61,221 bases of DNA from Halocafeteria seosinensis (taxonomy: Eukaryota; Sar; Bigyra; Bicosoecida). Of the stretch, positions 1-61,221 are shown one piece after another. The notes under the pieces are model-generated. The model searched no databases and was not told the origin of the DNA. It was given only the letters and a program-made list of their open reading frames with translations. The stretch spans positions 1 to 61,221 of the forward strand of contig LVLI01000605.1 in NCBI GenBank assembly GCA_001687465.1, in the 5' to 3' direction. Within the stretch, counting starts at the first letter, position 1. The number at the start of each line of letters is the position of its first letter. Made by a program: the position numbers and the translations under genes.

Positions 1-591
1 TCGCTCTTCTGCACAATACCCCTCTGCAAACAACACACACACATATTTAACTCGTCACTAAACTCGAAATCATCCCAAACTACAACCAATACGATTTACC
101 TTCCATAGGGGCTATCGAACTGAAAACGTCCTCTTTCGACATCGCACATGAGATTACCCCGCTGGTTCTCGGATCTCTTGAGCTATCCGTTACATAAAGA
201 CAATGCTTCCTATCAGAAGAGTTTGAGCCATGCTCCTCCAACGTTAGCAGATACCATGGATTTGATTCAAATGAAATATCTTCAATGTTTCTGCGAAATA
301 GCGAGGTCGCTCGTCCACTCATTGATTAATCAAATGGCTTCTCTGTCAGCTGTACTTACGTGACGGCATAGTGGTCACACGGGTCCTGACGAAGCCGTCT
401 AGCACTGCCGAATGCACATGCAGATATTCGCTTGGGAGAATGCGTCAAATCGATTGACTGACATGTGATTGTGTCTCCATGTGCCGGTAGCCGCCAATGA
501 GATCTGTGGTCCCGGATAGCACACCACTTATAGCACATGTACTACTGACCGACTCACGGAGGGTTCACATACTTTAAAGATGGGGGAAGAT
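1..591. repeat. Duplicated 591-bp block, copy 1
   Basis: Bases 1-591 match 1872-2462 at an offset of 1871 with about a dozen substitutions and no indel that I can see. The block contains the start of an L exon, a whole A exon, a whole B exon and the 3' end of another L exon, with their introns. The left limit is the window edge, so the true repeat may be longer. Right of 591 the copies diverge abruptly, inside an L exon. Confidence 0.95.
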
Positions 592-3500
592 TATCGAGAC
601 GTCGACTCGGACACAGTCCTTCTGCAGTAGCAACCATTATGAATCAGTTTAAGTGTAGATACCGTGTCTTTGTGTATGCCGTACCAGTCATGCCCAAAGT
701 TGACTTCAGCAAGGAAGCGTGACAAGATTCAAAAGCCACTCGCAAACGTCCAGATGCAGGCATCATCAAATATAAACACTGCATGTCATCCCCACTTGAC
801 GCAGATAGCGTTCCGACCAATTTGACTTGCGTCCATTCATTGCCGCCTCTTTTTATTGCCCTTGCATCACTGCTAACCCATCAACAAACAGTAATACGTC
901 AATCAACCAATCTCTAGCCGGAAAATGGCAACTAGCTCTACGTACATAGCGTGATAAGATAAAACATGTTCTCCGGCGACACCAAGCGAACGCCAAACCA
1001 CTCGCGAAGGAAAGTCTTGCAAGTCCAAACTAGTACAGTTGTCGTTGGGCCCGGAGGTAACATACCAATTGGCTCTGCATCGAAGCATTCTCAATTTCTC
1101 CAGAAACAACTGTTCAGAATGTTTAGGAAGCACCAAGTAACATACACGAAGCTCCTTGGCAACCGAATCTCATTTGGGGGCGGGGTCGCTGTAGGGTTCG
1201 GTGCGTCCTTGCATCCACCTTCTGCAATACGACACCAAGAATTTGACATGGACAAAATAAATCAAACAATAAAGTACAATTGCAAAAACTGACCATCCAT
1301 TGTCTTTATCTCTCCCGCGACGGACGCACCACGGCAACGCGTTACTCCGGTCGTCCGCAATTGTCCTCCCTTCCTCGTAACATATAGACAAAGCGGGGAA
1401 TGGCTGTCATTCCCAGAGTCTTGGTCTGTTCCTTTGTCTGCGTCGGTACTAAGTAGTATACGGTGCCAAGCTTCCCCATTGATGTCAATATCTTTGATAG
1501 CTCTGACAAAGCAGACAAAATTATGGCAAACTTGCTTGACGATTACGGGTCACTCACAACGGGAGACATACGTTATGGAGTACCAATGGCATCGACCGTC
1601 ACCCCCCTCAATATTGTGTATTGAACGTCCGCAGGCAAGGACGCTTTCGGCCAATTCCGACAAGTCCAGCAACTGGCATATTGTCCCATTCGACCCGTAG
1701 TTTACACTCGAGCTCCACTTCTTTCTCCTGGTTGCACATGCACAGAGTAACAGGTACAGCTCCCAACCGCTGATTCAACAAACACTATACTACATACAAG
1801 ATGTCTGGTGGCATGTTAGTCGGTGCAGGGGCAGGAGGTGGTTCTGCCGTTACCTTAGGGGTAGGATGAGGTCGCTCTTCTGCACAATACCCCTCTGCAA
1901 ACAACACACACACATATTTAACTCGTCACTAAACTCGAAATCATCCCAAACTACAACCAATACGATTTACCTTCCATAGGGGCTATCGAACTGAAAACGT
2001 CCTCTTTCGACATCGCACAAGAGATTACCCCGCTGGTTCTCGGATCTCTTGAGCTATCCGTTACATAAAGACAACGCTTCCTATCAGAAGAGTTTGAGCC
2101 ATGCTCCTCCAACGTTAGCAGATACCATGGACTTGATTCAAACGAAATATCTTCAATGTTCCTGCAAATTGGCGAGGTCGCTCGTCCACTCATTGATTAA
2201 TCAAATGGCTTCTCTGTCAGCTGTACTTACGTGACGGCATAGTGGTCACACGGGTCCTGACGAAGCCATCTAGCACTGCCGAATGCACATGCAGATATTC
2301 GCTTGGGAGAATGCGTCAAATCGATTGACTGACATGTGATTGTGTCTCCATGTGCCGGTAGCCGCCAATGAGATCTGTGCACCCGGATAGCACACCACTT
2401 ATAGCACACGTACTACTGACCGACTCACGGAGGGTTCACATACTTTAAAGATGGGGGAAGATGACCGGACGGCGGAGCCGGGGTTGGTGAAGTAACTGGC
2501 TGCTCATCTTGCCGACAAGCACCTCCTGTGGTAACCAAAAGAGTGTATAATAGTGAAACATACTCCCCGAAGATCGGTACCACCACTTACTCATCATCAT
2601 TTTGCTCGCCTTTGTAGGTGGAGGTCCCTCCCAATTGCAGTCTAACCGAGCCACTTGCAAAACGCCGTGCTCCTTTCGAAGAAAAACACAAGTGGAGACT
2701 TTCCCGTTCGGTCGGTCGCTAGAAGGAACGACTCGATACCATTTGGTTTCACCCAGAATCCGTTGATCGACGCCCCTGCAGTTACAACCGCCCAAACAAT
2801 AATGATTCAAGCTAGCTGTAGCCACGGAATTCGCGGCGCTTACTCTATAGTCCTTTCGTCACACTCTAAGCGATCGGCTCCATTCGGTAAATTAACAAAC
2901 GAACAGTTTTCCAATGTCCTTGGAAGATCCGTCAAATCCAGTGACGAACACACAGTTGTGTTCAGTGTCTTCCAGATACTCCTGCAATGTCCGCTAGGGT
3001 ACACGATGGTACACACACCATGTCCTACTGACTGAAAATATCATTAATCAGTACTTACGACAATTGACTAAGTTTATCAGCCGGTGTAGGAACTGCGCTG
3101 CTCGGAGAAGGCCGCACTGCCGTTGTCGGAATTGGCAAGGGGATTTCAGGTGAATGAGTCGGCCGCCCCTCCGCTGGACAGCCTCCATCTGAAGAAATCA
3201 GTTCCCGTCTCACAAGCTTTCTCCAAACTAATGGTATCGGATGAGATTCTTAGCGTACCTTTCATAGTCATCAGATCCTCCGCTGTGTCGAACTTGGAAC
3301 AGGACTCAACACCAGTCGTGAGATACATGTTCCTTTTCTTCTGAATGTAAATGCATCTCTCATATCCTTTCAGCTGCAGTCTATACAACTCAAATGGACC
3401 GCCTGGTTCATCTACCACAGAAAATCTGCGTATAATGGAGTCATCTACAGCAGCAATTCAATCGAAGGCACACCCCTACACGTACTCGATGCGGAATGCT

Positions 3501-6500
3501 CGACATCCATCGTGAGTATTTACGGTATCGAACGTCCCACAATAACGAATGAATCCATTCGACGCGTTTCGAAGGTCCATCGCGTAGCACGACTGGTCCT
3601 TGGATTCGGAGGGCCCCGGGACCACTCCCCATAGTCGACTGTTTCAATTGTAACAGGTTCGTGGAACCATGCGCACACAATTCACTAGCCGACAAATACG
3701 CTGTACTTACATGAGGGAACTGGGCATTTTGGGGAAAAGTGCGTTCTTTGTTGGAGTGGGAGTTTGTGCAGGACGATTGCCGTCAGAGGGAGGGGAATCA
3801 TCCTTATCACACATACCCTCTGCGAACAACCGACTAAAACACTAACTGCTACAACAAAATATTCTTCTGCAATCCATTCTTACCATGCATAGGAGACTGC
3901 GTTCTGTTTTGCGCGTCAGTCAGCAGACAAGATTCTACCCTACCGATATACCAAAATTGATTGTCAGTATCCCGTTTCATGTACATGCATGCGTCGAAGC
4001 CCAAAAATCCAAGCTTGTACCACGTCTCGCTATTCGCCAAGGTGGTTACCTCAGAGACACTGCGAGCATTTACTGCTAATGACTCAAGGCAATCGCAACG
4101 TCGGGTACGTGATACTTACTCAACAGGGAATACGACGCAGTTTTTGCCAGGTTCAGTGCCACAGATATAGACCGAACCGCTAGACGCATTTCGCAGATTA
4201 AGCGTGTCACACGTGTCACTTCGGTGGATTCTCCAGGCTCGCCTGTAATGCATCGATCAGTGCAACAACGGTTTCTCCCTGTGTATTGCTTGTAGGAAGT
4301 AAGGCACCACCCACCTCAATGACATTGGTAACTTGGAAGCAGGATTCCCAGATGGTGGCGGTGGTACCGTCGCACAAAGCCCAGCTGCAAGTGAAACCAT
4401 TGAGTATTCAAAGTATACCCCAGGGAAACTGGGTTCTGTCAACGTGTAACATACGTTGTAGTCTAAAGTAGCTATCCACTTCCTTGATTTCACAGGAGCC
4501 AAAATGCAAGCTAGGTGCACTAGTAGAGGGATCTCCCAACAGTATCATGCATCTTTCCTCATTATGGAAGCTCAGAATGTGCCACACCGATCCTCGATTT
4601 TCGATGGATCTGCAGCCAGCAAGTGTAGTTAACGGTGAAGAAACGTAACCGGTAGAGAGGGCTTACTTTACTTGTAACGTCTGACATCTGCTTGAGCGAC
4701 TCGTTTCATCTTTGATCTCATTGCAGTACTCTACCCAATGCCCTATTCTTGCTTCCGTCATATTTATGGACCCAAAACAGTGGTCATGATCAGAATCCAA
4801 CAGTTTCCAAGTTTTTCTGCAATCGGATTGGAGTCCCATGCTGGTGCTTCACTTGCAAATAGCAAAACGGCACATACAGGAAAGGATGGGGCAAATTCCT
4901 CCTCTCAGATTTTCTTTCTTCGGGGGTAGAAGCCGGTGTTGGGCTATATCTCGACAGACTTTGCGGAGCAGGGGTCGGTGTTGGGCTATGTCGTGATGGG
5001 AGTTGCGGACGACCAGTGGCGCATCCGCCCTCTGTGGCACAGAAAAATCTTTTGAATAAGCATTGTGGCATGAGCCTTTGGGGTTCAGTTACACCCTACC
5101 ATGCATGGGTTGCACCTTAGTGGCGTCCTGAACTGTGCAATAGCTAACGAAACCTCCGAANGAAAATCTACCCGCCGACTCCTCTCGAAACTGCATGCAT
5201 CTCTGCATTCCCCGAAATCCAAGGTTAAAGATGAGCTCACCATTCGTGCGAATAATCCTCGTGGAACTACTGCAGGGGTAAGGATCATGTGCGTAACACG
5301 AAGACTACATTGCCCGGACAGTATCCAACTTACTCGACGCGGAAGCGCTGACAGCTGTCTCGACGGCCAGACGTGCAGTAGCTGACACGACCTATAGAAA
5401 CGTTTCGTAGGTCTACCGTGTCGCAAGTTTCTCCTTCCCCGAATCCCCAAGCGCGTCTGCAATGTAATTAAGATACCAAGACAGCGACATTAGAACGAAC
5501 AGTCCACCGGCATGTGCTGTGAATTCGCATGCATAACGCCACTTACTGTAGTGTTTTCGGTGACTCTGACCCAGGGTTTCCAGATGGTAGCGAGGCATTC
5601 TTGCATTCACCTTCTGTAAAGCAACAGATCAGACGGCAGTTTCCAATTTGCGGCTAAATTGCATGCACTCAATTTGGATTTAAACAACGCACGTGACATC
5701 CTCATAAAGAAGTTGAGATCCATTTTTCGGATTTCACATGGGGAAGGGAAATAGAATAGCTCCTGAGAAATTACCATGCACTTTTCCTCATTCCATATGC
5801 GCATGATATACAGTGGCGTGTTGCTAACGGTTGTCGTGCGAATGGATCTGAGAAACGACATAGAGACAGCCACAATGGATGATAACGGGTTATGGTTGCT
5901 ACGTGCAAACCAGCACTTACGTTACAAAGAGCATCCGACATTCTTTCATGGTAAAGGCGTCAGTATGCATCCAAGAGCAGTATTTTACCAACGGCGCCTC
6001 CGCTAAATCCACCGAGGCCGAGCATGCATCTCCTTCCGAACCCGAAAGTCTCCATGATTTTCTGCAGTATCCCAGAGTACAGAACTATGTGAGTCCCAAG
6101 CCACTGTACACGGTCGACAGCACGTACCGAAGCGAATGGGGCAACCTTTCATCCTCATCTTTGGTGGCCATGGGGCTCGGCGTTGCCGAGGGAGTCTCCT
6201 CATGATCACCCTCGCACCCTCCTTCTGGAACCATGCAACCGAACACTGATACAGCTACCCATGCACTTACTACTGTGCCAAATCAACTGACGTACCTATC
6301 ATATGTCTCAGTGTGTCTAGCTCTTCCACCCTTGATGAGCAAGAAGTCACCGGTGTGGCTCGATAGATCACCGTTGCGTGACCTGTAGTATCTTCTCTCC
6401 ATTTCTGCTCAATGTAGATACATGCGGCATGGTGCTTCAAGAATAACTTGTACCACCCCAATTCTCTTTCAGCGACGGGCCTGCAAGATCTCAGTGTGTC

Positions 6501-8996
6501 AGCCACTTAAGTATTCAGAGTGGTCTACTCAGTACGACAACTTACTCCACCCTCAACATTCTGCATCCACCGCTAGTCATGTTGTCCAGATCCCCGCAGT
6601 ACGTCATGAATCCATGCGTTACATTCCGGAGATCCATCATATAGCACGTGTTCTTCTTATTAGAGGACGACTTCCGAAGCACACCCCAACGCCGACTGCA
6701 TATGTTATACGAATATGGCAAATCACAAGCTCTAGTACTTCAATGGCTACGTACACTAGCGATCGAGGTAACGTTGTATCCCCATCGCGATTTCCGGTCG
6801 GAGTCGGCTGAGGACTGCGTTTTGGACCGGGACCATCCTTCTCACACCCATCTTCTGCATATCCAAAACCACACAAACGTGGAGCGTTACGTCGCATGGG
6901 TCCGACCGTAGCCGTAGACACCTTACCGTGCATAGTCATTGAAGCTTCTAGATTATTCAACTCAGCCAAACAAGACGCTACTCCGGTTGTCCGATAGCTC
7001 ATTCTCTCATTTCCCGAATTGGTGTCTCCTCGTCTCTGCTCAATGTAAATACATCCATCGTGTTGCGTCAATGATAATTGGTACCATTGCGAGCCTGACG
7101 CCGATTTATCGTACACCTCCGATCTGAGTACAGAGTACAGTTCACAACCTCCTATGCTCACACAAACATTCTCGAGATACCTCCGGAATTAAAACTTACT
7201 TGACGCTAAGCATTTTGCATTTATCTTGCAAATCGATCCGGTCGGACTTGCCGCAGTAGAGCATTTTTCCACTTGTGACATTCCGCAAATCCATCACAAA
7301 ACAGGACTTCTCATCGCCGGAATCAGATCCACGAACGACACCCCACTGACGGCTGCAACAGGTAATAAATACAACAGTAGACATAGGCAGTGTGCGGTGA
7401 CTCCAAAGACGCATCATCGGCGACATACGATAGGGAACGAGGCAACGTTTTATCCTCACGTCGTGTCTCCGTCGGAGTGGAGACTGCTGGTGGTGTGGGG
7501 CTGTTCTTAGTCGGCAGATCCGGTTTAGGAGAGTCACAACGGCCTTCTGCAGGGAGAACGCATAAGAGCGCATTTCAACGTTCGTCTGCTCAACCGGTTC
7601 TTACTTTGCATGTCAACTAGTTCGGTTTCCGCACGATCAAGAGAACAATGATCTAGGTGTCCAGTGGCAGAAAGTTGGACCCCGTTGGTTTTTATGTAGA
7701 TGCATCCATCGTTTTGGCTAAACGCAAGCTCATACCAGACTCCATCTCCCCGGTGAACGACCTCGGTGCTACTGTAGCCACAAGTCTCCTAAACGATTTG
7801 GATATGATAGTGCCTTGCACTTCACACTTACGTTACCCGAAGCAAATCGCACTCGCTATGGTCGCAGTAACGCACAAACCCGCGAGAAACATTCATCAAG
7901 TGTAGGGTGTCACACGTCTCCTCAGTTTCGAGGCTCCACGCTTGTCTGTGAGGCGAAACGATTACATCCGTACAATGCATTGCAAGCGGATTCCTTTCAT
8001 TGCAGTTGAGGTGTTATGATATGACCGGATACTTACTGCAGTCGTTCAGGCAAATTAGAACCTGGGTTTTCTGAAGGGAGAGGGGCCTTTTCGCAAACTC
8101 CGGCTGCAACTAGTTTGGCGTGGAAATGTTGATAACGTAGGCCTACAAGGGAAGACTTAGAAAGAAACGTACGCTTCATTTGCATTCCACCTTCGGTGTT
8201 GTCAACGTTGCAAGTGGAAGACGGTCCGTAGAACACCGGCTGACTTCCATTGAAGCCAGATTCCAACAGCAGCATACACGTTTCTTCATTCTGAAATCTC
8301 AACACTTGGTGGACCCAGTTCCCCTCGCTTTTGGAATTAACAGACCTGACAAGGAAGGAGATACGAGTAGGATAAACGGAGCATTCATTGCGTGATGGCG
8401 CTACTTACTTTACCGCGAGTTCCTGGCATTCCATTACGTCCGCTTTCCGCTCGCAATACGTCACGGAGTTCCCGGCTTTAGCTCCATGCAAATCCACGGA
8501 CGCAACGCAATCTTGATCCCGATCTTTCGATAGTTTCCAGGTTTCCCTGTCGTTGAAAGAGAAGGAAGGCACAAGTTATCATCCTTCATAAAGTCGGTTC
8601 ACAATATCTTTCTTTCCGCATGATCTAGCAACTTCCCAACTCCTCCAGCGGTGACTACCGCCTACCATTCCGGCGATTTCCCCCCTAGCATTTACAACAC
8701 GCAATTGGCTGATTCTGTCCCTTTAATCTTCCCCACTGTGCTATGCAACCGTAAGAAAGCACATTTTCCAGCCGCCAACATTCCGGTCCGGAAACTGAAA
8801 GGGTTTTTTTGTTCCCTTTACCAGTCCCCTCTTGCGGCTTTCGAACACTTGTTCGCAAAGCAAGCCTGCGCTCAGGGTCTATGATGTCTTATTTGTACGG
8901 GACCACTTACCGAAACCGCCGTGGAAGCCCCCCTTCGACCTCGACACCTAGCCTCGCGGACAAGAAGAGCAGAAAAAACACTCGAAGTCGCTGCAT
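1..8996 (-). CDS. Secreted modular Cys-rich repeat protein, at least 44 exons; 3' end beyond window
   Basis: I do not recognise this family. Exon 1 (8911-8996) starts at the ATG at 8996 and encodes a signal peptide (MQRLRVFFLLFLSARLG), so the product should enter the secretory pathway. Exon 2 (8696-8794) encodes a short Cys-containing segment (KCAFLRL). Then 14 three-exon units follow, each made of exon types B, A and L. B carries a Trp and usually three Cys around an (N/D)LRN-like core. A has the pattern WYxL...CIYI...TGVxSC and ends MxG. L starts EGxC and continues as a Pro/Thr/Ser-rich linker. All joined exons form one open frame of 5886 nt (1962 codons) in the window, and the last L exon runs off base 1. 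Introns are 57-91 nt except the first two (116 and 149). An extracellular matrix, wall or adhesion role is inference only. The N at 5161 lies in an A exon. The exon structure is well supported; the function is unknown. Confidence 0.8.
1872..2462. repeat. Duplicated 591-bp block, copy 2
   Basis: This is the partner of bases 1-591. Both copies keep the reading frame and splice sites. Differences include the base just before the A-exon acceptor junction and a few missense changes in the A and B modules. Divergence is far lower than between any other modules of this gene, so the copy is recent or was homogenised by gene conversion. Confidence 0.95.
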
Positions 8997-9954
8997 CGTT
9001 CTACGATAGCGACAGGTTCGACAACTCACGCCAGGTTTATCAACATGCATGAAAACTTAGCCTATTACAGGATGCTTGGCGCAGTTGATAATAACGCAAT
9101 AAGAAAACACAGCCTAGACAAACCCAAGTCGTAGCCCTGATATGTGTGTAAATTGTGGAGTGGAATGGTCGGCATAATATGAAACGCCGATGGAGCAGGA
9201 CGCCGTTCGCCAGCACTGCTGAACTTCACCCATACCTTCCTCCTCCTCTGCATTAATGACCATCAATGGACACAAGGTACCCTGAGTACAGCACATACGC
9301 GAGTCACACAATCAAAACTGCCTATTCAAGTCCCTCGTGCGCAGCTTCTTCAGGATGGCCAATATGATAGTCAAGAAGTCGCTTGTACTGCTAAAGGAGG
9401 AAGGATTCCGAAAGAGTTTGGACACAGCAGAGGGGATAAGGTACTGGTACTGTGGGTACAAGATGGAACCACCATCTTTGTAACGTTCCAACGTCTGCCG
9501 GGATCGCCCAAGACTTCGAAAGGCTCTCGTACCGTGGATTCATCTGCATGGCTTTGTACATGCCTATTGGTATTCCCAAGGGAACTTCCTTTGTTATAAC
9601 ACACATCAGTTTTACTGTGGATCAATCCCTAGCACGCAGTTTCACACGTACGGTAATCTCTTAATTTTTATTAAACTTATCTACTAAACTTTTGCTCAAA
9701 TGTTAGCATCTGAAACCCCACCAAACACAAACCGTCTTCAACCACTGCGGGAAACGATGGGAAGTGACTCCCACCGTATATCTTACGAAACTGCATGCAA
9801 CCCATTAAGTTTATTCCCCCCAATGTCTCTTTCTTTGAGGCAGAAGCACCCGCAAGTCAAAAAGCATTGTACTCGACCAGCGATTAATAATCTTTCAGTA
9901 TCTCCCTTTCTAGCTGAATTAACAGCATCAAAACTATCCACGGCTATATTTCCA
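8997..9954. other. Intergenic stretch, no recognised gene
   Basis: This lies upstream of the modular gene start at 8996. Only short open frames without recognisable domains are present. It probably holds the promoter and 5' leader of the modular gene. I see no tRNA, repeat array or mobile element. Confidence 0.4.
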
Positions 9955-10250
9955 GCTCTTCCTCCGAACGCTTGAACAGTGAATTGATCTGTAGGGCTTT
10001 GTCATAGCATTACAAGAATCTGAAAAGAGAATTCCCTTTGTTATTATACGCCTCCGCATACTGTGGATAGATCTATAGGGCATTGTCATAGCATTCCAAG
10101 GTCTCCTTGTTACCATACACCGCCTCACATTGTGTATCAATTGCTCTAGCACTCGAGTCCACTGTAAGATTGCTTCTTGAAATTCCTCTTGTTCATGTAC
10201 TTGCACAGCTTGTTGGAATTCCTGCATGAATGACACCGTAGTCGTCTTGC
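9955..10250 (-). pseudogene. Decayed TPR fragment, inverted relative to the TPR gene
   Basis: Read on the minus strand, this encodes TPR-type sequence broken by in-frame stops. The segment AEAYNNKGNSLFRF is preceded by CYDNAL and a TAG (10075-10077 on the plus strand), and is followed by a TAA near 10010 and CYDKALQINS. These motifs closely resemble the repeats encoded by the 3' exons of the TPR gene at 10736-16957 (for example AYNNKGNALLNL). Two blocks about 80 bp apart (around 9990 and 10072) resemble each other, as expected for consecutive TPRs. Helical TPR-like sequence continues upstream (EEFQEAILQW, near 10160). It looks like a dead inverted partial copy. Confidence 0.6.
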
Positions 10251-10735
10251 CAGCCTCCAACGAATACATACACACTGACCATATCATACACACTGTATAG
10301 TGTTGTACCAACTCATGCTGTACAACAAACGCCCGGCGTACCTCGTTCCAATGAATGAAACTATCCACAACACACGACCTCATAGATTGCCCCGGCTAGA
10401 CTCGACAAATGCAATGTGGGACCTGTGTTCATGCTCTGGAGCATTGCGACTTCCTTCTGCGACCAACCATCCAAGCACATACACAGTACACCTACCACAT
10501 GATACAAGTGCATTATTGATGTCTTAGTAGTATTGGGTCGATTATACAGTAGGTTTTCTTCCGAGCATGCGCCAGTGCAATTTGAGCTCGTTTGCTCTGT
10601 ATATACATATTTGGCTTGTAGACGGCGCATCTTCCTTGTGTACGTGGTACTGTATTACAACCATATAGGTATATACAGAAGCCTACCGTAGTTAGCTTTT
10701 GGTTGGTTGGCTGGTGCCGTTTTAAGCTGCAAGGG
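10251..10735. other. Intergenic, upstream of the TPR gene
   Basis: No gene is recognised here. It probably contains the promoter and 5' leader of the TPR gene starting at 10736. No clear TATA element or repeat array can be defended. Confidence 0.35.
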
Positions 10736-13700
10736 ATGGGGAACGCGCAGATAAAGTCCCATGAAGCGTACGAGAACGGCAACTACGAGGAAGCGCTGAA
10801 ATACATCGAGTATGACATCGATAAACATGGGGCCAACGCCAGCAACCTGAGTGATAAAGGCGTCTATCTCATCGAATTGGACCGTCGCGATGAAGCGATG
10901 CGGTTCTTTGATCAAGCTTTGGAACAGGACCCCAATCACCTGGAATCCTATCAGAAAAAGGCATCGTGTCTTGTATCACTGGGACGGGAAGCCGAAGCGG
11001 AACCCGTGTTCGAAAAGACGTTAGAGTTGGACCCGGACAATGTGGAGGCCATGTACGGCCGTGCGTACTGTCTGATGAAACGAAATGACCATGAGAATGC
11101 AAATCGGCAGCTGGAACAAGTTCTGGAAAAAGAACCAAATAATAGTGGAGCACTCAACAATCGAGGCAAGTTTACGTTGCCCCGCAGTTTCCGGCCTAGT
11201 TATCCGAAACTTGCTTACTTACATTTGCTGTGAATGCAGGTTATTGCTTGATGCAAACGGGTCAACTCGACGAATCCATTAAATACTTTGACCAGGCCAT
11301 CAACAAAAACAAAAAGTATACGGAAGGTAAGTCCAACCCGAGACTGCCAGTGCATTCTTGCTTAGCGTCTGTAATATGTTCTTTTGCCTTGGTGGAGTAC
11401 AGCAATAACAAATAAAGGGACTGCTTTATCCTGGAAAGGAGAGCACAAAAAAGCAATCGCCGAATTTGACAAGGCCATTAAACTGAGCCACGGGAGCAAC
11501 ATTAATGCATACTTAAGCAAAGCAACTTCGCAGATGCGGCTGGGGAAGAACGAAGATGCGCTCCAGACTCTTGAAGAAGCTCGGAATTCAAAGAATGTGA
11601 AATCAGCATCTACGGTGCAAATTTTATTGCGCATGACATCATGCTATTCGCATCTAGAGGACTACGAAAAAGCGCATAAGACTGTGAATCAAGTATTTGT
11701 GCTAGACCAGGACAACAAGGAGGCTTTTCTGAGACGCGGCATCATCCAGTACCATGAGGGAAAGTTGAAGGAAGCCTTATTGGATTTTGAAGAGTGTAGA
11801 AATTCCAGCGGTTTGGCGGCTCATTCGGAGTCCTGGATTGGAAGGTGCAACATGAAGCTCCGTCGCTACCGGGAAGCGTTGGACAGTTTCGAAAAGGCCG
11901 CACTGTTGAGTGATCGCTTCCCTTGCTTTTATGAGAGAGGCTACGTACTGTTAAGATTGCATCAGTACAACGAGTCCATCGACCAATTGAATGAAGCACT
12001 GAAAGATGATAGTCTAGAAAATGAAGGGGAGGTGCACTGCTCCTTGGCTTTGGCACACAATGCCATCCACGAATACGACGAAGCCATTAGGCATGCAAAG
12101 GAAAGTAGAGAGTTTCTAAAGAATACCGCAGACCCGCAGATAGCACTAGCATTAGCGTTAAATCGGCAGGGCAAATACGAAGAGGCACTAACAGCTGTGG
12201 ATAAAGCCCTAAAGAATTCTGCCAATAATATCTGCGCATTGTCCGAAAAGGCATATGCGGTAGCCGGTTTGAAGAAAGAAGAGTCACCGGAAGCAGAAAA
12301 GTCTGTCTCGTTTGCCACAGAAGAATATGCGGATGATACTGAGCTTGCATATGTTTTCTCCAATATCTCATTCGTGAAATATCAAAGCGGAAAGCCGGAG
12401 GAAGCTGTACGCGCTGCCACGCGTGCACTTCAGTACCAGCCTGACCTTGATTGGGCATACTTTTATCGCGCGCTAGCTTCGTTCCACCAAGGGAACCATA
12501 AAGATGCCCTACAAGATTTTGAACGGGCCCGGGAGATGGGGCTTCATACCAAGGAGTCATTGACGCAGGAGGGGATATGTCTTTACCAAATTGGAGAATA
12601 TGAAAAATCCTTCACCACCCTCAAGTCGGCCGTCGACGAAAACGAAACCTGCATAGATGCAAACCATTATATAGGATTGATTCATCTGCGCAAAGAGGAA
12701 TTCCAACAAGCGCTCGATACATTTAATAGGGTGCTCCAGGCCGATCCGAATTTTGATGATAGCCGTTTGGAACGAGGATACGTCTGTGTCACACTGCATC
12801 GTTTCCGTGAAGCTATCTCAGACTTTGAAACAGTTTTTGATTGCCATACCACCAATGTCAGGTTGCTGGAGAACTACGGCGCCGCGTTGAATGCCATCGA
12901 AAACCCCGAAGAAGCGTTGGAGAAGCTTGGAATGGTCAGGAAATCCGGAATGGAAGGAGCGTCCTTGTCAACGCAGTTGTACATCGCATATTTTGCACTG
13001 GGTCGTTTTAAAGAGGCTTTCATTGAAATCCAGAAAGTGCTTGAAAGAACTCCTGATGACGATCTTAGTCTTTGGCGCCGGGGCCTGGCCCTGTTGGAAC
13101 TCGGTCGCCTGAACGACGCTATCGATTCCTTCATGGAAGGACTTAAGCTGAACAGTAGTAACAAAGGCTGTTACGTAGGACTTGGTAGGTGCTATAACCA
13201 ACTAAGCGAATATACCAGCGCTCGAGAGTCCCTAGAGCGTGCCTTGGAGCTTGGTGAAGATTCGGCGAAATGTTACTTTGAACTTGGCAAAACGACATAC
13301 TTTGCTCGTACTTTTGGAGAGGCACTTGTGTTTCTAAATAAAGCACTAGAGCGACAGAGTACTGGTGAAACATGGTTTTTCCAAGGTTTAGCACTTATGC
13401 AGATGTATCGACATGGTGAAGCAGCTTCTAGTTTCAGGAAATCTATCGAATTGACACCGTCCGAACCACTAACTTGGGTACATTTGATACATTCCCTCCT
13501 CAAGGAGCGCGAATATTCAAGGGTTTTGCGCACCGTGGAAGATTTCGAAGCGAGATTTGACTTAGAGCAACAGTTAAGCCCCGCGAATTGTGCAAGCATC
13601 CACCGCTGTAAGGCTGTCGCCCTCTATAACCTGGGTGAGTTTGCTAGAGCAAAGAAACATCTTGACCTAACTCTCTCAATGAACGATAGCGACGCTGAGG

Positions 13701-16700
13701 CGCTTTTCGTCCGAGGGAACTGTCACTCGTTTGAAGGAGATCACCGTGGTGCTCTGGAGGACTTCAAGTTGGCGAAAGAATTAGATCAAGGATACCCATG
13801 TTTGTTTGAACAGGCCACTGAACTTATTTTCTTGCGCAGATACGAAAAAGCGACAGAAATCATGGATGTGGCTATCAATACTGATGACCGAACAGGAGAG
13901 AGCTATGCGTTGAGGGCTCGGGCGAAAAACGGATTGCATCACTACGAATCTGGCAGCGAGTTCGCCGATGAGGCGATCGCATTGCTTCCACAGGGCTCTT
14001 GGGGATACTATGCTAAGGGATACGCTTTGAATCGACAAGGAGCGTACAACAAAGCACTCGAAACTTTGAATGGCTGTCGTTCCCAAATGGCCCTTTTGAA
14101 ATCAGAGAGAGCATTTGCGCTAGCGGGGCTGAAAGACGAGTCAGCTGTCTCCAAATCGGAAGAAGCAATTAAAGAAGAAAAGGAGCCGTTTATTCTCTCC
14201 CAACTGTATAGCAACCACGCATTTGTGCTCTTTAGTTTTGACCGGTACGATGAAGCAATAAGTGCTGGAACCAGGAGCATTGAGCTTGATTCAACCATTG
14301 ACACCGCTTACCATTATAGAGGTATGTGCCACATTGAATTGGGCCACCCGGAGGAAGGATATCAGGACATGATCCGTGCACACAAAAATGGTATGCCTCA
14401 AACCGATGATCTGTCAGTGCTGGAAGGACAGGCCCTCTTTAATCAGACCCGCTACGAGGAAGCCCTAGAAGCCTTTCAGCGAGCGATAGAATATCAGGAG
14501 GACAACTTCAAAGCGCAGTACTATTGTGGATTAATTTGCATGAAGCTTTGTGAATTCGCCAAAGCATTGGACCACTTTATGAAGGCAACGAAAATCGATT
14601 CAAACTCAGTCGATGCTTTTGTTTACCTAGGGTTTGCACAACTGCACTTAGGTTACACGTCGGAAGCACTCGAAAGCGCCCATACTTCGCTCAAATTGGA
14701 TTCTTCCTCTCGCGGATACCATTTGAAAGCTTGCTGTCTCCAGTCACTCGGTGAACTCCAAGGAGCCGTCAAATCCTTCGATCACTCCCTGCAGCTTGAC
14801 AACAAACAACATGAAGCATGGAGGAAACGGGGCGAATGCTATCTTCAGCTGGGAGATGTTGCAAGCGCTGAGGGATCGCTACAAAATGCCCTCGAACTTA
14901 AATCCAACGATCCAAATGCTTTGAGTGCTATGGGAGACGTACTGTGCGAGAAAGATGATCTGGAGCGTGCTTTCCAATATTATAACAAGGGGATTGACTC
15001 CGATGGAAGTCATTCTAAATCTTACAGAGGGCGCGGATATTGCAAAATGCAGAATGAGCATTTTGAAGCGGCGTTAGACGACTACCTCGTCGCCCACGAG
15101 CTTCAGGAAAGTAGTCCACCCAGATTACACTACTATATGGCCTTTTGCCTTAATAAGTTGGGACGATATCATAAAGCAATTTCGCTTTATCAACACTACT
15201 TGCGATTGGAGCCTTGGAATTTCCGTGCCTGTCGTGACGTAAGTTCCACCCCTTTCAAAGCGATTTTCTATTACCAGAAATCTATCTACTAGGGCAAATT
15301 ATGCAGCTCACTCGGTGCTTACACGCCACAAGCCAATATGGGAGCGCATTGAAATATCATGACCATTGTATTGAGCTCAAGCCTGAAGATTACAAGTCAC
15401 ACCTTGCACGGGCACAGTGTTTACTAAAACTGGAGAGATACTCAGAGGCCTTGGAATCAATTGAAGCGACATTAGAATTAAGACCTGCTTTGACAAGCGC
15501 ATTAAGAGACAAAGGTGAGATTATGCTTTCTTGCTCGAGCAGGCGGCGATGTATATAACTCAACGCTTGGTGGAATGCAGCGGAATGTTACAACAAGATG
15601 GGCAGATATGAACACTGTATTGCGACTGCCGATGCTGCTCTGAAAGACACTCCAGAAAACTCAACGTTGTGGGGGCTTCGAGGTGAGAATGGTTGCTGAA
15701 TGATATGGGAATGTCAATGCTGCCACTTGTCACCTTTTGCTTGCTGTCCAGCAAATGCCTTATTCTTCCTCAAACTATACACCGATGCAATTACTTCTTT
15801 CGATAAAGCTCTCTCCTTCCGACCAGAGTTTGCGGAAGCCCTTAGTTAGTACAACTCAAAGAACTACTGGTAAAGCTGTATTAAAACGTAGTGTCATGAC
15901 TGATCGCGCAGGCAATAAAGGTGCTTGTCTCAATGAACTTGAGCAATTTGATGACGCGTTGGAATGTCTGGAGAAAGCGGTGCGGCTACGGCAGGATTTC
16001 GCGGAAGCGTATAGGTAAGAGAAGCTAGCATGTACCCTACTTCGGTTGTGGGCTTATCTCATACTAATTACAGTAACTTGGGGAATACATTGATTGGATT
16101 GCACGAATACAATGAGGCTTGTGCTACCTTGGACAAGTCCATTGCCTTAAATGATAAAAACCGTAAGTACCCCTGTGCCTCTTCCGTATTCTGTGGTCTT
16201 AACGAGCGCGAACATCATTTGCCATTGTATTCGCAGCGAATGCATATAATAACAAGTAGGTTGTGCTGCTAGTAGGGCCTACATTGATACTTTGACACTG
16301 GCATCCTATCATTTCGCAGAGGCAACGCACTACTCAATCTGAAGGATTATAAGGCTGCTATTAAGAACTACGATAAAGCTCTAGAGCTGAATCCGAATCA
16401 GCCCGTAGTACTGACCAATAAAGGTAGGACCCGCAAATAACATGCTTGAATGCTCATATCTAACGTGCCTGCGTTCTTCGGTCTCAGCATTTTGTCTTGT
16501 GGAACTTGGATGGTTCATCCGCGTTATCGAGGCAGCAGATAAAGCTTTAGAGATAGATCCCAACTACACAGAGGCATACGGTATGTACCTCCCGAGATGC
16601 AAAACAAAGTTTTTGGTGTACATTGTTCTGCGGGATGTAAGTCCAGGAATAAAAGGTGTCGGGTTGAACGGGATTGGAAAGTACGAGAAAGCGATTAATT

Positions 16701-16957
16701 GTTTTAATCGTGTTCTGAAAGAGAACCCGAGGTCCAGCCAGGCTCTAGTTCAAAAAGTAAGCAACCTTTCGTGTACATGCCGAGCCAATCCCTTTCTCCC
16801 AACCTTTGATTTCTGTATCATTTCACATCAGGGTTACGCATTGTTTGAACGAAGTCGCTACAACGACGCAATTCAGTACTTTGACCGAGCAATTTTAGTA
16901 GATCCCTCTCTCAAAAAAGCCCGCGACTACCGCTACACAGCTAGCCTACGTCTATGA
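10736..16957 (+). CDS. Giant tetratricopeptide-repeat (TPR) protein, 13 exons, 1796 aa
   Basis: The product is a TPR solenoid along almost its whole length, with repeats of about 34 residues carrying W/Y-G-Y/F-A-P spacing (for example LGRFKEAF, GRLNDAIDSF). TPR solenoids act as protein-interaction scaffolds; the partner is unknown. Exons: 10736-11165, 11240-11326, 11403-15238, 15307-15514, 15581-15682, 15752-15844, 15912-16014, 16074-16162, 16237-16255, 16320-16423, 16488-16580, 16656-16756, 16832-16957. They join to 5391 nt in one frame. The first intron has a GC-AG donor; the others are GT-AG, 59-76 nt. The start MGNAQ puts Gly at position 2, so N-myristoylation is conceivable but unproven. 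No other domain is recognised. The 3' end faces the PPR-like gene, with only 72 bp between stop codons. Confidence 0.88.
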
Positions 16958-17029
16958 TTTTGCATGTTATGTTAAATAAGAAACTATCGCTATATTGGTG
17001 GTGTAATGGTATTTCCGCCCATTCCTTGC

Positions 17030-19912
17030 TTAGCCATTGGCCTTCCGCAAAGCTCCTGCCAGTTCATCCAGAGCATTTAAGATGAAGGTCGCCTGGTCTG
17101 TTGTAAGTTGACCGTCTTTCGATGACGTGCTCTCTTCCATATCGGAGACGTATTTCACTAAATCAGCCGCTTTGAAGTATCGCGACATATCAATGGCACT
17201 TTCACTGAGGAGACTACCTATCATCGGGTATTTCCTTCTATCCAGACTAGACGAGGTTCGACGAAGATATCCTCCTTCGTTTACTTTGCGGAGTATGGTA
17301 TCCTTTGTTTCGTTCGGCAGCTGATAGCCTAACACCGTAGTACAGCACAGAAACTCGAGGAGACCAGAAAGGCACTCTGCGGTCTGAGACAACTCCAACA
17401 ACCGATCTACAGTGGCAGTAATCAACTCAGAGGTGACTATACATCCATTCGGAGAGCCGTTCGCGTATTGCGAAAGCCCAAGTTTTTGACATACCGTGGC
17501 TTCCCACGCGAGCGAGTACAAGTGAAGAGCAAATCGTCGTTTAGAGTGTTCATCGCCAATACCGAATCCTTGTATTTCGGATGGGGTCAACAAAGTACCG
17601 TGTAAGATGGACTGAAATAGTTGGATCCAGAAAGACTGAAGCTCGTTTCCCGTCTCTCTAGGCAGTGCTGATACCACCTCAGAACCTATGTCCGCCACCA
17701 GGATCCCGCAATATCCAATAAACCCGTCATTTGCGAGTGAATGAATTACGCCTGTTAGACTCGGCATAATACCTCCCTGAATCGGTGGCACATGCTCATT
17801 TCGGGTTTGGGCAAAGGTTTCTTCTGCTGAGTTAATGGCCCCGATAACATCTTCCTTGGGAAAGCAGCGTAAAAGCATAATCACCGTGTCCAACGTTTCC
17901 TCTGGTAGCCCTCCGGCAAACGACTCAGCGAGAACATCCCGAACCCATGAGGTTGATACAGTGGACGGATCCAGTATAATCGCACTCCGCAGTATTGATG
18001 ACACTGGAAGCAAAGATGGTTGACTCCGCCTACCCGGTACCGGTCTCGCAACTCTCCAGCGATACGGAACGTAATTCACACTTTGAAACTGCTTAAACGA
18101 TTCAAACGTATCGTCGGGAAGAGGGCGCGAATTTTGGCATGCTCGCGAAAGCGAATGCAACGTTAACGATTTCAATCGAATTATCGTCGCTTCAGGAGAC
18201 TTTCCACGCTGGCTAGATGCCACGTACGAATCCAGCGAACGCTTGAACATCGTCCACAGACGTACAATCAGGCCAGATTGGCCACGGCGGGCAAGTTGAT
18301 CCAACAGAATTGGGTAGCTTTCTACCATTTGGCCTGATAAAGGCGCTCCTTGAATTGCACCCATGTAGAGAGAGACCGCATTGTCCCACCAAGACGTTTC
18401 AGCGAAGCTCTTTATCATTTTGGAGACCACCGACGGAACTTGCCGGTGATAGCGTTTTACAAATGAATCATACACTTTCTGTGCTTCAGCAAGTTCGTTC
18501 GTCTTAAGGAAACCTTCTACTATTGAATCCATTGCGCGGGCATATTGATCGGACCCCGCATGCTGTTCAGAGATGGTATGTTGTTCGAATTCTTGCAGTA
18601 CTTCGTAGGCCAGCTCTGGCTGTTGCAATTCTCCCGCGAGTTGCTCAATCAATTTTTCTACCACTGACCATTTAGGAACAACATCATGCTTCCGCAATGC
18701 TTGGTATTGAGATACGGCCTTCATAATATCACCAGTATCAAGAAGCGTCTTGAGCTGTAGCTGGAGCCATTCAGAATGTTCGCTGCCAATGGTGACGTCA
18801 GTAGTCCGGCGCGGCGTCCTCCCATCAGTCGCTAAGGGAATTTCCAGTGTGTAAGTTTCTCCAATATGAGAGATACACGCTGACACTAGTTTATGTAGGG
18901 TCTCGATACCAAGTTGATTTCCGTCGTAAGAAAAGGCATAGTAGCAGTAGTGCAGTAGCTCAGGAGATATGGCAACCCGGTCCACAGGTAGCGACTCTTC
19001 GTGATGTATCTCTTGTCGACGATTTATTAGATCATCATATGACAGAATTCCATCTTCATACCCTTTTCGTTGAGCTGCAGTTTTCTGCGAAAACTGAGAC
19101 CAAATCTCCTTCGGAATCATAAAATACTTTGAGTTCGCCGCTTGCCTGTTTCCACTGCTTCTCGGGGTACCTTTCCGATTCCTTCGCTTGTCCCCATCAT
19201 CATCGTTGACTGGCAGAGCTGTATTGTTGCTATCACTAGCTCGTCGTAGGCGCAGGTAGTCATGAACTGGGTCCTGAATAAGAATTAACGCATATCGCTG
19301 GAGCACGTGGACCGCCACAACGTACAATTCCGTCATGCAGTTCTCCTGGTGCAGGGCATCCATCAGAGCATGAATTTTCGTCAGAGAGACCCATGTTCCC
19401 TCTTCGCACCCATCGACAAACCATCGAAAAGCTTGTAACGGTTTTTTCGCTTCCAGTTTCTGCTCCATGGCAAGTTGGATGACTTCCTGGTCAAGCGCGT
19501 ATCTATCCAATAGCAATCTCGTCACAATTTCACTGAACGAATTCGCACCACCACTGGTTTTATTTCGACCCAGAGAGGAAGACTGCTTCTTGGCATCATG
19601 ACTTCGAGGAAGTGATTTTTTCATCAAAGTTTTCAATTCCTGACGTAAGTGGCTCGCTTCCTCCGGGGATAATTTGGAGCCGGCCGAAGCTGAATGTACC
19701 CCTCGTTGGCCCTGTACCATTGGCTTCCAGTACACTACAGCCCCCAGTTTCCCTGGGGTGCATACATGCGTCCATCGTGCATGAAAGCTTCGATAATGGA
19801 GTATTACGGGCACCAGAGGATGCCCACCGACTCTGTGCCTGCGAGGGATAGGAGCTCTCCTTAGATACGACATCCCTCTTTGTACTGTTATACGTCCCCA
19901 TGCCTTTGTCAT
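17030..19912 (-). CDS. PPR-like helical-repeat protein, probably mitochondrial, 960 aa
   Basis: This is a single-exon gene. I chose the ATG at 19912 because the N-terminus then reads as a mitochondrial presequence: basic, hydroxylated and almost free of acidic residues (MTKAWGRITVQRG, then several Arg-rich stretches over about 50 residues). The body is built of paired helices of 30-40 residues typical of pentatricopeptide-type repeats (for example NELAEAQKVYDSFVKRY and DIMKAVSQYQALRKHDVVP), strongest between residues 350 and 600. PPR proteins bind organelle RNA in processing, stability or translation; the specific target cannot be read from the sequence. Repeat matches are loose, so a generic alpha-solenoid remains possible. 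The frame stays open upstream of the chosen ATG, but that region overlaps the divergent farnesyltransferase gene. The start codons of the two genes are 55 bp apart. Confidence 0.7.
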   Translation of the reverse strand: MTKAWGRITVQRGMSYLRRAPIPRRHRVGGHPLVPVILHYRSFHARWTHVCTPGKLGAVVYWKPMVQGQRGVHSASAGSKLSPEEASHLRQELKTLMKKSLPRSHDAKKQSSSLGRNKTSGGANSFSEIVTRLLLDRYALDQEVIQLAMEQKLEAKKPLQAFRWFVDGCEEGTWVSLTKIHALMDALHQENCMTELYVVAVHVLQRYALILIQDPVHDYLRLRRASDSNNTALPVNDDDGDKRRNRKGTPRSSGNRQAANSKYFMIPKEIWSQFSQKTAAQRKGYEDGILSYDDLINRRQEIHHEESLPVDRVAISPELLHYCYYAFSYDGNQLGIETLHKLVSACISHIGETYTLEIPLATDGRTPRRTTDVTIGSEHSEWLQLQLKTLLDTGDIMKAVSQYQALRKHDVVPKWSVVEKLIEQLAGELQQPELAYEVLQEFEQHTISEQHAGSDQYARAMDSIVEGFLKTNELAEAQKVYDSFVKRYHRQVPSVVSKMIKSFAETSWWDNAVSLYMGAIQGAPLSGQMVESYPILLDQLARRGQSGLIVRLWTMFKRSLDSYVASSQRGKSPEATIIRLKSLTLHSLSRACQNSRPLPDDTFESFKQFQSVNYVPYRWRVARPVPGRRSQPSLLPVSSILRSAIILDPSTVSTSWVRDVLAESFAGGLPEETLDTVIMLLRCFPKEDVIGAINSAEETFAQTRNEHVPPIQGGIMPSLTGVIHSLANDGFIGYCGILVADIGSEVVSALPRETGNELQSFWIQLFQSILHGTLLTPSEIQGFGIGDEHSKRRFALHLYSLAWEATVCQKLGLSQYANGSPNGCIVTSELITATVDRLLELSQTAECLSGLLEFLCCTTVLGYQLPNETKDTILRKVNEGGYLRRTSSSLDRRKYPMIGSLLSESAIDMSRYFKAADLVKYVSDMEESTSSKDGQLTTDQATFILNALDELAGALRKANG

Positions 19913-19967
19913 TATATTATATTCTATACTATCAATAATCATTATAATAGTCTCTATCAATACATTG
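19913..19967. promoter_or_regulatory. Putative 55-bp bidirectional promoter
   Basis: This very AT-rich 55-bp gap separates the start codons of the PPR-like gene (minus) and the farnesyltransferase gene (plus). At least one promoter or leader must extend into the neighbouring coding sequence, or transcription is initiated from a shared core. This is inferred from spacing; no consensus element is claimed. Confidence 0.4.
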
Positions 19968-21705
19968 ATGCGTAGTTGTAGTACTGCCACGGGGAGATGG
20001 GGGACCTCCTCCTCCTCCTCCTTCTTCAGGAAGGCCCACGAGGAGGAGCAGGAGGAAGATGAAGGCCTAGAGTATCCTACATGGACTCTATTAGAGCAGC
20101 AGAGCACTGAGAACAAATGCCGACTCTATCTCCAAGCTCGACCGGAGGATCTCCCCCAAGCGCAACGGGAGCTGCTCTTTCGGCAGCCGACATCATCTTC
20201 ATCATCTTCCTCGGGGGCAAGTGTTCGGTTGTTACGAGAGCGACATGCTCAATATATTCGTAACTCTTTGGATTCTTTGCCGCGTGGCCTAACGGCACTC
20301 GATGCCAGTCGCCCTTGGCTGCTTTACTGGATGCTCCAAAGCTTGGATCTCTTGGAATCCTTGGAATACCAGCCGCCTCAGGAATTACAGAGACTGTGTC
20401 AACGAGGCGTAGATACCTTGGAAACGTGTCTCCTGCACAACATTCAGCAACCAGTCGGAGGATTTGGCGGAGGTCCGCAGCAGTTACCTCATACGGCACC
20501 GACGTACGCCGCGGTGCTCTCCTTGTGTATTTTAGGAAGCTATCAGATGAAGCTCCAAGTCGAACCGACCGCCTACCGCCTATTGGAGAAAGCGCGGCCT
20601 TTTATCTACACTCACGCGATGGCGATCAAAGAACAAGACACGGGGGCATTTCGAGTTCATCCGAGAGGGTAAGCTTGCTATCCTTTGGATGCTGCACGCT
20701 CTGTAACAATTCCTGCTTCCTTTCTGCAGAGAGATTGACACGCGGTCTTCGTACACGATACTTTCAGTCTGCAGCCTTCTGAACATGTTGACTCCACAAC
20801 TATGTGAAAATGCTGGCAGGTTTTTACAGTCATGTCAAACCTATGAAGGAGGAGTAGGAGGCGAAATGGCTAATGAAGCTCATGGAGGCTACACATTCTG
20901 CGCACTGGCAGCTCTATGTATACTGGGAGAGCAAAATGTAATTAGCCAGGAAAAGTTAACTGTAAGTTTTTGAACTTGTAATATAATAATATTGCTACCT
21001 TATATGATATCTGTTTCTGGTGTTCCCTGCAGAGATGGTTAGTTACAAAACAAATGAGAGTAGAGGGAGGCTTCCAAGGACGGACGAACAAGTTGGTAGA
21101 TGGCTGCTACTCGTGGTGGCAAGGGGCCTCTCTCGTAATACTGGAAAGCTCATTGGCGTCCAAAGTGCCGAATGCTAGACTAGTAAATAGGAAAAGATTA
21201 CAGCAATATTTGTTACGATGCTGTCAACAGGTTGAAGGAGGCATGCGAGATAAGCCTGGCATGTAAGTGTCGGGAAGTACTAACCCAATTGTAAAGACTG
21301 GCTATAACCCTTGTCGTCTGTTGCTACAGGGTACGGGATTATTATCATACATGTTATTGTTTAAGTGGACTTTCTCTGGCCCAACACGATGCTCAAGGTA
21401 ACGTCATCGAAGCGGAGAACTTTGACGGAGTTTCTGAGAACTTACTGGTGAGTTTACTTTTCGAAATCTTTGCATCCCAGGCGGATTCCAATTATGCCGT
21501 ACTGTTTTGTCCGCGCATGCAGCCATTGACTGATATGATATACAACATACGTCCGGAACATGTCAATTCTGCAAAGCAATATTTCTCGTCCTTTCCGGGC
21601 AATCATCATGAGCTCTACAGAGCAAGTGGAAGGGACAAGGTGAGCTTGAGTGATACCCTTGTGGGAACTCGAGAATCGTGTGTCCCGATAAATGTGGAAA
21701 GCTAG
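19968..21705 (+). CDS. FNTB: Protein farnesyltransferase beta subunit, 487 aa
   Basis: This is the catalytic subunit of the heterodimeric zinc enzyme that attaches farnesyl to the Cys of C-terminal CaaX proteins such as Ras-like GTPases, in the cytosol. Exons are 19968-20668, 20730-20961, 21033-21262, 21330-21447 and 21523-21705, which join to 1464 nt in frame. Family signatures are clear: GGFGGGPQQLPHTAPTYAAV, HGGYTFCALAAL, GGFQGRTNKLVDGCYSWWQG and DYYHTCYCLSGLS. The zinc ligands expected for FTase beta (Asp and Cys of VDGC, His of YYHTCY) are present. The VDGCYSWWQG context favours FTase over GGTase I beta. The N-terminus is extended and rich in Ser and Glu. The exact C-terminus is less certain because a GTGAGC donor-like site precedes the stop. 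Confidence 0.9.
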
Positions 21706-24299
21706 TCGGGAACATAAATCTGGCTCCGGGCTTTGCACATAGAAAACAGATACCTCCTCAGGATACGAATGCTAATTTCGACTCCGGAGTTGTATGAAGC
21801 TATTTGCGCCCGCATGCGGGACGTGATTCAGTTACCAGGAGAGCGTGCTGCTGCCTTCAGTCGATGCCATTTCACCCTATCCACCTCTTCCGAACGTGCA
21901 TTTGCTAGCTTTCTGCCTTTTTTGATTTTGTCATCCCGCTCGCATCGTAGCTCTTCCGTAATACATGCTGCACGGTGACAGGTACTCTGCAGCTCCGCCT
22001 GGTTTCGGTGGGGGCAGGACAAAGACACTCATCCGTTTGGGGTTGATTGCGGCAGTTCATTCTTTACAGTCGGGTTTGTTGAACCCAACCGGGTTTTGAA
22101 TATTCGACAATAATAGCTATCGAATCTGGTGTACGTACAATTTGAAGCTGCCACCGTGGAACTCGTGTGTCCGTTAGATTGTCCGCCGGCAAACAAGTCT
22201 TTCTGCCTTGTTTCCCTGCATGTAAGTACCTTTACGAGATTTTCCCAATTTTTGTATTCTCCCGGTGAGTGGAAGAAGAAGCTGCCTGTCGGCTACAATC
22301 GCGCGGAAGGTGTTAATGTTGTACCTCCCCCCCTTTGACATCCCCCTCGGCTGCTTCCGCCTCGCTCAAACAGCTCTTCCAGGGCCTGAAGCTGGGTCGC
22401 AAACATCAGATCCCATGAAATATACATGGCTGTATAGGATGAGAGTGCATATAACCCGCGAGAGGGATGGAAGACCCTTGAAAACGATGAAGAACAATGG
22501 TCGCAAACCCATGCGATTCCCGGGGGGTTGCGATGCCAATCCGCCTTCACTCTTGCCGGTTGGGGAAGCACTAGCCAGCCAGGACTTTGCAACTAAAAAA
22601 ATTTGGCTCCCAGAGGAAGAAAGTCGCATATAGAAATGAATCCCCCGGTGGGCTTACTGTACTGGAAAGGGGGTGTTGTATGAACTTCCGACGTGGGCGA
22701 ACAGCACTTCCCCCTTTCGATCCCCCGGTCCCCACACGCTGATGCCACGTCCTGCATGGGGGACACGTTCCTCGATCACTCTTGGTTTCAAGCGGTCCCG
22801 CCGTCGGATCCATTCATATAGTGCAAATGGCCCCTTCCTTGTGAGCGAGACGGAAAATGAGAAGAAAGGGGCCGTAAAAGGAAGTACTCGTGAAAAACTC
22901 AACCGAATGAGTCTGGCGGCACTCAACTCCGTCCAAGGAGCTGAAGGCGGGATCGCATCGTCGAATCTTACAGTCAGCTTATGGCAGACAACCCACGAAC
23001 TCAATGTCGACTGGCCCAACTGGAAAGCCCTAAAGACTGGTTATTGATGGTTTCAGACTACAGAGGACAGACCAGTCCGGATTCAACGGACATGCCGATC
23101 CCGCTTCAACAAGCCCATGAAGGGAGTACTTGTGTGTCGTCCTGTTTGGGATTCGTAGTTGAGACTCTTCGGCTCCTGTCGAATGCATCGGTAAGACTGT
23201 AGAGTCTCCGGTTGATCCTCATAATGTCGCTCAGCAAGCTTTCCTGAGGCGGTAATGCGAGGCAGTTTTCCGGCAGACCTGAAACGTGGTTTCCCGTTCT
23301 CCACTGCCAAGACGATGGTATTCCCAGCCGTTCCACTGGGAAGAATGGCCAAATGGTGTACCAGTCCGCACTACCCACGATTCACTCGAGTGGAGGAACT
23401 GTCTGCGATGGAACTCTTTAAAGGAGAGAAAGGCACTACACCGTACGACCAACTTCATGAGTCAACGAAGTCAAGTTCAAGATGCAGTTATCTGTTGCCC
23501 GATTCTGCGTCAACCGTACCGACGGAGTACCAGTAGATACGTATACGGGGTGGAAGGGCTGAACGCTAGTTCAAAAGGGGGGAGAGGGCACATGTGGCAG
23601 CAGCTGCAGCAGCGTCCTTTGTTCATGTCGAGCGTGCGACCAGGAAGTCTTTTGGCTGCGATCGATGCTTCCACCTCCATACCTAAAGAGTCAGGGTTAT
23701 TAAATTAGTGTTGATAATGTGTCTCCGAGTGTTCACTGCCGATGAGGTCTGTTTGCTTTTGTTGTCGCAGTCCTTCGATACACTGGTGTATTTATCCATT
23801 TGTCTTTTTCGACCGAGAAGTAGCCTCGGCGGGGGATGTTCTTTGNCTCGCTCGCGTGCTGAAAAACCAAACGAGACCACAGGACGCGGGGATCTCTTGA
23901 ACGCGTTAAACCAAGGTAAGTACGGAGACCCTTCTCCGATGTAGGTAGACTATAGAACTCGGTCCTGAGCGTGAGTACAACGAAGGGTACGCCGTCGAAA
24001 CTAAAGTATAAAGTTACGGGTCGAAGGAACGTCGCTGGAACGTCGCTGGGATCCGCAACATCGAGCTTCAACCGATTCCCTCCCTGTGGACCCCAACAGT
24101 TGCGATCGATTCCGCAGGAGCTGAAAACCTAAAGGAACTGCAGCAGTTTGCAGCAGTTCAGTGCACGAGGTCCCTCGGCACCTGAATGACGTTGTGATTC
24201 CTCCATTTGCTTGGAGAGCGAAGAACTTGTGTTTTATGAACCAATGTCGTCTGACATCTATACTTACTTCCTGTGTGTCTGTGCATTGTTTTCTCGCAT
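21706..24299. other. 2.6-kb stretch without a recognised gene
   Basis: Several open frames of 70-140 codons occur on both strands (for example near 22265-22633 and 22673-23047, plus), but none has a recognisable domain and none joins convincingly by splicing. One ambiguous base lies at 23846. A fast-evolving multi-exon gene cannot be excluded. Confidence 0.4.
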
Positions 24300-26116
24300 A
24301 TGTTTTTGCAGTTTATCAACTCGCTATCAGGTCTCAACGCGGCCGAAACTTCTGTTCGCATACACTACACTCTGTCCGTATCGCTGCAAAGGAAAGGATA
24401 CCAAACATCAATGTCGCATTCATTGTGTAACACTGGTCACTCTTCTCCCTTCCAAGGAACAAAACTAGTGGTTGATACCCGGAAGGCCTACTCCGAGCAT
24501 AGTGACCAGTATTCTTGTGCACATTCCTGCTCTGCATCGCCAAGCACTCCTATGAGTGCATCGAGGTCAAATTATAGTTTCTCGGAAGTACCGCAGAGCC
24601 CTCAGCATTCCCGGTCATCGGATGAAGCGGGGACCCACTGGATAAGCCTTATGCAACGCATTGCAATCGAGCAATGTCATGCGGAACCTTTATCTTCTTC
24701 TTTTATAAACCAACTGGAATATTTGATTTGGGAGCAGCGGATCGTGGAGGAAACTCCCCGGCTCGACGATGTACTTACATACCCTTACAACATCATATTC
24801 TACGAGCCAATAGTACAGGAGGCTCGGTTACAAGAAGCCATGGTACGACATAGGGCAACAGGGCTTTCATGGAGTGCCCTATTCCAGCGCATTGAGTATC
24901 TCTGTAGATTCGGATTTGCTGAACTATATTGTAGCACTAGACAAACGACAACTCTACAGGTTGCGACGTTCGAAAAGGCCCTTGAATTAGTCCAATCTTC
25001 CACCTCTAGTGCTCAGAGGCCTTTCCTCGACACTGAGAGTCCCTTTACAATACGGCAATTCAATTCCACTGCCTTCCAAGAGGCGTTGAAAGAAGTGGGA
25101 GTTTATCAAGGTAAGCACACAAAACCCCACTTACCAGCCGCTGGTCGTAGTTACTGACTGCGCATGGTTGCTATTTTCAGGAGAGGGAGCCTTACGAACG
25201 TTCGTCTTAGCGTACTCAACTGTCGCGTATCACACGAGATCGGGAATAATAGAGCCTGTTCCACAGAGTACTGAAGAACTGACGCGGCGCCTAAGGAGGA
25301 CGTTCAGGTTCACTCCAGGGAGGGGTTCCCTAAGAGCGTTGCACAAAGGCTCACTTCCGCAGTCACCGGTAGGTATTTCGAGTCAGTCGCATGCAAACTT
25401 GCCCTCGTTACCGCTTTCATTTAATTTTACAGAGAGATGCCTCTATACGATACCAGCAAGCGCAAAGACGCTCTAAGAATCGTCAGCAAGGACAGTTGCG
25501 CTCTCAAGGGATTCAAACCAAATCACCGAAGTCCGATGACGGTCAGTTCTCATTGGGCGGGGATGTATCAGTATACAGCTTTGGTTCGTCGATGACTTCC
25601 CAAGAAGAAAGAAGGGAGATGAATCTACCTGGATGGCATAGAAGCGCCCCTGAAACAAGTCATCTGCATTTCGGCATTTCGGGTAGCAGCACTGATTTCA
25701 CCATGGAGCCACCTCGTTTACCGGGAAGTCTCAGTACTCCTGACTGTGAGAGCGATGCCTTATCTGGATCTTACCTTCTACAGCGTTCTGCCCCGCACCC
25801 ACCGCAACCCTTGTCGCATTGCCCCTTTAGCACACCCGAGGGCGCCCAATACCCAAGTGATCCCCCCTCTAATGCTGGCCAAACAAGTCATATTAGCGTG
25901 TCGTTTCCACCCAATATTCCTGAACACGGTTATGGGCCCCGCTATGAGTCTCATCAACATGCTGCTCCAGGCAGTGCTCCTGGTTACGACGCCGGTCAGG
26001 CAACAAGTTTGGAGACGTCGCCGTTCTTGCCACACGAACATGATACCGCCGCATTTCTCGCTGCACTACCGGGAGGATATCCACATCGATACCACTACGG
26101 CAATCAAGATGCTTGA
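24300..26116 (+). CDS. Unknown protein, three exons, about 560 aa
   Basis: I do not recognise this protein. Exons 24300-25110, 25181-25368 and 25433-26116 join to 1683 nt in one frame with canonical GT-AG introns of 70 and 64 nt. The middle third (about residues 110-270) is a compact, helix-rich, probably globular segment (HWISLMQRIAIEQC, ALFQRIEYLCRFGFAELYC). Residues 350-560 are low-complexity, rich in Pro, Ser, His and Gln, and probably disordered. No membrane segment or catalytic motif is seen. The start is uncertain: 24300 is the first ATG of the frame, but an acceptor-like TTTTTGCAG lies at 24303-24311, so an upstream exon may exist. The next in-frame ATG is at 24411. Scaffold or regulatory protein is a guess only. 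Confidence 0.6.
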
Positions 26117-26458
26117 ATTCAAGATACCGAGTAGAGTGCAGTGTTTGCTTCATTGTTAGCGTCATAACGACTTCCACCTGTTGTTACTAGACTACCTTGT
26201 ATTGCTAGCATTGAATCAAAGCGGGTACCATACAGACCGCTGCTTAGGCTTTACAAAGCATTTAATAGTAGCTCCACTGAACGATCCCCAAGGCTTATGC
26301 TTCTATAATGGTGCTTGCTAAACCATACGCCCGGTAGCGCCACCCATGAGTCATGACCACCCCAAGGTGTGGGACTTGGGAAACGCTGTTTTGAGTGTAC
26401 ACACGAATTATGTTGCGGATCTCTTCTGTCATGCTCGTCGCACCTAGCTCGCGCTACC
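26117..26458. other. Intergenic, convergent 3' ends
   Basis: This separates the convergent unknown gene and sulfotransferase gene. No gene or repeat is recognised. Confidence 0.4.
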
Positions 26459-27304
26459 TTAAGGATCCAAAGCCTTCAACTTTAGCAACCAGCGGTACCG
26501 TTGGTACTCCGGTTCTAGCAGTTTGCGTAACTTCTCACGAGCATTGGGGGTGAGAGGAGTACGTCCTCCCCCGTTCTTCCCGGTATCATGCGTATGACTG
26601 ATCGTTCCTACCCCAAATAAGCGCTGCAGATCTTCTTGCAGGTGCTCTACACGAATCAGATCGACTTGGTTGGGGTGTTGACGAATAAACTCTTCCAAGG
26701 GATCTATGAAGAACGTATAGTTCTCCTTTAGATGTCGAATACATCCACCTTCAAATACCGCATTAGCTAGAGGATCCTCGTTCAAAGATTCAGCCAAATC
26801 GTTTATGGAATCAAAGAGCTGAATGCATTCCTGTGGTGTGCAAATTGGGCAAAGTTTTTCTGTCAGAGAACCTTCATCCACTCCTCCTTCTTCCGTAAAC
26901 TTCCAAGCGGACACGGCTCGTTTAAGAGGATCGCGCACTGTAATGTAGAGGTGATCCTTTGATCTCACCTGGAACTCTTCCATGAGAATCTGCCTTATTC
27001 CCGGTACTGGGTTGTATTTATGTTGTGTATGGACTTCGAAATCGATCCATGGGTACGCTTGCAACCTAACGCTTCGCCCGGCCGATTTCCCAATGTGTAT
27101 CAGAACACGACGGTTGTCTTTCTCCAGATTCAGGTGCTCTCTGATACTCTTACCCCGTACAACATCTCCTAGTGGCTTCCGGTATCGGCCCTCCTTTATC
27201 AGCAGCGCAATGGTTAGAGCGAAAAGCGTGGACAAAGCTACCATGAGTACGCTTTTGCGCCCATCGAGTGCTAGCGGACACAGCTCCGCAAGTATTGCCC
27301 TCAT
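26459..27304 (-). CDS. Golgi-type sulfotransferase family protein, 281 aa
   Basis: This single-exon gene encodes a type II membrane protein. A short cytoplasmic N-terminus precedes one hydrophobic anchor (SVLMVALSTLFALTIALLI, about residues 19-37), followed by a lumenal domain. The PAPS 5'-phosphosulfate loop is HIGKSAGRS, and the 3'-phosphate-binding segment is RDPLKRAVSAW. Both are hallmarks of membrane-bound carbohydrate sulfotransferases, which transfer sulfate from PAPS to hydroxyls of glycans in the Golgi. The Cys pair CPICTPQEC and a later Cys may form disulfides. I chose the ATG at 27304 because the frame upstream lacks another ATG close by. The acceptor glycan cannot be deduced. A role in sulfated wall or surface polysaccharide would suit the neighbouring surface proteins, but this is inference. 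Confidence 0.75.
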   Translation of the reverse strand: MRAILAELCPLALDGRKSVLMVALSTLFALTIALLIKEGRYRKPLGDVVRGKSIREHLNLEKDNRRVLIHIGKSAGRSVRLQAYPWIDFEVHTQHKYNPVPGIRQILMEEFQVRSKDHLYITVRDPLKRAVSAWKFTEEGGVDEGSLTEKLCPICTPQECIQLFDSINDLAESLNEDPLANAVFEGGCIRHLKENYTFFIDPLEEFIRQHPNQVDLIRVEHLQEDLQRLFGVGTISHTHDTGKNGGGRTPLTPNAREKLRKLLEPEYQRYRWLLKLKALDP

Positions 27305-27918
27305 TACCCTTTGGTACACCAGTACGGGGCAGTACGGGGCTGCCGTATCCTTGCGTTCCTACCCCGAACAGAGGAAGAGAGGCCGTGCTTGCTTACCACT
27401 GGATCAACCAACTCATGCACCAGAGCCATCGTACAGTTTGTACAGGAGGTTATGGGAATGGCCATGGAGCTTCACACTGACACTTGAATGATTCTCCCAG
27501 AATTCCAGGGAGCAGGTTTCTTCTCTTGAGACATACAACTTTAGGTTGTAGTGCAAGTGGAATCTGCCATACTTCCGATCCCATCCCGTTGTAGAAGGGT
27601 CGAATTATGTTATCCAAGACAAGACTTCCAATGCGAGCGCGGCGCGAATACAATTCAATGTTATTCCCGACTATGGTGTGGATGGAGCTATCACGTCGTG
27701 ATGTACCCCCGGTATACTTCCAAATTGTCTGTCTGTGGAAGAATCATTTCATACCTTCATGCTGCTGTTCCATTTATGAGTACCACCCACAACTACCGGT
27801 ATCTGATGATGGCAAGATTTAGTGTCTTAAGTGAATGTGTTACAACTGTGAATAATTTTGAGACGACGCTATTCTGAACAATTTGTGTCGACGTGATTAA
27901 TTTATTGGAGTTTAAGTA
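27305..27918. other. Intergenic, no recognised gene
   Basis: This lies between the sulfotransferase start (27304) and the ABC transporter stop (27919). Short open frames only. It probably carries the sulfotransferase promoter and the ABC gene 3' UTR. Confidence 0.4.
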
Positions 27919-30900
27919 TTACAGCATCCCTTGAGCTTCAGCGAGTTTCCGATAAAGTCCGTCTGGCTTTTGCACGAGTTCACTGTGAGTGCCCGTTTCG
28001 CAAACGGTTCCTTCATTAAAGACATAGATGCGATCAACATTCTGGATTGTGCTTAATCTATGAGCAATGATGATGGTGGTGTAACCTCGGGCCTCAGCAA
28101 GGAAGCGGTCTAACGCAGCCTGTACTACCTTTTCACTGGTAGAATCCAACGCCGATGTCGCTTCATCCAGCAAAAGTATTTTCGGTCTTCTAATCAATGC
28201 CCTTGCAATGGCGACTCTGCGGGAAATACAATACATTAATTTTTCCCGCATAAACAAGACAGGACGCTACGAATGCAGTGACACGACGTACCTTTGCTTC
28301 TGTCCCCCAGAAAGTTGGTTTCCACCATCTCCAACGTGAGTCTGGAAACCACTCGAAAACGAGCTGATGAATTCCTTCGCATTAGCGTCTTCGGCTGCTT
28401 TCTCAACATCAGCTTCAACTTTCATCCCTTGACCATTGGTAAATTCATTCTCTTCGGAAGAATCTACCGGCGCTCCAATACCGGCAGCTGCTTTTCCTTC
28501 TCTTCGCCCATAAGCGATGTTGTACAGAATACTATCAGAGAAAAGCTGTGGTTCTTGGCTTACAAGGCCCATTTGCTGTCTTAGCCATGCAATATTATGT
28601 TCCTTGATACTCTTCCCGTCGAAAATGACATCCCCTTCTTGACATTCGTAAAATCGTTCGAGGATTTGAATGACCGAAGACTTACCAGAACCCGACGGAC
28701 CCACGAACGCCACGGTTTCTCCAGAACCGACACTCAGACTGACTGATTTGAGTACCTGGATGTCAGGACGCGTGGGATAGGCAAGATTGATGCCCTTCAG
28801 TTCGACGTTTCCTTGGAAAGGCTCAGGTGTTTCCATAGTAGCCAGTTTATCAGCGTCAGACAAGGCATCTACTGCGGGCTCTCTATCCAGTAACTGGAAT
28901 ATACTACGCTGAGCTGCGGCGGCTTTAGCCTTGTCAGTAGCCATTGTGCTAAATTGCCCTGCACTCATCGACCCGAATGCAATCGCGAAGAATACCCGCA
29001 ACATCTCCTCAAAGTTGAGCCTGTCCAAGTCGATGAAGACTGCTCCCAGGTAGAACACGAGTGCATACATAGCAAAGAGTACAAAGTGGCCAAAAGACCT
29101 TCCAACGGCAGTGACGGTCACGCCTTGTCTTGCAGCAACAAATGGCTTCTCAAGAGCCTGACAAAAGCGAGAGAAAGTAAACTCTTGTAGATTAAAACTG
29201 TGAACTGTTCTAATATTGGAAATGCACTCTCCGGTTATTTGGCCAGATTCGTTTCGCTCTTTTTCCAGGGAGGCGCTAGCTCTCTGTATCGCTTTTGTCT
29301 CCACTATTCCAGACAGCATGAAGAATGGCCCGACAGCGATAGTGACCAATGCCAGCTCCCAGGAACTGACAAACGCAATAATGAGGGCAGTAACAAGTGC
29401 TCCCAGAGCCTGACACGTTACACCGATCTTTTCTCCAACAGCAGCCTTCATAAGAGCCGCATCTGTTGCAAGGCGATTTGTAAGCTTTCCTGGCGCATTA
29501 TCAGGGTGGTCAAAGAAGCCGATGTCTTGACGTATCACTGCTTTGAAAGCAGCTAAGCGCATCCGCTTGGTCAGTTTTTCTCCACTGTATTCGAAGAGGA
29601 AAGAGAACGCAGTGCTGGCTCCGAGGGATAACACAGCGATGCCAATGAAAGCACCCAAAATAATTTCTGCTTCCTCTTCAATTTCTTCATTGTCATTCAG
29701 GAAGAAAACATTCAGGATACGAGCAAACAGTACCGCGAAAACAGGCATCACAGCTCCCTGTATGAGAGCAGCAAACACTCCGACGATGATGCGACACTTC
29801 TCCGGACGCTGATACTCCCATATCCGCCTTGCAGGTACAGCAACTTCAACAGGTTCTTCAGTTTCAGCATCCTCCTCATTTGATGTGGCTGTGGCTCCTT
29901 CGGGCTTTGACGTATCTGCATCTGCTGTTTTAGTGATGTTGTCTTGAGGTGCGGTTTTACCGACACGCTCACCTCCTGTCTCCTCCTTGTCCGTATTCGA
30001 CTGATGGGAGTACAAATCCTTATAGATACCATCAGTTTTGGAAAGAAGGTCTTGGTGAGTGCCTTCCTCGGCCACCCGACCGCCATCGAAGACAATGATT
30101 TTGTCGCAATCTTTGATAGTGCTCAATCTGTGAGCAATGGAGACAACTGTTTGACGAGAATCAATGGAGGAAGATAAGTTTTCCAACGCCGCTTGTACCT
30201 GACGCTCGCTGTCGGTGTCGAGTGCGGAGGTGGCTTCATCCAACAGAATGATCCGGGGTGCTTTGAAGATTGCTCGAGCAATTGCTATCCGTTGCTTTTG
30301 CCCCCCAGACATTTGCGCTCCTTTTTCTCCCACTTCCGTATCATAACCGTCTGGTAGTTGCATAATGAAGTCGTGAGCAAAGGCGCGTTTAGCAGCCTCT
30401 ATGACTCTGTCCTTGATGGCTTCATCGCTTTCCGATACACCGATTGCGATGTTCTGGAAAATTGAAGTCGAAAAGAGTTGCGGTTCTTGACTGACAATCC
30501 CAAGCTGGTCTCTCAACGCGAAGGTATCAAAGCTGCCAATGTCTTTGCCATCAATGAGGATCTCGCCACTGTCTACATCGTAAAACCGTTGAAGCAACGC
30601 CATGCAAGTAGACTTACCGCAGCCCGAAGCTCCTGCTACTCCCACTCTGGTTCCGGCAGCAATATGGAAAGAAACATTCTCAATCGCGGGCCTCTCGGGG
30701 CGAGAAGGATAGGTGAATGTAACATCTTTAAATTCTACATCTCCTTTAATACTGTCCTTGCTAGTTCCTTTTCCTGGAAGAATGGTGCCAGCAGTATCAA
30801 TGACTTTGAAGATCTTGGTAGCTGAGGACTGGGCGGCGAAGAAAGAGCTCAAGGTCGGCGCGACTTGTCCAAGACCTGCAGATCCGATGAATACAGCAAA

Positions 30901-32278
30901 AAAAATTTGCATAACAGTTCCGCCTGTAAAGCAGCTATCGGGAATGTTGCCACCACTACATTCAGGATCATCTTCTCTGTCCTCGATAATAAGTATGGCT
31001 CCGTAGTATAATCCAACACCATAGGCCAAGAACATGGAAAAGTTCATAAGACCCATATTAATTCCTTTATATACTCCAGCGTAAATACCTGCTTTTTCAG
31101 CTTTTTCGATTTCGGTAGCATATTTCTGAATTTCCAATTGTTCGCCTCCAAACGCTGCCACGGTCCGGATATTGGAAATTGCTTCAGAGGCATATGACCC
31201 CGCCTTAGCGTATGCTCGGTACATCATACCTCCAGCTTTCATCATAGTCTTTCGGAGCATTGCAATGCTCCCAACGACTAAAGGCATACATGCTAGTACG
31301 ACGAGAGTAAGTTTCCATCCTTGAATGAACCCCACGAGTAGCTGTTGAAAAGAAGGGGAAGTACACATTGCCGAGGGTAAGTGTCTAAACCGAGGAGGCG
31401 AGCACATCACTTACACCTGCAATAAAGGTGGCAATGAGGCGAATTCCGTCCACCAGTTGCTTCCCCATTGCTACTTCAATTTTGGGAATTTCCTCAGCCA
31501 TTGTGGAAGTGAGCTCATTTGGCGGATGGGTGTCGATCCAAGCCATATCCTGCGAACCAAGAAACAGCGAAGGTTTGTTTCCATCCGGAGCAAGAAGAAC
31601 AAGAAAGGGGAGGGGGGAGTATTCACCCAAGACTGCCATTGCCGTACCTGATACAAGACACTCTTGAAATAGGCTTCCTTGATCTTTCGTCCTTGGGACA
31701 CGGCGACGTTTTCAATGCACATAATCTGCACGACGAATGAAGGATGTTTCAACAGACTGTCAGCCATGAATGCTCATATACAGCCGGTGAACTCACTGAG
31801 ATGAAAGAGGCAACAAAAGCTCCAATGGCCAAGTAGAAAAACAAAAGGGAGCTCTCTGACACCGCGTCCAGCAGATCGGTGCTATTGTTGAAACTGCATG
31901 GGGACAATTCACTATCACAGCCCAGGATGGCACCACCACACGCAGACTGAAGGGCTCACGTACTTGTCGAGAAGCTCTCCGAAAATGAGAGAAAAAAGCG
32001 GGAGCGTGGAGCCGAACATAGCTGAAAAAGAGACTCCAATCCACAGCAAGACGAGCTCCTTGGTCGTCGCAAATCGGAATAATCGTGTAAACGAGATAAC
32101 TTCGCTCTCTTTCTTTTCCTTGTCCGCCAGGCCCTTCGTCTCGGCCGAGGGGCCTTCTCCAGGGGCACCCGTGGCAGAACCGTCATCGGCATCGTCTCCG
32201 TCTGCCAGAGGCTGTCGGGAGGAAGGTGAGTGTATCTCCTCGTCCTCCCCCACGCCCATTTCGATATCATTGTGATCC

Positions 32279-32283
<5 letters not shown>
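27919..32283 (-). CDS. Full-length ABCB (P-glycoprotein/MDR-type) ABC transporter, 1325 aa
   Basis: This is an ATP-driven exporter with TMD-NBD-TMD-NBD layout. Exons (5' to 3') are 31964-32283, 31797-31893, 31648-31725, 31415-31549, 28292-31341 and 27919-28216, which join to 3978 nt in one frame. NBD1 has Walker [10 protein letters not shown], signature MSGGQKQR and Walker [16 protein letters not shown]2 has [17 protein letters not shown] (split by the last intron, 28217-28291) and [12 protein letters not shown], plus the H-loop AHRLST. The N-terminus is acidic and hydrophilic ([16 protein letters not shown]). The first extracellular loop carries an NNST sequon. A Glu/Thr-rich linker joins the two halves. 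The substrate cannot be predicted; lipids, xenobiotics or peptides are typical. Four of the five introns fall in the first 630 nt of coding sequence. Plasma membrane location is likely but not shown. Confidence 0.93.

Positions 32284-32314
<31 letters not shown>
32284..32314. repeat. (TC)n microsatellite at the ABC transporter start
   Basis: About 15 TC dinucleotides (GA on the coding strand) directly abut the ATG of the ABC transporter, so they form the end of its 5' UTR. A GA tract here may influence transcription or translation and is likely to vary in length. Confidence 0.95.
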
Positions 32315-32317
<3 letters not shown>

Positions 32318-33322
32318 CGGCGAACAATACCCAGAGTGGTAGTGCTGCAGCTACAGCTTGCTTCGAGTGGTAGTGCTTTTTTAAAGCCGGACAAGACAGG
32401 GGTTGTCAATGGAATTAATTTGAAAGAAGGGGGGGGGGTCTCCGGCCAAAAGATACTGAGGCTTTTTGTCCCCTGCACAATTGCCTCACATTTGGTCCGT
32501 CTCGACAGTTTTGAGGTGCCACCTTCGGGTTGTTTGGAAAATGCATGGTACGTGTCTTGCTGTGATGGCAAACATTACCGTATATCATGTTTTGTATGGA
32601 AGTAAAATTCGAAGGAAGTCAGTGGAAGCTCAGATTTGCTGTATAACTGTAGCTGCTCGCTTCTTAGTTCGCCAACTTCAATCCAAAGAAGTGTGGATTG
32701 AGAAAGAGTGTACGTATACTATACAGATGAGGTAACTAACTTAGAGCGTCTATTGGTCTATTTACTGAGGTAGAGTGTGATAGCGACTCAATATTAGTGA
32801 GCAATGTGCCGATGAATCCCAATTCCTCAGTCCCAGGAATCCTAACGATTCCTAACACTAGCTTCCATCTGACTTGAGTTTACAATTTAATATCAAGTTG
32901 ATTTGAATTGCGCCGTGCATAATCAATATACACTTTACTGCTCTATGTTCTTTCCTTTCCACAGTGCAGCTACAAGATTGATTCCCCTGTGGAATTTGAA
33001 AATTTCCCCACTTCTTTCCTACCGGGCTAAGCGCCCGGATTTCCATCCTAAGAACCAGGCCGGCCGCCAGGAGCGGCTTCCGATAGCAGTTTCGGTGTCT
33101 TTACGAGCCAATTTCGGGTCCACTAAGACGTGCAATACCGATTTTGTTGATTCGTAGTGGTTCTCCGTTGTTTGAAATAGTGCCCGAAGGTGAAATTGGA
33201 GGGAATATACGTGTGCAAAGTTTGTAAAAAGAGCTTTTTCGAACGCGCCTTTTCTGCTTCCAAGGGGGGACGACGCTGCTATCCTGTCTTTATCCCCTAT
33301 TTAGACCCCCTCCACAGCTACA
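32315..33322. other. Divergent intergenic region between ABC transporter and kinase
   Basis: This is about 1 kb between divergent start codons, containing a run of G near 32430 and no recognised gene. It presumably holds both promoters. Confidence 0.4.
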
Positions 33323-35088
33323 ATGGCATCCGGCGGTGGTAGTGGAGACCCCAACGAAGCCAATAATGGCAGTGGCGGGACATCCGCCTCCTCCCCAGCT
33401 ATCCCTATGCACAATATAAAGAGCTGCACGGTACGTTGAATATCCATTCGAGGGCTTTTATGGGCTATACACGCTTATTTTGTATGTATGTGCAAAATTT
33501 TGGATGTCAGATAACCTCCTGTGTGACCCGGTATGAGGATCAGAAGAAGCAGAAGAAGAAATACACGGCATTTGTGATTGAAATCCAGACCTACGGAGGC
33601 CAAAAATGGTCCGTGGAGCGCCGATATCGCGAGTTTTATTCATTAAATCAGACTCTAAAGCAACGATATGCTGAGCTCAAACTGTTCAAATTCCCGCAAA
33701 AGAAATGGTTCCGCTCGTTTGCGTCGTCCACCGTCGAGCAGCGAAGGAAGGCCTTTGAAGCCTACCTACAGGAATTGCTATGTTTGCAACCACGACCAAC
33801 GGAATTGAACAATTTCCTTGAAATTACCAAACATATTTGGGGGAACAAGGAGTCCGATGGACAACCAGTAGATCAAGTCACGCAAGACTATCAGAACCGA
33901 ACGCAGGAAGAATCCCTGGAACGCTTGAAGCGCGGTGAGGTGGGCATTGAGGACTTTGAGCTCCTTAAGGTGCTTGGCAAAGGAAGCTTTGGCAAGGTAT
34001 TCCTTGTCAGGTTAATACCAACCGGAAAGATATATGCGATGAAAGTGCTAAAGAAGCAAGAAGTTGTTCGGCGAAAACAAATTGAGCATACGAAAGCAGA
34101 GAGAAGAATTATGGGGGCTATTGATCATCCATTCATTGTATCCCTTCGCTTTGCGTTTCAAACAGAAGATAAACTGTACATGATTACCGACTATTGTCGC
34201 GGCGGCGAACTGTTCTTCCACTTGAAGAAATTTCGATCCTTCTCTGAGGCAATGGTTCGCTTCTTTTCCGCGGAACTAGCCGCAGCGCTGCAGCATCTGC
34301 ATGCATTCAACATTGTCTACCGAGACCTGAAGCCCGAGAATGTACTGCTAGATGAAGAAGGACATGTACACTTGACCGATTTTGGTCTCTCAAAAGATGA
34401 TGTTGCGGACCCCAAGGGAGCGACAACGTTCTGTGGAACTCCCGAATATCTAGCTCCTGAGATGCTTTTGAATCGAAAGTCGAGAGAGGGGTATGGCAAA
34501 GCGGTGGACTGGTGGAGCTTAGGAACGTTGATGTATGAGATGCTTACTGGATGGCCCCCGTTTTACAATAAGAACCTGCGTACCATGTGTCAGCAAATTC
34601 TCCACAGTGATCTTCATTTTCCTGCTAACTTGCAATGCAGTGATGAGGTGAAGGATTTGATCACAAAGCTGCTCAGCCGTGATCCGGCAAGCCGGTTAGG
34701 AAACGAAACGAGGGAAATACCGAATTTGGATGGTGAAGGAACGAGAATCGTTGATGGAATGGATATCCGTTCTCACCCATTCTTCAGTTCTATTGACTGG
34801 GACGCGCTGGAGAGGTTGGAAGTCACTCCACCGTTCAAACCAGTAACGAAGGCTGAGGACGACTACTCCAATTTTGATTCAACCTTCACTGCGGCACCTG
34901 CCGAACTGACGCCTCCTGAACCATCGCAAATGGGGGGTGATGACGACACATTTACTGACTTCCAATATGCTGACCAAGGCCACGTGGTAGGAGATGAAGA
35001 TGACCAAAACTCTGATAATGATGAAGAAGAAGAAGACCAGCCGACGACCCCCGCAGAACCGAAGGAAGAAGAAGAAGAAAAAGAGTGA
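33323..35088 (+). CDS. PX-domain AGC-family Ser/Thr kinase (SGK3/S6K-like), 561 aa
   Basis: Exon 1 is 33323-33430 and exon 2 is 33511-35088, joining to 1686 nt in frame. Residues 1-36 are Ser/Gly-rich. About 40-140 form a PX domain (RRYREFYSL; VEQRRKAFEAYLQELL), a phosphoinositide-binding module that targets endosomes. The kinase spans about 185-450: Gly-loop GKGSFGKV, Lys in YAMKVLKK, catalytic YRDLKPEN, DFG in TDFGLSKDD, and T-loop TTFCGTPEYLAPE with the PDK1-type Thr. A C-lobe extension has a turn-motif-like LTPPEPS, and the hydrophobic motif is FTDFQY (about 517-522), where Gln replaces the usual Ser/Thr. The C-terminus is a Glu/Asp-rich acidic tail. PX-AGC fusion is known for animal SGK3 and occurs in some protists; orthology is not claimed. 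Likely role: growth or trafficking signalling downstream of PI3K lipids. Confidence 0.9.
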
Positions 35089-35313
35089 TGTGTACCGCTA
35101 CTGCTGCATCACCTACCTTATCTCGCCATGCAAGCTCGCAATATCATCTTACATGAATGAACTTTGCTGCTGTTATGTCAATCCTGTTACCCTCTACAGC
35201 ATGTATATCACTAGTTTATTCTTTTGTGCCTTAATGAATGTCGAATCGCCCCAAACGAAATAGAGTGATGGAGTGCATAGCACACAAACACTGGACATAA
35301 ATAGAAATACCTT

Positions 35314-38300
35314 TTACACGTCTTTCGCGCCCTTTTGACCAAATTCTTTCTTCGTCTTGGTGGCTACTCTGGCACGGTTTTCCTCAGTTTCTACGATAAG
35401 TCGCTTCCTTTCTGTACCCAGTTGACTCTCACGTAGTTTGTCCGCAATATTTTCTGTCTGCAATTTGTTGGATGCGCTCTGCTGAACGATTTTAACTCTG
35501 CTACCGCGACTTCTTTGGGGCTTCCACTCTTTTCTTTCGGGTAGCTCTTCCTGTTGACTCCGGAATCTGCTTGATCGTCGTCGTGACCCTCGTCTGTCTT
35601 TCTGATCATGTGTATGGACAGCTTGGCTTTGATACGCATTGTTGTTTTGTCTCGGTCGGTAAAGAGATTCCCGGGGGACTTGTGTCTCGTAATGATGTGC
35701 TGCTGGTTTTGTAGCAGGTTGGTGATAGGTTGCACCCACCGCACGAGCCGGTGAAGTAGCGCCAGCTGATGTTACGTCGCTACGTGTGTTGGTCCCTTGC
35801 CTTTGCTGCTGCACACTATGTTCGCTCCACATACTGCTAGAGAATCTCCGCGATCCACGTCTATCAAAAGAAGCCGCTCGCCCGCCAGTAATCGTACTTC
35901 CCTTGCCGGCATTGTGAGATGACTGGAGCGGATGCTTGGACACCTGCTTCTTGAAAGGCTGCAGTCTATCCGCAACCTTTTGCACATCCATGCTCGAGAG
36001 TGCGTCATTGGAAGTATCACCCTCACTTTGATTCGCGGTGTTACCCATACGGGAAAATCCGCCGTCCGCAGCCAAGGGATTGTCGTGCATTTTCACAGTG
36101 GACCGTCGAATGGTTGTGCCAGATGACGCCGTTCTAGCCTGCCGGGAACCACCCCGTCGAGAAGACCAATGAAGTTTTTCGGTACTCCGGTTGAAAGAGC
36201 TCACAGAGTCTGCCAACATTGTACCTTGCTCCGTATGGGCACTGTGGGAAGTTTGCTCGCTGAATGAGCGACGTGAATTACCTTGATTACCCGAGCCGCG
36301 GCGGGATCTCGAAGCGAAAGGATTGTCATACATTCTCATAGAGGATCCCTGTTGGAACAGTTCGTGCCTGTCGGCTCTGCTGGAGCCTTTGTCTGTACTG
36401 ACAATTGCTGCCGGTTTCCTAGTCTGAGAGCCGTAAGAGTCAATCGAATTACTTTGCCCCTCCTCTTCCGGTTTCTCTTCCAGAGAATTGTTGGCTTTCC
36501 TCACTTGCATAGGATTGACATCCACACTGAATGTTTGAGTCGACGAGGCATCCTTACTTCCGGCGGATTTTTTTTGCTTGTCCAATACTTCGTTAAGGCC
36601 CTGCATTAAGTGGTGCACTTTCCGCATGACCAGAGTGTCAAAGCTGCGTGATACCCGCGGCGTGTAGTAACCAAGCAGTACAATCGTAAACACAAGAAAG
36701 ACAATATGTACAATCATAACCGCACAATAAACATCCGTCCCCGTTGATCCGCTAGACTCAGTTCCGATGAATCCTAAAGAGCTAGTGACCATGGAGCATA
36801 AAATAAGTGCGGTATGTAAACTATACACAGGCTTACTCCAGTAGGGGCGAAAGTAATGGTTTTGGAAGTAAGACCATGTGAGAACTAGTAACGTCAATGA
36901 AAACTGACCTGCACTTTTGGAGATCCACAAACCAATTATTGCTAAGAACAGCTTCCGAAACACCACTGTAACATCCCACAAATATCCCATCCAACGAAGT
37001 GTATACCCCCCACTTAATTTCCAGAAATTGATGCGTTCGGAAAGCCTCCTGAGGGAATAGTACTTCCAAGTATAGTAGAGTCCCACCCCTAGAGGGTATC
37101 CGACCACCAACAATATTAAATAGGCAATTGCCAAAGAGTGCAAAATGGCAAATTGGGCACTAGATATTTCGAGCTCCAGATCCAAGTGCGATCTTGTGGA
37201 ACCACGTATCGGTTGTGGATAAGTTTTCAAGCTAGCCAGAGCAGTTTCGGCGACAGAAATATACAGGACGTTCACCATACCCAATATAGACCAAAAGGAT
37301 CTTCGTAAACTTGCCGAGATCAGACGTTGTCCATCCTGCAACCCCACCGCTATTACTTGCCCTACCAGTATCACGACCAACAAGGCAACAGGGAAGAGCA
37401 AAGCTGCCAAGGCGGACTGGTACTGTTCCATACCGAACAAGCATTCCCACGAAGCAGTCTTCACTGGGTTCATTGTAAAAACTGAAAGAAGATATGGCAG
37501 TAGAGTTGTAACTCCATCAAGCGGCGAATAGTTCATCGAATTTAGAAGCCATCCAATTTGCATGTAGTCGACAAGGATCAAAAGGACGTGCTGACGACAC
37601 AGCGAGCGCTGCAGTGATAGATACGTAGAATCCTCGGCCTCAGTTTGACCATTACCTTCGGGGCGTTCCCCTTCAGTCTTCATATACGTTTGAAGACGTT
37701 GCTTCGCCATTTGCCAAGCCAATTGCTGGTGATTCGGGTTGATTGCTTCCAAGAGAAATTGGTGGTCTCCTTCCAATGTTACAGGTCCGACCCGAACGAT
37801 ACAACCGACAGTAAACCCGAGCACCACAACCAACATCAATAGTAATAATACTAAATTAGTGAAGCGACTCCAACAAGGATGGCAGCGTCCATCCCTTCCT
37901 TTGGAGTAGTTTGATCGGCAATTTCTGCAGACGGGGCCCGTGTATCCACCTGAACACTCAACGGCGAACGATGTACTGTTGACTGAGCAAGCCTCAGTCG
38001 GTGTGCATCTATGGAAAATGAAATCGCTCGGCGAATGATACAAGATTTTGACCACGTCATCTCGAGGATTTCGACTATAGCTACAGCGTTCACACCAATA
38101 CCCGCTCTTCATTCTCAAAATCCCATTCAGGCATAGCAAAGCTCCTTCGTTACAGGGAACACATTCACTCGAGTTTGATACCGACGAGTATCCTGTTGGA
38201 CAAGCCTGACAGGTGAACAGTTCGGGAGCCTGAGGTTGGAACTCCTCCGAGTACGGTGCCGAATTCATCCGCTTATACCCTCCCTTACATATGCATGCTC

Positions 38301-41300
38301 CCTCGACTTCTAGTGTACCTGTACCTGTGCAACTTCCCCCGGTTATTTGTATTTCAAGAGGAGAGTTGGATACGGATTTGTTCCCAATTTGGAAATCTAG
38401 CGTAGCGTTCCCTTGTTCTTTCAATACCACAGTGAAGTCAACGCTGGACGAGTCAGCACCGTAAGCGTTGTCGAATTTCACTGCGAACGGCGNGAATATG
38501 TCTGCATTGCTAATTCGTGCGGTGAGTAGAGGTGGACTCGAGAGAGATCCTCTCTTTTTCTGGATCAACTGAACGATACTAGTTTCCTGGTGTAGATCGT
38601 CTCGTAGTTGCACCCTTCCCCATATTACCTCGCCCACTTCACCTGTTCGTTGTGGTATCCATACGTAAGAAGTCGAGGCATTCGACGGTCCAGGAGATGG
38701 GGACACTTTCAAACTATGCCACACTGTCCCTTCGAGATGCTGGAGCTGCCGTTCCCCAATTCTAACGTTGAAACCAAAAAACAAAGTTACCACGGGGGTG
38801 TCCAGTAGCTCCCTGCTGGAGTTAAGCTGATTTAGTCCTAAACTCGTGAGCATGCTGCTTACATACCAAACGCTAAGATGCATATGAGCAACTTTGCGTC
38901 GTTGCAGTTGCAATCCTGACGGATATAGGGATAGCCACCGGTCAATAAAAGCTTGGTTTTCCGACCAATGGAGCCTGTGAAAAAGAGGTATACCTTCGTC
39001 CGATGGTTCGTCGTTATCCCTCTCGCTTAAGGACCCAGTTTCATACACCACTTGAGTAAGTCGGAGATTGATGGGACTCGCCTCAATATTTGCGACGCTC
39101 AAAGCATGTTCTTGCTTTTCAAATGGTTGAATTTGGTGACCTCGTAAATCCTCGTGACACAGGAGAATAGGGGAGATCGAATACCGGATTACTATTTGAA
39201 ACGTCTGAAACGGCGAATCATAGCTGCCGTAGCCATCCCAGGCGTCAGTAGCGAGGTGCAACCTAGCAGAAAGGTGCCCAAAGTGAGGGAGCTCTTCAGC
39301 GGAAAAGGCCAGATGGGTTTGGTCTGACGAAAAAGCCTCGGTAAATCCATTTGTCGTAGACACTTGCACCCATTGTTTACTCGCCCCATTTGTAGACCGA
39401 TCGTTGGAAGTAGCTATGCTTGCGTTCCACTTCATTCCAAGTGACCCCTCGTTAATGATATTAAGGAGGCGGTGGGGTTGAAACTCTGTTAAACCCTGAA
39501 AAACGTCGAAGACCAAGGGTTGAACTGAGGCCTTCGCCTCAAATACATGCAATCGCAGCTCAATCGGAACCTTCTTGAGAAAGCTATTCTCTTGATCTAA
39601 AAACGTCACCAGAGCAGTTGCGGTGGAGACTCCAGCGGGAGCTGCATCAATTGAAACTGACAAGACTCTTGTGACAGAAGTCATCTGAGGCAACCCATAG
39701 AAGTTCTCCGATTGAGGAACTCTTACGGCACTAGAATCAGCATCCCAGCGTATCCGCACACCCGGGTGAATGGTTAGAATAACGGAACGCTCTACCGTCC
39801 CTGCGGCGAGGATCTTTCTTTCCAATGGTAGGGTAAACGCCTGTGGGGAAACTGTTAGCGCCGCCCCCGAGCGAGAGTCTTGCACGTTCCACTCAACGGG
39901 AGCCGGCAGAGTAATGTTCTGGGTCACACTGACAACATTTTCTCCTTCGATGATGACTGTAGTTTGTAACGGTACCCAGATTTCCTTGCCACGCTCTAAG
40001 TTCTCCGTGAGCTTCCTTGCACTTTGGGCCTCCTCGTCAATGGCCATGTGTCTCCGGATTTTCTCGTCGATGATCAAATATCGGGCATTGTACTCGTACT
40101 GCCGACAATCCGGGTTTGCTTTCTGTCTCCCAGAGCAGGATTTTCTCGCCGATAGCTCTAGTTCTGGTACTATTGGGGGTCCTGTGTCCAAACCCGTACC
40201 GCGGAAGTCTTCCCGACAACCAATGTATACGGCACGAGCATCAGTAAATGCCTCATGGAGGTGGTTGCAAGTACCAACTAGCCTTGGAGCCTTCCCATGT
40301 ACACTCTGTACGGAAAAACTCGATGGCTTGAGCATACTTGAGTTCTTCTCGATCTGTCCTAATTCGGGACGTGGCACGAATACCATCGTGACGCAGTTAA
40401 ACGACTCATTTTGCCCACAAGCTGAGGACACTTCGTATGACGAGTTAGTCTGGGGAGGCTGCTTTGTAGGCGTGGGTGTAGGCGTCACGGTTGCGGTCCC
40501 AGTAGCGGTGGCGGAGGCAGTAGGAGAAATTGTCCTATCAGCAGTTGGGGACACCGAAGGAGTTCGTGTCATAGTGGCAGAGCTGGTACCGGTCCCCGAA
40601 AAGGTAGGAGAAGCAGTAACAGAGAAGGAGGCTGTTGGCGTGATTGTAGGAGTTGTCGACGCGGAAGGCACCACCCGACAGAGCAGAGAGCAATCTCTAT
40701 TCCGCACAGATACCCCGTGGACGCATTCAGTGCAAATACCCCTCTGTAAAATCTGACGGATATTTGCCTTCGCAGAAACTCCTAGATTGTCATCTGCCCT
40801 TTGCTCCCATTTGAAAGTAAGTTTGTGCCTTTCATTGAAACTAGAAATATCGGCTTCGCACGTCCGTATTTCATCGTCTGCTACGTATCCGCAGTCCTTG
40901 ATTTTCTGATCATCAACATAGACAGTATGGGTCGATCTATCGGAATTTGCACCAGGAACTCCAACTATTTCATGCCTTAGTTTGTCTCCAAGGAGACAAA
41001 CGTCCTCCTGTTCGATTATGGCATCTTTCGAGTCTACATTATTCTCTTTCCACTTCGTCCGTACTAAGTGTTCACCTTCGGTAGTGGGAGTGTAGTGTCC
41101 CAAATTTTCCGAAGAAGCGTCCTTTAACTGGACCCTAGCCACAATGTTGGAGTCAGTGGTGTAATCATGGAAATCCCAAGAAGCAGGACGCTCGGTATAC
41201 TCTCCAGTGTATGTTTCCACGAATTGAGGGTTCTTTATCACCTCGTGGACCACACATGTGTGTTCCCTTGACGCTGCCAACGGTGGGATCGCTCTCAATA

Positions 41301-42567
41301 CAGGATAGCTTTCTGAGCGGGCGGACCAGATGTCTGTTGGCCATGTCCCAGGTACCGTGCCTTGTATATCACGTAAACTATCAAAGTTGTTCTTGGACAC
41401 CAAAATGTCACCGTTGTGTGAAACAATCCCGGTGCCGCGTCCTTCGGAGTCATGAACTGAATACTTTACCACAACATCTTTGGCTGCATTGTCATCTCTC
41501 CTAATGCTTCCGATCATAAACGTATTGGCGGTTTGTGATAGCATATATACTCTTTCTATTGTAGCACTCCCTCCTTTATTCCCTAGCTCGGCCCCACAAA
41601 TTCCTCCTGACACTTCTACATCCGACCGAATACTGCCGGCGCTGTAGGAGTCGCGAATATTCACCGTTCCTCCCCATGGGCCCGTACGAAAACCTGTGAT
41701 ACCTCCAGCTCTGTTTGCCAAAATGTCCCCTTTTGAGGCGCACTCAGCAATTACAACCCTCCCAAACTTACGCGCAGCAGCACCACCTGTGATACCACCC
41801 GCTTTATCTCTCTTCATGTGCCCCAAAGAGTAGCTTCGCAGAATGGATACTGAGCCCTCGTCGTTTCCACACCAAGAACCACATATGCCACCGCTCCCAA
41901 CGGAGTCAATGTCTCCTTCTGAGTGGCAATCGGTAATGTTGACGGCTCCTCCCTGTTCGGCAGCCCTCCAACCCGTGATACCTCCTGACCAGTATTTCCA
42001 AACTTTGCCTACCGAAAAGGAGTTCCTGATGTCTATAGCCCCACCTCCAATACCAGCATGACTCCCAGTGATTCCCCCCGACTTGTAGTATATATCTCCA
42101 CTGGAGCTGCAGTTAAAAACTCTAAAGAACTTTTGCTTCTTGCGAACAACAAATCCCCCTTCCCTTTCGGTTACCCCTCCATCAACGTTTACATTGCGAA
42201 CCAAAGGAGCTTCGTTGATCTCAGTAACTTCGGAGCCTGCAGCAAACAATCCTTTAAAGCCAGTCATGTCAGCCAGGTCGATACGAAACCCCTGGCCATC
42301 GAAGATTGTGTTTGCTCCCAAAGTAATGTGATCCTGTGCTGAGTATCCCCGAAGTTCCCAATTTATATCGCAAGTTTGAAGGTAGACGAATTCGTCTGCG
42401 TCGTACAGTATACACTCATCATTTTGGAACTCCCCGGTACTTGCCATTCCCGTGTGAACCCCCAAGTCCCTCGTCCTGGGCGTGCTTGGATCCACAGGAA
42501 CAGCAGATATAGTCAAGCCGAATGAGAACATGAGAAAACAAGTCAGCAATCCTTGTCGGATAGACAT
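35314..42567 (-). CDS. Giant GLUG-like / mucin-like / Cys-rich multi-pass receptor-like protein, 2417 aa
   Basis: This is one exon of 7254 nt. The ATG at 42567 is chosen because it gives a signal peptide (MSIRQGLLTCFLMFSFGLTISA). Residues 149-336 hold tandem repeats of about 38 residues with GGITG/GGICG and (S/D)SYSxG, similar to GLUG-type beta-helix repeats. About 630-710 is a Thr/Ser/Pro mucin-like stalk. Beta-rich sequence follows, ending with a filamin- or IPT-like segment. About 1412-1562 is a Cys-rich GCC2/GCC3 (ephrin-receptor-like) region (CQACPTGYSSVSNSSEC). From 1575 to about 1962 lie roughly nine or ten hydrophobic segments (for example LVLLLLMLVVVLGFTVG). The last 450 residues are a basic, Ser/Arg/Gln-rich cytoplasmic tail ending with TKKEFGQ. 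Such large multi-pass surface proteins occur in various algae and protists; the ligand and role are unknown. Base 38493 is N, so one residue is undefined. Confidence 0.85.
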   Translation of the reverse strand: MSIRQGLLTCFLMFSFGLTISAVPVDPSTPRTRDLGVHTGMASTGEFQNDECILYDADEFVYLQTCDINWELRGYSAQDHITLGANTIFDGQGFRIDLADMTGFKGLFAAGSEVTEINEAPLVRNVNVDGGVTEREGGFVVRKKQKFFRVFNCSSSGDIYYKSGGITGSHAGIGGGAIDIRNSFSVGKVWKYWSGGITGWRAAEQGGAVNITDCHSEGDIDSVGSGGICGSWCGNDEGSVSILRSYSLGHMKRDKAGGITGGAAARKFGRVVIAECASKGDILANRAGGITGFRTGPWGGTVNIRDSYSAGSIRSDVEVSGGICGAELGNKGGSATIERVYMLSQTANTFMIGSIRRDDNAAKDVVVKYSVHDSEGRGTGIVSHNGDILVSKNNFDSLRDIQGTVPGTWPTDIWSARSESYPVLRAIPPLAASREHTCVVHEVIKNPQFVETYTGEYTERPASWDFHDYTTDSNIVARVQLKDASSENLGHYTPTTEGEHLVRTKWKENNVDSKDAIIEQEDVCLLGDKLRHEIVGVPGANSDRSTHTVYVDDQKIKDCGYVADDEIRTCEADISSFNERHKLTFKWEQRADDNLGVSAKANIRQILQRGICTECVHGVSVRNRDCSLLCRVVPSASTTPTITPTASFSVTASPTFSGTGTSSATMTRTPSVSPTADRTISPTASATATGTATVTPTPTPTKQPPQTNSSYEVSSACGQNESFNCVTMVFVPRPELGQIEKNSSMLKPSSFSVQSVHGKAPRLVGTCNHLHEAFTDARAVYIGCREDFRGTGLDTGPPIVPELELSARKSCSGRQKANPDCRQYEYNARYLIIDEKIRRHMAIDEEAQSARKLTENLERGKEIWVPLQTTVIIEGENVVSVTQNITLPAPVEWNVQDSRSGAALTVSPQAFTLPLERKILAAGTVERSVILTIHPGVRIRWDADSSAVRVPQSENFYGLPQMTSVTRVLSVSIDAAPAGVSTATALVTFLDQENSFLKKVPIELRLHVFEAKASVQPLVFDVFQGLTEFQPHRLLNIINEGSLGMKWNASIATSNDRSTNGASKQWVQVSTTNGFTEAFSSDQTHLAFSAEELPHFGHLSARLHLATDAWDGYGSYDSPFQTFQIVIRYSISPILLCHEDLRGHQIQPFEKQEHALSVANIEASPINLRLTQVVYETGSLSERDNDEPSDEGIPLFHRLHWSENQAFIDRWLSLYPSGLQLQRRKVAHMHLSVWYVSSMLTSLGLNQLNSSRELLDTPVVTLFFGFNVRIGERQLQHLEGTVWHSLKVSPSPGPSNASTSYVWIPQRTGEVGEVIWGRVQLRDDLHQETSIVQLIQKKRGSLSSPPLLTARISNADIFXPFAVKFDNAYGADSSSVDFTVVLKEQGNATLDFQIGNKSVSNSPLEIQITGGSCTGTGTLEVEGACICKGGYKRMNSAPYSEEFQPQAPELFTCQACPTGYSSVSNSSECVPCNEGALLCLNGILRMKSGYWCERCSYSRNPRDDVVKILYHSPSDFIFHRCTPTEACSVNSTSFAVECSGGYTGPVCRNCRSNYSKGRDGRCHPCWSRFTNLVLLLLMLVVVLGFTVGCIVRVGPVTLEGDHQFLLEAINPNHQQLAWQMAKQRLQTYMKTEGERPEGNGQTEAEDSTYLSLQRSLCRQHVLLILVDYMQIGWLLNSMNYSPLDGVTTLLPYLLSVFTMNPVKTASWECLFGMEQYQSALAALLFPVALLVVILVGQVIAVGLQDGQRLISASLRRSFWSILGMVNVLYISVAETALASLKTYPQPIRGSTRSHLDLELEISSAQFAILHSLAIAYLILLVVGYPLGVGLYYTWKYYSLRRLSERINFWKLSGGYTLRWMGYLWDVTVVFRKLFLAIIGLWISKSAGQFSLTLLVLTWSYFQNHYFRPYWSKPVYSLHTALILCSMVTSSLGFIGTESSGSTGTDVYCAVMIVHIVFLVFTIVLLGYYTPRVSRSFDTLVMRKVHHLMQGLNEVLDKQKKSAGSKDASSTQTFSVDVNPMQVRKANNSLEEKPEEEGQSNSIDSYGSQTRKPAAIVSTDKGSSRADRHELFQQGSSMRMYDNPFASRSRRGSGNQGNSRRSFSEQTSHSAHTEQGTMLADSVSSFNRSTEKLHWSSRRGGSRQARTASSGTTIRRSTVKMHDNPLAADGGFSRMGNTANQSEGDTSNDALSSMDVQKVADRLQPFKKQVSKHPLQSSHNAGKGSTITGGRAASFDRRGSRRFSSSMWSEHSVQQQRQGTNTRSDVTSAGATSPARAVGATYHQPATKPAAHHYETQVPRESLYRPRQNNNAYQSQAVHTHDQKDRRGSRRRSSRFRSQQEELPERKEWKPQRSRGSRVKIVQQSASNKLQTENIADKLRESQLGTERKRLIVETEENRARVATKTKKEFGQKGAKDV

Positions 42568-42945
42568 ATTGCACAATGCTATAAAGAACCCCCAGAAACA
42601 GCTTGACGACCGGTGGGAGTTTCTTTGCCGGGCCCGTCTCGCCCTCAAATATGCCTGCAAGGCGTATACTGTGCGTGAATAAGAACACGCACTTTTTTCG
42701 ACAAACTCGCGCTGGGGTCAAAATCGTGGAATAGTGCTCAATGAGGTGTGAACCTTCACTGTAGAAGGCTTGTTCTTTCTTCTGCTGACTGTGACGCGAC
42801 CGTGACTGGTTTGGATTGGATGACGTCGCTAAAGTCCCGTGTGTTAGACAATTTCGTACACACTATAGCTTACGCGCATTGTGTCAAAATTAACCATTCT
42901 TAATGAGACAATTCTTGTCTGCATTTCATTTCACTGCTGAAATGC
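42568..42945. other. Intergenic between divergent surface-protein genes
   Basis: This lies upstream of the giant receptor-like gene. No recognised gene; it probably contains that gene's promoter. Confidence 0.4.
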
Positions 42946-43128
42946 AGCCTGTGGACTCCTACCCCTACCCCGATGCAGTCCATCCCCAGCAATGCCAGCA
43001 TGCTCTTCGCCCGGGTTCGCGGTCCCGTGGCTTTGTTTCAATGCCACTGACGGTTGTTCTTTCCCGGAAGCCAATCGTACAATCATGCGTTCACTCGCGG
43101 AATGCGGAAGACCGATAATGAGGCGCAT
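42946..43128 (+). pseudogene. 3' relic of an additional copy of the tandem Cys-rich gene
   Basis: From about 43034 to 43128 this encodes NATDGCSFPEANRTIMRSL and a tail ending MRRIYRN plus TAA. It matches residue for residue, with a few substitutions, the C-terminus of the gene at 43619-46291 (NGTDGCSYREANRTIMRSL). The flanking sequence downstream (43129-43618) also matches 46292-46760. The frame is closed upstream by a TGA directly before 42946. It is best read as the surviving end of a deleted upstream paralogue. Confidence 0.65.
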
Positions 43129-43618
43129 ATACAGGAATTAAACAAGCCAGGTGGACCTACTATAAAGCAAGATTCCTTCGATTTTTGTGATAATCTTATA
43201 CCTGTAATTGTTTTCGAACACTGCTAAAATTGGAATTAAAAGAAGCCGTGTGTAGTCAAAGCAAAACAAAATTCTGCGTGCCTCACTTTGTCACTGTTTG
43301 CGAACACACATTTCACAATCTAGCGTAGCATGTAGAATAGATTATCTAAGGTAGAAGCGATACTAGTGATGCATTGACAAAGTTGCTCGTTGCGAGCGAC
43401 GAAATGAAACGCTCCCCAGAGCCGACTTTCAATCCTTGGAGATCACTGTGTTACAACATAGATAGTACACACATTCCATTATGAATTTCCATAACGAACG
43501 GGTAGCTTTTCCTTATTCCCCTTATAAAGGATTACACCTGCATGTACGCCTTCCTTCCCTCTCTCTCGTGACTTGGTGTATCCAGCAGGAAGCGCTGAGA
43601 AAACCCAACCAAACGAAC
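43129..43618. repeat. 5' flank of tandem gene copy 1, homologous to 46292-46760
   Basis: Recognisable blocks recur in both flanks: the TTAAACAAGCCAG region after the stop, a block around TTTCACAATCTAGC, one around GACGAAATGAAACGC, and the last 60 bp before the ATG. The copies differ by substitutions and small indels, so this is a tandem duplication unit including promoter sequence. Confidence 0.85.
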
Positions 43619-46291
43619 ATGTCGCCAACAAGGACCCTGTCGGCCCTATTGCTCTTTCTTTGCTCTCTCGGTCTGTTTTCTAACGAAACTTTGGAAGCTC
43701 ACGGTACAACGGTGCACTTTCCTTTTACTCATTGTGATCTGAGCGGTTGGAACCTTCATCATGAAGGGGTACACATTTCATTCATTAGCTGTGGAGATGG
43801 AAATAGCCGAGCACTCAAGATCGGGACAGATTCAACAGATAGAGTAGAGATCGCATCGCATTCTCTTGGGAGTCCCCAAAAGCTACAACACTTTTCATAT
43901 GACTATGCTGACTTGAAAAACAATGAAGGAGGGGGTATTCGTTTCTTGAATTGCGACAACGAAGTGGAGATGGGAATCGGAACGAGTGAAGACCAACTTG
44001 ACCTCCACGATAACGAAGGATTTAGGAGAGTTCATCGCGGTTTGTCCGACAAAGAGGAGCCTAGAGATTTCACGGATATGGTCAAGGTTGAGGTAGCGTT
44101 TGACTGGGACTCTACCACAGCTCATGTTTTATGGACACTGCGCTACAGTAACATGCTGTTGCATAATGTCAACAGCTCCTTGATTCATGGGAAACCAATC
44201 CAGAGAATTGAATGGGCTAATTACCATAACAAACCAAACGTTTCTGAGGAGACACAATGCCAGTACAAAGAGTGGGGGGCGTCACAAATGTACATGGGTA
44301 TCTGTGGTTTGCAATACGTGACAAGTGATTGCTCCGCCGGTAGTTACTTCAGCCCGGAGAAATTCAAGTGTGTCCAGTGCGCCCCTGGTACTTACAGCGA
44401 AGATGGGAATTCTTGTCATTCATGTCCGAAGGGACAAATAAGCAAACCTGCAAGTAAGGCTATCAGCAATTGTTTGCCTAAGCATGTACTCTTCACGTTT
44501 GAGGACCCAGCTCTTCATGACTGGAGGATCCAAGGCGACAATGTGTTTCGCTCAAGTGGAACCAACCACAGTCTGGCCATTTGCAACAACTCAACAACAT
44601 CGGATGGAACTCGTGATATGGCGTACCATGTTCTCGATGCACCGTACAACATTGAGGCCTTCGCGTACACTTATTGCGGAGGGGGAGTTATTCGTCTGGT
44701 GAATGGGAACGGGCAGGCCGAGTTGGAAATTGCAATGGGCAACCACACGATTCGAAGTCATAGGGGAGCTGATTTAATTCCAATGAAGACAGACTCCAAG
44801 TACGTAGGCAATGTTGAGGGCATGCCAGACGTTGGTTACACTGTTCTCGTCCATCTTCACTGGAAGAATAGCTACTTTAGCATACAATCGAGTGCGGGAG
44901 TTCACATAGCCGAAGGATCACTCACTCATGGCCACCCTATTGAAACGATCATCTTGACAACCTCCCCTGGAGCATCGAATCATTCCTTATCCCGAGAACA
45001 CGACCAATGCTTGTATATCCCTCGACTTCAATATGTGACTAACTGTGAGCCGGGTGAGCACTTTTCTTTTAATGAATTCCGATGCGTGGACTGTCCACCG
45101 AGTACCTTCGGAGTGGATGGACGGGAATGTAAGGATTGCCCGGCTGGCACATCTAGCACACAAGGAAGTGCAAACATAGTCGACTGTGCGCCTGAGCACG
45201 TGGTACTTTCAGGAGATCGGGAAGACTGGACAATGTGCGATAGCAGAGCAACGTATTCCACCTGCTACGGCGGCAACAATACGAGCATAAAGGTTAGAGA
45301 GTCTTCCGCCTTTGCCACAGACATCGCTTCTCACATCTTGCCACAGCCTAATGAGATTGAAGCATTTTCTTTTTCTTATCATGAATGGGGTAATTCTGAC
45401 GGTGGAGGCATCCGACTGTTCAACAGGCAGGGCACTATGGAACTTGGCATAGCAACTCATAGGGAGTCCAACCTCGAAGTTATGGATGGCTCAAACGTCC
45501 CCGTGCAAACCAATACAAAAGCATATGAAGTGTGGTTTCGTGTGGATGTTAATATTCATTGGGGAATGAATGAATTTTCTCTGAATTTAGTGAAAATGCC
45601 TGTCAATTCGACTACAACAGTAGTGTTTTCATACACCGGTACACTCAGAGTTGGCCTACCGATCAAGACTATCACTTGGTCAAATTATGCTTCGAATTTT
45701 CTACGGTGGGGTCCTGAGTCGGCCATACACATGCAAATATGCAGGTTCCAATATGTGACCAGGTGTATGCAAGGTACGCAGTTTAATATGAGCGAATACC
45801 GGTGTGTCAATTGTGCAAAAGGTACCTACAGCTCGGAGGGAAACGTGTGCTTAGATTGTCCATCAGGAAGGATAAGCGACGAAGGTTCAGATAAATGCAT
45901 GGAATGTCCGGCGGGAAAGTACAGTCGAGGAGCAACTGAGTGCATGCAATGCGATCCAGGACGAGGCAGTGAGAAGAGTACTGCAGAATGTTCGTTGTGC
46001 CCGTCTGGGACTTATAGTGAGGGGAGCAGCCCATGCATAGGTTGTCCGTCAGGGAAGACAAGCAAGGCAGGTGCGGAAGCAAAAGATCGCTGCGTCTTCT
46101 CCTCTCCCTCCGCATCAAGAGTTGCAACACGTACTTTCAACAGCAGTTCCACAATTTGTCAGTCTAGTGGTATAACTGATAGGAGTCTCAATGGCACCGA
46201 CGGTTGTTCTTACCGGGAAGCCAATCGTACGATCATGCGTTCACTCGTGGAATGCGGGATACCGACAATGAGGCGCATATACAGAAATTAA
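43619..46291 (+). CDS. Secreted Cys-rich ectodomain protein, tandem copy 1, 890 aa
   Basis: This is a single exon. The ATG at 43619 is chosen because it gives the same signal peptide as copy 2 (MSPTRTLSALLLFLCSLGLF); the frame is open for 46 codons further upstream, but that stretch is not signal-like. The ectodomain repeats a unit three times: a beta-sandwich-like domain of about 190 residues (starting HFPFTHCDLSGW, about 292 LFTFEDPALHDW, about 527 VVLSGDREDW), then a Cys-rich GCC2/GCC3-type module (CVQCAPGTYSEDGNSCHSC). Further GCC modules follow up to about residue 826. There are many N-glycosylation sequons. There is no membrane segment: the protein ends with a short Cys-containing tail (GTDGCSY...MRRIYRN). 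Copy 2 continues instead into a membrane anchor. Probable secreted surface or matrix protein; the ligand is unknown. Confidence 0.85.
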   Translation: MSPTRTLSALLLFLCSLGLFSNETLEAHGTTVHFPFTHCDLSGWNLHHEGVHISFISCGDGNSRALKIGTDSTDRVEIASHSLGSPQKLQHFSYDYADLKNNEGGGIRFLNCDNEVEMGIGTSEDQLDLHDNEGFRRVHRGLSDKEEPRDFTDMVKVEVAFDWDSTTAHVLWTLRYSNMLLHNVNSSLIHGKPIQRIEWANYHNKPNVSEETQCQYKEWGASQMYMGICGLQYVTSDCSAGSYFSPEKFKCVQCAPGTYSEDGNSCHSCPKGQISKPASKAISNCLPKHVLFTFEDPALHDWRIQGDNVFRSSGTNHSLAICNNSTTSDGTRDMAYHVLDAPYNIEAFAYTYCGGGVIRLVNGNGQAELEIAMGNHTIRSHRGADLIPMKTDSKYVGNVEGMPDVGYTVLVHLHWKNSYFSIQSSAGVHIAEGSLTHGHPIETIILTTSPGASNHSLSREHDQCLYIPRLQYVTNCEPGEHFSFNEFRCVDCPPSTFGVDGRECKDCPAGTSSTQGSANIVDCAPEHVVLSGDREDWTMCDSRATYSTCYGGNNTSIKVRESSAFATDIASHILPQPNEIEAFSFSYHEWGNSDGGGIRLFNRQGTMELGIATHRESNLEVMDGSNVPVQTNTKAYEVWFRVDVNIHWGMNEFSLNLVKMPVNSTTTVVFSYTGTLRVGLPIKTITWSNYASNFLRWGPESAIHMQICRFQYVTRCMQGTQFNMSEYRCVNCAKGTYSSEGNVCLDCPSGRISDEGSDKCMECPAGKYSRGATECMQCDPGRGSEKSTAECSLCPSGTYSEGSSPCIGCPSGKTSKAGAEAKDRCVFSSPSASRVATRTFNSSSTICQSSGITDRSLNGTDGCSYREANRTIMRSLVECGIPTMRRIYRN

Positions 46292-46760
46292 ACAAGCCAG
46301 TTGGACCTAAAGTTAAGCAAGGTTTCTTCGATTTTTGTTACATGACAGTCTTATGATTGTTTCCGAAGACTACTAGAACTGGGATTCAAGAAGCCATGTG
46401 TAGGCCATACACAAGAAGATTTTGGTTGCCTCACTTTGTCATTGTATGCGAACACACATTTCACAATCTAGCAAGGCATGTAGACTAGGTTACGTACGGT
46501 AGGAGCGACGCTAATACATGTACCTGCTATGCAAATGAAGTAGTTGCTCATTGCGAGAGACGAAATGAAACGCGCCCCGGAGCCGACATTCAATCCTTGA
46601 GATCGCTGTGTTACAACATATTGGTATTACATAATGAAATGCGTAGCTTGCTACATTTTACCCTTATAAGGATTACACCATGTATGTACGCCTTCCTTCC
46701 CTCTCTCTCGTGACTTGGTGTATCTAGCAGGAAGCGCTGAGAAAACCCAACCAAACGAAC
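46292..46760. repeat. 5' flank of tandem gene copy 2, homologous to 43129-43618
   Basis: This is the 469-bp spacer between the two tandem genes and homologous to the flank of copy 1, including the sequence just before the start codon. It therefore carries the duplicated promoter and the 3' end region of copy 1. Confidence 0.85.
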
Positions 46761-49700
46761 ATGTCGCCAACAAGGACCCTGTCGGCCCTTTTCCTCTTTC
46801 TTTGCTCTCTCGGTCTGTTTTCTAACGAAACTTTGGAAGCTCACGGTACAACGGTGCACTTTCCCTTTACTCATTGTGATCTGAGCGGTTGGAACCTTCA
46901 TCATGAAGGTATCCACATCCCATTCGTTAGCTGTGACGATGGAGGTAGCCGAGCACTCAGGATCCCAAAAAGTTCAACCCATAGAATAGACGTCGCATCG
47001 CATTCTCTTGGGAGTCCCCAAAAGCTACAATACTTTTCATATTACTATCTGGACTTGAAAAACAATGAAGGAGGTGGTATTCGTCTTTTAAATGGCGGCA
47101 ACCAAGTGGAGGTGGGCATCGGAACGAGTGAAGGCCGGCTTGACCTCCACGATAACGAAGGATTTAGGGAAGTTCATCGCGGCTTGTCCGACAAGGAAGA
47201 GCCCAGTGATTTGACAAAAATGGTCAAAGTTAAGATAGCGTTTGACTGGGACTCTACCACAGTTCATGTTTCATGGACACTGCGCTCCAGTACCACGCTG
47301 TTGCATAATGTCAACAGCTCCTTGATTCATGGGAAACCAATCCAGAGGATTGAATGGGCCAATTATCATAACAAAACAAACGTTTCTGAAGAAACACAGG
47401 GCCAATACAAAGAGTGGGGAGCGGGAAAGTCACTAATGCACATGGGTATCTGCGGTCTGCAATATGTGACAAGCAATTGCTCAGCCGGTAGGTACTTCAG
47501 CCGGGAGGAATTCAAGTGTGTCGAGTGTCCGCCTGGTACTTACAGCGAAGACGGGAATTCTTGTCATTCATGTCCAAAGGGTCAAATAAGCAAACCTGCA
47601 AATATGGTTATCAGCAATTGTTTGCCTAAGCAGGTACTCTTCACGTTTGAAGACCCAGCTCTTCATGGCTGGAGGATCCAAAGCGAGAGTGTGTTTCGCT
47701 CAATTGGAACCAACCACAGTCTGGCCATTTGCAACAACTCCACAATCTCACATCGAACTCAGCATGGTATCGCCTATCATAGTCTCGCTGCGCCGTTCAA
47801 GATTGAAGCCATGGCCTACACGTATTGCGGCCGGGGAGTTATTCGTCTCGTGAATGGGAACGGTCAGGCCGAGTTGGAAATTGCGATGGGCAACCACACG
47901 ATTCGAAGTCAGAGGGAGGCTAACGTAATTCCAATGAAGGCAGACTCCAAGTATGTAGGCTATGGTGGGGGCATGCGAGACGTTGGTCACACGGTTCTCG
48001 TCCATCTACACTGGAACAGTAACTACTTCAGAATACAATCCAGTGCGGGAGTTCACATAACCGAGGGATCACTCACTCATGGCCACCCTATTGAAACGAT
48101 CATCTTGACAAACTCTGGAGCATCAAATCACTCCTTATCCCGAGAACACGATCAATGCTTGTATATCCCTCGCCTTCAATATGTGACTAACTGTGAGCCC
48201 GGGGAGCACTTTTCTTTTAATGAATTCCGATGCGTGGGCTGTCCACTGGGTACCTTCGGAGTGGATGGACGGGAATGTAAGGATTGCCCGGATGGCACAT
48301 CTAGCGCGCGAGGAAGTTCAAACAGAGTCGACTGTATGCCTGAGCTCGTGGTACTTCCAGGAGATCGAGAAGACTGGACAGTGTGCGATAACAGAGTAAC
48401 GTATTCCACCTGCTACGGCGGCAACAACACGGGTATAAAAATTAGAGAAGCTTCCTCCTTTTCCACGGACATCGCTTCACATATCTTGCCACAGCCTAAT
48501 GAGATTGAAGCATTGTCATTTTTTTATTATGAATGGGGCGGTTCTGACGGTGGTGGCATCCGACTCTTCAACCGACAGGGCATTATGGAACTTGGCATAG
48601 CAACTCATAGGGAGTCCAACCTCGAAGTTATGGATGGCTCAAACGCCCCCGTGCAAACCAATACAAAGGCATATAAAGTGTGGTTCCGTGTGGATGTTAA
48701 TATTCATTGGGGAATAAATGAAGTTTCTCTCAATTTGATGGAAATGGGTGTCAACTCTACAACACTAGTGTTTTCCTACACCGGTACACTCAGAGTCGGC
48801 TTACCGATAAAGACCATCACTTGGTCAAATTATGCCTTGAGTATTCTAGGGTGGAGTCCCAGATCGTCTATACACATGCAAATATGCAGATTTCAATTTG
48901 TAACCAGGTGTACGGAAGGTAGGCACTTTAATATGAGCGAATACCGATGTGTCAATTGTGCAAAAGGTACCTACAGCTCGGAGGGAAACGTGTGCTTAGA
49001 TTGTCCATCAGGAAGGATAAGCGGCGAAGGTTCAGATGAATGCATGGAATGTCCGGCGGGAAAGTATAGTCGAGGAGGAACTGAGTGCAGGCAATGCGAT
49101 CCAGGACGAGGCAGTGAGAAAAGTGCTGCAGAGTGTTCCTTGTGCCCGTCTGGGACTTATAGTGAGGGGAGCAGCCCATGCATAGGTTGTCCGTCAGGGA
49201 AGACGAGTAAGGCTGGTGCGGAATTAGAGCGTCGTTGCTTCTTCCCCTCTCCCTCCGCGTCAAAGTGCCCGACTGTACACCCGACGCCCACTATCAGCCG
49301 CAGCTCCCGCTTCAGTGCTTCTAAGGGGATGCTCGCAGGTACTTCGAGTCCTGAAGCAAGCAAATGGAAGTCCGCACACGCTAACTCCAGACAGGGTACT
49401 GCGTCAGGACTAAAGTCCGTTAAATATGTTCTTCCTTCTGCGTTCGCTGCATTGCTACTTATTAGTGCCGGTGCACTTTCTTATATCCGGCGCCGAAACG
49501 TTGATAGGAGTAGAGAATTCGACGACCCATTGGATATATATGCAAAGGGAATGAAAATTCCAATGCAGGTGCTTAGAGTGGGTTCTTCGAAGGAAAATGT
49601 TGCCCTCGGTTGCAGTTCCCACGCCCGACATAGTGACCATGCCGAACACGCGGACGTGGATACCACTGGTAGAGGCTTGGCCAATGAGGGTAAAGCGGTC

Positions 49701-50390
49701 AGTGTAGCTCCAACAAAGAAGCACTCCAATCCTCAGATATACAGAGACTGCCGAAGCCCTAGCAATCAGCGGCGCAAGGCGACAAAGGCAAGATCACATA
49801 CTTGTGACGGACAAGACGTACAAACATGTGAATTGACGTGCAGTGTAAACCCGCTCATGGATTCTCCTAGCCCGTCTCAAACCACACCACTGTCCGTCCT
49901 TGAATTTTCACAAAAGGCGTCTCCAAGGGAAGATAGCATCAAGATAGTGTCTACTAAAGCCCCGAATGTGAGAGAGGCTGTTCGTCGAAATGACGGGCGG
50001 GCTGTGAAGCTGGCATCTATCAGCAACATCAAAACTGGAGAGTTACGAGTACCAGAGCGGGCTGTACTAAATCTCAGACAGTGGAAAGCAAGGCTGCTTG
50101 CGGAGCCTCCGCCGCTCGTCGAAATAGAAACCCAAATAGGCGAGAAGCCAGACAAAACGGCTCAATTTTCCGCCAGCTCTCCAAGTGATCTAGATTTGTC
50201 CCAGTGTCAGTGTACTCGTTCCGAAGAGAAGACGGCAAGGGGTGATATTTCGAAAGAGGCAAAAAATGAGCAGTCCCGAAACAAATTCCAGACAAAGAAG
50301 GAGTTCGGTCAAACACTACCAGGGCTTGTGGGATCATCAACTAGCACGCGGAAGAATTTACCATCTCGCACACGAAGTCGGAAACGATAG
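46761..50390 (+). CDS. Membrane-anchored Cys-rich receptor-like protein, tandem copy 2, 1209 aa
   Basis: This is a single exon of 3630 nt. The signal peptide and the three beta-domain plus GCC2/GCC3 units are closely similar to copy 1 over about 830 residues. The paralogues part after the common SGKTSKAGAE region and the Ser/Pro stretch SPSAS. Copy 2 continues through a Ser/Thr-rich stalk to one transmembrane helix (VLPSAFAALLLISAGALSYI, about 888-908) followed by RRR. A hydrophilic cytoplasmic tail of about 300 residues is rich in Ser, Lys and Arg, with no recognised kinase or signalling domain. Near its end it has TKKEFGQ, the same motif that ends the tail of the giant receptor-like protein at 35314-42567, and it finishes SRKR. 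Likely a type I surface receptor or adhesion protein; the role is unknown. Confidence 0.88.
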   Translation: MSPTRTLSALFLFLCSLGLFSNETLEAHGTTVHFPFTHCDLSGWNLHHEGIHIPFVSCDDGGSRALRIPKSSTHRIDVASHSLGSPQKLQYFSYYYLDLKNNEGGGIRLLNGGNQVEVGIGTSEGRLDLHDNEGFREVHRGLSDKEEPSDLTKMVKVKIAFDWDSTTVHVSWTLRSSTTLLHNVNSSLIHGKPIQRIEWANYHNKTNVSEETQGQYKEWGAGKSLMHMGICGLQYVTSNCSAGRYFSREEFKCVECPPGTYSEDGNSCHSCPKGQISKPANMVISNCLPKQVLFTFEDPALHGWRIQSESVFRSIGTNHSLAICNNSTISHRTQHGIAYHSLAAPFKIEAMAYTYCGRGVIRLVNGNGQAELEIAMGNHTIRSQREANVIPMKADSKYVGYGGGMRDVGHTVLVHLHWNSNYFRIQSSAGVHITEGSLTHGHPIETIILTNSGASNHSLSREHDQCLYIPRLQYVTNCEPGEHFSFNEFRCVGCPLGTFGVDGRECKDCPDGTSSARGSSNRVDCMPELVVLPGDREDWTVCDNRVTYSTCYGGNNTGIKIREASSFSTDIASHILPQPNEIEALSFFYYEWGGSDGGGIRLFNRQGIMELGIATHRESNLEVMDGSNAPVQTNTKAYKVWFRVDVNIHWGINEVSLNLMEMGVNSTTLVFSYTGTLRVGLPIKTITWSNYALSILGWSPRSSIHMQICRFQFVTRCTEGRHFNMSEYRCVNCAKGTYSSEGNVCLDCPSGRISGEGSDECMECPAGKYSRGGTECRQCDPGRGSEKSAAECSLCPSGTYSEGSSPCIGCPSGKTSKAGAELERRCFFPSPSASKCPTVHPTPTISRSSRFSASKGMLAGTSSPEASKWKSAHANSRQGTASGLKSVKYVLPSAFAALLLISAGALSYIRRRNVDRSREFDDPLDIYAKGMKIPMQVLRVGSSKENVALGCSSHARHSDHAEHADVDTTGRGLANEGKAVSVAPTKKHSNPQIYRDCRSPSNQRRKATKARSHTCDGQDVQTCELTCSVNPLMDSPSPSQTTPLSVLEFSQKASPREDSIKIVSTKAPNVREAVRRNDGRAVKLASISNIKTGELRVPERAVLNLRQWKARLLAEPPPLVEIETQIGEKPDKTAQFSASSPSDLDLSQCQCTRSEEKTARGDISKEAKNEQSRNKFQTKKEFGQTLPGLVGSSTSTRKNLPSRTRSRKR

Positions 50391-50729
50391 CAGATCCGTT
50401 GAACTCCTTCGCCGTAGGTAGTGCAGAGTTTGATTCACCCGTGAAAAATGTTTCGCAATCCTAAAGGTACCATCACCTTGCTCTCGGAAATCCGATACAG
50501 TCAAAATACACATTACATGTCACGAGGAATTCCGATGTATACAACGGACACAAATTTTTGTGCGTTGTCTTCGGGGCTCGGTATACTTCAACTTGGGTGT
50601 CAGAGCAGAAGGATGTGGTGTATTTGGGGGCTTTATTGGCCCTATTTTAGGTAGTTTCGGCATTGTTTTCATTCATGTGTATCATATCATTTTCGGTAAA
50701 TGGCATAGGGCTCTTAGGGAAGAGGAGAA
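50391..50729. other. Intergenic upstream of the zinc-finger gene
   Basis: No gene is recognised. It presumably carries the 3' UTR of the receptor-like gene and the promoter of the zinc-finger gene. Confidence 0.4.
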
Positions 50730-51754
50730 ATGAGTGAAAAGGGCGAATTGGAGCGATGTTTCCGGTGTGACTTCGCCGATTGTGGAGCTGAATTTCGTCG
50801 AAAAGACCATTTAACACGCCATTTACGCTCCCATTACGACACCCGTCCCTACGTCTGTCCCCGTCAAGACTGCCAGCAGGCATTCCGGACGTCCTGGCAT
50901 CTCAAACGACATGTAAAACGCATCCATGAGCAGCCTCATCGCTGCTCCACCTGTGGCCAAGAGTTCATTAAGAAAGCTAGTTTGCATCGACATATTGTCC
51001 AAGAGCATGATGGTGTTCATCCGTACCAATGTGAAAAATGCCATGCTGGATTTTTCTCGGAACAGAGTTTAAATGACCACTTGAGACTGCATGGTAGGTT
51101 GAGCGGACCCCAGACCGGGGAAACCTATACAACAACCTGAATGGCTATTAATGGTCGTTTTTTTCTTTACGCTACGCAGAGAATCCTCCCTATAGGTGTC
51201 CCATGGCTGGGTGTGAAGAGGGGTTCCTTAAAGGCAAAGAACTGAGCAAACACATTCGGTCGGCACATCCGATCTACTGCAGCATCTGTGGGCTGCGGTT
51301 AAAGTCGGAAAACCAACGAGAAAGCCATGAGAAGACACATACTGTTCCTGCCAAGGACAGAAAACGATACCCTTGCCCTTTTTCGGGATGCTCCAGAAGT
51401 TACACCAAACAAGCGAATCTCAATGCTCATGTGAGATCGACCCATGAATGTCTCCGGTTCTCTTGTACGGTGGCCGCATGTGACAAAACATACGCTCACA
51501 AAAAAAGCCTTATGGAGCATATTCATCGAGACCATGAGGAGCTTACATTAGAACAATTAGAGGAGTGTATTACCTTTGCGAATACTAATGACGAAGAAGA
51601 TGCAACACGTAATGTTGTTGTACCCTCCCCGATTAAGTCTAAACGAGCAGCGTCACAGGATCCACCTCTGGAGTACTCGCTGAGCAAACGAAAGCTTGAT
51701 CCTTCTTTCCCAAAAACACCTGTTGCTCTTGAAGATCCTCTTTCATCCGAGTGA
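50730..51754 (+). CDS. TFIIIA-like C2H2 zinc-finger protein, 312 aa
   Basis: Exons 50730-51093 and 51180-51754 join to 939 nt in frame. Eight tandem C2H2 fingers are visible with short linkers: about CFRCDFADCGAEF, YVCPRQDCQQAF, HRCSTCGQEF, YQCEKCHAGF, YRCPMAGCEEGF, IYCSICGLRL, YPCPFSGCSRSY and FSCTVAACDKTY, each followed by HxxxH or HxxxxH. The number, alternating C-x2-C and C-x4-C spacing, and lack of other domains are typical of transcription factor IIIA, which binds the 5S rRNA gene and 5S RNA. Canonical TFIIIA has nine fingers, so one may be lost or degenerate. The C-terminal tail is acidic then basic (SPIKSKRAAS). Nuclear location is likely. Another multi-finger regulator cannot be excluded. 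Confidence 0.75.
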
Positions 51755-52089
51755 GTGAAAAATACAAGAAGGCGTAGCACTACGACGTACCGGTAGTCAT
51801 GGTCGTCAACGACTCATCATGTGCTTCGCCGGTGAAGGGAGTGAAATATGGGTGTTCTCAATCGGGAATAATGCAGATTCACGTAATAGAGAATTGCTTT
51901 CCAGAAGAGACTCTGAAGGGTCGAAGACCTCCTCCAGAGCGGCTTCTTGGAGTCCTGTACTGCGGATTGCTACCTACTCTGGGGCACGGCTTGCATTGAT
52001 CACATGGAAGAACCTATACTCTATGGCAGAGGAGACGAATCGACGTTGCCAGTATTATGTCGGCTTCAATGAGGTACCCGTACCGTCGA
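51755..52089. other. Intergenic, convergent 3' ends
   Basis: This lies between the zinc-finger gene and the FG-GAP gene on the opposite strand. No gene is recognised. Confidence 0.4.
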
Positions 52090-53656
52090 TCAAAAAGGAA
52101 TCGTGTCCAGGGCCAATTCGTCGTAATGTCCAGCTGCGAGTGCCGTTTCGCTTCGGGACCGCTTCTTACGTTGATAGATGTAAACTCCCGCTATCAACAC
52201 CATAATCGATATAATGCTGCCACATACTATCGCAGCTATCGCACCAGTGCTGAGGCCAGACGAAGATGTTGCTCCAGGTGCAGATCGTGGGATACGGTTT
52301 ACGACCACGTTTCCTAGTCTCAGCGCTGCTGAGCCGTCGTTGTGTATGTCCCCAAGTAAATCCAGCGAATTATTTCCTCCAACCAATTGCACGGCTGACG
52401 ATCTCCTCAAACACGACATGTTCATTCTTGTAGGGAAGCTGCACCCTCGTCCCCAAACCACCAAATTGTGGTCGACATCGTGGATGAGTTCGGTACCTGC
52501 AGCAACAAACATATCCCCGAAACCATCCCTGTTGAAGTCTCCGATTCCAAGGTACGTTAGATCGACGTGAACAAGTGTGAAGCCTTCTTCCGATGGGAGA
52601 TTGATACAAGTCACGTGTTTGGGGAATTGCCAAGCACGTGAATTGCCGGCGTCCGAAAATGACTGTGGCTTCACAGTCTCTGTTTACAAACTTTTGATCC
52701 GGGCAGTACGAAAGTATTATCAAGTCATGTATCCCATCCCCGTTAATATCTCCCGCTGCTGTTGAAACTGACACCTTTCATGGTGTCGAAGAGATTGACC
52801 AAGTGACGAAAACGTGTAGGTTGGTGACAAGTGCTCTGCAGACGCGTGTCTACCAAACAAAATCAGGTTGTTTAATCCTACATCCGCCAATCCATCACCG
52901 TTGATGTCTCCTACTGCATTCATACGGTACGCTGAATTACTATGGAGTACTACATCTGTAATGTTGAACCCCGTCGAACCGTCTAAAGCATCCATGACCA
53001 GTACACTGCGCTGTAACTTGAGTTTCCCACCGAAGACTATATATACTGTGTGCCAACAACCAAAATATCATCGGTCTTATCGCCATTAAAGTCCCCCAGA
53101 ACTTGAGGGGAACCTCCCGTAATGATAAATCCGTTGGTGCTATCCATTTCCTCAACATTGATATGACAGTGTTTGGCTTCACTTCCAAACACCACAGCAA
53201 ACACTCCTTTGGCAAATTCCGAAGTTACAACATCATCCTTCCCATCTCCGTTGACATCGCCGAAAGGGAAAGGCACAGATGGTATTTTTGGCCACGGGTT
53301 GGAAGAGAACCCAATGGCTCCTAGAATGTAGATCAACGGACGGAGGAGGGAAGCTTCCATTGCTAAGGATCTCCAGGTCCGTGTACCTGATCTCCAGTGT
53401 CTTCTTCCCAGTAACTGCTCTTCTGGAACTCTCCTACTCTGGAAACATAAAATCGAAACTTTTACCTGTGCTCGTGGCTCCATCCTATATGGCGTCGAAA
53501 GTGCGACAACTCACCAATATAGAAGTTCCGTGGGACCCATGACTTGATGAGTCCCAGGTGTGCGGCCCGGATGGGGTTCCGGGCGGTTGGCCCGGAAAAA
53601 GTTTCTCCTGTCGATACACTGATATATAGAAGAGAGAAAACGAGTTTGAAAATCAA
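52090..53656 (-). pseudogene. FG-GAP / integrin-alpha-like membrane protein gene with frameshifts
   Basis: The minus strand encodes several FG-GAP (VCBS) beta-propeller repeats with calcium-loop signatures GDVNGDGKDD, GDFNGDKTDD, GDINGDGLAD, GDINGDGIHD and GDFNRDGFGD. A single transmembrane helix follows (IAAIVCGSIISIMVLIAGVYIY), then RKKRSR and a short tail ending LDTIPF at 52090. This layout resembles integrin-alpha-type or T-cell-immunomodulatory-like surface proteins. The repeats lie in three different frames, with shifts near 53040 (in a TATATA run), 52780-52800 and 52610-52650. No normal-size intron fits at these points. A signal-like segment (IFKLVFSLLYISVS) near 53650 has no ATG in its frame. 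Other genes in the window read cleanly, so a recent pseudogene is most likely. Sequencing errors or a misread gene model are alternatives. Confidence 0.6.
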
Positions 53657-53845
53657 ATTTAACTTATTTGACTTTGTAGAGTCGTCTTTGTTGTTTGTCT
53701 GGCTCTTTCTTTCTGCGTGTGGTGGTGGTTAGAGAAGAAGTGGAAAACAGAATAGTTCAAGTTGAAGTAGCAAGTTCCTGACTTTTTTTTCAAGTGTTAT
53801 ACACACGATATACGAGCATTTCAAGTCGTTCCCGGTGCTCTAACA

Positions 53846-55479
53846 ATGGGAGGAGGATCAGATGCTACCAGGGCGGCTATCAGCATCGGAATCGCGGCGG
53901 GAGCCGCTGCCGTAGGAGCTGCTTCCTGGGCCATATCCTCCGCCGTCCAGAGCCATAATAGCAAGAAAAAGAAGAAAAACAAGGGTAATAAGGGCTCTAA
54001 GGGAGGTAGAGCGAGTTTAAAAGGTTCTCAAGGAGCAGGCGCAGCTAGCACCGAGGATAGTGTCTCGCCCAATGGATACAGCCACATTGCACGATGGCTT
54101 CATGCATCCCAGGGAGCCGAATACAACTTGGAATTGCAGAAATTAATAGCGCAATACCGTTGTTTGCGTGATAAAATCGATTCTGAAATCCACCCGGATG
54201 TCAATGAAGAGAAATACAAGAAAGCTGTCGGTGTCATTGAAAGGGACATTGAACGAACGATGCCCACGGAAAAAGCTCTCGAGTCCTCGTATCGCCGAAA
54301 TCAATTGCGTCGAGTTCTTACGGCGTATGCACTCTATGACCCACCTGTGGGCTACGTACAAGGGATGAACTATTTGGTAGGATTTATTCTATGTGTGATT
54401 ACTTCGTACAATGGACCAGATACTTCGAAAGATGGGGAACTTTGTGACCAAAAAGATTTGAAGTTATCTACACTTCATTCTCTGGTGGCTGACGGTATTA
54501 TGCAGGAGGCTGTTGCCTTTGCATTATTGACTCGCTTGATGATGCATCCTCGTTATCACATGCGCGGACTCTATTTGAGTGATCTCCCGGATGTGGCGAC
54601 AGTCTCTCATCAATTAAACAGCCTCATGGCAAAGTACGTACTAAGTAGTTTGTTGCTCGTCTATGCAGTGAAGTATCTCGTTTTCCCCTTCACAGACATG
54701 TCCCGGAGCTGTCGAATAAGCTGCAAGAGGGAGGATTAGATTCTATGTACTTTTTTGAATGGTACTTTACTCTATTCACATATGTCCTGCCCAAGGAAAC
54801 TGTAGCAGAGGTGTGGGACGACTTCTTCGAAGGCGGGTGGGCTGTAGTGTTCCGGGTGATACTGACCCTTTTACGCGTTCTTGAGCCGGCAATTCTTGAA
54901 TGTGACGTTGATAATCCTATGGATATGGTTACTGTCTTGAAGTCGTTCCAAAACTACTGCACGCAGCGCGTAGTACCCACACAATCGACAGATCAGAAAA
55001 CGAAAGGGCAGCTCAAGGATGAGCTGCGCCAGGCAGATATCAACACAGAGTGGGAGCCGGTGGAATCAGAAGAGGGCCAGCAAGGTGGAATGATGCTGCC
55101 TCCGCCACCGGATTTGCTTACTCGTTCGCGAAGTGAGTTCAGGTCCATTAACGCCGCAGTTGTCGACAGGCTGCGCAAGGAGGCTCAAGACAGCTTGGAA
55201 AACAGGAGAATTCTTCGGGCCGCTCACCAGGCGTCCAGCTCTGTATCTGATATTGAGAAAGTGTCCGGTTCCGGGGAAGACCACGATCCTGAGCATCATA
55301 GAGGAGAAAGCAGCGGCAATGGCACAAGCGAGCTAAACGAACAATACTCTACTTCTTCCTGGGACGTGGTAGATGAGAGTGGTGTCAGTCCAGAAAGTGC
55401 CAACGCAGTGTGGGACCAACTAGATATTGCATGGTCCTATGTTATGAACAAGGTGAAGCGCTATCCCCTGTCTTCATAA
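53846..55479 (+). CDS. TBC-domain Rab GTPase-activating protein, 523 aa
   Basis: Exons 53846-54633 and 54696-55479 join to 1572 nt in frame. The TBC domain (about residues 105-335) accelerates GTP hydrolysis by Rab proteins. Both catalytic fingers are present: the arginine finger in IERDIERTMP and the glutamine finger in YVQGMNYLVG. Later TBC blocks are YFFEWYFTLFTYVLP and VAEVWDDFFEGG. The N-terminus has an Ala/Gly-rich hydrophobic stretch (residues 9-35) that could be a membrane segment, then a Lys-rich patch (KKKKKNKGNKG). The C-terminal 180 residues are charged and low-complexity. Likely acts on endomembranes in vesicle traffic; the Rab target is unknown. It is transcribed divergently from the FG-GAP gene. 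Confidence 0.9.
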
Positions 55480-56001
55480 TTTCTACAGTTGACCGACAGG
55501 TATGTGATAATAGACTGTATAGATCCCCGATTACTGCTCTTGGTGCCTCGGGATAAATTCGCAACTATAATGATGGTATTTGAGACTCCACCTAGAAAAT
55601 ACCAATACGGTTTTCCCATTAGTATCTTTTACTTACGAATTATGTTCACTTGAGTGCTTGGCTTGACTTTGCATCTCGCCGGATTCGCCGCGAGAGTTCG
55701 CTTCTCCGGATAAACATTTCTTCGAGCCATAACATCAAGAAATGATTGTCGCCTCTCGAGCTCCTGCCAGATGGGTTTTGCAGTTGGCTGATATCTCATG
55801 ATTATAGAGCTACTAGTGCCACCGTATGAGAGGATAGAACAGCTCATTCTCGTCCGTGTGATGCCCGGTTCGAACTGGATCAGGAGCATCAGAATATTGC
55901 ACTTAAAGTCGTATTTGCGGGGGAGTCAGCTGCCGTCTTCGGGAGGTATTTCACCCCTTATTGGATTATACACACGTTCCAGTCTCACTTTTCGCTTTAG
56001 T
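55480..56001. other. Intergenic between TBC gene and TRM1
   Basis: This contains the possible small minus-strand gene at 55629-55799, listed separately, and otherwise nothing recognised. It presumably carries the TRM1 promoter. Confidence 0.4.
55629..55799 (-). CDS. Possible small protein of 56 aa
   Basis: An ATG at 55799 opens a frame beginning MRYQPTAKPIWQELERRQSF and ending with a TAA directly after VNIIRK. It is basic and without a hydrophobic segment. The composition looks protein-like and it occupies the gap between two genes, but I recognise no family. A GTAAAAG donor-like site overlaps the stop, so it might be part of a spliced gene. Low confidence. Confidence 0.25.
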   Translation of the reverse strand: MRYQPTAKPIWQELERRQSFLDVMARRNVYPEKRTLAANPARCKVKPSTQVNIIRK

Positions 56002-58057
56002 ATGTCATCTACACAAGCTGCGACACGGGATCGAAAGATCCCGCCGACCATAGTGGCTCCTAATAGCATGAAAACAATCACTGAAGGATCTGCGACCATG
56101 CTCTACAACTCGTCTTCGGAGGTATTTTATAACCCCGTACAAATCTTGAATCGTGACCTATCCGTGACGGTACTACGTCTGTGGGACCGATTCCGGCGCC
56201 AGAACGCCACTCCGAAAGAAATCAAGCGAGAATGGGCCAAGCGACTGAAAGCGGAAAGCGGGGACCCTGGTCAAAGTATCCCTCCTGAGGAATTGAATAG
56301 TTACACGGATTTACCCGGTCTCAAGATTTTGGAAGCCTTGTCGGCCTCAGGATTACGCAGTGTTCGCTATGCGAAAGAAGTCCCCAACATTGACGAGATT
56401 CTGGTCAACGATATTGATAAAGCGGCAGTCGACTGCATTGAACGAAACGTCGAATTCAACGGATTGGATGGAAGCAAAGTGAGACCGAATATCGCTGATG
56501 CAAACGACGTCATGTTCGAGCACCGTCACTCGCATAAACAATTCGATGTTGTTGACCTGGATCCTTACGGCACTGCATCTCCTTTCATTGGTATGTTATT
56601 GCGTCCACTGGATGTGCTTGCAAGCACCCCTCAATATGTTGGCACTTCCCTTGTTTGCAGATACCAGTATACAAGCAGTAAAACATAATGGTCTCTTGTG
56701 TGTGACATGCACTGATATGCCGGTGCTTGCTGGAAGCAACATGGATGCAACATTCAGCAGCTACGGCTGCATACTCCCGAAGGGTAGATACTGTCACGAG
56801 TTAGCCCTTCGAGCTGTATTAGGCACCATCGAGACAGCAGCTGCGCGGCATAAACGAACCATAATTCCTTTATTGTCGATTTCGGTTGATTTCTATATCC
56901 GCATGTTTATAATGGTAAAGGATAGCCCAGGCTCCTCGCTACAGTCTGCTCTCAAATTTGGACATTTGTGGCAGTGTAACGCTTGTGATAGTTTCTCTAT
57001 TCAAGGCCTAGGACGATTGCAACCTCAAGTCAAAGGGAAACGAAAACGCGAGAAAGGTAGCAGCAATTCCGATGCAGAAGACGCAAAGAACCATGGCTCG
57101 CCACAAACAACTAAGAATGTGCTGGAGCCGAAAAGTGGACGAGCATATACGAATATGTACTGTAGCACCGTCTCCGCGGATCGCCCTAGTGGCAAGGTCG
57201 TTCCGGGATATGGCCCACCGGGAGATCTTGTAGGCAAGGATAGCGATGGTACATGTAGTCAGTGCTCTGGAAAGCTGCAGATGGGAGGTCCAATATGGTC
57301 AGCACCGATCCACGACCCGGCTTTTGTTCGAGCAGTGCTACAAGAACTGGAGTCTGGTGAAACAGCGCGACTGGCTAAGCCCGGTCTAGCGGCTTCGTGC
57401 TCCTCGGCGAAAATAAATGATCTCGTAATTTCCGAGGGAGTTGTCCATAAGGAAGGTCAAGATGCGGGAAGCAACGACGTTCGCACCGTTGAAACCTCCA
57501 GGAACAGATTAACTGGCATCATCCGAGCAATGGCAATGGAAGCTGCTGACATACCACTGTATTACGATGTAGCTGCCTTAAGTGGAAGGATGCACGTCAC
57601 AAATATCTCGGGGAAGAATTTATATAACGCGTTTATCAATCAAGGGTACAGAGTCACGGGCTCACATGCTCGTAGCACCGCGTTGAAAACGGACGCACCG
57701 CCCAAGGTTGTTTGGGATATTTATCGTGAGCATGAGAAGAGTAACCCAGTAAGTGAAAAGCACAGAAGCAATGAGCAAAGTGTTGCCTTTGGATTGCTTT
57801 CACGGCGTATGGAATGCACGATAGACTTCTCCAAGCCCTCTGAAGAAAAGAAGAGGGAATCGAGAAGACTTTGGGAAACCCCAGGAGCATGGACTTCCCC
57901 TCTTATACATGAAGATGCTTCTGTTCCCTCTCATGAAGAGCTTGTTGGAAACGCAACTGGGAAAGCTCGCTATATAAGTAATCCAGGAGAGTATTGGGGC
58001 CCGAAGTCAAAGGCCACCGGCTATTCCAAATCCAGTCAAGAGGACAACGGCGGCTAA
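56002..58057 (+). CDS. TRM1: tRNA (guanine26-N2)-dimethyltransferase, 661 aa
   Basis: This SAM-dependent enzyme makes m2,2G26 in tRNAs, in nucleus and mitochondria in known cases. Exons 56002-56590 and 56661-58057 join to 1986 nt in frame. Motifs: the N-terminal FYNPVQILNRDLSV substrate-binding segment, SAM motif I LEALSASGLRSVRYA, acidic motif VNDID, catalytic DLDPYGTASPFID (the Asp codon spans the intron), then CVTCTDMPVLAG and YCHELALR. The C-terminal TRM1 domain carries CNAC and CSQC pairs that probably bind zinc (compare the family CxxC motifs). Between them lies a basic KGKRKREK tract that could be a nuclear localisation signal. It ends with a Ser/Gly-rich tail. Length is typical for eukaryotic TRM1. 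The start is set at the first ATG before the conserved core. Confidence 0.93.
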
Positions 58058-58791
58058 TAATCAATGCGAGATGGATGAAAATTGATCGCGGTCTGTAATA
58101 GTCCTGTGTGTATGGATGGAAGAAACCGTAGCGGTGTTGAATCAAGCCGATCAAGAAGACAGCAACGAGGATGGAACTGCCTAGTCCGTGCGAATGCCTA
58201 CGAGACGTAACGATAGTTTTTCTCTTCCATGAGTAGAATTTCCGCTGGGTCGGCATCGCAAATCTGTTACTATGCGTTGCAACTGGCTCCCCAACGGCGT
58301 CAAAGATCGACGTTTTTTCTGCAGCAAGTCTCACACCACATACCATTCACACCAAACTGTGTCGGGAATAACTTCAATTGAGGCTGTTTTGTAGTGTCTT
58401 ATGCATTTCTGTGCCTTGTTAGGGCTACACTATGCACCATGTAGCCGTAGAGCAGAGGTGGTTCGCTGTTGGCGATGCGCTCCCCTGACTCCCCGAATTC
58501 TGGGCGAACACGTGGAAGCTGTCTCGCACTCATTCGAGAGCAAATGCCGGTTAATTCTACAATGATGCATCGGTTTGATGAATAATTAGGAGTACAGTGT
58601 AATTTCATGTGATATCATAACGGTTCCACAGTTTTTAGACTCCCTTGTTCGCTCTCATGTAAGCTGGGAAGACGGATCCGGCACCGTGTGGAAGGTAACA
58701 CATCGTTCAGGTGCTATGCCGGCATCAACTATATCGTTCGATTCGTCTAAACAGTGTCAGCTAGGAAGTAATTTCCCCGGCGCAAAATACG
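58058..58791. other. Intergenic, no recognised gene
   Basis: This is 734 bp between TRM1 and the Cys-repeat gene. Only short open frames occur on the minus strand. Presumed 3' UTR of TRM1 and promoter of the downstream gene. Confidence 0.4.
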
Positions 58792-61221
58792 ATGCGAACA
58801 TATAAACTCAACATTCGACTAAGGGGTATATTAGCCATAGTTCCGTTACTGGTGCAAGAAATTGGATTCCATGCTCTTGGAGCTAAACGGATATACCTTT
58901 ACGCGGATTCTTTCACCGACAGCAAGCTCGACAATCGAGATAGCTTTAGCGAAATAGCCCATCCGAGTATCGAGGAGAGTGATATAGCTTTCGGTCGGTT
59001 CACCTGGACGATTCTGCGCCCAGAGGAGGCAAATTATATTGAATGGAAGGATAGTCCATATGCTGGGGGCCCGTCATTTGCCTTAGAGGAGGCGGGCGGA
59101 TACATGATTGAGTCTAAGGAAGTTCTTGATGCCAGTAGAGGAAGCATCAGAATCACGGCGTACACTTATACGGACAACCCCTGGGGTGGATTCCACCTTG
59201 GGGTCGCTGGTTTCCGATTTCGGCGCCATACCCCTCATGCGGGGGGTACGAATTATCGCTTTTCCTTTACACCTCCCCAGGGGCATCAGAAAAGCCCAGG
59301 AATCGCCAAAAATGGGTGGTATATGATAAGATTGGATCTAAAACAGAACGGCGACTACAGCGCCCAGCTTCGAGGCAAGGACGGCCGATCCGACGTAGAG
59401 TACTTAATTCAAGGAAACGTCGATCCGTCAAAGCTAAAGGGTGCCATTATCTTCGGCGGCGAGGGATGCAAAGCCGGCGTTCGTGGTTGTGCCGGACAAA
59501 GGTTGGATGGGATCGAAGTGAAAGCGTTGAACGGGTTTTTTTGCGACACGGGCGAGTTTCCTGATGTGAATGAGGGCAGATGCAAGGAATGCCCTAGAGG
59601 ACACATATCCTCCCCTGGAGACGCTCAGTGCACCGCTTGTGGTCCTGCTAGGATTCCGAGAGAGGACCTAAGTTCATGTAAGGATTGCGCTTCTCTGGAA
59701 GTGGCTAATGTAAGTGACACTGCATGCCGCAGTTGTCCAGCCGGGTCTATCCCCGGTGACCCTCGGGCACACTGCATACAGTGCTCTCCTAACAAGATTT
59801 CGAAGCAGGGAAGATGCGATGAATGTGGTTCAGGCCAAGTTCCAAACTCCCTACAGAGTATGTGCGTCCCTTGCCTACCTCATCAACACGCTGCAGTCGA
59901 GGATGCGATGTGTGAGAACTGTCCGAACGGAACAGTACCCTCAGAGTCGCAAGCCGAGTGCTTGGCTTGTCAGGAAAACGAAGTTTCCTCGCTTCAGGAC
60001 TACTTGTGTCTTCTGTGCTCAAATGGAAGCATTCCCGACAGCTATCAAAGCCAGTGCGTTGCATGTGCTGAGTTTGCGGTGGCCGTCTCGGGGGACCTCC
60101 AGTGCAGCGCATGCGGTTCAGGAACCGTCCCCAATATCGATCGATCGGCATGCTTACCTTGCGCGTTGAACAAGGTGGCTTCTAAGAGAAACTCTAACTG
60201 CAACGCTTGCTCGAGTGGGACCGTACCAAATGCTAAGCGCAGCAGTTGTGTTCCCTGTCCACCGGATACATTCGCGCCAGAAGGATCTGTCCAGTGTTCC
60301 GAATGTGTTAATGGGAGCGTCCCAGGTGACAATCAAAGCCATTGCAACGTATGTAAAGAGAATCAAATTGTTTCTTCTGGTGGTACCGAGTGTCGTACTT
60401 GTCCACCGGGGAGCATGCCGAACAAGTATCAGGGTGGTTGCACAACCTGCTTAGAATTCGAGGTCTCAGGCATAGAAGAGGAGCATTGCTACTCATGTCC
60501 GCGTGGAAGTATCCCGAATCATAACCGTAGCTTCTGTGAACTTTGCGAGGCTTTCGAAATAGCTCCTCCTAAAGCGTTGCAATGCAGCATCTGTCCTAAC
60601 GGCTCGGTACCCTCCTCCGAGAAAGACGACTGTACCGAATGCTCTCCGGGTCTTTTCGCTATGCTAAAGGATTCGACCTGTAGGAGTTGTCCGAATGGAA
60701 CGACCCCAAATAATGACCAAAGCGGCTGTGCAGCTTGCCATAAGCATCAGTATGTTCGCTCTCATGGGACCGAATGCCTTCCTTGTGGTGTCGGTAAGAT
60801 CCCTACTATGGAGCAAACAGACTGCGAAGATTGCAAACTCTACAAAGTGTCAGGTAGTACTGACGCCCTCTGTTTCGTATGTCCCAATGGAACGATCCCT
60901 CTTGCTAACCAAAGTCAATGCGAAACGTGTCCCGCATATCGCGTTGCGTCTGAGTGGGATGTGTCATGTCACGTTTGTGGGAATGGCACCGTACCTACCG
61001 AGAACCAAAACTATTGTAAGAAATGCCGTCCCTTCGAGGTTGCTGTTGAAAACGACACTGAATGCAGTTCTTGTGGCGATGGCTTAATCCCGAACCTGGA
61101 TCAAAGCGTGTGTCTGGCCTGTCAAGCACATCAGTACGCTACTAAAGAAGACACAGAGTGCCGTAATTGTCCTAATGGAACGATCCCTACGTCAAATCAA
61201 GAGGATTGTATACCCTGTGGT
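58792..61221 (+). CDS. Secreted Cys-repeat (GCC2/GCC3-like) protein, 5' part of 810 codons, runs off the window
   Basis: The frame from the ATG at 58792 is open to the last base, so the gene is 3'-truncated by the window edge. A basic start and a hydrophobic segment (GILAIVPLLVQEIGFHALG, about residues 12-30) form a signal peptide. Residues about 32-250 are a beta-rich domain without recognised family (WGGFHLGVAGF, GAIIFGGEGC). From about 252 to 810 a Cys-repeat array follows, with CxxC pairs every 12-16 residues, alternating a short loop of type C(P)NG(T/S)(I/V)P...QS.C and a longer loop with variable sequence. The repeats resemble GCC2/GCC3 or TNFR-like Cys modules. Many short loops place an N-glycosylation sequon at the same position. 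Whether a transmembrane segment follows is unknown. It probably belongs to the same surface-protein class as the genes at 35-50 kb. Confidence 0.85.
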   Translation, partial: MRTYKLNIRLRGILAIVPLLVQEIGFHALGAKRIYLYADSFTDSKLDNRDSFSEIAHPSIEESDIAFGRFTWTILRPEEANYIEWKDSPYAGGPSFALEEAGGYMIESKEVLDASRGSIRITAYTYTDNPWGGFHLGVAGFRFRRHTPHAGGTNYRFSFTPPQGHQKSPGIAKNGWYMIRLDLKQNGDYSAQLRGKDGRSDVEYLIQGNVDPSKLKGAIIFGGEGCKAGVRGCAGQRLDGIEVKALNGFFCDTGEFPDVNEGRCKECPRGHISSPGDAQCTACGPARIPREDLSSCKDCASLEVANVSDTACRSCPAGSIPGDPRAHCIQCSPNKISKQGRCDECGSGQVPNSLQSMCVPCLPHQHAAVEDAMCENCPNGTVPSESQAECLACQENEVSSLQDYLCLLCSNGSIPDSYQSQCVACAEFAVAVSGDLQCSACGSGTVPNIDRSACLPCALNKVASKRNSNCNACSSGTVPNAKRSSCVPCPPDTFAPEGSVQCSECVNGSVPGDNQSHCNVCKENQIVSSGGTECRTCPPGSMPNKYQGGCTTCLEFEVSGIEEEHCYSCPRGSIPNHNRSFCELCEAFEIAPPKALQCSICPNGSVPSSEKDDCTECSPGLFAMLKDSTCRSCPNGTTPNNDQSGCAACHKHQYVRSHGTECLPCGVGKIPTMEQTDCEDCKLYKVSGSTDALCFVCPNGTIPLANQSQCETCPAYRVASEWDVSCHVCGNGTVPTENQNYCKKCRPFEVAVENDTECSSCGDGLIPNLDQSVCLACQAHQYATKEDTECRNCPNGTIPTSNQEDCIPCG

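Follow-up and report, generated by a model that had tools for sequence, protein, structure and literature searches.

A 43-exon chain encoding fourteen six-cysteine units in Halocafeteria seosinensis and its predicted continuation into a REJ-domain membrane protein

Gene 1, its exons and its transcript

The window, a stretch of 61,221 nucleotides on one contig (C383) of Halocafeteria seosinensis, opens with a gene (gene 1) that is encoded on the minus strand, starts with an ATG at 8996 and runs down to position 1, the end of the contig. The gene is open at position 1, and window positions 1-8996 hold its 5' part only. This part consists of 43 exons and 42 introns that join into a single, stop-free frame of 1929 codons: a signal exon, S, and 14 exons each of three kinds, B, A and L, the final L being truncated by the contig end. 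All introns follow GT...CAG (42/42) and are 57-364 nt long, with a median of 69. The original prediction of a one-frame chain with a signal-peptide exon, one exon per module and Pro/Thr-rich linkers is upheld in this structure; its total of a signal exon plus 43 further exons is corrected to 43 with the signal exon included, and its estimate of about 1960 residues to the 1929 codons counted.

The exon chain was obtained by dynamic programming under a phase rule (B 2 to 2, A 2 to 1, L 1 to 2). It halted after one exon unless a longer first intron was permitted, and the splice sites of four exons were shifted by eye after the search: the start of B10 (2981) and the end of L10 (2444) were set to fit the transcript-derived protein P0001, and the end of L13 (573) was set by analogy. 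In a like search, the real strand scored 3864.5 (42 exons); the score never exceeded 907 on 11 further 9-kb pieces or strands of the window, nor 790 in 100 dinucleotide shuffles. Together with the uniform intron borders and the match to a transcript-derived protein, these far lower controls indicate that the exon chain is real. A plain coding-potential search did not recover gene 1 as a whole, bearing out the expectation that it is easily missed by ordinary gene prediction.

P0001 is a EukProt protein of 1445 aa, built on TSA contig GECG01014871.1, and was found with the first 1112 gene 1 residues. All of its 1445 residues align to the corrected gene 1 model, with 30 mismatches and one indel of a single residue. 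The match extends through exon B11 and confirms 31 of the 42 introns, a count that derives from 30 alignment jumps, one of which spans both introns flanking exon A5. The predicted splice sites are thus used in transcripts for these 31 introns, and the other 11, past B11, have no transcript cover, as is the case for exons A11 to L14. P0001 is labelled a complete ORF, and its C-terminus, ...YAVT, is a read-through into the GTAAGT after B11; this end may stem from intron retention, from a shorter isoform or from a break in assembly at units 11 and 14, which are nearly identical. Beyond the transcript, A13-L14 can be compared with a second copy on another contig, C518: in 197 codons there are 8 synonymous and 5 non-synonymous codon changes, and the frame is open in both copies, a pattern of the kind expected of coding sequence.

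The exons are all on the minus strand. Exon S (8911..8996) supplies the ATG, a start that was judged by eye to be signal-peptide-like (MQRLRVFFLLFLSARLGVEVEG...) and a phase 2 donor; it shows one difference from residues 1-28 of P0001. Units 1 to 10 are transcript-confirmed by P0001. Unit 1 (8037..8546) is made up of B 8546-8409, A 8345-8173 and L 8103-8037; unit 2 (7429..7945) of B 7945-7832, A 7771-7605 and L 7546-7429; unit 3 (6755..7352) of B 7352-7200, A 7123-6927 and L 6854-6755; and unit 4 (6128..6695) of B 6695-6546, A 6480-6296 and L 6224-6128. They are followed by unit 5 (5547..6061; B 6061-5921, A 5847-5693, L 5613-5547), unit 6 (4878..5456; B 5456-5334, A 5269-5100 with one N inside, L 5031-4878) and unit 7 (4315..4816; B 4816-4667, A 4609-4455, L 4384-4315). 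Unit 8 (3711..4242) comprises B 4242-4120, A 4059-3884 and L 3819-3711, unit 9 (3059..3638) comprises B 3638-3486, A 3425-3259 and L 3188-3059, and unit 10 (2444..2981), with the B and L splice sites corrected from P0001, comprises B 2981-2844, A 2775-2591 and L 2525-2444. For unit 11 (1798..2374), B 2374-2231 is transcript-confirmed, and the placing of A 2161-1971 and L 1894-1798 follows from the phase rule together with the 97% identity between units 11 and 14. Unit 12 (1146..1727), which lies past the transcript, has B 1727-1572, A 1502-1294, whose GTCAGT donor was chosen by eye, and L 1221-1146; its B exon is matched by gene 2 unit 8 (39%, E 0.0175). Unit 13 (573..1074; B 1074-946, A 869-685, L 621-573), likewise past the transcript, has an open frame for A and L in the C518 copy also. 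Unit 14 (1..503) has B 503-360, A 290-100 and L 23-1, the last cut at the contig end; its second copy lies within C518:20749-21634 at 96.3% DNA identity, is open there also, and the gene continues on C518.

A direct repeat of about 604 bases (window 1-604 and 1872-2474, 97.4% identical) covers units 11 and 14 with introns, and can be read from sequence as a recent unit copy or conversion. Elsewhere in the window, two adjoining long ORFs at 43481-46291 (+) and 46761-50390 (+) have ELAPOR/TNFR-like and ephrin-receptor-like Cys-rich matches and NCD3G, and are probable paralogues of each other. A 2448-aa open frame at 35314-42660 (-) has no Pfam match at E 0.001. The ORFs at 11384-15292 (+), 28267-31410 (-), 33436-35088 (+), 53846-54739 (+) and 55798-58057 (+) correspond to a TPR repeat protein, an ABC transporter, a PX-kinase, a RabGAP-TBC protein and a tRNA dimethylguanosine methyltransferase, the last in two overlapping frames that are presumably split by an intron or frameshift.

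Sequence and predicted fold of the repeated unit

The 14 units were described as diverged copies of a domain of about 110 residues with six cysteines, and this description holds: exactly six Cys are found in 13 of the 14 window units (unit 13 has four), and in 20 of the 21 transcript-backed units. The two exceptions, unit 13 and gene 2 unit 9, are both without Cys 2 and Cys 3. The joint loss of these residues in both cases suggests a bond between them, and Cys 2 is therefore inferred to pair with Cys 3, with Cys 1-4 and Cys 5-6 as guesses for the other bonds; the two units may descend from one common loss event. The first Trp is invariant in 21/21 aligned units, and a Gly two positions ahead of it is present in 2 of these 21 (g2u1, g2u11) and in 3 gene 3 units. 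Most pairs of gene 1 units differ at 60-80% of positions. Three unit types recur in gene 1 (1, 5, 7; 2, 6, 8; 3, 4, 9), suggesting block duplication. A proposal that B and A are homologous halves is unproven: profile comparison gave probabilities of 0.1 and 0.3%, with one gene 2 row (Bg2_11) in the wrong frame.

The expectation that the unit falls into no known family agrees with profile searches of Pfam, NCBIfam and PDB sequences. Pfam, searched with the 21 transcript-backed units at E 10, returned no family in more than one unit (best E 0.014), and no lipocalin-type model was among the 12 families listed, HMMER filters discarding weak matches. By Pfam, the modules are not C-type lectins either, and matches to ERO1 (E 0.019) and DUF7128 (E 0.92) were weak and unconvincing. 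Unit profiles had no match to PDB sequences at E 10, NCBIfam gave none at E 1, and P0002, the gene 2 transcript protein, gave seven unconvincing PDB matches (E 0.07-0.44). Protein searches at E 1 returned only P0001 for the first 1112 gene 1 residues (5115 scored candidates) and only P0002, from the same transcript set, in another search (7980 scored candidates); these searches were length-limited and seeded with short words, so that distant relatives could escape. The three last exons as query gave 0 of 7981 at E 0.001, a result of low weight as the words probably came from the low-complexity linker. No relatives emerged when prokaryote genomes were scanned with patterns from P0002 and viral contigs with patterns from P0001.

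Fold prediction of one unit had been proposed as a check of the original prediction, and the P0001 counterpart of unit 8 was the first to be modelled. Each unit is predicted to form an eight-stranded, antiparallel, up-and-down barrel resembling those of lipocalins and calycins. The best structural matches are Tp0751 and APCDD1; FABPs, CRABP, nitrophorins and bacterial lipocalins are among the nearest solved folds, and a viral fold library gave no match with E <0.001. The folded unit appears to consist of B, A and the start of L, and one exon thus codes for about half a domain; the B/A intron is predicted to fall inside strand 4, so that the barrel would be coded in two pieces. The first strand of lipocalins carries a GxW motif. 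With lipocalins and calycins (lipocalin-like bacterial proteins, FABPs and avidins) the units would share the predicted eight-stranded barrel and the first-strand Trp, and some of the units here have GxW.

Tandem paralogues, the REJ domain and the membrane anchor

A genome search with P0001 revealed a further copy of exon B11/B14 close to the end of C518, where C518:20749-21634 matches window 1-878 at 96.3% and the match reaches the C518 end. The last L on C518 sits in a frame that stays open for 1602 codons, counted from one stop to the next. This long last exon encodes a Ser/Thr/Pro stalk, then a REJ domain (PF02010; 91 bits, E 8.5e-26, Pfam cut-off 25; best stretch 373-803) and then one hydrophobic segment with basic residues after it. 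A hydropathy scan (19-residue window, >1.6) found one segment each in P0002, the gene 1 last exon and the C241 last exon. Against PDB sequences, the gene 1 last exon gave only one unconvincing match (E 0.29), and a Pfam search at E 1 with P0002 and two of the last exons listed neither GPS nor PLAT, though a diverged GPS-like stretch could escape it.

Gene 1 heads a tandem series of three paralogues, whose unit numbers are 14, 11 and 6 in that order. Gene 2 lies downstream of gene 1 on C518 and follows the same exon-phase rule. A transcript protein of 2959 aa, P0002 (GECG01011501.1), is 94% identical to it across the 2000 residues used in the search and covers the gene whole as a single chain with a signal-like start, 11 units, a REJ domain (110.2 bits; 109.9 bits in the genomic last exon, cut-off 25) and one TM segment. 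Gene 3 has its first exon, resembling that of gene 2, on C518 and the remainder on C241, across a contig overlap of 842 bases (98.6%); six units were read from the genome, no transcript was found, and REJ on C241 scores 95.8 bits in the genome search. The C383/C518 and C518/C241 ends overlap by about 850 bases (96.3% and 98.6%) and are unmerged, as in the assembly of a heterozygous or mixed sample.

The presence of REJ and the unit array in one protein is shown for gene 2 by P0002, and for gene 1 by the contig overlap only, from which we infer that the array of gene 1 and the REJ exon on C518 belong to one gene, divided by the contig break. Since gene 1 would run into a last exon with REJ and a TM helix, a type I membrane protein is predicted, membrane-bound and not secreted. 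The initial description of the gene as secreted is not borne out by this continuation and by the TM segment in the paralogue's transcript protein. Nor is the term "mosaic" supported; the folded unit is apparently B+A+start of L, and the gene 2 transcript protein has array, REJ and TM in one chain.

Unit matches in searches of the organism's own genome were confined to C383, C518 and C241, by searches that barely bridge diverged units, and further copies may be present. REJ above the cut-off was found on seven further contigs (C27, C376, C267, C211, C515, C514 and C582). The REJ genes there are long open frames whose N-terminal parts vary, with tracts rich in Ser/Thr, repeats rich in glycine and stretches rich in Cys, and several are closely spaced on C515. 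A unit profile was run in six frames, with default HMMER filters, against 25 loci and what remains of the window, 26 sources in all; several of the loci have incomplete 5' ends or are weak matches only. Of these sources 25 gave no match, and the single match (L034, on C241) is gene 3.

The array and the last exon have diverged to different extents in gene 2. When its genomic sequence is set against the transcript, the array (P0002 32-1130; units 1-8, part of 9, and linkers) shows 59 differences in 1096 residues and the last exon 10 in 1508 (Fisher p 8e-14), the genome side of this comparison being partly spliced by the analyst. In the C383/C518 overlap, whose two copies may represent alleles, strains or repeats, there are differences at 13 of 592 exon sites and at 12 of 286 intron sites, indicating purifying selection there. 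Neither comparison shows positive selection.

Possible function and relation to known REJ proteins

Animal fertilisation and polycystic kidney disease are the settings in which REJ proteins are known. In one published account, the SpREJ family of sea urchins is defined by the REJ domain, SpREJ1 binds the fucose sulphate polymer of egg jelly, SpREJ1 and SpREJ2 span the membrane once or twice, and the lectin domains of SpREJ1-3 are reportedly under positive selection (PMC1934368). By that account, the present proteins share with SpREJ1 and its family a signal peptide, repeated Cys-rich modules of recognition type, REJ, one or two TM segments and a multigene family (PMC1934368). In contrast, the modules of SpREJ1-3 are C-type lectin domains, whereas here they are barrel units without a sequence family, in 6-14 copies and with half a domain per exon; no GPS is seen by Pfam in the present proteins. 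A REJ domain in a large ectodomain is also shared with the polycystin-1/PKD1 family and with Esi0130_0068 of the brown alga Ectocarpus, where a REJ protein is a candidate male-gamete gene (PMC4700764). These proteins combine GPS with a channel-like, polytopic membrane portion (PMC1934368, PMC4700764), whereas here there is one TM segment and no GPS or PLAT match at E 1. On the tests made, the present proteins belong with the REJ proteins and not with the 11-TM polycystins.

Our preference, by a modest measure, is for a type I receptor at the cell surface that serves recognition or adhesion and would work like SpREJ1, with lipocalin-like modules replacing lectin domains. The protein would run from a signal peptide through 14, 11 or 6 six-Cys units on Pro/Thr/Ser-rich linkers to a stalk, the REJ domain, further ectodomain, one TM helix and a short cytoplasmic tail. 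By analogy with the lectin domains of sea urchin SpREJ1, the barrels would be binding heads that the REJ stalk holds away from the membrane, and an array changing faster than the stalk would suit a variable partner, be it mate, prey or self.

It is unlikely, though less so than the two readings that follow, that the array is instead a structural coat, wall-anchoring or spacer part, in which barrels on flexible linkers provide length or bulk without a specific ligand. High copy number, the Pro/Thr/Ser-rich linkers and the variation in unit number among the paralogues would agree with this, as would the link of REJ to elasticity in polycystin-1 that is drawn in the sea urchin account (PMC1934368). 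However, the divergence of most unit pairs is beyond the need of a plain spacer, and a cytoplasmic tail follows the TM segment, neither point being decisive. Expression of gene 1 mainly as a soluble, secreted array of 1445 residues, its frame ending in the intron after B11 without REJ or TM, is improbable. The complete-ORF label and read-through end of P0001 favour it, but units 11 and 14, at 97% identity, are a place where a transcript assembler would be likely to break off, in-frame exons continue past B11, with the coding pattern of A13-L14 kept in the second copy, and the gene 2 transcript protein extends to its TM segment. It is equally improbable that the barrels bind small hydrophobic molecules in their interior, as many lipocalins and FABPs do, in order to scavenge or carry them at the cell surface. 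The solved folds nearest to the unit point in this direction; the unit is, however, short (about 105 residues), and a common fold shows no function. Avidin and Tp0751 belong to the same fold class and have other roles.

The recognition receptor can be extended into a broader and more tentative proposal, which we regard as doubtful as a whole: a new domain family, a six-Cys calycin barrel in two exon-coded pieces, whose fixed intron phases allow units to multiply, would form a fast-changing recognition array on protist REJ receptors and would independently parallel the animal sperm receptors that combine lectin domains with REJ. REJ receptors as such are known; what sets this one apart is the unnamed repeat domain, with exons that each code for about half a domain. 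A thin literature check (REJ domain in stramenopiles; tandem lipocalin domains) gave no report of such an array among the matches listed. We know of no established ligand for the long N-terminal parts of REJ proteins in microbial eukaryotes. A gene of more than 40 small exons can escape coding-potential gene finding, and the present one illustrates how receptor arrays in a protist can be built by multiplying exons. With up to 14 predicted copies of a disulphide-rich barrel, such a receptor would offer a small, expressible unit in which fold and ligand can be tested.
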